Virus record (IMG/VR): IMGVR_UViG_3300025087_001798
Location: 1 to 42,685 of that record
Reading direction: 5' to 3' (one strand)
Length of the DNA stretch: 42,685 nt
From: a virus
The notes under the pieces were generated by a model, which was not told the origin of the DNA, did no database searches, and worked only from the letters and a program-made list of their open reading frames with translations. A program made the translations under genes and the position numbers. This document shows, piece by piece, positions 1-42,685 of this stretch (position 1 is its first letter; each line of letters opens with the position of its first letter).

Positions 1-810
1 ATTTACTACCGATTCTTGTGAGGTTGTGCCTGGTACACCTTTAATTTTTCTCAAAGAAATACGGTCATATCTATAAAGTGAATCTCTTTTAAAAACAAGT
101 ACATTGTCATTATTATCTCCAAGTCCTGTTATCTCATCTCCGTCATTGGTAGATACTTGGAAATAATTACTGCCTGCCCAATATCCTTCATCACTTAAAT
201 CCTGTGGTAAGGGTTCGGTTAAAATTAAACTGTTTTCCGTCTGGACTTCAGATATATAAAATGTTTTATCAACTCCTGTTATGAAAATCGGGTCTCCAAT
301 TTTAAGACCTCTGGTTTTAAAATAGATAGTCGGTTCACTATCAAAAACTCTTGTATCACCTTTATTACCATTTAGATTTGCACCTTCCACAAAACCATAG
401 GTAATATCATTATTGTCGGGTAGGTCGGTAAACCAAACCCACGAAGAATGTAATTCCTGTCTTGTTGGAAAATAAATACTCCCAAAATACATCCTATCCC
501 CAACCCGATGTATGTATTTTGCCAGAGGTGGTGCTCTAGTAACAATCTCATCAGTCCACACACTGCCGTCATATCTTTTAGAATTATCATTCGGTGTAAT
601 AACTCCAGGCGAAGTAATATTCCAGCCATTAACAAAGTAAGCCTTGTCTAAAAATACTGCGCTTCTCCATTTGTTTACACTGGAAGTTACGTTTACTCCC
701 TGTCCTGTCCAGGTATTCAAAACAGGATTCCAGATATGAAAGTCATTCCCATATACCCCTATGAGTTTTTCCAATCCGTCTGAAGTTTTTAAACCAGCTA
801 GTCCTATCAT
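1..810 (-). CDS. Beta-propeller-like virion protein (3' end beyond window)
   Basis: The reading frame is open from an ATG at 810 to the left edge, giving 270 visible codons. The protein alternates short strand-like segments ending in aromatic residues (NDFHIWNP, YDGSVWTD, VLVFKRDSLYRYD) with Gly/Asn/Asp turns, as in beta-propeller virion proteins. A packaged-DNA stabilisation or tail-hub protein of the P22 gp10 type would fit, because the window also encodes a P22-type portal, but that is inference. The ATG overlaps the stop of the upstream gene as TAATG, which suggests translational coupling. It has no Ser/Thr tract, unlike its neighbour. That it is a real gene is fairly certain; the exact function is not. 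Confidence 0.72.
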   Translation of the reverse strand, partial: MIGLAGLKTSDGLEKLIGVYGNDFHIWNPVLNTWTGQGVNVTSSVNKWRSAVFLDKAYFVNGWNITSPGVITPNDNSKRYDGSVWTDEIVTRAPPLAKYIHRVGDRMYFGSIYFPTRQELHSSWVWFTDLPDNNDITYGFVEGANLNGNKGDTRVFDSEPTIYFKTRGLKIGDPIFITGVDKTFYISEVQTENSLILTEPLPQDLSDEGYWAGSNYFQVSTNDGDEITGLGDNNDNVLVFKRDSLYRYDRISLRKIKGVPGTTSQESVVN

Positions 811-1328
811 TAAACTGTTGTTGTTGTACTCGTTGAACTGCTTGTCGTCGTCGAAGTTGAACTCGTTGTCTGTGTTGTGGATGTAGAACTGGTTGTACTA
901 GTCGTACTTGTAGAGCGCGTCGTCGATGTGGTGCTGGTTGATCGGGTTGTACTGCTAGAGGTACTCGTGCTGGAACTGGTAGTGGTTTCTGTAGTTGAAG
1001 TTGTAGTTTCTGTAGTTGAACTGCTCGTGGACGTGGTTGAAGTTGAAGTCGAAGATGTCGAAGTCGAACTGGTAGTCGAAGTAGTAGTTGAACTACTTGT
1101 GCTGGTACTTGTGGTTGTAGTACTGGTACTGGTTGTGGTACTGGTGGTGGAAGTTAAATCAGCTCCACGTTTTTCATTTCCTTCACGCTTGGCAACCGCA
1201 CCTATAATTTTGGAAAATACCGCATTTAAGGCATCGTAAAGTTCCCCCTTTTTTCTCAGGAAAACAGAAACCCTGCGGTTTACCCCTTCAAATGAATGTA
1301 TACTATAAGGCTGTTGTTGCTCTTCCAT
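810..1328 (-). CDS. Small virion-type protein with Ser/Thr-rich tail
   Basis: A 172-residue protein. The first 58 residues look like a normal folded domain (QPYSIHSFEGVNRRVSVFL, then a helical KKGELYDALNAVFSKIIGA segment). The rest is only Ser and Thr apart from a few Glu, Arg and Gln, and ends in Thr-Thr-Thr-Val. The same tail type occurs in six other proteins here. It sits between a connector-like gene and the beta-propeller-like gene, so a tail or neck role is likely. The ATG lies six bases after the upstream stop and has no strong SD. The tail could be an O-glycosylated spacer, given the nearby glycosyltransferase cassette, but nothing in the sequence proves this. Confidence 0.75.
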   Translation of the reverse strand: MEEQQQPYSIHSFEGVNRRVSVFLRKKGELYDALNAVFSKIIGAVAKREGNEKRGADLTSTTSTTTSTSTTTTSTSTSSSTTTSTTSSTSTSSTSTSTTSTSSSTTETTTSTTETTTSSSTSTSSSTTRSTSTTSTTRSTSTTSTTSSTSTTQTTSSTSTTTSSSTSTTTTV

Positions 1329-1334
1329 ATCATA

Positions 1335-2600
1335 CTACCAATACTTCTCTTTCAAAATGTCACTCGATTCAAATCTATTGTTATAAAGTCTCTCCACTCC
1401 CCGTCTGCCTATCCATCTCTTTAAACTCATTGGCTGTCCTGCGGGGTTTCTGCGGTTGGCATCCATCTTTACAAGTAAGTTAACTCCCGTATCAATTCCT
1501 ATCTGTCTTCTGCCTACCTGTTGTCTGCCGTAAAACAAATCTTCATACAGTCCTGCTTTATTCTCGTTGCCTTTTATCCTCTCCATCTGGGCAATGGCAA
1601 AGTTTTCCAAAGTAGCAGGTATAGGAATAAGAGTTTCATCATCTACCGTATCCAAATCTTCTATGTCTCTGTAATATCTAAAATAAAACGTACCCAAAGC
1701 CGTGGTCAAAGGCGTAGGGTAGGTTAAAATATAGCCAGCGTCGGAACTTGAATCAGCTTCTGCAAGCGTATAGTGTGTTAAATAATCATCACCCGTTCTG
1801 TTGTTATCCTGAACATAAACATCAAATTCTTTTTCATTTAAAAACTTTAACTGGTAAGTCAGATCACTGGCTCCAGAAACATATCGGTATCTAACATCAT
1901 CCAAGTTACCCTGATCTCCCATGTTGGCAGGCAGGGCGTATTTATTTACCGAAGCGGTAGTTGTGGTTGCCGAGTCGGTTACTTTTAAAAACCACCAATC
2001 TTTCTTAGCCCCTCTTATAATGTCCTGCGCTGCGTTAAAAAACCTAATTATCTGTCTGTCCCCCGCTACTCTGCCATCTAAATCATTGGTAATCTGTCGT
2101 ACGTTTCTTATCATAAAACCTACCTGCCCTTTGGTAAATCCCGAACCCAATACCGTAGGTGTGTATTCTGCATAAGTTCCCGTAATGCTGTTGTAAAATC
2201 TTGCCCTGTATTGGGTGGTTCCTGCCCCTGCGGTGTGGTAGTAAACAGTGTTTAATTTATCCCATTGAATAGGGGACTGGGTTAACAGTACCCATGTATC
2301 TGTAGAAGAAGCTCGTTGTTCTATCTCAACAAAATTCCAAGGTGCTTTATAAACTGGGGTATCTTTCGGGTGTGCAAAGTCAAGCGCAGCTGTAGAAGTT
2401 AAAGTTGTTTTTCCAGTTAAAGCGGAAATGGTTTCAAGTTCTGTTAACTCCTCTCCTACTTCCCCAAAAACTGCCAAGTCATTGGCCGCAAAGGAAACAT
2501 TACTAAGTACAGTCAGGGTTGTCCCACTGGAATAGGCCGTAGCTAAATATGTTTTATAAGTACTTCTTAAATCAGGATTACCTACAGAAATTTTTCTTAT
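1335..2600 (-). CDS. Connector/tail-adaptor-like protein, probable AUA start
   Basis: About 421 residues. It has a beta-rich N-terminal part and an alpha/beta body with the segment RQIIRFFNAAQDIIRGAK, and a C-terminal helical segment (ATLENFAIAQMERIKGNENK) of the kind seen in head-tail connector proteins. A TTG at 2477 is the first conventional start, but 41 codons upstream of it read as sensible protein in frame (ISVGNPDLRSTYKTYLATAY). That extension begins at ATA (2600-2598), six bases after a strong SD GGAGG (2607-2611), and no ATG, GTG or TTG lies between the SD and the extension. I therefore place the start at 2600. The alternatives are TTG at 2477 or a sequence error in an original ATG. 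Confidence 0.72.
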   Translation of the reverse strand: MRKISVGNPDLRSTYKTYLATAYSSGTTLTVLSNVSFAANDLAVFGEVGEELTELETISALTGKTTLTSTAALDFAHPKDTPVYKAPWNFVEIEQRASSTDTWVLLTQSPIQWDKLNTVYYHTAGAGTTQYRARFYNSITGTYAEYTPTVLGSGFTKGQVGFMIRNVRQITNDLDGRVAGDRQIIRFFNAAQDIIRGAKKDWWFLKVTDSATTTTASVNKYALPANMGDQGNLDDVRYRYVSGASDLTYQLKFLNEKEFDVYVQDNNRTGDDYLTHYTLAEADSSSDAGYILTYPTPLTTALGTFYFRYYRDIEDLDTVDDETLIPIPATLENFAIAQMERIKGNENKAGLYEDLFYGRQQVGRRQIGIDTGVNLLVKMDANRRNPAGQPMSLKRWIGRRGVERLYNNRFESSDILKEKYW

Positions 2601-2640
2601 GTTGTACCTCCAAACAGATTATAGAACATATAATTGGCCA

Positions 2641-4371
2641 TCAGACAAGTGCCGCTGAAATAAAGTAAGGCCATGTTTGGGTGGTAGAAGAAGAAGTACT
2701 TGTAGAAATAGTTGTCGAAGTACTTGAACTGGTCGTGGTGCTCGTACTTGTTGTAGTAGTTGAGGTTGTGGTGGATTGACTTGTGGTGGTGCTCGTGCTG
2801 GAAGAAGAACTGGTGCTTGTAGAACTTGTCGTGGAAGTTGTAGAGGTTGAACTTGAGGTCGATGAAGTCGTACTAGTCGTTGACGTACTTGAGGTCGTAC
2901 TTGTTGATCTTGTTGTACTGGTGGTGCTTGTGGAAGAAGAAGTAGAAGTTGTACTGGTCGAAGTTGTTACCGATTGAGTTGTAGTAGTAGATGAACTGGT
3001 ACTGGAAGTCGTAGAAGTAGTTGTCGTACTGCTGGAAGTCGAGCGGGTAGTAGAGGTTGTTGAAGTAGATCGGGTTGTAGAAGTAGTTGATGTGGAACGG
3101 GTTGTACTTGTAGTTGAGGTACTTCGGGTAGTTGAAGTTGTACTAGTTGAGCTGGATGTACTCGTCGTAGTTGTTGAAGTACTTGAAGTTGTGCTGGTAG
3201 TACTGGTAGATGTAGTAGTGGTTGAAGTACTCGTTGTTAATGCACCATTGGTTACATACTCAACTAAAAGCCATTCAGTTGAAACGTCAGTACCTAAAGT
3301 TGTACCTCCCGTATGTTCTACTCCAATTTGTGCAGTATCTAAATTACTGGCAGCCCAAGGTGTAGTTGAAGCACCAGGCAAATCATAAAGGGTTAAAGAA
3401 TAATTAAAAGGTAAAGCAGCAGCGTTAGTGTGCCAACTAGTATCGGCTTGATTGATACCCGCACTACTTTCTACCGTTCCTCCACTTGAAGCTTTAATTC
3501 TTAATTTATCAGTACAAGCAACATCATTTTGTCTTAATCTTGCTCCTACTTGGACTAAAGTAATCGAATCATCGGCAGTTAAACCCGATGCCTCTAAGTT
3601 ATAATCGTCTAAAGTATTAACTACTGAAATATTATTTACTAAATCAGTTGCGTCATTAGGGGTAACTTCATCTACGTTTGTATAATTGTCTCCAGAGGTT
3701 GGTGTCCATTGGGAATTATCACCTACAGCATTAGGTTTAAGGTGTTTAATTTCTCCAGCACCAGGCCAGGAGTTTTGGAAAGAGCCAGTGGAGTCGTTGA
3801 TGGCTATATCGTCAAAATAAAAATCAGATGTTGAAGTTCCCGCAGTCCCAATATCTATATAGCCAGGTTTGTTTAACCCTGTCCAATTAACAGTACCAGA
3901 CGCAAAACTACTACCGTTAATTCGGCAATCTAATATCGAAGCTGATAGGGTAGTCATATCCACTTTTACTTCTATTGCGTACCAAGTATCTACTGAAAGA
4001 CTAGAAGAATCGCTACCGACTTGAGCACTCGCTATGTTATCCCAAAGCTGAATTGTTCCACTTGTAGTACAAATAATTCGTACAAGACCATCACCTACAT
4101 CACTAATAATATCTAAAACTCTCACATTAACAGATGGAGCAACTGCTAAACGTAAATAAATACGATAGTAAGATATAGTTGGGCCATTTCCTCCTGAAGC
4201 AAATGTATATTCAACATAAGAAGTACCTCCCGCTGTTGGGTTAATTCTTAAAGCATAAGTACCACTTCGAACGGGAGAAGTAACAATTGATCCTGTACCA
4301 CCCTTAACATTAATCTCAACCTCAGCAGTTAAACTATTTAACTCAAATCCGCTAGACCATAACCTCGCAAT
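2641..4371 (-). CDS. LamG-like jellyroll protein with Ser/Thr tract, probable AUU start
   Basis: About 576 residues. Residues 1 to about 130 resemble a concanavalin/LamG-like jellyroll domain (ARLWSSGFELNS at the start, VRSGTYALRI, DTWYAIEVKVD, DFYFDDIAIND). A second beta-rich domain follows, then roughly 190 residues of Ser/Thr with occasional Arg, ending in a short hydrophobic peptide (WPYFISAALV). Such proteins are typically tail fibres or adhesins that bind glycans. A GTG at 4125 would remove half of the jellyroll. The frame extends upstream to an ATT at 4371, preceded by an extended SD-like AAAGGAAGTGAT. An in-frame TGA lies two codons before it, so the start is tightly bounded. Confidence 0.75.
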   Translation of the reverse strand: MARLWSSGFELNSLTAEVEINVKGGTGSIVTSPVRSGTYALRINPTAGGTSYVEYTFASGGNGPTISYYRIYLRLAVAPSVNVRVLDIISDVGDGLVRIICTTSGTIQLWDNIASAQVGSDSSSLSVDTWYAIEVKVDMTTLSASILDCRINGSSFASGTVNWTGLNKPGYIDIGTAGTSTSDFYFDDIAINDSTGSFQNSWPGAGEIKHLKPNAVGDNSQWTPTSGDNYTNVDEVTPNDATDLVNNISVVNTLDDYNLEASGLTADDSITLVQVGARLRQNDVACTDKLRIKASSGGTVESSAGINQADTSWHTNAAALPFNYSLTLYDLPGASTTPWAASNLDTAQIGVEHTGGTTLGTDVSTEWLLVEYVTNGALTTSTSTTTTSTSTTSTTSSTSTTTTSTSSSTSTTSTTRSTSTTSTTRSTSTTSTTRSTSTTSTTRSTSSSTTTTSTTSSTSSSTTTTQSVTTSTSTTSTSSSTSTTSTTRSTSTTSSTSTTSTTSSTSSSTSTTSTTSSTSTSSSSSTSTTTSQSTTTSTTTTSTSTTTSSSTSTTISTSTSSSTTQTWPYFISAALV

Positions 4372-4388
4372 ATTACATCACTTCCTTT

Positions 4389-7300
4389 CTAATCATCTAT
4401 TCGTATTGTAGTATCCCCACTTGCTGTAGGCGCAAGCTCATCTTCTTCTACTTTAATGGTTGTTTCTTCCTGAAAAGTAATACTGGTTTCTTGTGGTTCA
4501 GATTCCGCAGGGCTTGCGAAATCGGGGCTTGTACTCAAATTACTTTCATCCTGCAAAACGTCAATCTTCATAGTTTCTGGGGCTTCGGGGGTAACTAACT
4601 GCGGCTCGTCAGCTAAGTTAAGTGCGGTATCAGGTTGTGCGTAAGTTATCTCCTCTTCTTCCTCTACAGAAATCGCATATTCAAAAGTAGTAGTCGTTGA
4701 AGTCGAAGTCGAAGTTGAACTGGATGTGCTTGTGGTTGTCGTGGTGCTCGTACTTGAAGTAGTCGAGGTAGTGCTTGTGCTGGTGCTTCGGGTGGTCGAA
4801 GTGCTCGAGCTAGTTGAAGTGGAACTCGTTGTACTGGTGGTTGAAGTCGAAGTGCTTGTACTCGTAGACGTAGAGGTGGTCGAAGTAGAGGTACTGGTCG
4901 AGCTGGTAGTACTGGTCGTGGATGTACTCGAAGTTGTAGAGGTAGTTGAAGTTGATGTCGTCGTAGAACTGCTCGTAGAAGTGGTGCTTGTGGAACTCGA
5001 ACTGCTGGTAGAGGTGGAGGTTGTCGTTGTGGACGTCGATGAACTGGTAGTTGTGGTGCTGGAACTCGTGCTCGTAGTGGTTGAACTCGTAGTGGAAGTG
5101 GTTGAAGTGCTGGAGGAAGTCGAACTACTGGTCGAGGTAGTGGTGGTAGAAGTACTGCTGGTAGTACTGCTCGTCGTTGAAGTGGTAGATGTACTCGTAC
5201 TGGAAGAGGTTGTGGTGGTGCTCGAACTGGTGGAGGTTGAAATAAGTGTTGTCGTCGTACTAGTTGAGCTGGAAGTGCTCGATGTAGTTGAGGTAGTCGA
5301 GGTTGATGAAGACGAACTTGTACTGGTCGTGGTGGTGCTCGTAGAAGAAGAGGTGGATGTCGTAGTTGTCGAACTTGAAGTCGAGGTTGAAGAACTTGTC
5401 GTCGTTGTTGAAGTACTGCTGGATGTCGAAGTCGTAGAAGTTGAGCTGGACGTGGAGCTGGTGGTGCTGGTTGTTGAGGTTGACGAACTGGAACTTGTAG
5501 TCGTCGTAGAGGTACTGGTTGTGCTAGAGCTGGTTGAACTTGTGGTTGAGCTAGATGTTGTTGTGGTCGAACTAGAGGTACTCGAAGTGGTTGAAGTGGT
5601 TGAGGAAGATGTAGAGGAACTAGTCGATGATGTTGTGCTGGTTGTGGATGTCGAAGAGGTGGTTGACGTAGTACTAGTGCTTGTTGAAGAAGATGAGCTT
5701 GTGGAAGTCGTAGTCGAAGAGGTACTCGTTGAGCTAGAGGTAGTAGTTGTACTTGTCGATGTAGACGAGCTAGTGGAGGAACTAGTCGTCGTAGATGAGG
5801 TGCTACTCGAAGTAGTAGTTGTGCTAGTAGAAGACGAAGTTGACGTGGAGCTACTCGTGGTAGTGGTTGATGAACTTGTGCTCGTTGTAGTTGTGCTGGA
5901 ACTGGTACTGGTAGACGTAGTTGTTGTGGAAGTCGATGTGCTAGTTGAACTCGAAGTTGTGGTTGTTGATGTACTAGAAGACGTACTTGTAGTACTCGAA
6001 CTTGTAGATGAAGAAGTGGAACTACTGGTAGTAGTGGTCGATGTTGATGACGTCGTACTAGTCGTAGAAGTACTACTGGAAGAACTCGTTGACGAGGTTG
6101 TTGAAGTAGTACTGGTACTCGAGCTGGTGGATGTTGTACTGGTGCTTGTAGACGAAGATGTGCTTGTAGATGTAGTTGTCGAACTTGTACTACTACTGGT
6201 TGATGTTGTGCTCGAGGATGTAGAACTGGAAGTCGAACTGGATGTCGTTGTTGTAGAAGTGGACGACGATGTGCTTGTTGTCGATGTGCTTGAAGAAGAA
6301 CTTGTTGATGAGGTAGTACTCGTGGTTGACGTGCTCGAAGAAGTTGAAGTCGTGCTTGTACTTGTTGAAGAGGATGAACTCGAAGACGTAGTAGTTGTAG
6401 AGGTTGAGCTTGACGTGGTGGTTGTAGAAGTAGAGGAAGTCGTGGACGTGGACGATGTAGTGCTGGTTGTACTCGTACTGGATGTCGTCGATGTGGTGCT
6501 TGTAGAGCTAGACGTGCTACTGGTTGTAGATGTAGTTGAGGTGGAAGAACTGGTCGAGGTGGTGCTCGTAGATGATGAAGTCGATGTAGAGGAACTAGTG
6601 GTAGTTGTACTACTGCTCGTCGTTGTGCTCGATGTAGAGCTTGAAGTTGAACTTGTAGTACTGGTGGTAGAAGTAGATGAGCTCGTGCTTGTGGTGGTAG
6701 TTGATGAGCTTGTACTGCTAGAGGTAGTAGTTGAGGAAGTAGACGAACTGCTGGATGTAGACGATGTGGTACTAGTCGTGCTTGTACTAGAAGTCGTAGA
6801 TGTCGTACTCGTGGAAGAGGACGAACTAGTTGAAGAGCTAGTAGTCGTAGTTGAAGTAGACGTAGTGGTGGTGCTCGATGATGTGGATGTGCTGGAACTA
6901 GTCGTGGTCGAACTTGTTGAACTGCTGGTAGAAGTTGTGGATGAGCTGGTTGAACTACTCGTTGTGGTTGTAGATGTAGACGTACTGCTTGAGGTTGTAG
7001 TAGTTGAGCTTGATGTTGTAGTCGAACTACTCGTTGATGTTGTTGACGTGGAACTAGAAGTGGAACTAGTAGTAGAAGTGGTACTCGTACTGGAGCTGGT
7101 AGAAGTAGTTGTGGTGGATGTACTCGAGCTTGTTGTAGTTGTGCTTGTCGATGAACTGGTAGAGGTACTCGAAGTGGTGGAGGTAGTAGAGGTGGAACTG
7201 CTTGAACTGGTACTCGATGTCGTGGAAGTCGTGCTGGTAGAGGTAGACGTAGTAGTCGTTGAGGTGGATGTTGAACTTGTGGTACTAGTCGTTGATGTGC

Positions 7301-8138
7301 TCGACGTTGTGGATGTTGTACTTGTGCTTGTGGAAGATGAAGTACTGCTAGACGTTGTCGTGGTGCTCGTCGTAGTTGAACTAGACGTAGAGGAACTGGT
7401 TGTAGTGGTTGAAGTACTGGAAGTTGTACTCGTTGTGCTTGTAGAGGTACTTGAAGATGTACTGGTTGACGTTGTAGTTGTTGACGAAGAAGTAGACGAA
7501 CTCGTACTGCTCGTTGTTGAAGTTGTGCTAGTACTCGTCGAGGTTGTTGTAGTTGACGAACTTGTACTAGAAGTTGTGGAAGTCGTTGAAGTAGAAGTGC
7601 TGGAAGAGGTACTCGTAGTGGTTGTCGAAGTTGAACTAGAGCTACTTGTAGACGTAGTAGTAGTGGAACTACTAGTCGAACTGGTTGTAGAAGTGGTCGA
7701 TGTAGAACTGGTAGTCGATGTTGTTGAAGTGGAGGATGAAGTTGACGAACTAGTAGTGGTGGTAGAAGTCGAGCTTGAAGTGGACGTGGATGAAGTGGTA
7801 CTTGTGGTTGACGTGCTTGTACTGCTGGTTGTGGAGGTTGTTGACGTAGATGAACTCGTCGAAGTTGTACTAGTTGAAGACGATGTCGACGTGCTTGTAG
7901 TAGTCGTACTTGTTGAAGTTGAGGTAGTTGAGCTTGTGGAGGAACTCGTAGTCGTTGTGGACGAGCTGGTTGAGGAGGTCGTAGATGTAGTACTGGTCGA
8001 CGACGTTGTGCTTGTCGTGGAAGTAGATGAGCTGGTACTTGTGGAAGTTGTGGTCGTGCTGGTAGTCGTACCGCCTGCTTCTAGAGGAAAGTAATTCTGC
8101 CCAAAATATATCTTACCAAAAAAATTAGCACCAGTCAT
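4389..8138 (-). CDS. Giant Ser/Thr-only repeat protein (1249 aa)
   Basis: Three parts are visible. Residues 1-23 are aromatic and Gly-rich (FFGKIYFGQNYFPLEAGG). Residues about 24-1151 are Ser and Thr, with one Leu-Ile pair and one Arg as the interruptions I saw. The last 98 residues are acidic, rich in Glu, Asp, Pro and Thr. There is no signal peptide or membrane segment. A mucin-like extended fibre on the virion is the simplest reading, with the ends serving as anchors. The ATG at 8138 lacks an SD but has a TATAAT six bases upstream. The neighbouring genes also look like tail or fibre proteins. The long open frame on the opposite strand is a by-product of the Ser/Thr codons. Confidence 0.85.
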   Translation of the reverse strand: MTGANFFGKIYFGQNYFPLEAGGTTTSTTTTSTSTSSSTSTTSTTSSTSTTSTTSSTSSSTTTTSSSTSSTTSTSTSTTTTSTSTSSSTSTTSTSSSTSTTSTTSSTSTSTTSTTSSTSTSSSTSTTTTSSSTSSSTSTTSTTSSTSTTSTTSSTSSSTTTTSTSSSSSTSTTTTSTSSSTSTSTTSTTSSTSSSTTTTSTSTSTTSTTSSTSSSTSSSTTTTSTSTSSSTSTSTTSTTSSTSTTTTSSSTSSSTTTSTTTTSSSTSSSTSTSTTSTTSSTSTTSTTSSTSTSTTTTSTSTSTTSTTSSTSSSSSTSTTSTTSSTSTSSSTSTTTTSSSTSTTTTSTSSSTSTTSTTSSTSSSTSTTSTSSSTTTSSSTTTTSSSTSTSTTTTSSSTSSSTTSTSSSTSSTTTSSSTSTSSSTTTTSTSTTTTSSSTSSSSSTSTTSTTSSTSTTSTTSSTSSSSSTSSTTTSSSTSSSTTTTSTSSSTSTTSTTSSTSSSTSSTTTSSSTTTTSSSTSTSSSTSTTSTSSSTSTTSTTSSTSSSTSTTSTTSSTSTTSTTSSTSTTSSTSTTTTSSSTSTTTTSSSSSSSTSTSTTSTSSSTSTTSTTSSTSSSSSTSTTSTSSSTSTTTTSSSTSSSTSSSTTSTSSSTSSTTTSTSTSSSTSTSTTSTSSSTSTTSTTSSTSSSSSTSTTSTTSSTSTTTTSSSTSSSTSSSTTSTSSSTSTTTTSSSTSTSTSTTTTSTSTSSSTTTTSTSSSTTTTSSSTSTSSSTSTTTTSSSTSSTTTSSSTSSSTSTSTTTTSSSTSTSSTTTSTSSSSSTSTSTTSTTSSTSTTSTTSSTSSSTSSSTTSTTSSTSSSTTTTSSSTTSSTSSSTTSTSTTTTSSSSSTSTTSTTSSTSSSTSTTSTSSSTSTTTTSSSTSTSSSTTTTSTSSSTSTTTTSTSSSSSTSTTSTTSSTSSSTSTTTTLISTSTSSSTTTTSSSTSTSTTSTTSSTTSSTSTTTTSTSSSTSSSTSTTSTTSSTTTSTSSSTTTTSSSTSTTTTSTSTSSSSSTSTTSTSSSTTTSTSTTSTTSSTSTTSTTSSTSTSTSTTSTSTSTSTSTSTTSTTSSTSTSSSTSTTRSTSTSTTSTTSSTSTTTTTSTSSSTSTSTSTTTTFEYAISVEEEEEITYAQPDTALNLADEPQLVTPEAPETMKIDVLQDESNLSTSPDFASPAESEPQETSITFQEETTIKVEEDELAPTASGDTTIRIDD
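4686..8069 (-). repeat. Low-complexity Ser/Thr coding repeat with scrambled codons
   Basis: About 3.4 kb encodes essentially nothing but Ser and Thr, often in an eight-residue rhythm TTSTTSST. At DNA level the tract is not a clean tandem repeat: all four Thr codons and several Ser codons (AGT, AGC, TCA, TCC, TCG, TCT) are mixed. The protein composition is therefore kept while exact DNA repeats are broken up. Similar shorter tracts occur at 813-1150, 2680-3235, 10060-10265, 28327-28450, 28630-28750 and 28925-29145. Confidence 0.9.
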
Positions 8139-8144
8139 ACATTT

Positions 8145-8150
8145 ATTATA
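8145..8150 (-). promoter_or_regulatory. -10 box (TATAAT) just upstream of giant Ser/Thr gene
   Basis: A perfect TATAAT on the minus strand ends six bases before the ATG at 8138, and no SD lies between. I find no convincing -35 at 16-19 bases (the best is a TTATAG-like hexamer). If used, transcription would begin at or next to the AUG. The same geometry recurs at several other genes here. Confidence 0.45.
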
Positions 8151-8175
8151 ATGGTGCTATATGGGGAGCTATAAA

Positions 8176-8517
8176 CTACTTTCCTTCAAACAATGCCTTC
8201 AGTTCCCCAACTGCCTTCGCACTTTCAATTCCCCATTTTTCCTGTTCGTCAAATAATTGTTTCAAAAGGGCAACTTCGGCAGGAGTAAATTCTATCTCTT
8301 TATCGGAGTATTCGGTGAAGATTACACTTTCATCGCCTACCTTTTGGGTAGTGTTTTTTGAACCTTCAAGGATTTTCTTATAAGCGGAAGCAGCATCCTG
8401 CAGGGTAACGAAAGTGAATTGTTTAGGCTGGGCTATAGGCATACCCTTTTCATTTGTAGATATATCAAAGAAAAGACGACTTAACACCGCTTTTAATGTG
8501 GCTTTCTGTATTTTTAT
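8176..8517 (-). CDS. Hypothetical tail-region protein, probable AUA start
   Basis: About 113 residues, function unknown. The sequence is mixed and mainly helical at the end (FTPAEVALLKQLFDEQEKWG, then a helix up to ELKALFEGK). The first conventional start is a GTG at 8487 with no SD. Upstream, the frame reads IKIQKATLKA and begins at ATA (8517-8515), overlapping the stop of the preceding gene as ATATAA. An AGGTG motif lies seven bases before it. This copies the ATGA overlaps used elsewhere in the genome, with ATA in place of ATG. A second in-frame ATA lies at 8511. It probably forms a pair with the gene before it, next to the fibre genes. Confidence 0.65.
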   Translation of the reverse strand: MKIQKATLKAVLSRLFFDISTNEKGMPIAQPKQFTFVTLQDAASAYKKILEGSKNTTQKVGDESVIFTEYSDKEIEFTPAEVALLKQLFDEQEKWGIESAKAVGELKALFEGK

Positions 8518-8747
8518 ATTCCTTCACCTGCTTTCAAAAAGTTATATAAGTCGGTCAGAAAGTTTATAGCGGCGGTTTTTCTTGCCCCCGTAAGTTCTAC
8601 CTGTTTGTCCCGATTATACTCTTCACCTTCTGCTGTCTGTACCCGATACCCTACGTTTACGTACCACTTAAAAGTATCATCGGGTTGTTTTTCCCTGGAA
8701 AGTCTAAGTTCATCAAATTTTATATCAGATTTTGTCAAAATTGCCAT
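8514..8747 (-). CDS. Small hypothetical protein in fibre region
   Basis: A 77-residue protein of unknown function with a beta-rich middle (DTFKWYVNVGYRVQTAEGEE) and a helical C-terminus (TAAINFLTDLYNFLKAGEG). The ATG at 8747 has a good SD (GAGGTG, five bases upstream). It lies between the fibre-like gene at 8763 and the 113-residue gene, with which it shares a stop/start overlap, so the two are probably co-translated. A minor virion or fibre-assembly role is possible but cannot be read from the sequence. Confidence 0.7.
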   Translation of the reverse strand: MAILTKSDIKFDELRLSREKQPDDTFKWYVNVGYRVQTAEGEEYNRDKQVELTGARKTAAINFLTDLYNFLKAGEGI

Positions 8748-8762
8748 AATATCACCTCTATC

Positions 8763-10025
8763 CTATGTAAGATAGCACACCAAATCCCCATTAGTAAATC
8801 CATGTCCTGCCGTTGCATCCCAAACTCTTGTTTTTAACTGTCTTAAAGTTGGGGTTACACCTTCGGAAATGTAAATAGGAGTAGCATTGGCAGCAGCAGT
8901 AAACTTACCCATTACCCTTAAATATGGTGTTGCTGGCCCTATTTCCATCAAATGCGGATTGGTAAAAGATGTCCCTGTCCAGTCTTCTATTCTTAAAGCA
9001 TCGGCATTAGATATAACCAAGGTCGCCGCACTCCTTGCAATCGCCCTGATCCGCAGACCGTACATATTGGTTATAGTCATCGTCCCCGAAATCTGGGTAA
9101 TTAAAGAGCCTGCTATTGTTTCGTACCAAGTCAAATTTGAAATTGTGGAAGCAGTACCGCTTTGGTTAAAGATTTGATGTTCAACTGAACAAGCAATAAT
9201 GTCGGTTTGAGTTAATCCCGTAGCAGTCGGCCAAGTGCCTAAAGCGAAAGCTAATCCATAAGCACCCGCATTATTACTAGCGCTGTATTTATGAATTAAC
9301 AGTCCATAAACTCCTACCAATCTTTTATTGGCAGTTGCCGTAGTTAAAGTCGGGCCAATATACAAACCTTCCCAACTATTGGTTGTGGTAAAGACGTTAT
9401 CAATTTTAATAGCCGTATTAACAGAAACCGTACTGCCCTGAAGGGCTAAAACGCCTGTACCTTTAATATCGCCTGTTAAAGTAAGATGTGGACTTGAGGT
9501 TGCCGTAGTTATTCTTGCCGTCCCACCCGTATCTGCAATATTGGCAAGTCTGGGAGCGGCAGACCAAGAAACATCCGTACCATTTGTCCATAAAACGGAA
9601 TTGGCCACCCCCACCACAAGCTCGTCCCATTTAGGGGTAGAGTTGCCGTAAATTAAAGAACCACGGGAGACTGTTTGGGCAACAGTATCCGCCTTAACTC
9701 CATCTAATAAGTTAGCCTGTTCAACATCCGTTAAAGTCTTGGCACTAATTGTAGCCGCTATCTGATCTCCAACCACTATACTTCTTGCGGTTGAACTCTC
9801 TTGAGCTCTTGTAATAGTAAAAGTATCAGTTGAAATCGCCGTAACTCTAACTATTTCGGCATTTGTGGTTAAGGGCTGAACTCCTGTAGGCCAAACTGTG
9901 GCATTGAAAGGTACTGTTGGAAATAAAGCTCCTTCACTTGCAGTAACTACCAAGGAAGTTCCAGAATCAGCGGGGCTTGGAGCCGTCACTACGGTTGAGT
10001 AGGAAAAGTTTTTGTGACTGTCCAT
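8763..10025 (-). CDS. Tail fibre or spike-like protein
   Basis: A 420-residue protein. Residues 1-110 match the general N-terminal pattern of phage structural proteins (LVVTASEGALFP, NAEIVRVTAI, DTFTITRAQESS, VGDQIAATIS), which often attach fibres to the virion. The rest is beta-rich with repeated small polar and hydrophobic strands (GLYIGPTL, YGLRIRAIAR, DALRIEDWTG), as in elongated fibres or spikes. A C-terminal segment (TRVWDATAGHGFTNGDL) may be the tip. It begins one base after the stop of the DNRLRE-like gene and has no clear SD, so coupling is likely. It contains no Ser/Thr tract. No enzymatic motif is visible, so depolymerase activity cannot be claimed. Confidence 0.75.
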   Translation of the reverse strand: MDSHKNFSYSTVVTAPSPADSGTSLVVTASEGALFPTVPFNATVWPTGVQPLTTNAEIVRVTAISTDTFTITRAQESSTARSIVVGDQIAATISAKTLTDVEQANLLDGVKADTVAQTVSRGSLIYGNSTPKWDELVVGVANSVLWTNGTDVSWSAAPRLANIADTGGTARITTATSSPHLTLTGDIKGTGVLALQGSTVSVNTAIKIDNVFTTTNSWEGLYIGPTLTTATANKRLVGVYGLLIHKYSASNNAGAYGLAFALGTWPTATGLTQTDIIACSVEHQIFNQSGTASTISNLTWYETIAGSLITQISGTMTITNMYGLRIRAIARSAATLVISNADALRIEDWTGTSFTNPHLMEIGPATPYLRVMGKFTAAANATPIYISEGVTPTLRQLKTRVWDATAGHGFTNGDLVCYLT

Positions 10026-10026
10026 G

Positions 10027-10854
10027 TTATACGTTATCCACTGCTATTGAAAACGGCATTGTCGTTGAAGAAGAGGTAGTCGTAGTTGAAGAACTCGTTG
10101 TTGTGGTGCTCGTGGTTGTAGTGCTCGTACTTCGGGTCGTGGAAGTTGTACTTGTTGAGGTGGTGGTTGTTGAAGTAGAAGTTTGTGTTGTAGTTGTACT
10201 CGTAGAACTACTCGTTGAACTGCTTGTACTGGTTGTCGAAGTGCTTGAAGAGGTAGAAGTAGTTGTGTTTTCTGTATAGGTAATTACTAATTTAGGGTCT
10301 TGGGAAGTACCAGTATTTTCAGAAGTAACAATATTTACTTGATAGTCAGAATCATTAAAAGCAGAATTATCTATATCACTTCCACATCTTAATCCTAATT
10401 TTGTAAAACCTGTTTTATTTATTAAAGCTAATCCCGTAGCGTTAAGGGTAATCGTATTATAAGCTCCTGCTGTAAGGCTAGTAAGTGCAATCTCATTACC
10501 TAAATTTGTAGTTCCCACAAGTGAATAGTCACTAAGCACTAAAGAACTGGTTGATGCCTGTGTAGTTTCAATTAAACGTACTGAATCACCAATAATACTT
10601 ACTAAACTACCAACCCAAAAACTGAATGTCGCTGAATTTATGGTGCAGTCATCTGGTAAAGTAGATGTGTCAAATGGGAAGAAAGCCCTAAAAATGTCTG
10701 GAGATGTTTGGGCAGTAATTTGAACTTGTGTATCAGTATAATTTACTTGACTACCACTAGAGGCATCATGTTGTTGCTGCCATGTACTGTATGCAGGTGG
10801 CCGAGCAGCTACATAACCATCCCCCGCACTCGAGAATATAGTCAATGTTGCCAT
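10027..10854 (-). CDS. DNRLRE-like virion protein with Ser/Thr tract
   Basis: A 275-residue protein. Residues 1-195 form a beta-sandwich-like domain with the signature FFPFDTSTLPDDCTINSATF, which resembles DNRLRE-type domains found in extracellular and adhesive proteins. About 65 residues of Ser/Thr with a few Arg and Gln follow, then a short hydrophobic tail MPFSIAVDNV. The layout (binding domain, Ser/Thr spacer, hydrophobic end) is the same as in the LamG-like protein. The ATG at 10854 has no SD and lies seven bases after a TATAAT. It directly precedes a fibre-like gene and follows the sugar cassette, so it is probably a surface-exposed fibre component. Confidence 0.75.
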   Translation of the reverse strand: MATLTIFSSAGDGYVAARPPAYSTWQQQHDASSGSQVNYTDTQVQITAQTSPDIFRAFFPFDTSTLPDDCTINSATFSFWVGSLVSIIGDSVRLIETTQASTSSLVLSDYSLVGTTNLGNEIALTSLTAGAYNTITLNATGLALINKTGFTKLGLRCGSDIDNSAFNDSDYQVNIVTSENTGTSQDPKLVITYTENTTTSTSSSTSTTSTSSSTSSSTSTTTTQTSTSTTTTSTSTTSTTRSTSTTTTSTTTTSSSTTTTSSSTTMPFSIAVDNV

Positions 10855-10861
10855 TTGTCTG

Positions 10862-10892
10862 ATTATATCTTAGAAGGTTAGAAAGAAGGCAA
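10862..10892 (-). promoter_or_regulatory. Candidate promoter upstream of DNRLRE-like gene
   Basis: TATAAT (10862-10867) lies seven bases before the ATG at 10854. The best -35 is TTGCCT (10887-10892) at a 19-base spacing, which is weak. It would separate tail-fibre expression from the 17-kb sugar operon ending at 10900. Confidence 0.4.
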
Positions 10893-10899
10893 GGGGTGT

Positions 10900-11937
10900 C
10901 TACAAAGGTCGTATGTACACTTCTTTTATACGCTTTAGTGGTATTCTAGGTGCGTCAGGTGGCGGTGGGTGTCCCCAAGGGTCCATATGCCTACCTTGGT
11001 TAAACTCAGGCGGCCACAGAAAATCATTATCATTCCAAGCTGGTATGCCTTCAAAAAGCTTCGGGTCAAGTTCTGCTTTAATGTCCTTACTCTTTCCCCA
11101 AAAATGCCAACACCATGACTTCATCGTACTAACCATTCTTCTATGGTAAGTAGGGTCACATTCATCTCTCTCAACTGGCCAAGCACAACTGTAGGCACGG
11201 GTATTCATGTCATAATCTTCTCCTCCACCCCATACATATCTCTCATCAAACAAACCATTTTCAATCAATCCTTCTCTTTTAAATATAGGCAGCCACATGG
11301 CAATGGCATCAATCACCCCACGTTTACTCAAAGGGAAGGTCATCTGTCCGTAATTGGGCTGTTCCTTTCTCTGCTCAACGGGAATGTAAGTCTTGCCCTG
11401 CCAATCAGCCCTGCCGTCTGGTAACTTATCGGGTATGTCCATTGGCTCGGGCGGGTATCTCTCAATCAGTTTCTCGTAGTCTCCACTTTTAAGGAAAGCT
11501 ATATCCTCTGGTGTGTAAGTCTCTTTATACTCAACAAGGTCTATATACTCTTCATGCGGTCTGCCGTACCCCCACAACGGTATTCTAGGGCTTTCGGGGC
11601 AGACTGCTACTATTTTTGGGTCAGTCTCAAATTCTTGTAAAGCATCTTCAAACCAGCCATCATACATAAATTCCGTATCATCGTTAACACAAGCTATATA
11701 GGGTGTTCCCCATCTCAGGGCGTGAATCATGCCTTCATTGGCGGCTTTGGCAAAACCTTGGTTCTTCATACGGAGGTATAAGTGTACGTTTTTATCTATC
11801 CAATCCCTGTCCAATCCTTTAATACTCTGGTCTACTACTATTAAGGTAAAATCTTTAGTGTATTTATAAAGGGTTTCAACAGACTTATAAATAAAATCCG
11901 AACGAATCACAGGGTACACAAAAGCTACTCGTGACAT
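10900..11937 (-). CDS. Family 2-like glycosyltransferase
   Basis: A 345-residue GT-A fold protein. It has a Rossmann-like start (SRVAFVYPVIRSD, FTLIVVDQS), the NQGFAKAANEG segment typical of family 2 enzymes, and a metal-binding aspartate cluster VNDDTEF near residue 105. A probable acidic catalytic region (WGGGEDYDMN) lies near residue 240. The C-terminus is Pro-rich. It is the last gene of the sugar cassette and overlaps the preceding deacetylase-like gene by 13 bases; an SD (GAGGAGG) lies inside that gene. It would transfer a sugar from a nucleotide donor in the cytoplasm. Donor and acceptor are unknown. Confidence 0.85.
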   Translation of the reverse strand: MSRVAFVYPVIRSDFIYKSVETLYKYTKDFTLIVVDQSIKGLDRDWIDKNVHLYLRMKNQGFAKAANEGMIHALRWGTPYIACVNDDTEFMYDGWFEDALQEFETDPKIVAVCPESPRIPLWGYGRPHEEYIDLVEYKETYTPEDIAFLKSGDYEKLIERYPPEPMDIPDKLPDGRADWQGKTYIPVEQRKEQPNYGQMTFPLSKRGVIDAIAMWLPIFKREGLIENGLFDERYVWGGGEDYDMNTRAYSCAWPVERDECDPTYHRRMVSTMKSWCWHFWGKSKDIKAELDPKLFEGIPAWNDNDFLWPPEFNQGRHMDPWGHPPPPDAPRIPLKRIKEVYIRPL

Positions 11938-12578
11938 GGGTTAATTGCCTCCTCTAGCCATCTGAATTGTGTTTTGTTATCCCAGGGTACACCGTGTTCT
12001 TCTTCTACTTGTCTAAAGCCATTCCTACCAGCTTTGTCTCCCGTTTCCATATCCCATGTATGGAAATGTACTATTTGGTCATTACAATCAATACATATAA
12101 CATTAGAATTCGCAGGTCTTGCGGGTTTGTTATAGTGTCTATCAACTATCGTATAGCCTCTTTCGGTTAAAACTCTGTAAACAACTTGTGGATCTTTGCC
12201 TACAGGAGTATCAGCATCAGCCGTGTACCCTCCGTATTTATCTGTTATCATCCAACCAGGACTTTTAAACATCTTTATATACGCTCCAGTTTTTTCTACT
12301 CTATCTAAATAGGCGTTAGTTTTGATCTCATCCCAGCCCCAGCACTCGAAATTACTTTCGTGATTCCATCCATGCATGGCTAATCTTATAAAGTCGTGTT
12401 TACTCATCAGCTCCAGCATTTCGGGGGAAGTCCTATCGGGAATTGTAAAAAGGGTTATCTTAAAATCAGGGTACTTAGCTTTCCAATAGAACAGGAAATT
12501 CAAACCATTCCTGTCGTAGCGATCTTGAAAATCATCAGCCTCTATTGCTACTATGTCCCTAATTTGCCAGCTATTCAT
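11925..12578 (-). CDS. Polysaccharide deacetylase-like protein
   Basis: A 217-residue protein resembling the NodB/polysaccharide deacetylase fold. Family hallmarks visible are an early acidic pair (EADD, residues 13-16) and the zinc-binding motif HGWNH (His69, His73). A late IVHFHTW segment could supply the final catalytic His. These enzymes remove N- or O-acetyl groups from sugars using a metal ion. In this cassette it could trim acetyl groups from the phage-made glycan, or act on the host envelope, but there is no signal peptide, so a cytoplasmic biosynthetic role is more likely. Its start overlaps the upstream glycosyltransferase gene by eight bases. Confidence 0.72.
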   Translation of the reverse strand: MNSWQIRDIVAIEADDFQDRYDRNGLNFLFYWKAKYPDFKITLFTIPDRTSPEMLELMSKHDFIRLAMHGWNHESNFECWGWDEIKTNAYLDRVEKTGAYIKMFKSPGWMITDKYGGYTADADTPVGKDPQVVYRVLTERGYTIVDRHYNKPARPANSNVICIDCNDQIVHFHTWDMETGDKAGRNGFRQVEEEHGVPWDNKTQFRWLEEAINPCHE

Positions 12579-13254
12579 ATCTATCCATTAAAAATCTGCA
12601 AACTATATTTCTGTTTTCATAGTGTTCACCGTTATACGATTGCCCTACTCCACCGTCTGGCAGTTCAATCAAATCAGTATCCCCATCTACTGGTATAACA
12701 TAATTCTTTTCCCTGTTTAAGTATTTATTGCCCAAGGATAAAAATACATCATCCAAAGACCTTCTGGGCAAGTCAGGGTACATTGTGCGCAGATGAAATC
12801 CTGCAACCAACATCTCCAAGGGAACAAAATATGTCCTGATAATAACATCAACTTCAACTAATTTATTCCCTCTTGATATGGATAAGTCATTTGAATAAGG
12901 TGCATCCGTGTGTCCCAGAATACTTCCCTCCAATCCAAGAATCGAGAAAGGGCGTTTGGTGGCATAATTGGTAAAGTTAGCCAGAGTCTCCTTCTGCACA
13001 CTCAGGTCATCGTCTATAAAAAAACAGTAATCGGTCTCACAAGTTAAACCTACGGCAAAGCGTATACTAGGCAGGAAATGCTTAGAAGAACGTATGATAG
13101 TTACCCTATCATCTTCAAACTCTATTTCTTGGTTATCAATAAACATAATAATTCTCTCAGGTTTTACGCTCCCGTCTAACAGGTCATCAACAATCCTTTT
13201 TAAGTTACCTTCCCGTTCCTTATGATGCGCAAGTATTATCCCCGTCACGTTCAT
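12571..13254 (-). CDS. GT-A type glycosyltransferase
   Basis: A 227-residue protein with an N-terminal strand and helix (NVTGIILAHHKEREGNL), a central segment with the nucleotide-sugar/metal motif FIDDDLSV near residue 97, and a later region LPRRSLDDVFLSL that may hold the catalytic acid. It lacks any membrane segment. The start ATG overlaps the stop of the HNH gene as ATGA. Before the HNH invasion it probably overlapped the aminotransferase gene in the same way, because the HNH tail copies the aminotransferase tail. Glycosyl transfer is well supported; substrate is unknown. Confidence 0.8.
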   Translation of the reverse strand: MNVTGIILAHHKEREGNLKRIVDDLLDGSVKPERIIMFIDNQEIEFEDDRVTIIRSSKHFLPSIRFAVGLTCETDYCFFIDDDLSVQKETLANFTNYATKRPFSILGLEGSILGHTDAPYSNDLSISRGNKLVEVDVIIRTYFVPLEMLVAGFHLRTMYPDLPRRSLDDVFLSLGNKYLNREKNYVIPVDGDTDLIELPDGGVGQSYNGEHYENRNIVCRFLMDRYE

Positions 13255-13886
13255 GCGTAAAACTCCCTAACTTTTTCACAGATAAACTCTTTTCGAAATC
13301 TTAAATACCTACCATAAGTATCTGTAGTCTTATGGCATTCACGACAAAGTGTTCTACCATTAGAAAGTTCAAACCTTAATTCTGGGAACAAGGCAAACGG
13401 TTTAATATGATCTGCATTTAGAATTATACTTTTCCCATTACCGTTTCTCTTTTTACACATTTGGCAAGTAAAATTGTCTCTAGTATAAACCGCTTTACGC
13501 CATTGTTTGTATTGATAAGAAGTCCTTATTATCTGGTTAATTGGAGTAATACCTCCTTTCCAAAAATGAGAATCCTTCCCTTTCATTCCTTTGTGAGCGG
13601 TACATTTCTTGGCTTTATAAGTTGTGAGTTGTACCTTACACACCATACACCTAGGTTTACCACCTTTCCAATTTTTACCCTTTAAAGAATTACTTATCTT
13701 CTCTTTTGTACTTATTGATAATTTTGTACCTAATCGAATTATTCGTAATTTCTCTTTAGCAGATTCGGGCATAGATTTATGCTTATGTCGCATTTTTAAA
13801 ATAGTTTCTAAACTATGTTTTTTACCCAACATACCAACATGATTATCCCGAAGTTTTTGTTTATGTTCTTCAGATAGTTTTTTCAT
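13251..13886 (-). CDS. NUMOD3/HNH homing endonuclease with captured aminotransferase tail
   Basis: A 211-residue free-standing homing endonuclease. Residues 4-70 hold NUMOD3-type DNA-binding repeats (SEEHKQKLRDN, SAKEKLRII, STKEKISNSLKG). Cys80/Cys83 may bind zinc. Residues 136-186 are the HNH nuclease: Cys141/Cys144, Asp159-His160, Asn176, Cys181/Cys184-His185. It lies inside the sugar operon and its ATG overlaps the last codons of the DegT aminotransferase gene. Its final residues EFICEKVREFYA closely match that aminotransferase's own end, EFICNKVRTFYE. The simplest reading is that the gene inserted into the 3' end of the aminotransferase gene and now carries the displaced original 3' end as its own C-terminus. 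Confidence 0.88.
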   Translation of the reverse strand: MKKLSEEHKQKLRDNHVGMLGKKHSLETILKMRHKHKSMPESAKEKLRIIRLGTKLSISTKEKISNSLKGKNWKGGKPRCMVCKVQLTTYKAKKCTAHKGMKGKDSHFWKGGITPINQIIRTSYQYKQWRKAVYTRDNFTCQMCKKRNGNGKSIILNADHIKPFALFPELRFELSNGRTLCRECHKTTDTYGRYLRFRKEFICEKVREFYA

Positions 13887-14946
13887 AAAAAGTACGCACC
13901 TTGTTACATATAAACTCTACTTGTGTCCAAGTCAATCCGTGGTGTACTGGTAGAGTCAGAAGTTCCTTCCAGACAGAATCAGTTACAGGTAGGGGTCGTT
14001 TTACCGCACGTTTCCAATACGTCATTTCACTTAAAGGCTTAAAATGTACGGAGGTTGCAATTCCATTTGTTGCCAGAAAATCACTAAGCTCATCCCGTCT
14101 GTCACATTTCATCGTATAATACTGAACCGTATGTGAATAAGCTGGGGGTTGAATAACATTCATCAACCTCTCATTGTAAACACTTTGTATAGCTCTTCTC
14201 TTAGCATTGGTTTCTTCTAAGCGTTCAAGCTGTCCCAAACAAATTACCGCTGTCAGGTCATTCATGTAACTCTTAGTCCCTTCGGCTTGGGTAATATCGT
14301 AGTCCCAACTGTATCGTTTAGAATCAGCTCGTTCATAAGTGCTCTTTTCTATTCCCAACCAAGTCAAAGTTCTTAGCTTCTGGTAAATCTTCTCATCGTT
14401 GGTAGTTACCATTCCCCCATCTCCTGCGGGTAAACTTTTAACGGCTTGGAAACTCCAAATTGCAATATCCCCTCTATGCCCTGCCTGTGGTGTGTACATG
14501 GCATGGGCGCAGTCTTCAATAATTAGACCTTTAAACTTTTTTCTAAGTCCTTCAATATCCGCCAGCCGTCCGTGTGAATTAACCGTAATTATTGCCTTGG
14601 TCTCTGGTGTAACTACCACAGTCTCAGGGTCAAGGCATAAAGAGTCGGGATCAACGTCTGCAAAGGTTACATCCATACCATTCCACAGTCCTACTATGGC
14701 ATCGGCTACAAAGGTCATTGCAGTTGTTATCAATTCCCCGCCTTTAATCCCGTGGGCTTTTAAACAAAGGTCTAAGGCTGCCGTACCGCTGTTTGTGGCA
14801 ATTGCGTACTTCGCTCCTACATACTCTGCAAATTTCTTTTCAAATTCCTGCGTCTTGGGGCCATATCCCCACCAACCAGAAGTAAGTACATCAAGCATTG
14901 CTGCCTGTATTTTTGCATCTGAAGTCGGGCTCAAAACGGGAATCAT
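13870..14946 (-). CDS. DegT/DnrJ/EryC1-family sugar aminotransferase
   Basis: A 358-residue PLP enzyme of usual family length. Visible hallmarks are SGWWGYGP near the start, TNSGTAALDL (cofactor phosphate contact), EDCAHA with Asp145 (pyridine nitrogen contact), and SFQAVKSLPAGDGG with the Schiff-base Lys170. The family transfers an amino group, usually from glutamate, to a 4-keto or 3-keto nucleotide sugar, giving amino sugars for surface glycans. This enzyme would make an amino-deoxysugar for the cassette. Its 3' end overlaps the HNH gene by 17 bases, and its tail has a diverged copy at the end of that gene. Confidence 0.9.
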   Translation of the reverse strand: MIPVLSPTSDAKIQAAMLDVLTSGWWGYGPKTQEFEKKFAEYVGAKYAIATNSGTAALDLCLKAHGIKGGELITTAMTFVADAIVGLWNGMDVTFADVDPDSLCLDPETVVVTPETKAIITVNSHGRLADIEGLRKKFKGLIIEDCAHAMYTPQAGHRGDIAIWSFQAVKSLPAGDGGMVTTNDEKIYQKLRTLTWLGIEKSTYERADSKRYSWDYDITQAEGTKSYMNDLTAVICLGQLERLEETNAKRRAIQSVYNERLMNVIQPPAYSHTVQYYTMKCDRRDELSDFLATNGIATSVHFKPLSEMTYWKRAVKRPLPVTDSVWKELLTLPVHHGLTWTQVEFICNKVRTFYEKTI

Positions 14947-15941
14947 CTTGCTTTCCTTAATCCATCTCTAAAAAACTCTCTCCATGCAGGTATGTATTTG
15001 TCCCAAGTCCAGTTGTTCTCGACAAACTTTCTGGCTTTTAATCCCATTTCTTTTCTTTCTTCTGGGTGGTCTCTCAGGTAAATTACGGCTTCACCTACAC
15101 GCCTTGCTACATCTGCTTGGTTATTCATATAATAATTTCTATCACCAGTAATCAAAATCCCTCCCCCAGCCTCACATAATAAGTGGTCTATTCCAGAATC
15201 GGTACAAATCACGGGTACTCCACAGGCCGCCGCCTCCATCGTCGGGAAAGAATATGCTGGGTCTTGGTCAATTCTTAAAAGAACATCCAGGCTGTTGTAA
15301 ATATTAGGCATACCAGTCCAACGTTTATCACCCGTTACCACGTACTTCATTAGTCTCTCTCCATCCCATTGGTCAAGTGCTCCACCGTTGTTTACCCAAC
15401 TGGAGGGGTAAATCATCAACCGTACTCCAGAAATATCAGAAACGGGTCCAACTACAGTTTTTACCATATGTCTGTCATTTACCTGATTCCCTACATAACC
15501 AGCGTGGAATAAATCATCTTCACGCACCAGCATGTAGGGTGCAAATAAGTTAGTATCAACTCCGAATCTCAAACTATGGTAAGGGGTTCCCTCTAAATCC
15601 AAAGCCTTCTCAACATGGGGGGTGGCGGCTCCAAGCACCGCTATGTCTTTATACCTGCCTTCACTGTGTGTATAGAAAACACTGGCAACTTTGGGTGCAT
15701 ATTTATCTTGGTCTATAACATGCCATGCCCCAGCCCACATAGGCCAGATAAGGTCATAGTCGTCAGGGCTTCTTTCAAAGGGGCTTGTCTCTGGGTATCT
15801 GTCTAGGAAGTTTTTGTAAGGCGGGTAAGGAACTGTCCCTATTTCCATAAAAAACTCATCCCCTAAATACCTTATAAGGTACTCGGCATATGCCTCAACA
15901 TACCAGCCGTGCCAAATTGGAATCATTAGTATTCGATTCAT
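14943..15941 (-). CDS. Family 4-like glycosyltransferase (GT-B)
   Basis: A 332-residue GT-B type enzyme. The C-terminal domain carries the donor-binding signature PTMEAAACGVPVICTDSG with the expected Glu near residue 235, followed by a helix-rich end (HPEERKEMGLKARKFVENNW) typical of family 4. The N-terminal domain (RILMIPIWHGWYVEAYAEYL) would bind the acceptor. It overlaps both neighbours with ATGA junctions. It probably adds a hexose-type sugar in the cytoplasm, with retention of configuration if it follows the family; donor unknown. Confidence 0.86.
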   Translation of the reverse strand: MNRILMIPIWHGWYVEAYAEYLIRYLGDEFFMEIGTVPYPPYKNFLDRYPETSPFERSPDDYDLIWPMWAGAWHVIDQDKYAPKVASVFYTHSEGRYKDIAVLGAATPHVEKALDLEGTPYHSLRFGVDTNLFAPYMLVREDDLFHAGYVGNQVNDRHMVKTVVGPVSDISGVRLMIYPSSWVNNGGALDQWDGERLMKYVVTGDKRWTGMPNIYNSLDVLLRIDQDPAYSFPTMEAAACGVPVICTDSGIDHLLCEAGGGILITGDRNYYMNNQADVARRVGEAVIYLRDHPEERKEMGLKARKFVENNWTWDKYIPAWREFFRDGLRKAR

Positions 15942-16099
15942 TTTTTATACTTTTTGAAAACATCAGCAAGTTCAGGTACGGAAAGCTTAGACAGTTCCCT
16001 GCAAACCAATCTCATAACTTCCTTAACCTGTGCTATTGAAACACTCTTTTTCTGACCTTCTAAAAGTGTTACTTTCTGAGCAAGTTTATTCAGATTCAT
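15938..16099 (-). CDS. 53-aa hypothetical helical protein
   Basis: A 53-residue reading frame between two cassette genes. It begins MNLNKLAQKVTLLEG, continues through a probable helix (AQVKEVMRLVCREL) and ends in a Lys-rich helix (ADVFKKYKK). A strong SD (GGAGGG) lies just before its ATG, and the ATG overlaps the end of the upstream methyltransferase gene. Its stop overlaps the next ATG as ATGA. These couplings and its coding-like composition argue that it is real. Function is unknown; a partner or regulator of a cassette enzyme is possible. Confidence 0.7.
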   Translation of the reverse strand: MNLNKLAQKVTLLEGQKKSVSIAQVKEVMRLVCRELSKLSVPELADVFKKYKK

Positions 16100-16745
16100 T
16101 TCCCTCCTTTCTTTTTAAAACTATAACTACGTCCCGCCCGCTTACTTCTGCGCCTACGTTCTCTGTTACTTCCAGTATCTCCCAGCCTTCTTTATTTTCA
16201 AGGTATTCCATACATAGTTTCTTAGAATATGAATTAGTGTATTCGTTAGGGTAAAGTTCCCCACCGCTTGGTCTGTAATCAATGTTTTTTATCTCATGCT
16301 CGTCGCCTTTTGCAAACGAATACCAAAGAACCACTATCACTAACTTTTTGGCTACCCGACAATGCTCATCCATAGCTTCTTCAAAAGACTTCATATGGTC
16401 AACAACGTGTCTGGAGTAAACTACATCATAAAGGTGGTCAGGCTGGTTTATCTTGTGGATACTAGGGTTTACTTTCCAATTGGTTTCAGGGAAGGTTTTT
16501 TTACACCACTCAATATTCTTAGGTATTATGTCTACACCTAAATATTGTCTTGGGTTCCAGTCAAGCTCAGTTTTTAATGCTTCCCAAGTAGTACCACTAC
16601 CACAACCATAATCCAAAATTTCCATGTCAGGTTCCACATATTTTTTAATAGCGTAAAGTTGGGATGGGTGGGCAGGTCCGTTGCCCCCTCCTCTACATAA
16701 GGTATCTGTTTCAATGGTCGAGAACCATAATTGGTTAGGATCCAA
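16086..16745 (-). CDS. Class I SAM-dependent methyltransferase
   Basis: A 219-residue Rossmann-fold methyltransferase. Motif I is ILDYGCGSGTTW (residues 43-54), the acidic end of strand 2 is YLGVDI, and motif IV is YDVVYSRHVVDHM. The C-terminal strands read LVIVVLW and DVVIVLKRK. It probably methylates a sugar hydroxyl or an intermediate of the cassette glycan. The start is TTG at 16745, four bases after an SD GGAGG and overlapping the FkbM-like gene. An ATG is not available near that SD. The acceptor cannot be told from sequence. Confidence 0.85.
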   Translation of the reverse strand: MDPNQLWFSTIETDTLCRGGGNGPAHPSQLYAIKKYVEPDMEILDYGCGSGTTWEALKTELDWNPRQYLGVDIIPKNIEWCKKTFPETNWKVNPSIHKINQPDHLYDVVYSRHVVDHMKSFEEAMDEHCRVAKKLVIVVLWYSFAKGDEHEIKNIDYRPSGGELYPNEYTNSYSKKLCMEYLENKEGWEILEVTENVGAEVSGRDVVIVLKRKEGNESE

Positions 16746-17403
16746 AGTCCCTCCTTATATAAAAAGCATTAGAAACATCCATACATAAATAATCATAACC
16801 CTTTTCTTTGGCCAGTTTATTCATAAGGCCAACTGTTACCCCGCCATATCCTTCTCTTTGTTTGCGGTATTTCCAGAGTGAATAAGAAGGATCATAATCA
16901 ATTACATCAAAATTGGTTTCCAATTGGTTAATTTCCACACAAATCAAATTAGGCTGGTATTCCTTTAAATTCATCCATATCTCATATTCAAAACAATCAA
17001 CATCTATGGAAAGAAAATCAAAGTTAGGTGGAAGAAAAAAAGGGTCTATTAATTCTTCTAGGTTTTTGGGTGTTACAAAAGCCTCTAAAACTTTAACATT
17101 TTTATTATCTTTAAATGTTTCCCTAATCTCAGGTACTTGAATTGAACTGGCTTCAATTAGTATTCCTCTCCAGCCCTGTTCAATCAACTTATAGGTGTTG
17201 GAACTTGTAGCTCCGTATGCTCCTACGTCTACAAGTATTTTATTTTGTGGGGGAACAACGGAAAAAACAGAATCAATAATATTATTTTCTCCATGCTCGG
17301 AATGCGCACCTTCCATATCCAAAGGCCGATGGATTAACTCTTTGTTAAAAAGCCCTATATACTTTACGTTCCAGCACTTATCCTCTTGGTTCAAAATATC
17401 CAT
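16735..17403 (-). CDS. FkbM-like methyltransferase
   Basis: A 222-residue protein of the FkbM-type family, which O-methylates sugars and other small molecules. Motif I-like NKILVDVGAYGATSSNTY and the acidic GILIEASS strand are followed by FDFLSIDVDCFEYEIWMN, the family's characteristic SIDV[ED]G-like strand (here with Cys in place of Gly), and LICVEINQLE. I start it at ATG 17403, six to eight bases after AAAGGTG, instead of GTG at 17412. It overlaps the glycosyltransferase gene upstream by 26 bases. With three other methyltransferases in the cassette, a multiply methylated glycan is plausible. Confidence 0.85.
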   Translation of the reverse strand: MDILNQEDKCWNVKYIGLFNKELIHRPLDMEGAHSEHGENNIIDSVFSVVPPQNKILVDVGAYGATSSNTYKLIEQGWRGILIEASSIQVPEIRETFKDNKNVKVLEAFVTPKNLEELIDPFFLPPNFDFLSIDVDCFEYEIWMNLKEYQPNLICVEINQLETNFDVIDYDPSYSLWKYRKQREGYGGVTVGLMNKLAKEKGYDYLCMDVSNAFYIRRDFGS

Positions 17404-18352
17404 CAAACGCACCTTTCTTAAATCGTTCCATTAGAATAGAAAGTTCTCTTACTCTCGCTCTGGAAGTAAACCTATCCCTACCAATCTCATATCCTCGCTG
17501 GGCTATCTCTTCCCTCTTTGTATTGTGTTCCAAGTAAAAGTTAATCTTTTTCTTAGCTTCCTCTATGGTTGAGAAGTATTCCACTCCATCTCTTAAAAAC
17601 AATTCCATACCAGGCACATATCTCTGTAACAGAAACCCGCCCGTAGATAAAACTTTACCCACTCGGTTTGACCAATATCCCCAACAATGGTCGTTTACGT
17701 TAAATCCTAGAATTATCTTGGTCTCCGCTACCCTCTGGGCAAAGTCATTTCCCCACACGGCAGGATAAGCCTCAAACCCGTGTTTAGCCCACTCCTCATG
17801 GTTCCACGAAAATACCGTTATGGGAATTTCCTTGTTAATCTCAGTCAGCCATTCTATCCTGTCTCCTTGCCCCAACCATGTACCAAAAAAGCTAACTCTG
17901 TATTTCTTTTCCTGTCCAATAACTTTATCTATATTGCAATCGGAAACATCAAAAGGAAAGTAGTAAAGATTTGTCCCTTCATATGTACCGTTATAAATAT
18001 CGTTACTCAAATAAAGATCACACGCTTTAACCATCTTCATATGCCAATCTTCGTTCTGCATAAAATCCCATACCCAGTAAAAAACAGGTGCTTCACTTCT
18101 AAAACGTAATACGTTTACATAATCCTCACTATCAAAGTGCGGCCACTTACAAATTATATTTACATCTGCTTTTAACTTATCGGTTATTCCAGCCCAATGT
18201 CCTGCTCCATCTACAAAGGCCTTCCAAATATCCCGTGGTATTCTATTAACCTCATGCCCCATATATTCCAACTCATTGGCTAGATGAGTTTCGTCGGCGG
18301 ATTCTCCCACCATGCCTGTGGTAAACGAACCTACAAAGTTTATCTTAATCAC
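17378..18352 (-). CDS. CgeB-like glycosyltransferase (GT-B)
   Basis: A 324-residue protein resembling the CgeB/Glyco_trans_1_2 group. The N-terminal half (INFVGSFTTGMVGESADETHLA, ADVNIICKWPHF, APVFYWVWDF) is the acceptor domain. The C-terminal half contains YWSNRVGKVLSTGGFLLQRY and the ending pattern GVEYFSTIEEAKKKINFYL, typical of this group. It would use a nucleotide sugar in the cytoplasm. I start it at GTG 18352, six bases after an SD GGGGAGG, rather than at TTG 18355. It overlaps the upstream glycosyltransferase gene by eight bases. Confidence 0.84.
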   Translation of the reverse strand: MIKINFVGSFTTGMVGESADETHLANELEYMGHEVNRIPRDIWKAFVDGAGHWAGITDKLKADVNIICKWPHFDSEDYVNVLRFRSEAPVFYWVWDFMQNEDWHMKMVKACDLYLSNDIYNGTYEGTNLYYFPFDVSDCNIDKVIGQEKKYRVSFFGTWLGQGDRIEWLTEINKEIPITVFSWNHEEWAKHGFEAYPAVWGNDFAQRVAETKIILGFNVNDHCWGYWSNRVGKVLSTGGFLLQRYVPGMELFLRDGVEYFSTIEEAKKKINFYLEHNTKREEIAQRGYEIGRDRFTSRARVRELSILMERFKKGAFDGYFEPRG

Positions 18353-19220
18353 CAATCGCCTCCCCTAAACGCATACCTCGAAGTAAAGGTTTCTTCTCAC
18401 CATAATGGTTCTTCCACCATGGTGTATAAATCCTCTCAGGTGGTTCGGGTATCTCAAATGTCGCTTCCCATATCCCATCATCAGTCCTATCAAATCCCCA
18501 CTTCTCCTTAAAATAGGCGTAGTTTCTGAATCTGGCTGCGTCGTTATCTGGGTGAAATGTACCCGAAGTTTGGCTAAAGTGGTAAACAGGGCAGTTCACA
18601 TTTTGGTGAGGTTGTACTCCCGCTAACTTTATCTTGTATTCCAAATCGGAATCTCCATTACTACCCCAAGGGTCGTAGTTAATATCATACCCGCCAATCA
18701 AGTCCCACAGTTCTTTACTGATTAAAAACGGTAGATTAAAACCACTTCTTAATGGCTCTGTCGTGTAAGGATAAGTTTCAGCAAACTTTAACCACGCCTC
18801 TTTATCAAAATCCCCACCAGCTCCACCAAATGGCTGTACTTCAAATGTGGGCGCTCCAACCCTTGGCTCAATCAATTTTGGACTAAGACATCTTGTATCT
18901 CGTTCAAATGCGTTTCCCTGTATTATAGTTAATTGCTCCCACCAGCCTGGGGCATAAATCATGTCATCGTTAGTCACAAATATCCAAGGGGTATTAACTG
19001 TGGCAACTGCGGCATTTGTCGCTTTACACTGTCCCTGTTCCTTTATGAATAAATCACTGTCTCTGTGTTTTACGCACCTTGTTCCATTTACCGCAACCAA
19101 TACTTTAATATCTGGTACGGTTTCTTTTAAAGAAGTCAGGCATTCATCCAAAGCCATCTCAGCCTCAAAAGTCCCGCCTAGGTGGGGTATTATAATCGTT
19201 GTATCTTTTGGGTCAATCAT
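18345..19220 (-). CDS. Family 2-like glycosyltransferase
   Basis: A 291-residue GT-A enzyme. The start TTIIIPHLGGTFEAEMALDE is the usual first beta-alpha unit, KVLVAVNGTR the second, KATNAAVATVNTPWIFVTNDDMIYAPGWW carries the acceptor-side helix and the aspartate metal motif (NDD), and GSNGDSDLEYKI holds the likely catalytic acid. It overlaps the DegT-like gene before it and the CgeB-like gene after it. It would add one sugar of the cassette glycan. Confidence 0.86.
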   Translation of the reverse strand: MIDPKDTTIIIPHLGGTFEAEMALDECLTSLKETVPDIKVLVAVNGTRCVKHRDSDLFIKEQGQCKATNAAVATVNTPWIFVTNDDMIYAPGWWEQLTIIQGNAFERDTRCLSPKLIEPRVGAPTFEVQPFGGAGGDFDKEAWLKFAETYPYTTEPLRSGFNLPFLISKELWDLIGGYDINYDPWGSNGDSDLEYKIKLAGVQPHQNVNCPVYHFSQTSGTFHPDNDAARFRNYAYFKEKWGFDRTDDGIWEATFEIPEPPERIYTPWWKNHYGEKKPLLRGMRLGEAIGD

Positions 19221-20319
19221 AAAATTCCTTTATAGATCGAATAATATATCTAATATCTTTTATTGTTAAATGCTGGTGGCAACCCATAAGTAAACCATGT
19301 TTCAATATGTCCTCACTTTTTGGGAATCCCTTAGCTTTTATATATGGTTGGTTAATAAGCGGCATTAAAGTTCTTGTCGTTATACCCTGTTTCTCTAAAA
19401 ACATCATTAACTTATCCCTAGCTATTACAAGCATTGGAAACATCATAAAAGAGTGCGGTTCTGTATAGTAACTAAATGGCATAGCATTGTAATTACCAAG
19501 TCCCATTGCCAGCATAAGGGCATTTCTACGTCTTTTAAAAAGCATCTGGCCATAATTCTCAAGTTCAACTAACCCCAAAGCAGCCTCAACTTCCGTTCCT
19601 CTTGAAGAATAACCAGGGTGCAGAAACCTAAACCGTGCATCTACAATCTCTTTGGTTGGTACATCATCATCTTCCAATTTCAAATAAAGGTTATCCCTGC
19701 CATGAAAAATTAAACTTCTAATCATATCCGCTAGTTCTTTATCGTTGGTTATTGCCAAACCTCCTACTCCAGTTACTAATAAGTGTGCAACGTAGAAGGA
19801 AAAACAAGCTACATCACCTTCACCAATGTATTTTACAAACATACTTTCACAACTATCCTCTATCGTCTTTAGTTTATATTTTTTTGCTATCTTGGTAATT
19901 AGGCTCATATTTGCAGGTTTACCCAGTAAATGAACAGGCATAATTGCTCTGGTCTTTTTGGTTATCTTCTCCTCAATAAGTAGTGGGTTTATGTTTAAGT
20001 TCGAGTCAACATCTACCAATACTGGTTTTAGATTGTTGTGTAAAATCACATTGTAAGTAGCCACAAATGTAGTAGCTGGCATAATAATCTCATCTCCGTC
20101 TCTCCACTTATAAAGAATCTTCATAGCGTGAATCGTAGCCTGCAATGCCGAAGTCCCCGAGTTGGTAAATACCCCGTATTTATTCCCGTGGATTCTGGCA
20201 AACTTAGTCTCAAACTCAGCAGTCATTGGGCCATAGGAAAGCCTGTTGCTTTTCAAAGCTTTCATTACTCTCCTGCGGTGTGCAGAAGTTAATTTAAGTG
20301 CGCCTACATCAATTTGCAT
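19213..20319 (-). CDS. DegT-fold PLP enzyme with Lys-to-His change (ColD/RfbH-like dehydratase?)
   Basis: A 368-residue member of the DegT aminotransferase fold. It keeps TNSGTSALQ for the cofactor phosphate and EDSCES with Asp155 for the pyridine ring. The position of the Schiff-base Lys is His179 in SFYVAHLLVTGVGG. In known enzymes, this Lys-to-His change marks PLP-dependent 3-dehydratases (ColD in colitose synthesis; the RfbH/E1 enzyme in 3,6-dideoxyhexose synthesis), which read similarly (AHHITMGEGG). A 3-deoxysugar step is therefore likely. It could instead be inactive. It overlaps the methyltransferase gene upstream by 16 bases. Confidence 0.82.
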   Translation of the reverse strand: MQIDVGALKLTSAHRRRVMKALKSNRLSYGPMTAEFETKFARIHGNKYGVFTNSGTSALQATIHAMKILYKWRDGDEIIMPATTFVATYNVILHNNLKPVLVDVDSNLNINPLLIEEKITKKTRAIMPVHLLGKPANMSLITKIAKKYKLKTIEDSCESMFVKYIGEGDVACFSFYVAHLLVTGVGGLAITNDKELADMIRSLIFHGRDNLYLKLEDDDVPTKEIVDARFRFLHPGYSSRGTEVEAALGLVELENYGQMLFKRRRNALMLAMGLGNYNAMPFSYYTEPHSFMMFPMLVIARDKLMMFLEKQGITTRTLMPLINQPYIKAKGFPKSEDILKHGLLMGCHQHLTIKDIRYIIRSIKEFYD

Positions 20320-20933
20320 AAAAATAAACTGTTATAACGGCTGTAACTACCGTTTAGTGCTCCTCCCACTTCCATTTCCTCTACTTTCAAACCAGCTTCC
20401 CTGAAAGCCGTAAACAACGCATCCATGCTATATTCCTGTAAATAATGCGGCTGCTCCCATTTCTCCTGTCCTTTTGGTGTTGAATAACTCCAGTCTTCTC
20501 TTATAAATGTTCCTTCTACTGCAAACTTTCGCCATAGAATAATACAAACATAACTTTTCGCAACTCTTGCGGCTTCTTTAATCGCTGCTTTATAGTCATC
20601 TACGTGGTCCAGTGCGTGCATTAAAACTACACAATCCCAACTGTTATCCTTCTCTTTTAAGTGTCGCATATCCTGTACTTCAAAATCACCTTCTGGAAAC
20701 TCACGCTTGGCGGTTTCAATCATCGTTCTGGAATAATCCACACCTTTGTAATCAAGTCCAAAGTCTTTATTTAAAATATAAAGCGGGCCAGTACCGCAAC
20801 CAACATCAAGCAGAGTTTTAACTTCTTTGTTTTTTAACAGGTTTAAAATATAAAGGCGGTGGGGGTGCGGCCCATGTTGGTAGGGTAATTCAAACTCTTC
20901 ACTTTCCCAGAAAAATTTAGGGTCTTTAATCAT
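20304..20933 (-). CDS. Class I SAM-dependent methyltransferase
   Basis: A 209-residue enzyme with motif I TLLDVGCGTGPLY (residues 40-52), strand-2 acidic YKGVDYS, motif II DFEVQDMRHL, and motif IV WDCVVLMHALDHVDD. This is the general Methyltransf_11/25 pattern. The C-terminal part (SMDALFTAFREAGLKVEEME) matches the usual last helix and strands. Its N-terminal HGPHPHRLYILN resembles the start of the methyltransferase at 16745 (GPAHPSQLYAI), so the two may be paralogues acting on similar acceptors. It overlaps both neighbours. Probably a sugar or glycan O-methyltransferase. Confidence 0.86.
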   Translation of the reverse strand: MIKDPKFFWESEEFELPYQHGPHPHRLYILNLLKNKEVKTLLDVGCGTGPLYILNKDFGLDYKGVDYSRTMIETAKREFPEGDFEVQDMRHLKEKDNSWDCVVLMHALDHVDDYKAAIKEAARVAKSYVCIILWRKFAVEGTFIREDWSYSTPKGQEKWEQPHYLQEYSMDALFTAFREAGLKVEEMEVGGALNGSYSRYNSLFLCKLM

Positions 20934-21615
20934 TTAATTTATCCGCATCCTTCTTTATCTTGGCATCATATTCATCTGGGTCACTTTGCATAAGTTGTGT
21001 ATTTGTGCCAGCCATTAAGTGTATATATCTCACTTTGTTAATATCAGCCCACTTTATTCCAGATGCTTCCATTCTGGTAAGAAACTCCCTTTGTACAAGA
21101 ATGGAAAGTGTCGGGTCATACCCACCCACTTTTTCCCACGCTTTCTTCTTAATAACAAACAACCCTTCATCTCTCCACCCGTGTAAACTCAAAGGGTCAA
21201 ACCAGTCACGCTTCTCTATCGCCAAAACATCAGCTCTGGTTCTTGGTATCTGACAAGGCCATATTAAATCGTAACCGTTGTCCAAATACTTACAAATTCC
21301 AGTTAACCAGCCTTCCATTACAAACGCATCATTTTGTACAAAAGCCAAATACTCTCCTTCTGCGTTTTCTGCACCTAAGTTTACACAAGCAGCATAACCA
21401 GGGTCAGGGTCAGGTTTTAACCATTTATCTATTTTCAAAACATGGTAGTCATCTCTTACGGGAACATGGGTTCCCTTACTTGGTACTGGGTCTACTAAAA
21501 TTAATTCATAATCTTCTGAATCAGTACTCATATTAATCTGTCTTACACACGCCATAGTCATATGTGCTGAAAGGAAAGTATTGTTATAGGAAGTTACAAT
21601 ACAAGACGTTTTCAT
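20926..21615 (-). CDS. Family 2-like glycosyltransferase
   Basis: A 229-residue GT-A enzyme: KTSCIVTSYNNTFLSAHMTM is the first unit, YELILVDPV the second, and GYAACVNLGAENAEGEYLAFVQNDAFVMEGW contains the conserved acceptor helix and a reduced metal motif QNDA. LFVIKKKAWEKVGGYDPTL is the usual post-catalytic segment. It is shorter than many relatives but complete in core motifs. It overlaps the next methyltransferase by eight bases and the previous one by four. Confidence 0.84.
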   Translation of the reverse strand: MKTSCIVTSYNNTFLSAHMTMACVRQINMSTDSEDYELILVDPVPSKGTHVPVRDDYHVLKIDKWLKPDPDPGYAACVNLGAENAEGEYLAFVQNDAFVMEGWLTGICKYLDNGYDLIWPCQIPRTRADVLAIEKRDWFDPLSLHGWRDEGLFVIKKKAWEKVGGYDPTLSILVQREFLTRMEASGIKWADINKVRYIHLMAGTNTQLMQSDPDEYDAKIKKDADKLND

Positions 21616-22190
21616 TTATATCCTTTAAGCCTAAAATCAAACTCTGGTTCTGCGTGTCCCAATTCATTGTTGCCATGTCCATACCCAACGGGTATTTCCT
21701 CAATGTTTTTAAAACCCCGTTCCTCCATCTTAAATCTCAGGTAATCCTTGGAATATCCACATAGGTGAAATTGTCCTTCTCCGTCTATACCAGTCGTGCC
21801 GTTTAATAAACCCATCACCCTGTACCAAAGTGGTGTATTGGGCTTTAAAGCTGGCAATAATTGGCAGGCTACAATAACATTCGGTACTTCAATTTCTACA
21901 AACCCGCCAGGTTTACAAACATTGTAAGCTTCTCTAATAGCCAAATTCCCATGTTCCATAGAAAGATGTTCCAGCATATGTACCATAATCACCTCATCAA
22001 AAGAATCACTGGGCAGTTTTAGGTCAATCGCATCTCCGTAAATCCAAGGAGAATCTGGGTGTTCTTTATCCCAAGTTTGGGCTAAATTATTATCGTTTAA
22101 AGGTGCTGAAGAACCAGGGTAATAATACTTATCTACGTTGGTATATCCAGCTATAGGTACGTTTCCACACCCAATGTTTAATTTTGGCAT
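21612..22190 (-). CDS. SAM-dependent methyltransferase
   Basis: A 192-residue methyltransferase of the short type often found in glycan loci. LNIGCGNVPIAGYTNVDKYY gives motif I and the acidic strand, SFDEVIMVHMLEHLS is motif IV, and AYNVCKPGGFVEIEVPN is the motif VI region. The start ATG follows AAAGGATT and overlaps the SDR gene. The C-terminal GYSKDYLRFKMEERGFKNIE is the usual last helix. It is the fourth methyltransferase of the cassette; acceptor unknown. Confidence 0.85.
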   Translation of the reverse strand: MPKLNIGCGNVPIAGYTNVDKYYYPGSSAPLNDNNLAQTWDKEHPDSPWIYGDAIDLKLPSDSFDEVIMVHMLEHLSMEHGNLAIREAYNVCKPGGFVEIEVPNVIVACQLLPALKPNTPLWYRVMGLLNGTTGIDGEGQFHLCGYSKDYLRFKMEERGFKNIEEIPVGYGHGNNELGHAEPEFDFRLKGYK

Positions 22191-22954
22191 AATCCTTTTA
22201 TATCCTCTCTTATGTTAGTTGTCAGTTTCTTTTTATAAAGTCTTTTAAGCAAAGTTGTATTGGCAATAGGCCATTCAATCTCCTGTTTATTCTCGTAAAC
22301 AACAGGTACTTTTCTGAACTCCGAAAAAGTCTCAGCTACTTCTTTTAAAGAAACTCCCTTCCCCGTACCTACGTCTACTATCTTTCCGTTCCAATTCTTC
22401 CCCAAAGAAGCTTTTACAATACTTACAACATCCCTCACATGGATAAAGTCCCGTGTCGCTTTACCCTTACCCCAAACCGTAATTGGCTTTTCTTTTAGAA
22501 AAAGGTTTATTATCGAACCTGAATTGTTATTCATTCCCTTACCAAAAACATTGTAAAATCTTAAAATTACCGTGGGTACGAAGGGTGTTATTCTCTGAAC
22601 AAAAAGCTCTGCCCAGTACTTACTGTCGGCATAAGGTGTTTTCCAAGGGTGATAAATGTGTAGAGTAGAAGGGTAAACCAGCTTCTTTTTATACTTCAGG
22701 CACAGTTCTGCCACTCTCGCCGTACCAAAAGTATTAGTTAGATAAAAAGGTATTGGGGTTTTTTTAGACTGCTCAACATTAGTCAAAGCCGCCAAATGAA
22801 TAACCACATCACACATTTTTACAAACTCCTCAAAACCTTCTTCAAAAATATCGTTGCCTTCTGTTAAATCCCAAGTGGTTACATTGTGGCCGTCAAGTAA
22901 GGGAAGTAAGTTTTCTCCTATGAATCCTGCCGAACCTGTCACTAGACACTTCAT
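22178..22954 (-). CDS. Extended SDR: NAD-dependent nucleotide-sugar epimerase/dehydratase
   Basis: A 258-residue protein with the extended-SDR pattern: NAD-binding CLVTGSAGFIGENLLP, VVIHLAALTNVEQ, catalytic Ser in YPSTLHIYH, and the YxxxK pair in YADSKYWAE. ILRFYNVFGKGM and TRDFIHVRDVV are typical substrate-domain segments. It probably converts a nucleotide sugar by 4-epimerisation, 4,6-dehydration or 4-keto reduction. It is shorter than typical UDP-glucose 4-epimerases (about 330 residues). I start it at ATG 22954, overlapping the preceding stop as ATGA; a TTG at 22969 is less likely. Confidence 0.87.
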   Translation of the reverse strand: MKCLVTGSAGFIGENLLPLLDGHNVTTWDLTEGNDIFEEGFEEFVKMCDVVIHLAALTNVEQSKKTPIPFYLTNTFGTARVAELCLKYKKKLVYPSTLHIYHPWKTPYADSKYWAELFVQRITPFVPTVILRFYNVFGKGMNNNSGSIINLFLKEKPITVWGKGKATRDFIHVRDVVSIVKASLGKNWNGKIVDVGTGKGVSLKEVAETFSEFRKVPVVYENKQEIEWPIANTTLLKRLYKKKLTTNIREDIKGLCQN

Positions 22955-23694
22955 GTTTTTGGCAACCAAGTCTTAGGGTCATAACTCTCCATATTGTCAA
23001 ACTGCTGTACATACTCATCCATTTCTCTTCTATGGCCTTGCATCTCTGGGGTAATTTCTTTTGGATAGCCCCAGTTTCCGCCTTGTTCTTTACCAAAAGG
23101 ATGGTAAGCACGAAGTCTCGTAGTCCTACCAGTTTTCCACCCATTCGATTTTAACCTGCTACAAATTACTCTTTCTTCTTTGCCTCTATCTCCACGGATT
23201 AAAAGTGCATCACCCTCATCCTTCCACCCACCCGCATCCCAAACTGCCTGTCGTCTCATAATTCTCATTACTGCACCACACATGGCTACATCTTTGACAT
23301 CATCTGAATCATTAGGATTGAGACTTTCATCACCAATTACAACATGGGGGTGCAGGGAAATTGCACCATAATCAGGCCGTTCGTCCATAAACTTAACCAT
23401 CTGTGTTAACCAATCAGGTTCAAGGTCAGGCACATAAATGTCATTATCACTGGTAATAAAATACTCACTCTCTGCTAAAGATAAGGCTATTTGCCAAGCT
23501 GCCGTAACTCCAATATTACGAGTCAGGTTAATAGTCATAAATATCTCTTTTTCGTAGACTTTGGCAATATCGTCATTACCCCCATTATTGATTAAAAAGA
23601 GCCTGTACGGGGCTTTAGTGCGCTCAAACAGGTATGTTAAGGTCTGTTCGGTGAACATTGGGCGCAGGTAGGCACAGATAAAAATATCGATCAT
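22951..23694 (-). CDS. Family 2-like glycosyltransferase
   Basis: A 247-residue GT-A enzyme beginning IDIFICAYLRPMFTEQTL. YRLFLINNGG is the second strand, and NIGVTAAWQIALSLAESEYFITSDNDIYVPDL carries the acceptor helix and the DND metal motif. VMRIMRRQAVWDAGGWKDEG follows as expected. The region GDRGKEERVICSRLKSNGWK likely contains the catalytic acid. It overlaps neighbours by four bases on each side. Sugar specificity cannot be predicted. Confidence 0.86.
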   Translation of the reverse strand: MIDIFICAYLRPMFTEQTLTYLFERTKAPYRLFLINNGGNDDIAKVYEKEIFMTINLTRNIGVTAAWQIALSLAESEYFITSDNDIYVPDLEPDWLTQMVKFMDERPDYGAISLHPHVVIGDESLNPNDSDDVKDVAMCGAVMRIMRRQAVWDAGGWKDEGDALLIRGDRGKEERVICSRLKSNGWKTGRTTRLRAYHPFGKEQGGNWGYPKEITPEMQGHRREMDEYVQQFDNMESYDPKTWLPKT

Positions 23695-24515
23695 ATTACC
23701 CCAATCTTTGAATGTACTATATAGTTGTAATCATCTATAGGTTTACTGTGGTATTTTCTTGTGTAGGTGTACCAGATCGCAAAATCATTTCCCCAGGGAT
23801 TTCCTAACTCTTTAACTATCTTCCAGCGGGGTTCGCTCTCATGGTCTACCATAAAAAACTTCCGTATCTCAGGAAATTTCATCTGCATGGCTGCACTGAA
23901 ATCATACGGAGTTGACATGAAAAGATCTCGTTCCCCTGGAATCTGTTTGCCTTCATCGTCTTTGGGGTTGTAGTTAAGTTCACTGCAATCCATTCTTAAA
24001 TGTTGTTCGGGGTAAGCTCCTAAATCATCATAAACACTTCTGTGGAAAACAAACGTACCATTCACTATTTGCCCCCCGCCGAAGATTTCGTGTCCGACTT
24101 TTTTCTTTTTGGGTTTAAAAGCACCTCTAAGTGCTTCTGTATTGTCTGGGTGGATATATCTGGCCCCGAAGTTGAACATCTTATAATCTGGCCATCGTCT
24201 AAAATAACTGTCCACTCTCTCAAGATAATAGGGCTCGTATTCGTCATCCGAATCTAAGAAACAAATAATCTCACCTCTGGCTTTTTTGAGCCCTGCGTTG
24301 TAGGCGACCACTCGTTCTGCATGGTCTTTGTTGATAACCTTTGCCCACTTCGGAAGTGTAAACTCGACAGTTGAACCGTCGTTGACAACGATCCATTCAA
24401 AGTCTTTGAAGGTTTGTTTCTCAAGGCTTTCACCCGCTCTTTTAATACAATCTATCCTGTACTGATTCCAACAGTGAACAGGTGTTAAGACTGTGTATCT
24501 GGGTTTTTGTCCCAT
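23691..24515 (-). CDS. Family 2 glycosyltransferase (classical)
   Basis: A 274-residue enzyme with the clearest family 2 motifs in the window: YTVLTPVHCWN, FEWIVVNDGST (uracil/ribose contact), AYNAGLKKARGEIICFLDSDDEYEPYY with the DSDD metal site. The C-terminal half is longer and probably sets acceptor choice. It overlaps the upstream glycosyltransferase by 31 bases and the next by four, inside the main cassette operon. Confidence 0.9.
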   Translation of the reverse strand: MGQKPRYTVLTPVHCWNQYRIDCIKRAGESLEKQTFKDFEWIVVNDGSTVEFTLPKWAKVINKDHAERVVAYNAGLKKARGEIICFLDSDDEYEPYYLERVDSYFRRWPDYKMFNFGARYIHPDNTEALRGAFKPKKKKVGHEIFGGGQIVNGTFVFHRSVYDDLGAYPEQHLRMDCSELNYNPKDDEGKQIPGERDLFMSTPYDFSAAMQMKFPEIRKFFMVDHESEPRWKIVKELGNPWGNDFAIWYTYTRKYHSKPIDDYNYIVHSKIGVI

Positions 24516-25360
24516 ATCTTTGCATAGATTGCCTTATCTACATTCATTTGCTCCGCATCGCCTTCAACTTTAAATCCCGTGGCGTGGGAAATATGAAAAG
24601 TTCTTAATCTCTCACTACCCGCTACTTTCATCCCTGCTTCTTCCATCCTTCTTGTTAAATCGACATCGGCGGCATAGTTCATAAACCTTTCATCCAATAA
24701 CCCGCCTAGTTTGTCAAACATTCTTTTAGTGGTAAAAAGTGCCGAACCGTCCCGTGTGTCATTGTTCAAACTTGCTTCTGTCGGTTTATCCAGCCACTTG
24801 GTTCTGTGGTCTCTGGCTTCAATTTCTCTGCTGAATACTTCACCATACATTGGTTTGCCGTAAACCAAATCAACATATTTTAAAGCGTCTTTCATATCCT
24901 CTACCCAGTGTTCATAAACCTGCACATCAGTACAAATTATGGCCAAATACTCACCAAAAGCTGCTCTGATCCCCTGATTTACAGCTTTAACATAACCTAA
25001 ATTCTCCTTGTTTAGAATTAATTTATCAGCGTGCCAGTCATCGGTCTCCACTCCTATAGGTGAAGCGTTGTCTACAATAATAATTTCAATCGGGTTATCA
25101 CCTGCAAAGTATCTAATCGAACCTAATGCGTGGCCTGTGTAATGAAGCAGGGGGTAATCTATATTAAATACGGGTACTATAACCGAAGTTAATCCTTCAA
25201 TCGTCTGGTGGGGAATACCGTCTCCCATCATCTCACTGGGTTCCTGTGCTTCAACTTTCTGGGGGTTAGCTTCGAGATTGTGCTTGGAACACAAGCTCCA
25301 AGTCAATCCGTCACCATAGGTTGCAGGTTCTTGGCAAACTGAACAAAGTTTAAGATCCAC
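24485..25360 (-). CDS. Family 2-like glycosyltransferase with N-terminal Cys-rich segment
   Basis: A 291-residue protein. Residues 1-30 contain Cys6, Cys9 and Cys24 (LCSVCQEPA, SLCSKHN) in a small zinc-ribbon-like arrangement with His27. The GT-A domain starts near residue 57 (LTSVIVPVFNIDYPLLHY), with EIIIVDNASP, NLGYVKAVNQGIRAAFGEYLAIICTDVQVYEHW and FMNYAADVDLTRRMEEAG (probable catalytic acid). Metal-binding N-termini are unusual for this family and could tether the enzyme to a partner. The GTG start at 25360 follows AGGTG-type sequence only closely; no better ATG exists. Confidence 0.83.
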   Translation of the reverse strand: MDLKLCSVCQEPATYGDGLTWSLCSKHNLEANPQKVEAQEPSEMMGDGIPHQTIEGLTSVIVPVFNIDYPLLHYTGHALGSIRYFAGDNPIEIIIVDNASPIGVETDDWHADKLILNKENLGYVKAVNQGIRAAFGEYLAIICTDVQVYEHWVEDMKDALKYVDLVYGKPMYGEVFSREIEARDHRTKWLDKPTEASLNNDTRDGSALFTTKRMFDKLGGLLDERFMNYAADVDLTRRMEEAGMKVAGSERLRTFHISHATGFKVEGDAEQMNVDKAIYAKIWDKNPDTQS

Positions 25361-25418
25361 CTAATTTTCTCGCAATCTCTGCCACCTCTTTGGCAGTATA
25401 AAGTTTTAAATACTTAAT
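25350..25418 (-). CDS. Possible 22-aa HTH-like peptide with AUU start
   Basis: A short frame between the GroES-like gene and the next glycosyltransferase reads KYLKLYTAKEVAEIARKLG before a TAA at 25350. TAKEVAEIARKLG looks like the start of a helix-turn-helix motif. There is no ATG, GTG or TTG; an ATT at 25418 overlaps the upstream stop. It could be a tiny gene, a remnant of a larger one, or chance. Confidence is low. Confidence 0.25.
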   Translation of the reverse strand: MKYLKLYTAKEVAEIARKLGGS

Positions 25419-25692
25419 TCTTAATCTCGTTAGAAGCCCCTTCGATTTTGGCGAAACAGTCGACTTCTGAGATAAACGCCTTATTTTTTCCAACTTCCAG
25501 CGGTTCCCAAACACCGTGATGAACATAAATCACATCTCCTTTCTTGAAGTCTTTAACTTCATCTCCTACTTCCAAAACTTTGGCTATGTCAAAGTTTGTA
25601 GTATCTGGTCTTGGAAGCAAAATCCCTCCCCGACTGGGGGAATCTTCCTTCAATATCTCTATATAAAGTATGCGTTTAACTGGTTGTATCAC
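25414..25692 (-). CDS. GroES-like co-chaperonin (Cpn10)
   Basis: A 92-residue protein matching the Cpn10 pattern: an N-terminal strand (KRILYIEILKED), the mobile-loop/core region SRGGILLPRPD, AKVLEVGDEVKDFKKGDVIYVHHG, and the closing strands EVDCFAKIEG. Phage co-chaperonins such as T4 gp31 replace host GroES on GroEL to fold the major capsid protein. Here it could help fold the capsid protein at 29517-30434 or a cassette enzyme. The GTG start at 25692 is six bases after AAGGA and overlaps the UDP-sugar dehydrogenase gene by 17 bases. Its place inside a sugar operon is unusual. Confidence 0.86.
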   Translation of the reverse strand: MIQPVKRILYIEILKEDSPSRGGILLPRPDTTNFDIAKVLEVGDEVKDFKKGDVIYVHHGVWEPLEVGKNKAFISEVDCFAKIEGASNEIKN

Positions 25693-26431
25693 TTATTTCC
25701 TTAACTTTCTCCAACAATGGTAAATGGCTGTAGTTGGCAAACGCTTCTAAGTCTTTGGGTAAACACCTTCCGCCTAAACCCCGTTTGTCTTTGTAGTAAA
25801 TCTCTGTGTGGTTCTTCATTCCATAAGGGTGTCTCTCAAGTATCTCTTTTACTCTCTGGTAGTTAGCACCGCTTTTCTGGCAGAAGTCGTATATTTGGTT
25901 GGAAAATATTACTTTGGTTGAAAAAAAAGCATTTAGGGAAAGTTTAGCGGTTTCGGCAGTTATGTTATCCGTCATTATAATCGGTGCGTGTTTTGTTACA
26001 TTTCTGTAAAGTGCGGCTACTTCCTCTCTATGAACTCCGTTTCCTCCTCCTATTAAGACAAAGCTAGGATTCTTAACGTCCTTTTCCCAAGTATCCTCAG
26101 AAAGAAATTCAGGGTTGGAAATAACAGCCTCTGGATGAAGTAAGTGAAACAGATGGTCGCCAAAACCAGGCCAAACGGTACTACGAATAATGAAAATCGC
26201 ACCTTGTCTGTATTCGTTAATCTGCCGTACGAGTTCAATAATATCTGAAACAATGTACTGACCCTCCTTAACTGGGGTAGGAAGGCAGATAAAGACATAT
26301 CGGCACTCAGATACCTCCTGTAAAGAACAAGTTGATCTGGATTCATCTATATCAAACCTTTTTTCAATGTTGAATAGTGTACCTGTTGCGTTGCCTACAA
26401 CTCCGTTTCCGACAATGGCAGCAGTAGTCAT
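25676..26431 (-). CDS. Truncated UDP-glucose/GDP-mannose dehydrogenase-like protein
   Basis: A 251-residue protein. It has the NAD-binding start AAIVGNGVVGNATG, FICLPTPVKEG, STVWPGFGD and SNPEFLSE, the central-domain ETAKLSLNAF (Glu160, Lys163, Asn167), and the catalytic Cys223 in GLGGRCLPKDLEAF. Full-length relatives run to about 400-450 residues and end with a second Rossmann domain that binds the UDP part. This protein stops soon after the catalytic Cys, so that domain is missing. It may oxidise a different substrate, need a partner, or be inactive. The Cys and Lys are intact. Confidence 0.85.
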   Translation of the reverse strand: MTTAAIVGNGVVGNATGTLFNIEKRFDIDESRSTCSLQEVSECRYVFICLPTPVKEGQYIVSDIIELVRQINEYRQGAIFIIRSTVWPGFGDHLFHLLHPEAVISNPEFLSEDTWEKDVKNPSFVLIGGGNGVHREEVAALYRNVTKHAPIIMTDNITAETAKLSLNAFFSTKVIFSNQIYDFCQKSGANYQRVKEILERHPYGMKNHTEIYYKDKRGLGGRCLPKDLEAFANYSHLPLLEKVKEISDTTS

Positions 26432-26622
26432 TCAATTTCCTGCAACTCTTTTCTTTGATCCCTATATAACCCTAATTTCAATCCATCGTAGCAAATATGG
26501 CATAGGTGAATATACTTTTCAATAAAAGGGAAATGAAGCATATTATCTCCTTTAAGTAAATCATTGCCACAACGATCACAAAGTTTTTTGGTTGGTAATT
26601 CCAATAATATTTTTTTAGTCAT
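26428..26622 (-). CDS. 64-aa zinc-ribbon-like protein
   Basis: A 64-residue protein starting MTKKILLELPTKKLCDRCG. Two CxxC pairs (LCDRCG and HLCHICYDG) about 30 residues apart suggest a single zinc site. The C-terminus is a charged helix. I start it at ATG 26622, which overlaps the stop of the upstream glycosyltransferase; a longer start at 26658 would read the other gene's coding sequence in another frame. Its stop overlaps the dehydrogenase ATG. Function is unknown; DNA, RNA or protein binding are all possible. Confidence 0.65.
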   Translation of the reverse strand: MTKKILLELPTKKLCDRCGNDLLKGDNMLHFPFIEKYIHLCHICYDGLKLGLYRDQRKELQEIE

Positions 26623-27958
26623 CAAAAAAAAGTGGTTGTAGTTCGTGTTGGAATACATAGTCTAAATTACGGTATTTTCTCAAAAAGTTAGATAAAGCCA
26701 AGTCTTTGTAAGAACCAAGTTTGGTAACTATTTGTCCTGCGGTTTCCTTGTGGTAAAGTTTTTCGTGGTGTTTCCTCTCCTCATCGGAAGATTTATCGGG
26801 GCCATAAGCCGTATCCGTATTTCCCGAAAGTCCCGAGAGTACATCAATGTTTGAAGAATACTTCCTGAATATGGCGTTCTGGCCGAAAATGTCCCTGAAA
26901 GGCGGAAAGTCCTGATTTAGAACTACCACACATTTATTCATACCTGCTTCCTGTGTAATTAGACTATAACTTTCACTCTTGGAAGGCATAATAAATACGT
27001 TAGATAATCGGATTATGGCCAGTGCGTCTTCGTAAGGTACTTCTACACTCCACTCATCTTTATACTCTGAAGTAAAAAATAACTCCTCATTATTCAAACC
27101 CCAGTCAATACCTACATTTTTTAAATCATCCCTGTAAGTTATCTTATCCCCGCCTGTAGAATGGAAATCCACTACAATCATCCGAATTTTAAGGTTAAAG
27201 TCTTTAATCATAGCCATCGTCTTAACCGCCATCTCAACCTGTTTACCTCTATCTAATCGGCAAGGATAAACACAAACCGCATCAGCGTCTAAAATCTTCT
27301 TATCACGCATGAATTTCGCAACGTCTGGGGTCAAACCCAATACTTGCGCAACGTCAGATGGGTGGTGGACCACTCTAACTACATCCTCAGAAACTCCAAA
27401 ATCATTGGCTATTCTTGGAATCGAATAATGGTTAAAGAAAACATAAAGCGAATTGGGAAAGGGTTTTTTAACAAGTTCTAAGTATTCATCGGAAAATATG
27501 GGTCTTAGGGCATTTAAAGTAATCGGGCTGGTGGCCGAGTGTATCCAATGCAACCATTTGATCTTAGGGTATTTGGAAGCAATCCTGCGGGCTGCAAAGT
27601 TATGTTTTAGGGCTGCGTTTTGGTAAATAACATCGTGTGAAATAACTACGTCAATATCCTTTAAAATAGCTTCCAGGGCTAACTCTGTTTTGGTTACATC
27701 CTCATCAAAAGTTTCATCTTTTTTAACTTCGTTGTGGCAGGGTACGTTGGGAATATATGCTAGTTTTACTTCGGGTAAACCAAAAGCCCCTGCGTTTTCG
27801 GTCTTAAAACCTTCCTGAACTATTACCGTGGGGTGGTAGCCGTTTGAAACCAGCATCTTAATCTGGTCATTGGCTATCCTACATAAACTGTAAGCGGGGG
27901 AAAAATCTGCAAACGTGGTAAAAATACAAACTCTTTTGGGGTCCTGCGCTTCCTCCAT
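26615..27958 (-). CDS. Family 4-like glycosyltransferase, first gene of sugar operon
   Basis: A 447-residue GT-B enzyme. The N-terminal domain contains CIFTTFADFSPAYSL and a DVVISHDVIYQNAAL segment. The C-terminal domain has AVCVYPCRLDRGKQVEMAVK and the donor site VFIMPSKSESYSLITQEAGMNKCVV with an EX7E-like Glu pair. It is the longest transferase of the cassette and the first gene after promoter 27965-27994, so the operon runs from here to 10900. The ATG has no SD but lies six bases after a -10 box. Confidence 0.88.
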   Translation of the reverse strand: MEEAQDPKRVCIFTTFADFSPAYSLCRIANDQIKMLVSNGYHPTVIVQEGFKTENAGAFGLPEVKLAYIPNVPCHNEVKKDETFDEDVTKTELALEAILKDIDVVISHDVIYQNAALKHNFAARRIASKYPKIKWLHWIHSATSPITLNALRPIFSDEYLELVKKPFPNSLYVFFNHYSIPRIANDFGVSEDVVRVVHHPSDVAQVLGLTPDVAKFMRDKKILDADAVCVYPCRLDRGKQVEMAVKTMAMIKDFNLKIRMIVVDFHSTGGDKITYRDDLKNVGIDWGLNNEELFFTSEYKDEWSVEVPYEDALAIIRLSNVFIMPSKSESYSLITQEAGMNKCVVVLNQDFPPFRDIFGQNAIFRKYSSNIDVLSGLSGNTDTAYGPDKSSDEERKHHEKLYHKETAGQIVTKLGSYKDLALSNFLRKYRNLDYVFQHELQPLFFDD

Positions 27959-27964
27959 ATTTTA

Positions 27965-27994
27965 AGTATGGAACAAAATTTAACGAGTTGTCAA
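27965..27994 (-). promoter_or_regulatory. Promoter of the sugar cassette (TTGACA-N18-CATACT)
   Basis: A perfect -35 TTGACA (27989-27994) and a -10 CATACT (27965-27970), 18 bases apart, in the only gap before the cassette. The -10 ends six bases before the ATG at 27958, so the mRNA would be nearly leaderless. Confidence 0.65.
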
Positions 27995-27997
27995 ATT

Positions 27998-28324
27998 TTA
28001 AAGCTGATTGGGGATACCAGCTACACAAACCGAACAATTAAAATTGCCACCCTGCTCAATTACGGCATAAACGCCATTCTTGAAAAACAGTGGGTTTGAG
28101 AAAACTTGGTTATCGTCATATGTTGTGGATGAATCCAGTATCCATCTAAGGTTAGTTGTAGAAGCAGAAGCACTATCATAGATCTTAACCAAGCCTGATG
28201 CACCGCCTGAAACCAACTTTAGAGCTGTAATCTCAACTGAACTTGTAGCAAATAAATGCCCCTGCCCGTTTGCCGTAGGTTCCCATACTGGTTGCGGTAG
28301 TGAATATGTTTGTTTTTGTGCCAT
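27998..28324 (-). CDS. Small beta-rich virion-type protein
   Basis: A 108-residue protein, probably an all-beta sandwich: VEITALKLVSGGASGLVKIYD, NLRWILDSS, FFKNGVYAVIEQGGNFNCSV. Such small proteins occur next to capsid and fibre genes as decoration or fibre-tip proteins. Its ATG overlaps the stop of the preceding Ser/Thr-tailed gene (TAATG), so it probably works with those three proteins. It has no Ser/Thr tail itself. The exact role is unknown. Confidence 0.7.
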   Translation of the reverse strand: MAQKQTYSLPQPVWEPTANGQGHLFATSSVEITALKLVSGGASGLVKIYDSASASTTNLRWILDSSTTYDDNQVFSNPLFFKNGVYAVIEQGGNFNCSVCVAGIPNQL

Positions 28325-28623
28325 TATATTGTTGTCGTTGTCGATGTACTTGTCGAACTTGTCGATGTCGAGCTGGACGTTGATGTACTAGTTGAAGTAC
28401 TTGTTGAACTGGAAGTTGTCGTAGTTGAAGTACTTGTTGTGGTAGTAGTAATCAAACTTGCGTAATACCACGCACCCGTATCGTAAACATAAAGTCTGTT
28501 GTTAGCCGTATCAATGAATTGCTGTCCCGTCTGTGGGGCTGTCGGAAAAGCATCACTGGCAGTGTTAATCCACTGTTTGGCTCTTACTAAGTTACTAAAT
28601 TTTGTTCCTGTTGCGTCTGGCAT
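28324..28623 (-). CDS. Small Ser/Thr-tailed virion-type protein, paralogue 1
   Basis: A 99-residue protein: about 58 residues of folded head (MPDATGTKFSNLVRAKQW, QTGQQFIDTANNRLYVYDTG, WYYASL) and a Ser/Thr tail ending in Ile. It shares the start Met-Pro-Asp, the pattern [GQ]-[DQ]-x-[FY]-x-[DN]-T, a following aromatic [YW]-x-[YW] segment and the tail with the next two genes. It is joined to neighbours by TAATG overlaps. These look like products of tandem duplication, probably capsid- or fibre-associated proteins displaying a Ser/Thr tail. Confidence 0.75.
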   Translation of the reverse strand: MPDATGTKFSNLVRAKQWINTASDAFPTAPQTGQQFIDTANNRLYVYDTGAWYYASLITTTTTSTSTTTTSSSTSTSTSTSTSSSTSTSSTSTSTTTTI

Positions 28624-28913
28624 TATATTGTTGTTGTTGTACTTGTACTAGAACTGGTACTTGTTGACGTCGTTGTGCTTGTACTGGTTGTCGTTGTACT
28701 CGTTGAAGTACTTGTACTTGTGCTTGTACTCGTACTCGTAGAAGTACTTGTAAAATTCGCACCTAACCAATTATTACCGCTCCAAGTCCACCACCCATGT
28801 CCTGTTGTGTCCCAGTATTCATCACCTATTACAGGGTCAGTAGGCGGTGCAGCCAATGGCCTTACATATCCTATTAAATTCGTTAAATGTGTTCCGCTTT
28901 GTCTGTCAGGCAT
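28623..28913 (-). CDS. Small Ser/Thr-tailed virion-type protein, paralogue 2
   Basis: A 96-residue protein. The head (PDRQSGTHLTNLIGYVRPL, DPVIGDEYWDTTGHGWWTW, SGNNWLGANF) has a Trp-rich motif resembling short domains at the ends of phage structural proteins. The Ser/Thr tail of about 42 residues ends in Ile. The core PVIGDEYWDTT matches PVAGDEYLNTT of paralogue 3. The next gene starts in a TAATG overlap. A decoration or fibre role is likely. Confidence 0.75.
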   Translation of the reverse strand: MPDRQSGTHLTNLIGYVRPLAAPPTDPVIGDEYWDTTGHGWWTWSGNNWLGANFTSTSTSTSTSTSTSTSTSTTTTSTSTTTSTSTSSSTSTTTTI

Positions 28914-28915
28914 AT

Positions 28916-29329
28916 CTATACCGTTGTTGTTGTACTAGTACTTGAACTCGTCGATGTTGTCGTGCTTGTAGTTGTACTAGTTGAGCTTGTTGTACTCGTT
29001 GTGCTGGTTGAGCTGGTTGTCGATGTCGTAGACGTTGATGTAGTAGTTGTACTGGTCGTAGTCGTGGTTGTGCTGGTTGTCGTAGTCGTTGTAGAAGTAC
29101 TTGTTGAGCTGGTCGTACTTGTAGAAGTGGAGGTACTGGTACTGGTTTGTTGTGAAATCCTAAATCCTCTCCAGTTAAGCCCATCGTAACGTAAATATCC
29201 CTGTATGGTTGTACTGTTAATTGACGTGGTATTAAGATATTCATCGCCAGCCACTGGATTAGTCGGATCTGTTGTCCTTCTTTCCAACCTGCCCGCTAAA
29301 TTACTAAAACTTGTTGTCGGATCTGGCAT
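28916..29329 (-). CDS. Small Ser/Thr-tailed virion-type protein, paralogue 3
   Basis: A 137-residue protein with the head MPDPTTSFSNLAGRLERR, NPVAGDEYLNTT, LRYDGLNWRGFR and a Ser/Thr tail of about 75 residues ending in Val. It is the longest of three tandem paralogues and the first downstream of the capsid gene. A TTGACA and a TAGACT (19-base spacing) lie upstream, with no SD before the ATG. An alternative frame covering the same DNA gives an Arg/Gln/Pro-rich product and is spurious. Confidence 0.76.
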   Translation of the reverse strand: MPDPTTSFSNLAGRLERRTTDPTNPVAGDEYLNTTSINSTTIQGYLRYDGLNWRGFRISQQTSTSTSTSTSTTSSTSTSTTTTTTSTTTTTTSTTTTSTSTTSTTSSTSTTSTTSSTSTTTSTTTSTSSSTSTTTTV

Positions 29330-29336
29330 TTATATA

Positions 29337-29367
29337 AGTCTAAACTTTGGATTTGCTCCCGTGTCAA
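29337..29367 (-). promoter_or_regulatory. Candidate promoter (TTGACA-N19-TAGACT)
   Basis: TTGACA at 29362-29367 and TAGACT at 29337-29342, seven bases before the ATG at 29329. It would drive the three Ser/Thr-tailed genes separately from the capsid gene. The -10 is imperfect. Confidence 0.45.
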
Positions 29368-29396
29368 GCACTAAGTTATAATTGGCGTCATCATCA

Positions 29397-29534
29397 ATGA
29401 GAAGACCAATCTTAGATTGTTTGTATTGCGGGAAGCCTTTTTATCCTGTTGAAGGCCGTGAAAAACTACAGAAGTACTGCAAACCAAGTCATAGGAAAAA
29501 TGCTTATCGTAGAAGATTAAGAACTATAGGCTAA
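29397..29534 (+). CDS. 45-aa zinc-finger protein on the opposite strand
   Basis: A 45-residue plus-strand gene hidden between the capsid gene and its neighbour. The protein reads CLYCGKPF, then EKLQKYCKPSHRKNAYRRR: a Cys-x2-Cys pair, a third Cys and a His as zinc ligands, and a basic C-terminal helix. This is the general form of small phage and bacterial zinc-finger proteins of the CxxCgxxF...YCs..Cr..AyRrR type, here with Ser-His in place of the last Cys. A TATAAT (29377-29382) lies 14 bases upstream; the -35 is weak. Its 3' end overlaps the last codons of the capsid gene by 18 bases, tail to tail. Confidence 0.65.
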   Translation: MRRPILDCLYCGKPFYPVEGREKLQKYCKPSHRKNAYRRRLRTIG

Positions 29535-30434
29535 ACCATCTCCAGCGCTAGCCCAAAACCCACGCCAATCTCCGAAACCGTTACTGAATCTCTCCCGTGC
29601 CTTATAAAGGTAGGCGTCTGTCTCAAAAGATGTGTCATTCTTGAACTCCGCTCGGTCTTTCCAGAACCAGAGGAAGTTAGCTTGGTCTGTGTCGCAGAGG
29701 AACCATGCTGTGGTTGAAGTGTTGTCGAGGTAAATCCAAGGTACTATCTGGAGTGTACCTTTGTAGAAGTTTACATCATTGTCTGCCGTACCGCTGCGCA
29801 GGTTACTCTCAAATATAATCCTTGCCGTCTTCTCAAGTGCAATCGGGACATAAATCTTGTTGGGCATAACATCTACTTTCATGCCCTTGTCATCAAGCTG
29901 GTTTCTCATTGCCAGTCTTGCAGTTTCGTAGTTTGCTTCAGTTAAGGTAATACCTGTTGCGGAAGCGTTTGATTGTGTTGCCCCACCATCTGATCGTGGG
30001 TGGACTGTGGAAGCCAAAGGTACTGCATCTCCGCCTTGGTAACTTGTGTTAAAAGCTCTTTGGAGAACCAGTGAACCTGAGTTTTCTTCCCATCGACGCA
30101 GTGATCTGCCCAAAAGTCCTGGCAGGCGGGAAATTATGTTGTATTGGTCATCGTCAATCGCTTCTCTGGAAACCTTGAATCCTTTAGCGTAAACAACGTG
30201 GGTGAATACGGTGTCATACATCTGGATTGGGTCTTCGTAGGTAATCGGGGCATTTTCTGGCTTGGGTACTGGATAACCAAAGCCTGTGAAGGCTGAAATT
30301 CTTTCATCCTGCTTGGTAGAACTCTTTACTGAAAAGAGTGCGGTAAAGATTCTCTCGGTTTCCTTGTAGTTGTCAAGGAAGATCTCCAGGAATCCTGGCT
30401 CTAATGTATCTCCTATGTTTGTTTTAAGTAACAT
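29517..30434 (-). CDS. Major capsid protein (HK97 fold, Mu gpT-like)
   Basis: A 305-residue protein. The order of elements fits a major head subunit of the Mu gpT-like type: N-terminal arm, YKETERIFTALFSV, a central FKVSREAIDDDQYNIISRLPG segment, VMPNKIYVPIALEKTARIIFE in the P-domain/A-domain region, and the C-terminal WKDRAEFKNDTSFETDAYLYKARERFSNGFGDWRGFWAS, a strong family signature. The ATG at 30434 has a good SD (AAAGGAG). It follows a decoration-like gene and a scaffold-like gene, the usual order. There is no Ser/Thr tract. The co-chaperonin at 25414 may serve it. Confidence 0.9.
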   Translation of the reverse strand: MLLKTNIGDTLEPGFLEIFLDNYKETERIFTALFSVKSSTKQDERISAFTGFGYPVPKPENAPITYEDPIQMYDTVFTHVVYAKGFKVSREAIDDDQYNIISRLPGLLGRSLRRWEENSGSLVLQRAFNTSYQGGDAVPLASTVHPRSDGGATQSNASATGITLTEANYETARLAMRNQLDDKGMKVDVMPNKIYVPIALEKTARIIFESNLRSGTADNDVNFYKGTLQIVPWIYLDNTSTTAWFLCDTDQANFLWFWKDRAEFKNDTSFETDAYLYKARERFSNGFGDWRGFWASAGDGLAYSS

Positions 30435-30443
30435 TTATCTCCT

Positions 30444-31025
30444 TTATGCTGCGTTCTTAGCTGTTGCAGTGTCAAGCCCTGCATTAAACTGACTTTCGTT
30501 AATCCTAAATAATCCCTTGCTTGCATTTCCGTCATTGTCAGGGTCAAGTGAAACTAATTGTACCTGTCCGTTTGCATCACTTCTCGTAGCTTCTGTTACC
30601 TGATTCCCGCTTGCTACATCATAGAATTGGAATAGGTTTGTTGCAGCAAGATCAGCATCTGCGTCGTTGTACCAAAGTGCCGTACCTGCTGGATCATACT
30701 GAATCTGTGCGTAAATAAAGTTGTCTGTTCGTGTAGTGTTTGTTGAAGAAGTAACGATTGTGTCGTCATTTGAAATTGTAATTCCTGCGTTGTTAATCCA
30801 GAAAGCTGTGTGAGGTGGAACTCCGTTTGCGTCTACAAACCCTACCAGTACCCCTGCTGGGGATTCACCTGTTGCGCAGGTAACTACGAAACCGCTTGTA
30901 TTAACTCTAACAAGCTCTCCGTGTGTAAGGGTTTGGGAATTACCTATTCTAATCTTTAGAAGGACTTGATTTGCAACATCAATTCCTCCGTATAGTCTAA
31001 ATCCTGTACTTGCCGAAAGTGCCAT
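30444..31025 (-). CDS. Head decoration-like protein
   Basis: A 193-residue protein, beta-rich and Gly/Asn/Thr-rich (VLLKIRIGNSQTLTHGELVRV, SPAGVLVGFVDANGVPPH), placed just before the capsid gene. The position and the pattern (a repeated strand set with GVLVGF, as in lambda gpD-like or bacteriophage DUF2190-type proteins) suggest capsid decoration. The ATG at 31025 has no SD. A TTGACA lies 19 bases from a TATTAT ten bases before the start. The exact family is not certain. Confidence 0.7.
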   Translation of the reverse strand: MALSASTGFRLYGGIDVANQVLLKIRIGNSQTLTHGELVRVNTSGFVVTCATGESPAGVLVGFVDANGVPPHTAFWINNAGITISNDDTIVTSSTNTTRTDNFIYAQIQYDPAGTALWYNDADADLAATNLFQFYDVASGNQVTEATRSDANGQVQLVSLDPDNDGNASKGLFRINESQFNAGLDTATAKNAA

Positions 31026-31035
31026 ATGTAAACTA

Positions 31036-31066
31036 ATAATAATTTATACAGTTTTATGTCTGTCAA
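31036..31066 (-). promoter_or_regulatory. Candidate promoter of head genes (TTGACA-N19-TATTAT)
   Basis: A perfect TTGACA (31061-31066) upstream of the decoration and capsid genes, with TATTAT at 31036-31041. The spacing of 19 is long, and other AT-rich hexamers nearby could serve as the -10. Confidence 0.5.
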
Positions 31067-31099
31067 GTAGTAAAATGGGGGGCAAAATAAAGCTAAAAG

Positions 31100-31591
31100 C
31101 TATTTTCCGTGTGTTTCCTGAAAACCTGGTCCGTAAAAAGCACTGTTTTCAGTTTCATCATCTTTCAATTGTTCTTGCTGGTCGGGGTTAGCTTTTCTTT
31201 GCATCTGGGCAACATTAGGTCCCTGAAAAATATTGGTTGGTGCTCCCTCTGCAACTGGTACTAAATTAGAGTCAAGTGGTTCTTCTTTATCTTTAACCTC
31301 GTCTTGGTGGCTTCTCATGTGGCCAGAAAGTGCAATTGCGGCTGGAAAGGATTTATCACAGTATGTACAGGGGAAGGGTTTTTTTAACTCTTCAAGCTTC
31401 TTTTCTACATCACTTCTGGAAAGATCCTGTAAAAATTCATAGGTTCCGAGTATGGCTTGGGCTTCCTCATCTTCATATTGTAAGATTTTACCCACATCGT
31501 GGTTATATTTTTTAAAGTTGAATACAAAATTCGCTATTGGCGCACCGTTTTCAATAGGATTGTACAAATATTTAATTTTATCTACCCTCAT
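31100..31591 (-). CDS. Virion-region protein with a classical C2H2 zinc finger
   Basis: A 163-residue protein. Residues 7-70 are helical and acidic. Residues 73-95 are a canonical C2H2 finger: Cys75-x2-Cys78, Phe82, Leu88, His91-x3-His95, with the full spacing C-x2-C-x3-F-x5-L-x2-H-x3-H usual in eukaryotic TFIIIA-type fingers. The C-terminal third is Pro/Gln/Asp-rich. I start it at ATG 31591, which overlaps the stop of the scaffold-like gene, not at an ATG 32 codons upstream that lies in that gene. It lies between scaffold and capsid genes, so a head-assembly or DNA-contact role is possible. Confidence 0.78.
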   Translation of the reverse strand: MRVDKIKYLYNPIENGAPIANFVFNFKKYNHDVGKILQYEDEEAQAILGTYEFLQDLSRSDVEKKLEELKKPFPCTYCDKSFPAAIALSGHMRSHQDEVKDKEEPLDSNLVPVAEGAPTNIFQGPNVAQMQRKANPDQQEQLKDDETENSAFYGPGFQETHGK

Positions 31592-32354
31592 TTCTGCTAT
31601 TGATTTGTTTTTTTCTCTCCAGCCACTTATCCTCAGAAACACCCATACGTTTGGCAAGCTCTCTTTCGGTAGGTGTAAGGGTTGCATCCGTTCCTTCTGG
31701 TGAATTTGAAGGTACTGAGGAAATAATACCCGCTGCGCCAGAATTAGCTTCCGCTTGGGCTGATTCCTGAGCTTTTTTAATGGTATCGTTCATTGTGGCT
31801 AAACTGTAGGCTTTTTCCAGATATTTAGGTAATTTCTCTAAAGAAACACCACTTATAACCTCATTATAGCTTTTTGTTCCACTTGGGTCTAACAATTCCA
31901 TTAATTCCTGCCCAACTCGAACATTCATGTCTTTTTTAGTATCACCTTCTAATTTATCAAGTCCATGAGAAGTCTCAAAAGCAGAAACTATGCTATTTTC
32001 AACCGCTTTTCTGGTATCGTCTGGGGGTTTGGTATCCTTTTTATCTTCCTGCTGAATATTAAACTTCTTCTTATAGGCATCTTCCACTTGTTTGGTTAGA
32101 ACTTCATCTTCCGTTATAACATCCAGATATGGTTTTACCTGTTTAATGTAGTTTTCGTAATCTTCAAGTTGTTTTTTTGTTACACCATGTTTCTCGGATT
32201 GCTCTGAAACAAACTTAACTATCTCATCTGGGGTTTTGCCTTCTATATCTTTAGTGGAAATTGTTGGAGTACCTTTTGCTTCTGGTACTTCAGTTTTTGG
32301 GTCTTCGGTTTTTGGAGTCTCAGTCTGCGGTGTTACTTGCGGTTCGTCTGCCAT
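31578..32354 (-). CDS. Scaffold-like protein
   Basis: A 258-residue protein, highly charged. Residues 1-40 are Pro/Glu/Thr/Lys-rich and probably disordered (PKTEDPKTEVPEAKG). Residues 45-110 and 160-220 look like coiled-coil helices (KKQLEDYENYIKQVKPYL, ATMNDTIKKAQESAQAE). Its composition and its location before the capsid gene match phage scaffolding proteins, which guide capsid assembly and leave before packaging. No enzymatic motif is visible. A good promoter lies directly upstream, with the -10 only seven bases from the ATG. Confidence 0.72.
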   Translation of the reverse strand: MADEPQVTPQTETPKTEDPKTEVPEAKGTPTISTKDIEGKTPDEIVKFVSEQSEKHGVTKKQLEDYENYIKQVKPYLDVITEDEVLTKQVEDAYKKKFNIQQEDKKDTKPPDDTRKAVENSIVSAFETSHGLDKLEGDTKKDMNVRVGQELMELLDPSGTKSYNEVISGVSLEKLPKYLEKAYSLATMNDTIKKAQESAQAEANSGAAGIISSVPSNSPEGTDATLTPTERELAKRMGVSEDKWLERKKQINSRNEGR

Positions 32355-32361
32355 TTCCTAT

Positions 32362-32390
32362 AGTATCAGACGTATTTACTTTTTTGTCAA
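32362..32390 (-). promoter_or_regulatory. Promoter of scaffold/capsid block (TTGACA-N17-GATACT)
   Basis: TTGACA (32385-32390) and GATACT (32362-32367) at the optimal 17-base spacing, in the gap between the 57-aa basic protein gene and the scaffold gene. The -10 ends seven bases before the ATG at 32354, so the start site would fall at or beside the AUG. Confidence 0.65.
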
Positions 32391-32391
32391 G

Positions 32392-32565
32392 TTACTTCTT
32401 TTTTCTTCCAGCCGCTGCCCACTTTACCATCTTCTTAGCACCGTACTTCTTGCGTCCCGCTATTGCTGCAATCGCTGCACCTTTTTTACCACCACCTGCT
32501 GCTTTTGCAACTGCTGCAAATCTACCTCCTGAACCTAATTTTGCTTTACTGTTTGGTTTTGCCAA
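32392..32565 (-). CDS. 57-aa basic Ala/Lys/Gly-rich protein
   Basis: A 57-residue protein starting at TTG 32565, six bases after SD GAGGTG, reading AKPNSKAKLGSGGRFAAVAK and continuing with Ala/Gly/Lys repeats (GGGKKGAAIAAIAGRKK) to a Lys-rich end. Net charge is strongly positive, which suggests DNA or RNA binding, perhaps inside the capsid. An upstream ATG at 32622 lies within the HNH gene and has no SD. It sits between the HNH gene and the scaffold gene. Confidence 0.72.
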   Translation of the reverse strand: MAKPNSKAKLGSGGRFAAVAKAAGGGKKGAAIAAIAGRKKYGAKKMVKWAAAGRKKK

Positions 32566-32575
32566 ATCAATCACC

Positions 32576-33016
32576 TCACAATCCCATTTCTTGTGCCGTA
32601 GTCCAAGGTTCATTTTTTCCATGATAAAGTTTTATATGCAAACTCACATTTTCTATTAACACAAGATTTGAAATATCATTATTTGCTTTATCACCATCTA
32701 AGTGATGTATTTGTTCTTTTCTCATCAATTTACGACCAATGTCCTTTGATACTACTAATCTGTGTTCATATGCCCATTTTCGTTTACCAATACTAATTCT
32801 CACATATCCTTTATCATCAACCCTTCGGCCACCTCTCCAGCTTGGATTATTCGACAATTTCATCCCCTCATGCCCTGCCTGAAATCTCGTCTTCAAATGG
32901 ACATCAGTTTTGTGATAACAAGCCAAAGAACAATATTCTCTCCGTTTTCTTCTCTCAATAGATTCCTTAGAAGAAATGAAGAATCTTCTGGCACAAACTA
33001 TACAGATCTTTTCCAC
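32576..33016 (-). CDS. HNH homing endonuclease with captured transglycosylase tail
   Basis: A 146-residue HNH protein. Residues 5-33 hold Cys5/Cys8/Cys29/Cys33 (ICIVCAR, YCSLACY). Residues 70-128 form the phage HNH_3-type nuclease: GYVRISIGKRKWAYEHRLVV, EQIHHLDGDKANNDISNLVLI, with His104-His105, Asn112/Asn113, Asn117 and His127. The last residues PWTTAQEMGL resemble the end of the upstream transglycosylase (PWQNTAGSLGL). Its start is GTG at 33016, six bases after a -10 box of its own promoter, with no SD. It appears to have inserted at the 3' end of the transglycosylase gene. Confidence 0.86.
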   Translation of the reverse strand: MEKICIVCARRFFISSKESIERRKRREYCSLACYHKTDVHLKTRFQAGHEGMKLSNNPSWRGGRRVDDKGYVRISIGKRKWAYEHRLVVSKDIGRKLMRKEQIHHLDGDKANNDISNLVLIENVSLHIKLYHGKNEPWTTAQEMGL

Positions 33017-33022
33017 TAATCA

Positions 33023-33051
33023 ATTATGCAACAGTCCAAGGTATTAGTCAA
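33023..33051 (-). promoter_or_regulatory. Promoter of HNH gene (TTGACT-N17-CATAAT)
   Basis: TTGACT (33046-33051) and CATAAT (33023-33028), 17 bases apart, lying between the transglycosylase stop and the HNH GTG. The -10 ends six bases before the start codon. The spacer contains ACCTTGGACT, also found in the HNH tail. Confidence 0.6.
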
Positions 33052-33054
33052 GCA

Positions 33055-33657
33055 CTATTCTATCAGTCCTAATGAACCCGCTGTATTCTGCCAAGGTTGC
33101 CATCCACGCCTTTTATAAAGGTCAGCAGCATATTTAATATTTTCTTCGGGGTTCATAAGTGTTTCTTTGTCGGGTCTTCCAGGAAAGCCTCTAATTTGAA
33201 ATAGTCCGTAGGAAGGAATTGGGCTACCTTGTTGTTCAGAAATATCCCCTGGAATAATGTAGTCATCTCCTATTTTCCACCATTCACCTCCAGATTCACT
33301 CTGAATAACTTTTAAAGCATTTTCTACTTGGTCAAGTGGGAAATATTGTTCAAGAAGCCTTCTAATATCCATCTGGTCATACTCTGGGTTAGCTGGAATT
33401 TGATACTGGTTACCCGCTGCCGAAGTGAAAGATCTTAAATCTTGTTGGGGGGTTGATGGAGCAAATTGATCCAAGGCTGGAGGAGCAATAGGTGACATCT
33501 GCGGTTGTGGGTTTGCCATAATCCTACTGCGGTTTGCAGTATCAAGTTGCCCCATAATCTCATCAGGAGTCATAGATTTGGGTTTGAGAAAATCAAAATA
33601 ATCCTCAAGCGGGGTACGCTTAGCTACTTGTTGTTTTAATAGGTCAAAGAGGTTCAT
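33055..33657 (-). CDS. Lysozyme-fold (SLT-type) transglycosylase
   Basis: A 200-residue protein. Residues 1-95 are Pro/Gln-rich and probably a flexible or virion-binding arm. Residues 100-192 carry a lytic transglycosylase/lysozyme core: IQSESGGEWW with the catalytic Glu121, SYGLFQI (149-155), MNPEENIKYAADLYKRRGWQPW. It would cut peptidoglycan, either locally during DNA entry as a virion protein or at lysis. Its place among head genes suggests the former. The ATG overlaps the stop of the 40-aa Met-rich gene as ATGA. Its C-terminal end may be a replacement acquired with the HNH gene. Confidence 0.82.
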   Translation of the reverse strand: MNLFDLLKQQVAKRTPLEDYFDFLKPKSMTPDEIMGQLDTANRSRIMANPQPQMSPIAPPALDQFAPSTPQQDLRSFTSAAGNQYQIPANPEYDQMDIRRLLEQYFPLDQVENALKVIQSESGGEWWKIGDDYIIPGDISEQQGSPIPSYGLFQIRGFPGRPDKETLMNPEENIKYAADLYKRRGWQPWQNTAGSLGLIE

Positions 33658-33776
33658 TTTTTGCCTTTCATTTTCATCATCATTTTGCCCTTCATCATAG
33701 GCATACCAGACATCATGTGCTTTTCACCTGTTTTGCCTTTTTTTACTTTACGGGCTGATTTTTTACCATACGCCAT
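33654..33776 (-). CDS. 40-aa Met/Lys/Gly-rich basic protein
   Basis: A 40-residue frame with an SD (GGAGG) seven bases before its ATG. It begins AYGKKSARKVKKGKTGEK and ends in a run with ten Met in all (GMPMMKGKMMMKMKGKK). No family is recognised. The strong SD and the overlaps on either side make it likely to be real. The positive charge could let it bind nucleic acid or neutralise packaged DNA. Confidence 0.6.
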   Translation of the reverse strand: MAYGKKSARKVKKGKTGEKHMMSGMPMMKGKMMMKMKGKK

Positions 33777-33819
33777 CTATTTTCCTCCTTTCTTTCCTTT
33801 TTTCTTTTTCTTTTTCTTT

Positions 33820-34143
33820 CTACCCACGTTTCTTCACCTTCTCCCGTCTGTCTTTTTCAGCTTCCGCTCCTTTGGTTAAATGCATAAAAACCGTTAATTT
33901 ACCCACTCCGCCTCTGGCATGAGCTTTATAAACGGCTAATTTTGGCGGGTCGGCTTCCGAGTAGGCAAAAACCGCAGCCATTTCCCGTTCGATCATATTC
34001 CTTATCAACTCAAGCCCCGCATCGAAGTTTTTACTTGAAGAAACGTCACTTAAAAAAGCCAGTTGGTTTTCGGTACATTCCCGAAGTATGGCTTGGGCTT
34101 CAAAGGAGATTTTCTTTTTAACAACGGGTTTTTTGGCGGGCAT
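33820..34143 (-). CDS. 107-aa hypothetical protein after portal
   Basis: A 107-residue protein with a basic N-terminus (PAKKPVVKKKISFEAQ), a helical centre (GLELIRNMIEREMAAVF) and a basic C-terminus (EKDRREKVKKRG). Its ATG directly follows the portal stop. Small charged proteins after portal genes are often head-completion, capsid-assembly or DNA-binding proteins, but no signature is visible. A purine-rich stretch follows its stop and provides the SD of the next gene. Confidence 0.65.
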   Translation of the reverse strand: MPAKKPVVKKKISFEAQAILRECTENQLAFLSDVSSSKNFDAGLELIRNMIEREMAAVFAYSEADPPKLAVYKAHARGGVGKLTVFMHLTKGAEAEKDRREKVKKRG

Positions 34144-36348
34144 TTATCTGGGAACTTGTCCCCCTCCCTGAATCTTCGCTGGCAAGGTGTTCAAAAGTCC
34201 TCTGTTTGCACCGCCTGTTGTTTGGGGTGCGGGGTTAGGTGCGGTTCCTGGTACTAAAGCCGCAGGGGATCCGCCTGGGGCTGTTGCTGCCTGCATATCA
34301 CCACCTGGCATCATTCCACCACCTGCTCTCTGTTCTTGTGCCATCGCTTCTCCCGTAATATGGTCGGTCATTATGTCTACTCGTGGGTCATTACTTCCCA
34401 ATGCCTGAAAAGCCTCACTCTTTGTAAACTCGACGTGAATCTGGGTATGTGCTGGGGAAGAATATGGTGTCGGAGGGGTTGGTTTACCCTGCATAATCTG
34501 CTGGTTTTCCAAATTAGCCAAGTCCAGTAAAAGCGCAAGTCTTGCGTTATTGTCTTTTTCCTCTTCGCTCTTAAAGTCGGCTGGATTTTTATCATTGGCA
34601 AGAATTATGTCATCACCCAACTTTATAATGTCATAAGAACCTGGAATCGCCAAGGCAATCTGTGAAAGTCGGTCAAACATCTCATTTGCCTCGGTTTTCA
34701 TCAGACTTTTGGAAACTGGCAGGGTAGAACCCGCTTCAAAACGAATATCATACCCTCCTGAAGCAACTGGCATGAAATATTCGGGTTTTAGTTCAAAAAA
34801 GCTCACTCCTGCCTTGGTTTGTTCCTTGGTAATGCCTTTTTCGTCAAAAATAATCTCTTTTTCGGGTATTCTAATCTGTCTGAACTGCTTTTTGAACTTT
34901 TCACCGTCTATTGTCTCAATCAACCCCTGTGCTTCCATGTTAGAAAGCTGAACTTTAAACTCATCAGTCATTTGTTTACCGACAATCTTCTCTAATTTGG
35001 GCTGACTATAATATTGAAGGATGTTTGCCACCCTCAACCTGCCGATTTGGGTCAAAAACTCCTTTTCGATTAATCTCATCTTCAGTCTGATTCGCTTTAA
35101 AGTGCTTTCCTTTATAATAGCGGCTTCTGTAGCGGTTCCTGCGGAAGGAAGTGCCTGTGCCCTGGGGTTAACACCAGTTGCAATAACCGAATCGTCCTCC
35201 AAATGTTTCAAAGAAAGCTCAACCGAACGAGGAATATCACCGTATTCAATAGGTTTGGCGGCATTGACATCATCCGAAGGGATCGCACCGTGGGGTCGGG
35301 CTATCAAATCCTCATCTGATAGATTCAAATTGGGTGAAACAATAAACATTTTGTCTATATCAAGGTGGTTTCGATCAATAATCATCTGTCTGAAGATGTT
35401 AGACTCATCCGTTATGGACTCAAGAAGTTCGGCTTCTCCTTTCCCGTAGAAATCATGGGGACGTTTGACATCAACCGCTCTGGCGAAGGGTAATTGCTTG
35501 TGTTTGTAGGGATTCGGACCTTTAACCAAAAGAACCCCGTTTGCTACTATATATAATGCGTCTTGGGGTTTTCGACTCCAGTACCATAAAACTTCAACTT
35601 CCCTGCTTTTATCAAATCCTTCTGGAGGTTTAAATTCCTCATAGTAATCAATTTCTCCCCCTGGAACAACATATTTGGCGTTTTTTAAAGGATCGAACGT
35701 CGGTCCCTGAAAAAACAGGCGGAAATCATCCAAATCCATAATGTATCTGCGGATACAATCTCTCAGTTGGTAAGGACCAGTAAAACCTCTGCCTTTTTCG
35801 TCTGGGAAGAAATCTTCAAACTTAACCGCTTCCATGTAAACATCATCAAAATCCGTAATCAGTTCTTCTTTGTCCTCGGAGGTAAAAACCTTTCTAGGTT
35901 CCTTCCAATAGTATTCTTGGGCAATTCCCGTTCCTAAAATAAAAGCATCTTTTAAAACATCATAAAGTTGAATGTCGCCGTCTGCTACATCCCATGTATA
36001 GTTAAAAACGTGCTCCATTATTCTGGCTTTGGGGGCATCTTCTGAAGAACGGGGTAGAATTAAAGGTTTGGGGGATTTATCAATTACCTCAGAAAGTACG
36101 GTTTCAACTATCGCCAGTGTTAAGGGAACAACGTGGTTTGATTGCCAATCGTCTTTGTCTTTAACTCTGCGGAACATTTCCCATTGTCTGCGCCACTTCT
36201 GGGCATTTTTAATAGCCCGCTGTCTTGCCTCGGAATTTTCCATGGCAATTTTTCTCTTGTAAACCCAGTCACGAGCTTCTTTTTCCGCTCCCACTGGATC
36301 GTAAGGTCCTGCCAATCGTTCTGTTTTATCGGGTTTGTCGTAGGCCAT
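34144..36348 (-). CDS. Portal protein (P22-type)
   Basis: A 734-residue protein of the length and pattern of P22-like portals. Visible segments are WRRQWEMFRRVKDKDDWQSN near the start, NHVVPLTLAIVETVLSEVID, DAFILGTGIAQEYYW, ESITDESNIFRQMIIDRNHL, and ATEAAIIKESTLKRIRLKMR in the stem region. The C-terminal 80 residues are Gly/Pro/Ala/Met-rich and probably flexible. It forms the dodecameric channel for DNA and docks the terminase. The ATG immediately follows the large-terminase stop (TAAATG). P22-type portals usually go with short-tailed phages. Confidence 0.88.
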   Translation of the reverse strand: MAYDKPDKTERLAGPYDPVGAEKEARDWVYKRKIAMENSEARQRAIKNAQKWRRQWEMFRRVKDKDDWQSNHVVPLTLAIVETVLSEVIDKSPKPLILPRSSEDAPKARIMEHVFNYTWDVADGDIQLYDVLKDAFILGTGIAQEYYWKEPRKVFTSEDKEELITDFDDVYMEAVKFEDFFPDEKGRGFTGPYQLRDCIRRYIMDLDDFRLFFQGPTFDPLKNAKYVVPGGEIDYYEEFKPPEGFDKSREVEVLWYWSRKPQDALYIVANGVLLVKGPNPYKHKQLPFARAVDVKRPHDFYGKGEAELLESITDESNIFRQMIIDRNHLDIDKMFIVSPNLNLSDEDLIARPHGAIPSDDVNAAKPIEYGDIPRSVELSLKHLEDDSVIATGVNPRAQALPSAGTATEAAIIKESTLKRIRLKMRLIEKEFLTQIGRLRVANILQYYSQPKLEKIVGKQMTDEFKVQLSNMEAQGLIETIDGEKFKKQFRQIRIPEKEIIFDEKGITKEQTKAGVSFFELKPEYFMPVASGGYDIRFEAGSTLPVSKSLMKTEANEMFDRLSQIALAIPGSYDIIKLGDDIILANDKNPADFKSEEEKDNNARLALLLDLANLENQQIMQGKPTPPTPYSSPAHTQIHVEFTKSEAFQALGSNDPRVDIMTDHITGEAMAQEQRAGGGMMPGGDMQAATAPGGSPAALVPGTAPNPAPQTTGGANRGLLNTLPAKIQGGGQVPR

Positions 36349-37833
36349 TTATGCGTAAAGATACCTTTTTTTACCAGGCGATGTTATTTTTTGTCTGGCT
36401 GGATAAATTATATCCAACATATAACTTAAAGCGTCAACTACGTCATCATGCTTGGCGAACGGGTATCTTGTCAACTCATCCTCCAAAAAGTAGTTATTGG
36501 TTAAATATTTATTATGAATAATCTTCCCATTCTCATAAAGAGGCTGAAGTCCTTTAATCCGTTCGTCTTTACTACGGTTCTGTGGGTTTAATTCCGTAAT
36601 ATGGAAGTATTTTTTTCTAATTCTCATCTGTTCCCTTAAAGTATACGCCAAAGTCTTCTGGTAGGTAACCGTCTCTATGGCAATGTCCGATAAGTTCCAT
36701 TTTTCCTTCATTTCAAAAATCCTGTTAATAATCTCATGGGGAAGCAATTTTTCCCGTAGTATATCCATAATCCATAAGTAATTCTGTTCATCAACCCCGA
36801 CTACTACCATGGCGGTAAAATCTGCCGTTCTTTCCTGAGAAATCGCAGGGTCTATGGTCATAAAACGGGTTAAGAGTTTACCTCTTAAGTCTTCTGGTTC
36901 ATAATAAGTAAACTGGCTTCTTTTGAAAATAGCCGTTGCTTCTGGGACTGGATCATTTAAATACTGCGCGGAAAAGTGGCTCCAGCCCTGTGAAGCCAAA
37001 CGCTTTTGGAATTCTTTTAAAGAAAACTTACCAGGCCAAAGTGGGTCAAAACCCTCACCGTTTTCAATATTGCCGTTGTAAGCACGCATAACCATGGTAT
37101 CGTAACTTTCCTTAACCCCGCTTGAAGGGTCGAGAATCCAGCCGTAAAGGTCGGCATCATGCCATCTTGTTCCGATAACAATAATCTGCCCGCCTGGTTC
37201 CAAAAGGTCTAAAGAGTCGTTGTATCGTTGTCTGACTTTAATGATCTGTTCTCCAGTTGCAATGTTATCCCTGTTCTGGACATCATCAAAAATAATCAGA
37301 TCGTAATGCCCGCCTACAAGGTTGTTGTCAATGCCAGCCGCAGTAACAGTCGGTTCCCGCTTTTCATTGACCGATAATCTAAGTCTGGAAGCCGACCATT
37401 CCTTGGAATCAGACTGGAAATTACCAAACAATGAAAGCAATCTTTCATTTTTAATCATTTGACTCTGGATCTGGGAAATAATGTCAACCGCCATCTGCCA
37501 AGTAGCAGAGTAAACAAGAATCCTAACCTTAGGATCGTTGTAAATCCTATAAAGGGAATAACCTACCGATATGAGCTTGGTCTTTAAGTGGTTTCTGGGG
37601 ATTAAAAGCAGTTTCTTCTTAGTTCTTTCGTCGGTTACGAAGTTGCACATTAATTTATGAACTTCACCAAGATTAACAAACTTATCATCCCCTTTATCCG
37701 CCTGAAGAATGAATTTGTTAAAAGCAAAGAGGTTTTTTGTACACTTTTCCCTCAAAAGAGCATTTAGGGTCTCGTCTGCCTGAGTTACGGCTTCTATTAA
37801 CTTCCTTTTATTCGGATTTAGGGGTTGATCCAT
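36349..37833 (-). CDS. terL: Terminase large subunit
   Basis: A 494-residue packaging motor. The ATPase half has a deviant Walker A (PRNHLKTK, Arg80-Lys84-Thr85), Walker B LIIFDDV (179-185) and a coupling-type GTRW motif near 221. The nuclease half has the RNase H-like residues Asp328 (MTIDPAI), Glu387 (IAIETV) and the Asp cluster KHDDVVDAL (463-467). The ATG overlaps the upstream 143-aa gene by 26 bases, and a TATAAT lies eight bases before it. It cuts and translocates genome DNA into the portal. Confidence 0.93.
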   Translation of the reverse strand: MDQPLNPNKRKLIEAVTQADETLNALLREKCTKNLFAFNKFILQADKGDDKFVNLGEVHKLMCNFVTDERTKKKLLLIPRNHLKTKLISVGYSLYRIYNDPKVRILVYSATWQMAVDIISQIQSQMIKNERLLSLFGNFQSDSKEWSASRLRLSVNEKREPTVTAAGIDNNLVGGHYDLIIFDDVQNRDNIATGEQIIKVRQRYNDSLDLLEPGGQIIVIGTRWHDADLYGWILDPSSGVKESYDTMVMRAYNGNIENGEGFDPLWPGKFSLKEFQKRLASQGWSHFSAQYLNDPVPEATAIFKRSQFTYYEPEDLRGKLLTRFMTIDPAISQERTADFTAMVVVGVDEQNYLWIMDILREKLLPHEIINRIFEMKEKWNLSDIAIETVTYQKTLAYTLREQMRIRKKYFHITELNPQNRSKDERIKGLQPLYENGKIIHNKYLTNNYFLEDELTRYPFAKHDDVVDALSYMLDIIYPARQKITSPGKKRYLYA

Positions 37834-38239
37834 GTTTTGTAATTATATCCCCAACGGAAAAGGCGAACACCTGACAGGCATTCAAATCGTAAAGCGGTTC
37901 CCTAACCGCCCTGAATGCCCTCTGGAAGATCTTCCTGCCAAATGACACAAACAATAACACTCCCTTAGTGTCGTACTGCACCTTAAACCTGAGTTTCCCT
38001 GGAAAATCCTGCTCTTCCAAATAAAACAGAGTTATCTGCGCACACAACCTGTTATAATCGTTGTACTTCCTTCTGCTATCCAACTTCTCAAGAAAATACT
38101 CCCTTTGGCTTAACTCTTTTAACTGTTCGGCTTTAAAATACTGCTGTACAACCTTACGGGCTTTATCTTCAGATTCCTGCCCAGTTTCCTCCAAAAACTC
38201 ACGGGTCTCATAAATCTTCTTTTTACGGGGATCTAACAT
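37808..38239 (-). CDS. 143-aa hypothetical protein between terminase genes
   Basis: A 143-residue protein, charged and mainly helical in the first 80 residues (ETREFLEETGQESEDKARK, LKELSQREYFLEKLDSRRK), then a beta-rich part (LRFKVQYDTKGVLLFVSFG) and a hydrophobic end. No family is recognised. The position between the small and large terminase genes suggests a packaging or head-assembly role. The start has no SD but lies seven bases after a -10-like TACAGT, which is part of an AAGTGTGATA element shared with two promoters. Confidence 0.65.
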   Translation of the reverse strand: MLDPRKKKIYETREFLEETGQESEDKARKVVQQYFKAEQLKELSQREYFLEKLDSRRKYNDYNRLCAQITLFYLEEQDFPGKLRFKVQYDTKGVLLFVSFGRKIFQRAFRAVREPLYDLNACQVFAFSVGDIITKHGSTPKSE

Positions 38240-38479
38240 TTTAAATACTGTATCACACTTCCCTATAGTTTAAAAATTACTATAAAAAATATAATGCGTG
38301 TAAAAAATTAAACTGTATATAAAAGAGGGTTACTCAACTATTTTTAAAAATACAATCGGGTGGTATAGGGGTACTTACCTTACCGACTTAACTATATCAT
38401 TAGCTGGGTCAAACTGTATCACCTGAGGCTAATTGTTAACATCCACATCATTGATTGTTATGCTTTATGCCTAGTAGTG
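38240..38479. other. Intergenic region between terminase genes
   Basis: 240 bases without a plausible gene. It is AT-rich. Near 38247-38262 the minus strand carries AAGTGTGATAC and a -10-like TACAGT seven bases before the next ATG. A short inverted repeat TTAGC/GCTAA flanks 38400-38434. I do not see a tRNA or a strong terminator. Confidence 0.5.
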
Positions 38480-38926
38480 CTATGTGCTGTTTACAATATC
38501 TGCTATCTCTTCTTGTTTAACCTTGTTTAGAGCGATCAGATCCTCATATGTTTTACTATTAATATTAACTTTAATAGTTCTTGAATCATGCTTAATCACT
38601 TTGTCTGGGTAACCTTTTAATAACTTAATAAGTTCTATGTTGGCCTTGAGTACCGTATCACTGGAGATTTTGTCAGGCATCCAGTCAACTGCTATTTCTT
38701 TCAAACGTTCGGTTTGTCCTTCTAAAGTGATGTTGTTTTTTTTAAGTGCTTTGTCTATCTCTTCAACAACCATTGGGTTTCTCATCGCTTGGTTAGCTAG
38801 TTTTTTAGCAGAACCCAATGATTTTGTATTATAAGCTTCTAGGGCAGACTGAGTTTGGTTCCCAGTTTCAAGTAAGTTGGATATAAACTTTTTTTGTTTA
38901 ATACTTGGTCTTTTTAACTTAGGCAT
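38480..38926 (-). CDS. terS: Terminase small subunit-like protein
   Basis: A 148-residue protein. The N-terminal part (KQKKFISNLLETGNQTQSAL, SAKKLANQAMRNPMVVEEID) follows the small-terminase pattern of a helix-turn-helix entry followed by an A-x-x-L-x-x-NP-x-V repeat. The central and C-terminal parts are helical and would support oligomerisation. It recognises the packaging site and hands DNA to the large subunit. It is the first late gene. No SD is visible; a TTGAAA (38971-38976) and TATATA (38946-38951) could form its promoter. Confidence 0.78.
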   Translation of the reverse strand: MPKLKRPSIKQKKFISNLLETGNQTQSALEAYNTKSLGSAKKLANQAMRNPMVVEEIDKALKKNNITLEGQTERLKEIAVDWMPDKISSDTVLKANIELIKLLKGYPDKVIKHDSRTIKVNINSKTYEDLIALNKVKQEEIADIVNST

Positions 38927-39103
38927 TTAATAATAATTAAAACTTTATATAACAGTATAACGCAAACTGTTTTCAAAAGAAAAAGAAAGAAAAAGGGTAA
39001 AAAGAAAGAAAAAGAAACAAGTTGAATCTAATTCTTTGGCGTCACGTTAACCACGCCTGCCATTCTCTAGTCTCAAGCCGTAGCCCAACTCTTTAGTGGT
39101 TGT
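38927..39103. other. Purine-rich intergenic region
   Basis: No convincing gene. A run of about 50 bases on the plus strand (38975-39022) is almost only A and G with repeated AAAGAAAAAG units. A short hairpin GGCGT/ACGCC lies at 39040-39059. A similar purine stretch on the minus strand occurs near 33790-33820. Confidence 0.5.
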
Positions 39104-39343
39104 TTAATCTACCAAAGAATTAATGAATTTATTCTTTTTATATTCTGCACGTTTTTGGAGTTGCTCGGTTGCATAATTTCCTATGTCTTTTACAGTTTTA
39201 ATATCCTGTTTAAATCTTAATGCCCAGCCTTGAAAAAGAAAACGCAGTTTGCTATTAAATTTTAACATACTCCAATCGTATGCGGTCCACGCCTTTTTTA
39301 ATAATTCTTCTTCTTCTGGGGAAACATGTATCATAAAGCTCAT
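39104..39343 (-). CDS. 79-aa hypothetical protein, leftward early transcript
   Basis: A 79-residue, mainly helical protein (HVSPEEEELLKKAWTAYDW, WALRFKQDIKTVKDIGNY, ending in a basic helix). No family is recognised. Its ATG overlaps the stop of the 48-aa gene upstream as ATGA, so the two form a small leftward operon from the control region. Its location opposite the early rightward operon is where a regulator might lie, but no helix-turn-helix is clear. Confidence 0.6.
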   Translation of the reverse strand: MSFMIHVSPEEEELLKKAWTAYDWSMLKFNSKLRFLFQGWALRFKQDIKTVKDIGNYATEQLQKRAEYKKNKFINSLVD

Positions 39344-39486
39344 TTTTTAAACCTTATTTTATTTGTAATAATCTTTTGGTATTCTCTTTTAATTGCAGAT
39401 TTGGCAAGTTTTGAAACAAACTCTTTACCATACTTGCTTCTTAAAGCTTTAATCATTAATTGTGCGCCAACTTTAATAAATACCAT
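39340..39486 (-). CDS. 48-aa basic protein with SD inside a hairpin
   Basis: A 48-residue basic protein (VFIKVGAQLMIKALRSKYGK, then KSAIKREYQKIITNKIRFKK), perhaps nucleic-acid binding. I start it at ATG 39486, seven bases after AAGGGG. A longer start at 39540 would read through the hairpin and is unlikely. The SD lies in the 3' arm of a strong hairpin and the ATG follows its T-run, so expression may depend on RNA folding. The promoter lies at 39567-39595. Confidence 0.6.
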   Translation of the reverse strand: MVFIKVGAQLMIKALRSKYGKEFVSKLAKSAIKREYQKIITNKIRFKK

Positions 39487-39491
39487 AAAAA

Positions 39492-39549
39492 AGCCCCTTA
39501 GTGAGTGCTGGTGTTGAATCGCCCTATTTCCAACACCCACAAAGGGGCT
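39492..39549 (-). promoter_or_regulatory. Terminator-like hairpin overlapping the SD of the 48-aa gene
   Basis: On the minus strand, AGCCCCTT (39542-39549) pairs with AAGGGGCT (39492-39499), and an inner stem CAACACC... pairs 39531-39537 with 39510-39516. The 3' arm is followed by TTTTTT and then ATG. It could end transcription early or hide the SD AAGGGG until it is opened. Confidence 0.6.
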
Positions 39550-39566
39550 GGCGACTCAACATAAAT

Positions 39567-39595
39567 ACAATATCACACTTGTCAAGAAAATACAA
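39567..39595 (-). promoter_or_regulatory. Leftward promoter in the control region
   Basis: TTGTAT (39590-39595) and TATTGT (39567-39572) at a 17-base spacing, with TGA just before the -10 (extended -10). The 14-base element GACAAGTGTGATAT covers 39570-39583 and is repeated exactly in the rightward promoter at 40653-40666. Confidence 0.5.
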
Positions 39596-39647
39596 GCCTT
39601 TTATTGCCTTTTTAAAGCATTTTAAAAAGGGCTAAGGTACAATCCTT

Positions 39648-39742
39648 CAACTATATACAAATATGGAATTATGCCTAAATATCTATAGACAACTATATAC
39701 CTATAGTTATTTTACTCTATTGACAATTATATACAATTGTGG
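39648..39742. promoter_or_regulatory. Three operator-like repeats in the control region
   Basis: CAACTATATAC occurs at 39648-39658 and 39690-39700, and CAATTATATAC at 39724-39734. The second copy lies in a perfect inverted repeat AACTATA/TATAGTT (39691-39708). The third lies in ACAATT/AATTGT (39723-39740), inside the spacer of the rightward promoter. This layout suits a repressor that controls early transcription. Confidence 0.5.
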
Positions 39743-39748
39743 AATAAT
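39720..39748 (+). promoter_or_regulatory. Rightward early promoter (TTGACA-N17-AATAAT)
   Basis: TTGACA (39720-39725) and AATAAT (39743-39748), 17 bases apart. An inverted repeat fills the spacer. The transcript would carry a leader of about 80 bases with hairpins before the first gene at 39838. Confidence 0.6.
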
Positions 39749-39800
39749 CAACATAGGCTTATTGCTTAGTACACAATAAATTATAGACTAATAAGTCAAT

Positions 39801-39828
39801 AAGCCTCAATTTGACCCAAGGCTTGAGG
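39801..39828 (+). promoter_or_regulatory. Two-register hairpin covering an SD
   Basis: AAGCCTCAA (39801-39809) can pair with AGGCTTGAGG (39819-39828) in two exclusive ways: AAGCCT with AGGCTT, or CCTCAA with TTGAGG. The second covers the GAGGGG SD of the gene at 39838. Confidence 0.4.
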
Positions 39829-39837
39829 GGATAAAAT

Positions 39838-39993
39838 ATGAAAAATAAACCAAAACAGTGTGAACAATGCAAACAGTTCACACTTGTAATCAAAAAGAAA
39901 ATCAAAGACCCGATAGGCAAAGCACTAGGATTATGGAATGAGATTTCTGAGTATTGGTGTATCAATCCAAAATGTAAGTGGTACAAAAATTAA
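39838..39993 (+). CDS. 51-aa zinc-ribbon-like protein, first early gene
   Basis: A 51-residue basic protein with two Cys pairs: QCEQCKQF near the start and WCINPKCKW near the end, which would bind one zinc. GAGGGG lies ten bases before the ATG and is inside a two-register hairpin. It is the first gene of the rightward operon and is followed immediately by the next ATG. No named family is recognised. Small zinc proteins of this kind are common in phage early regions. Confidence 0.65.
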   Translation: MKNKPKQCEQCKQFTLVIKKKIKDPIGKALGLWNEISEYWCINPKCKWYKN

Positions 39994-40101
39994 ATGCTTA
40001 ACCTAATCCTAAACGACCTTAGTTATTATCTATTCGCCTTACTCTGGCTGGGGTTTGTTATTGTTGCGGTAATTGAATTGGGAGGAGGTGAAAATAAATG
40101 A
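39994..40101 (+). CDS. 35-aa single-pass membrane protein
   Basis: A 35-residue frame with one hydrophobic segment (YYLFALLWLGFVIVAVIEL) and a short Gly-rich polar end. It begins directly at the stop of the previous gene and overlaps the next ATG as ATGA. Its last codons encode the SD (GGAGGAGGTG) of the next gene. A membrane role, such as host takeover or superinfection control, is possible but unproven. Confidence 0.5.
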   Translation: MLNLILNDLSYYLFALLWLGFVIVAVIELGGGENK

Positions 40102-40238
40102 AATATCAGTGGATAATAAGGAATACAACTTATCGAGGTGATAATTTCAAAGTGTTAACAAGTAAGACCTACTTTACTTTTAAGCAAGTTGAAAATATGT
40201 ATAATGGCTGGGAGATAATAAGATTTGATTTTGTTTGA
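40098..40238 (+). CDS. 46-aa hypothetical protein
   Basis: A 46-residue protein (KYQWIIRNTTYRGDNFKV, then TFKQVENMYNGWEIIRF), probably a small alpha/beta fold. The SD GGAGGAGGTG eight bases before the ATG is the strongest in the early region, so it may be highly made. It overlaps the previous gene as ATGA. No family is recognised. Confidence 0.6.
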   Translation: MKYQWIIRNTTYRGDNFKVLTSKTYFTFKQVENMYNGWEIIRFDFV

Positions 40239-40239
40239 T

Positions 40240-40277
40240 GGCTTTGAGGATGCCTCATGAGTTCAAAGCCCATGAGG
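40240..40277 (+). promoter_or_regulatory. Alternative hairpins after the 46-aa gene
   Basis: GGCTTTGA (40240-40247) pairs with TCAAAGCC (40263-40270). CCTCATG (40253-40259), in that loop, pairs with CATGAGG (40271-40277). The two stems exclude each other because no linker remains for a pseudoknot. A 16-codon frame (40238-40288) starts in a TGATG overlap here. Confidence 0.4.
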
Positions 40278-40291
40278 TAGCCAATTAAGCT

Positions 40292-40405
40292 ATGGACGAG
40301 CAAAATCTAATTGGAGTTATACAAGCAGGAATATTTTTTGTTGAGATATTTATAATACCTAAAACTGTGCGACAACTGTGGTTGTTGCGAATGTGGGGAT
40401 TGTGA
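40292..40405 (+). CDS. 37-aa hydrophobic peptide
   Basis: A 37-residue frame with one hydrophobic stretch (LIGVIQAGIFFVEIFIIP) and a short basic tail (RQLWLLRMW). There is no strong SD. It may be a small membrane protein like those at 39994 and 41639, but a chance frame cannot be excluded. An overlapping frame at 40365-40418 encodes a very Cys-rich stretch. Confidence 0.35.
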   Translation: MDEQNLIGVIQAGIFFVEIFIIPKTVRQLWLLRMWGL

Positions 40406-40407
40406 AC

Positions 40408-40611
40408 ATGAAGATTAGAATACCTTTAACAAAACGGCATTACAGTATCTATTCACAAAAGCGCAGTTGGGGCAAGTGTGAATATTGCGGCAAGTATAAA
40501 GTGTGTTACCAGATTAGAACTATTGAATCCCCAAAAGATACCTATGGTGTACCAGCGTGGTCGTGCGTTTCTTGTATGTCTAATGACATGGCTGAATACT
40601 ATTTTTGTTAG
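40408..40611 (+). CDS. 67-aa zinc-binding protein
   Basis: A 67-residue basic protein with Cys pairs KCEYCGKYKVC and WSCVSCMSN, fitting a four-Cys zinc site, with a final Cys. The basic N-terminus (KIRIPLTKRHYSIYSQKRSW) suggests nucleic-acid contact. I start it at ATG 40408 because a longer GTG start at 40378 has no SD. It ends before promoter 40641-40669. Function unknown. Confidence 0.65.
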   Translation: MKIRIPLTKRHYSIYSQKRSWGKCEYCGKYKVCYQIRTIESPKDTYGVPAWSCVSCMSNDMAEYYFC

Positions 40612-40640
40612 CAAAACAGAGCGTGTTAAATATACATAGA

Positions 40641-40669
40641 TTGACAAAAGCGGACAAGTGTGATATAAA
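40641..40669 (+). promoter_or_regulatory. Strong rightward promoter (TTGACA-N17-TATAAA, extended -10)
   Basis: TTGACA (40641-40646), a 17-base spacer and TATAAA (40664-40669), with TGA before the -10. The -10 ends eight bases before the ATG at 40678, so the mRNA would be nearly leaderless. The spacer holds GACAAGTGTGATAT, shared with the leftward promoter at 39567. Confidence 0.7.
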
Positions 40670-40677
40670 TAAATAAT

Positions 40678-40854
40678 ATGAGCAACAATCCCTACTTTGA
40701 TATGATAAACGACATAATAGAGCTGGACAGGCGCAAGGCTGAAGCCGAGAACCTCGAAACTAACAGACTACTCTATGAAATGGGTTATCCTGTTAAATGT
40801 ATAACCTGCGGGGATTTTACCTGTTTAGGTGATTATACCCATTATGAAAGCTAA
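40678..40854 (+). CDS. 58-aa early protein with Cys motif
   Basis: A 58-residue protein. The first 35 residues form an acidic helix (YFDMINDIIELDRRKAEAE), followed by VKCITCGDFTCLGDY with three Cys. It lies directly behind the strongest promoter in the window and has no SD, so leaderless initiation is likely. It overlaps the next gene by 11 bases. The function is unknown; a zinc-stabilised regulator is one possibility. Confidence 0.62.
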   Translation: MSNNPYFDMINDIIELDRRKAEAENLETNRLLYEMGYPVKCITCGDFTCLGDYTHYES

Positions 40855-40972
40855 AAACATAAATCTTTCTATAATAGATTTTAAAGACGTAACTTGGAAA
40901 TTCAAAATCTGGTTTATTATTGGGATTATTAGAGGTAAAAGACTTACAACTATGCAAAACAAAAAAGTATGA
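40844..40972 (+). CDS. 42-aa hypothetical protein
   Basis: A 42-residue basic frame (KAKNINLSIIDFKDVTW, a hydrophobic KIWFIIGIIRGK, then a Lys-rich end). It overlaps the previous gene by 11 bases and the next as ATGA, which supports it despite the lack of a clear SD. No family is recognised. A membrane-associated or binding peptide is possible. Confidence 0.5.
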   Translation: MKAKNINLSIIDFKDVTWKFKIWFIIGIIRGKRLTTMQNKKV

Positions 40973-41172
40973 ATATCGCTTGCACATATGACTTTAATAA
41001 TCATTTTGACAAAAAGGTTTTTGAGATGTGTGAACAATGTTACACAATAAATGGCACAATTACTCCTCTTTGCTCAAGTTGCGGGTTTAGGTTAAATGAT
41101 ATGAAATTATGCAATGATTGCTGGATGAGTTTACAAAACAAGGAGCAAAAATGGACGACCCTTACGAAATAA
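40969..41172 (+). CDS. 67-aa Cys-rich zinc protein
   Basis: A 67-residue protein with three CxxC pairs: MCEQCYTI, LCSSCGF and LCNDCWM. The spacing suggests one or two zinc sites of ribbon type. The ATG overlaps the previous stop. Its 3' end overlaps the next gene and supplies that gene's SD. It is the third or fourth small Cys-pair protein in this operon. Function unknown. Confidence 0.66.
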   Translation: MNIACTYDFNNHFDKKVFEMCEQCYTINGTITPLCSSCGFRLNDMKLCNDCWMSLQNKEQKWTTLTK

Positions 41173-41642
41173 CTATATATCCGCTTTCCTTAAACGGCAA
41201 AAAAACCACAAGTAAAGGCAAAACTTACTTTGAAGTGGTAGACAATAACAAGCAAAAGTTCCGAGTCTATGAAGAAGGATTATACAACCGACTTAAGGTG
41301 GGGCAAAGTTATAATGTAAAAGTTTCCGATTTTAGCGGATCGTTTACAAATGAAAAAGGTGTAAATGTAGACTACACCATTAAAACAATCCACAACCTGT
41401 TATCAGTTCCGCTGGATGATCAGGAACCACTGGACAAAAAATTAATGGAAGATGAAAAACCAGTTAGCAAAACAGAGTCGCCAGATTGGGACGCAATAGC
41501 CGAAGGCAAAGTGCGCCATGGTGTCGCAACTGCCGTTATTGCCCAGTTAGGTTTAGTTGAATTAACAGATGAAATGGTAGACTTAATGGAAGATTGGGTC
41601 AAATATATTATGGAAGGTAAAGATTGGGAAGGTAAGACGTGA
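41151..41642 (+). CDS. Possible ssDNA-binding/OB-fold-like protein
   Basis: A 163-residue protein started at ATG 41151, five bases after AAGGAG; an earlier start at 41118 lies in the upstream gene. Residues 1-85 are beta-rich (YEITIYPLSLNGKKTT, KTYFEVVDNNKQKFRVYEE, LKVGQSYNVKVSDF) and could form an OB-fold. An acidic linker follows (VPLDDQEPLDKKLMEDEK), and then a helical domain DWDAIAEGKVRHGVATA. A single-stranded-DNA-associated replication protein is a reasonable guess. No definitive motif is visible. Confidence 0.6.
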   Translation: MDDPYEITIYPLSLNGKKTTSKGKTYFEVVDNNKQKFRVYEEGLYNRLKVGQSYNVKVSDFSGSFTNEKGVNVDYTIKTIHNLLSVPLDDQEPLDKKLMEDEKPVSKTESPDWDAIAEGKVRHGVATAVIAQLGLVELTDEMVDLMEDWVKYIMEGKDWEGKT

Positions 41643-41764
41643 TAGGAGTCCTATTATTATTATGGATTTTTAGCCTTTTTGGGGTTGTGCCCGCTTCTGA
41701 AATGTTAGCATGGTTTGGTACACATTTAATTTTAACTATTATTTTAATTTTAATTCTATTATGA
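41639..41764 (+). CDS. 41-aa membrane protein
   Basis: A 41-residue frame with two hydrophobic segments (GVLLLLWIFSLFGVVP and ILTIILILILL) separated by a short polar loop. It starts at GTG 41639, overlapping the previous stop, after GGAAGGTAAG. It overlaps the next ATG. It may be a small holin-like or superinfection protein, but an early-operon position makes a host-takeover role more likely. Confidence 0.5.
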   Translation: MIGVLLLLWIFSLFGVVPASEMLAWFGTHLILTIILILILL

Positions 41765-41949
41765 GCTTTTTACAGTTTGGCGCATTTAGGCAAAGGGCAA
41801 GGCAACGTGGTTTACCCGCTTCCCTTAAATCATGGCTTAGGTACGAAGCTAAGGGTTTGGTTACATTCAGGAAACTGCCTACAGGCAGAAGAATCTTTAA
41901 GGACATGAAAGAGATTGATGCCATACTTGATAAATTTGAGAAACAATGA
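41761..41949 (+). CDS. Excisionase/MerR-like DNA-binding protein
   Basis: A 62-residue basic protein. LPASLKSWLRYEAKGLVTFR, TGRRIFKDMKEIDAILDKF follows the winged-helix pattern of excisionase-type and small MerR-like proteins: helix-turn-helix, a wing with GRR, then a dimerising helix. It would bind DNA as a regulator or directionality factor. No integrase is visible, so regulation is favoured. I start it at ATG 41761, which overlaps the previous stop. Confidence 0.66.
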   Translation: MSFLQFGAFRQRARQRGLPASLKSWLRYEAKGLVTFRKLPTGRRIFKDMKEIDAILDKFEKQ

Positions 41950-42311
41950 ATTTAACCTCATATAATAGTTTTGTTGAAGAATGTAAGGACATACTGGTTG
42001 AAGCAGAATTTACTTCAAGATGGGCGTTAATCGAAGGCTATCATGCACTGGGCAAACATATAGTTGAACAGGATAATAAATATGGTGATGGACTTGTCGC
42101 AAGACTTGCGGCATCTCTCAACAAAAGCGCACGAACCATAGAATATGCTGTAACATTCGCCTCTAAGTTCGATACAGTTGATATGCTACCAGAAGGCAAA
42201 CAGATCTCATGGAACCAAGTAGTTCGCAAGCATCTAACAAAACCTAAAGTACATGAAGATTGCCAGCACGAATATATTGAAATGTGTTCAAAGTGTAAGG
42301 TTAGAAAATGA
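41946..42311 (+). CDS. HTH-containing protein, DUF1016-N-like
   Basis: A 121-residue protein. Residues 1-75 resemble the N-terminal helical domain of YhcG/DUF1016 proteins: SRWALIEGYHALGKHIVE, YGDGLVARLAASLNKSARTI, VTFASKFD. The C-terminus ends in a Cys/His segment (DCQHEYIEMCSKCKVR) that could bind zinc. It overlaps neighbours as ATGA. A DNA-binding or replication-associated role is plausible; the nuclease domain of full-length DUF1016 proteins is absent. Confidence 0.6.
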   Translation: MNLTSYNSFVEECKDILVEAEFTSRWALIEGYHALGKHIVEQDNKYGDGLVARLAASLNKSARTIEYAVTFASKFDTVDMLPEGKQISWNQVVRKHLTKPKVHEDCQHEYIEMCSKCKVRK

Positions 42312-42595
42312 CAATCCATCTGCAACGGCTGTATAAAGGTTTGGCAACTCTCAGATCGTATCAATGCCAAAAAGCCATTGGCAAAAAGGAAAAGTTACAA
42401 ATAGAATGTGACGGTGAAATTATGACCATACCTTACGAAGACATAGAACAAGCTGTTATCAACAAATCCGCAGACATACCTTCTAAGTTTGACGTAAGAA
42501 ATACTTATCAATTGTGGGATTTTCTATTCATGCCAGATGCCCAAACTAAAGAAGAAACCGAAAGTCGGCAAGAAACAAGCCGATCATTGGTTTAG
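42308..42595 (+). CDS. 95-aa hypothetical early protein
   Basis: A 95-residue mixed alpha/beta protein (LYKGLATLRSYQCQKAIG, LQIECDGEIMTIPYEDIEQA, DVRNTYQLWDFLFMP). No family is recognised. Its start overlaps the previous stop as ATGA. Its last 59 bases overlap the NinG-like gene in another frame, so the true C-terminal part may be under two coding constraints. It belongs to the early operon. Confidence 0.6.
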   Translation: MTIHLQRLYKGLATLRSYQCQKAIGKKEKLQIECDGEIMTIPYEDIEQAVINKSADIPSKFDVRNTYQLWDFLFMPDAQTKEETESRQETSRSLV

Positions 42596-42685
42596 TCTAA
42601 TAATAAGATCGAAAGGTAAATGTGAAAACTGCGGGAGTCAATACAACTTACAATGTGCCCACATCGTCTCAAGACGTTATCTCAA
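42537..42685 (+). CDS. NinG/Rap-like recombination protein (5' part only)
   Basis: An ATG at 42537 opens a frame that runs off the right edge (49 codons). It is very Lys-rich at first (PKLKKKPKVGKKQADHWFSL), then reads GKCENCGSQYNLQCAHIVSRRYL. Cys-x2-Cys-Gly, followed by a Cys-x-His-x5-Arg pattern, matches the NinG/Rap family of lambda, an HNH-type nuclease that acts on recombination intermediates. A different HNH nuclease is the alternative. Most of the gene lies outside the window. Confidence 0.65.
   Translation, partial: MPKLKKKPKVGKKQADHWFSLIIRSKGKCENCGSQYNLQCAHIVSRRYL

Follow-up and report, generated by a model that had tools for sequence, protein, structure and literature searches.

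The window analysed here, the whole stretch of 42,685 nucleotides, is the record of an uncultured virus, a podovirus-like phage whose adaptor is of the SU10 type. Its structural genes, like every feature described below except one, lie on the minus strand and include those for the SU10-type adaptor protein (1335–2477; PF24175), a tail fibre protein (8763–10025; phrog_8469), the major capsid protein (29517–30434; phrog_371), the portal protein (34144–36348) and the terminase large subunit (36349–37833; phrog_38). No tRNAs were found in the phage, and a search of genome_contigs for capsid relatives, made in an attempt to assign a host, returned none. A giant ORF (4389–8138) encodes a protein of 1,249 amino acids (about 119 kDa), which consists of a 23-residue N-terminus, a Ser/Thr tract (4686–8069; residues 24–1151) and an acidic C-terminus (4389–4685; FEYAISVEEEEE...IRIDD, pI 4.05). 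Given the SU10-type adaptor nearby, we assign this gene to the tail module. By inspection, the protein has neither a signal peptide nor an LPXTG motif (N-terminus, MTGANFFGKIYFGQNYFPLEAGG; C-terminus, IRIDD).

The tract comprises 1,128 residues, of which 1,125 are Ser or Thr (573 Ser and 552 Thr) and the others are one Leu-Ile pair and one Arg, in agreement with the original prediction of about 1130 nearly pure Ser/Thr residues at this position. There is no proline within it, and Lys or Arg occur in the giant ORF only at residues 9, 1117, 1191, 1229 and 1246. Its length far exceeds chance expectation; among 50 tracts of at least 90 amino acids in the fetched loci it was the longest, the runner-up measuring 484 amino acids. 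The giant tract is known from one assembly, and the contigs of the close strains L123 and L124 stop short of it. On the plus strand, a frame of 1,122 codons (4726–8094) remains open because the codons it reads, GTN, GAN and CTN, are never stops; we dismiss it as a gene and regard it as a by-product of the ACN, TCN and AGY codons, as had been proposed for an antisense frame of over 1100 codons.

Six other tract proteins bring the total to seven, all inside the structural block between the capsid and tail genes, and from this gene order we infer that they belong to the virion. One (810–1328, ending in TTTTV) is encoded between the adaptor gene and the next tail gene. Another (2641–4125) has an N-terminal part matching phrog_14065 and (STSTTSTTR)n words and ends in TQTWPYFISAALV, and a third (10027–10854) has a weakly carbohydrate-binding-module-like N-terminal domain and ends in MPFSIAVDNV; two tail-side tract proteins thus carry a short terminal cap (QTWPYFISAALV or MPFSIAVDNV). 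The remaining three (28324–28623 and 28623–28913, both ending in TTTTI, and 28916–29329, ending in TTTTV) are small paralogs that directly follow the major capsid gene, and all terminate in TTTT[VI]. Structural models of the N-terminal domains of the 10027–10854 protein (pLDDT 58.4) and of the capsid-adjacent, head-type proteins (pLDDT 68.5) were too weak for a firm fold claim. These six proteins, the order of Ser and Thr in the giant tract and the sugar genes described below were not part of the original prediction.

Codon use in the giant tract was nearly even. All four Thr codons were present, as predicted (ACT 158, ACA 158, ACC 134 and ACG 102), and so were all six Ser codons rather than most of them (AGT 131, TCA 101, TCT 98, AGC 92, TCG 77 and TCC 74). 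Codon entropy, a check suggested with the prediction, was slightly higher than in the other genes of the phage for Thr (1.979 versus 1.948 bits) and Ser (2.558 versus 2.483 bits), the greater evenness reaching significance for Ser (p = 0.004) and not for Thr (p = 0.33). Exact DNA repeats were indeed short: the longest measured 19 nt, compared with 19.3 ± 2.1 nt in synonymous shuffles that preserve the amino-acid order, which argues against a young tandem expansion, and 29 repeated 15-mers were counted, compared with 29.7 in the shuffles. Given the amino-acid order, the order of codons is therefore that of a random draw, and the data do not support the proposal that the mixing is deliberate. 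Identical adjacent codons were depleted (84 versus 103 ± 8.8 expected, p = 0.017), as were TpA (z = −5.2) and CTAG (z = −3.5) at codon junctions; these evenness, neighbour and junction biases are slight, and ordinary dinucleotide effects account for part of them. As the shuffles yielded only such weak signs, we reject active avoidance of DNA repeats. Of the 50 surveyed tracts with 90 or more amino acids, 23 had no excess of DNA repeats and 13 contained true DNA repeats (the longest being double the shuffled length or more), and the giant tract was among the least repetitive at the DNA level.

The order of Ser and Thr, the new part of the finding, is non-random and follows rules. Its conditional entropy drops to 0.53 bit per residue, and the 12-residue word STSTTSTTSSTS occurs 31 times in the giant tract, both measures being independent of how blocks are parsed. 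Ser runs are restricted to lengths of 1, 2, 3, 5 and 7, and Thr runs mostly to 1, 2 and 4. When the tract is cut at TT-boundaries, blocks of 9, 11, 13 and 15 residues dominate (23, 14, 18 and 21 blocks, respectively), with S at alternate positions; lengths of neighbouring blocks are anticorrelated (r = −0.49, reached in 0 of 2,000 shuffles) and most often add up to 24. The spectrum has a peak at 2.19 residues (49.5 versus 15.0 ± 3.9 with blocks permuted). The block statistics are exploratory, since the parsing rules were set after inspection of the sequence. A scan of bacterial genomes for Ser/Thr words, using a pattern that also admitted Thr at Ser positions, recovered mostly Ser/Thr-rich loci.

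Codon choice in the giant tract is independent between copies of the same word. Any two copies of a 9-residue word shared Thr codons at a rate of 0.259 (0.256 in the shuffle) and Ser codon class at a rate of 0.529 (0.525 expected), and a serine at a given word position may be TCN or AGY, two classes separated by two mutations. The order thus resides at the protein level, and the interchange of TCN and AGY rules out for the window an origin of the words in the DNA, for example by hexanucleotide slippage.

Relatives of the phage keep to Ser/Thr in tracts of varying length, and the architecture is preserved in L002 and G006, in line with the proposed long selection on composition. The phage of L002 (42.6 kb; 63% identity to the window in the adaptor and 87% in the capsid protein) has a 348-residue tract at the same place, followed by an acidic C-terminus, plus four further tracts. 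Because the acidic C-termini of the window and L002 lack significant similarity (E = 0.24), the giant ORF is taken as orthologous from its position and architecture. In a more divergent relative (G006; 44.6 kb, capsid identity 56%), a 971-amino-acid protein carries about 770 tract residues in a dialect of its own, and this genome also has a sugar island and further tract proteins. Blocks in G006 are mostly odd-length, successive lengths are anticorrelated (r = −0.27) with sums at 26, and copies of a repeated word there still resemble one another slightly in their codons (0.372 versus 0.334). In L002, the super-period is absent and coherence was not above that of block permutation (p = 0.55). 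In more distant relatives, the region behind the capsid gene encodes short tracts in other dialects.

Selection could be gauged on the short capsid-adjacent tracts, which are identical between the window and strains L123 and L124. Compared with its ortholog in L126, the 28324–28623 tract differs at 61% of fourfold sites, versus 54% when the capsid genes of these two phages are compared; 4 of the 15 retained serines switched codon class, and 3 of 40 residues were Ser/Thr swaps, none leaving Ser/Thr, against a free-exchange expectation of 10.6 ± 3.5 swaps (P = 0.007 at kappa 2). The 28623–28913 tract showed 5 swaps in 40 against 11.8 expected (P = 0.043 at kappa 2); with kappa 4, the deficits gave P = 0.048 and 0.14, respectively. 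Departures from Ser/Thr numbered 0 and 1 among about 41 residues in the two orthologous tracts, in which 61–67% of fourfold sites changed. Swaps below the free-exchange level at normal synonymous divergence indicate that selection probably acts on the protein: in these two short tracts, Ser/Thr composition is strongly conserved and Ser/Thr order probably so. Judging from the same comparisons, ordinary synonymous divergence suffices to randomise codons and would explain the codon randomness of the giant tract, leaving no need for the active removal of DNA repeats that had been suggested.

Between the two groups of tract-protein genes lies a sugar island of ~17 kb with about 16 genes (10900–27958). 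It encodes GT2 and group-1 glycosyltransferases, two DegT aminotransferases, four to five methyltransferases, an NAD-dependent epimerase and a UDP-glucose/GDP-mannose dehydrogenase, and sugar genes take up about 40% of the window. GT2 (PF00535) matches numbered 7 in the window, 7 in the phage of L002 (G001), 6 in G006 and 6 in G004, compared with 0 in 10 capsid-related GenBank phages and 0 in 8 terminase-related phages. DegT was present in the same four genomes and absent from the 10 capsid-related phages, the fetched parts of which contained no tracts. This clade comparison (4/4 versus 0/10) is not independent of phylogeny. Outside the clade, among contigs of at least 30 kb, which may be incomplete, GT2 occurred in 6 of 7 with a long tract (at least 100 amino acids) and in 2 of 13 with short tracts (Fisher p = 0.004); the exception was a 31-kb contig with a long tract and without GT2 (G023).

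We consider it fairly probable that the giant ORF is the backbone of a mucin-like tail fibre glycosylated by the phage's own enzymes, as the six other tract proteins would be. A sugar-coated fibre is favoured because the same phage has ~16 sugar genes and six more tract proteins. Glycosylation, virion location and biological benefit are all putative in this model. The 1,128-residue Ser/Thr rod would be O-glycosylated by candidate phage glycosyltransferases and nucleotide-sugar enzymes encoded nearby, and the shorter tracts on the six further putative virion proteins would be glycosylated likewise. The resulting sugar brush may stiffen and hydrate the fibres, resist proteases (the stretch separating residues 9 and 1117 of the giant protein is free of Lys and Arg and offers trypsin no site) and, towards the host or its capsule, act as a shield or as a means of contact. 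Selection would hold each position to Ser or Thr, and largely to which of them, and free drift at synonymous sites would leave codons that look shuffled and DNA repeats gone.

A plain mucin model does not demand strict Ser/Thr order. That the order is a selected code, with an odd-length block register (9, 11, 13 and 15) and a 24–26-residue super-period, is a tentative proposal that we regard as somewhat less likely to be right than wrong. The order also bears on the main rival to a glycosylated fibre, namely an unglycosylated, ordered beta-structured fibre or spacer in which alternating Ser/Thr strands, with TTTT or TTSTT as the turns, pile up to form a shaft whose geometry the block lengths mirror. 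The alternate placement of S in the 9-, 11-, 13- and 15-residue blocks, the anticorrelated block lengths in both the window and G006 and the 2.19-residue peak speak for such a shaft. However, hydrophobic core residues are absent across 1,128 positions, coherence in L002 is no better than that of permuted blocks, an old tandem repeat can also yield 24-residue order, and the co-occurring sugar genes are left unexplained; we therefore rate the shaft as unlikely, at perhaps a third of the weight given to the glycosylated fibre.

GT2 and GT1 matches are silent on the acceptor, for which DNA and host glycans are both candidates. The sugar island might modify phage DNA or host surface glycans and be unrelated to the tracts, which would be plain flexible linkers; virus-encoded glycosyltransferases are known that modify DNA and host serotype (work cited in PMC12619734). 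We hold this to be improbable, since the aminotransferases, methyltransferases, epimerase and UDP-sugar dehydrogenase indicate complex surface glycans and the association between tracts and glycosyltransferases persists outside the clade. Low-complexity drift of the DNA, that is, repeat expansion without protein-level function, is already disfavoured and very improbable here: true DNA repeats do make up 13 of the 50 phage tracts surveyed, but the giant tract has none, and the orthologous short tracts stayed Ser/Thr despite their fourfold change. A hypervariable tract produced by targeted mutagenesis, for instance by a diversity-generating retroelement, is suggested by the random look of every third position but has almost no claim: the variation is synonymous, fourfold divergence is the same as elsewhere in the genome, and the scanned ORFs included no reverse transcriptase. 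The identity of the short tracts in L123 and L124 (on contigs that do not cover the giant tract), with normal fourfold divergence, leads us to reject hypermutation for the short tracts.

The glycosylated fibre would be an extreme form of a known phenomenon, phage virion glycosylation, and what that phenomenon calls for is found here in predicted form: glycosyltransferases in the genome and candidate Ser/Thr acceptor stretches on putative structural proteins. Glycosylated mycobacteriophages have few glycosyltransferase genes. Their virions are glycosylated by phage enzymes (Freeman et al. 2023, as cited in PMC12619734), with glycans reported at the C-termini of virion subunits (capsid and tail tube). 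The present phage resembles them in its phage-encoded glycosyltransferases and in the C-terminal position of most tracts, and differs in the number of its sugar genes (about 16) and of its tract proteins (seven), in its 1,128-residue rod and in that its glycosylation is putative. The closest bacterial analogue is the serine-rich repeat glycoproteins of Gram-positive bacteria, such as GspB, which have very long Ser/Thr-rich domains and dedicated glycosyltransferases encoded nearby (PMC5578698, PMC6973325). Unlike these, the giant protein lacks, by eye, a signal peptide and LPXTG, its gene lies inside a phage structural module and its tract is purer; accessory Sec genes had no match among the scanned ORFs, the Pfam scan covering ORFs other than those at 31–34 kb. 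Like phage and giant-virus collagen-like fibre proteins, it combines a small N-terminal domain with a long low-complexity rod, here of Ser/Thr rather than Gly-X-Y; the best viral matches to the weak head-type N-domain model were collagen-repeat proteins (best E = 0.008). Vertebrate mucin PTS domains are long Ser/Thr domains that carry glycans, as the giant tract would, and are built of Pro/Thr/Ser repeats, whereas the giant tract is viral and has neither proline nor DNA repeats. Codon-scrambled synthetic genes also encode repetitive proteins without repetitive DNA (PMC10094428), but by design, whereas synonymous drift under protein-level selection would account for the phage gene.

Our literature searches returned nothing on Ser/Thr tracts in phages. 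The giant tract would be a natural two-amino-acid protein polymer, the longest and purest Ser/Thr tract met in these scans, in a small phage that spends so much of the window on sugar genes, and its repeated words with independent codons make it a clean case separating protein-level from DNA-level order. If the order code is true, it would set glycan placement or fibre assembly, and would have been kept across hundreds of residues with codons fully randomised and dialects differing among related phages. If the reading as a glycosylated fibre is true, the phage would allow phage-made glycoprotein coats to be put to the test and could yield protein O-glycosyltransferases for simple Ser/Thr substrates.

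Comparison of the tract proteins encoded at window positions 10027–10854 and 2641–4125 with those of the related phage locus L002 and a further fetched locus (L146) separated the ends of the Ser/Thr tracts into two classes. In many tail-side proteins, the tract is closed by a short capping sequence of hydrophobic character ([LFWM]P[YF]...), whereas capsid-side proteins finish with TTTT and one final V, I or L residue; both endings recur among relatives (for example, TTMPFSIAVDNV and TTMPFSVSIDNV). The tract at positions 9606–10010 of another locus, L137, is nearly quasi-periodic, with 5- and 7-residue units in alternation and a spectral peak at 2.401 residues (power of 27.3, compared with 8.4 in shuffles). 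The open frame of gene 2641–4125 extends upstream to around position 4376 (window 2641–4376), and AGGAAG precedes an ATT codon in this extension. The true start is probably this rare ATT near position 4370, rather than the listed GTG.

The sugar island contains an HNH endonuclease gene with a NUMOD3 motif (window 13251–13886), and a related HNH endonuclease gene adjoins the adaptor gene in L002 (9555–9872). Given these different sites, the enzyme looks like a mobile homing endonuclease. The close strain L123 is otherwise near-identical to the window phage, with 95 differences across 10.6 kb, approximately 85 of which are concentrated in 0.7 kb of the island (window 20098–20787; aminotransferase/methyltransferase), a clustering that looks like allele replacement through recombination. 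In the last part of the window (38900–42685), G+C content is lower and coding density is low, and plus-strand ORFs lie at the end of this stretch; an early region may begin where the coding strand changes.

For the tract proteins next to the capsid gene, a predicted model of the N-terminal domain (window 28450–28623) weakly matched the N-terminal parts of collagen-like proteins from phages and giant viruses, as if one anchor type bore different rods (Ser/Thr or collagen-like).
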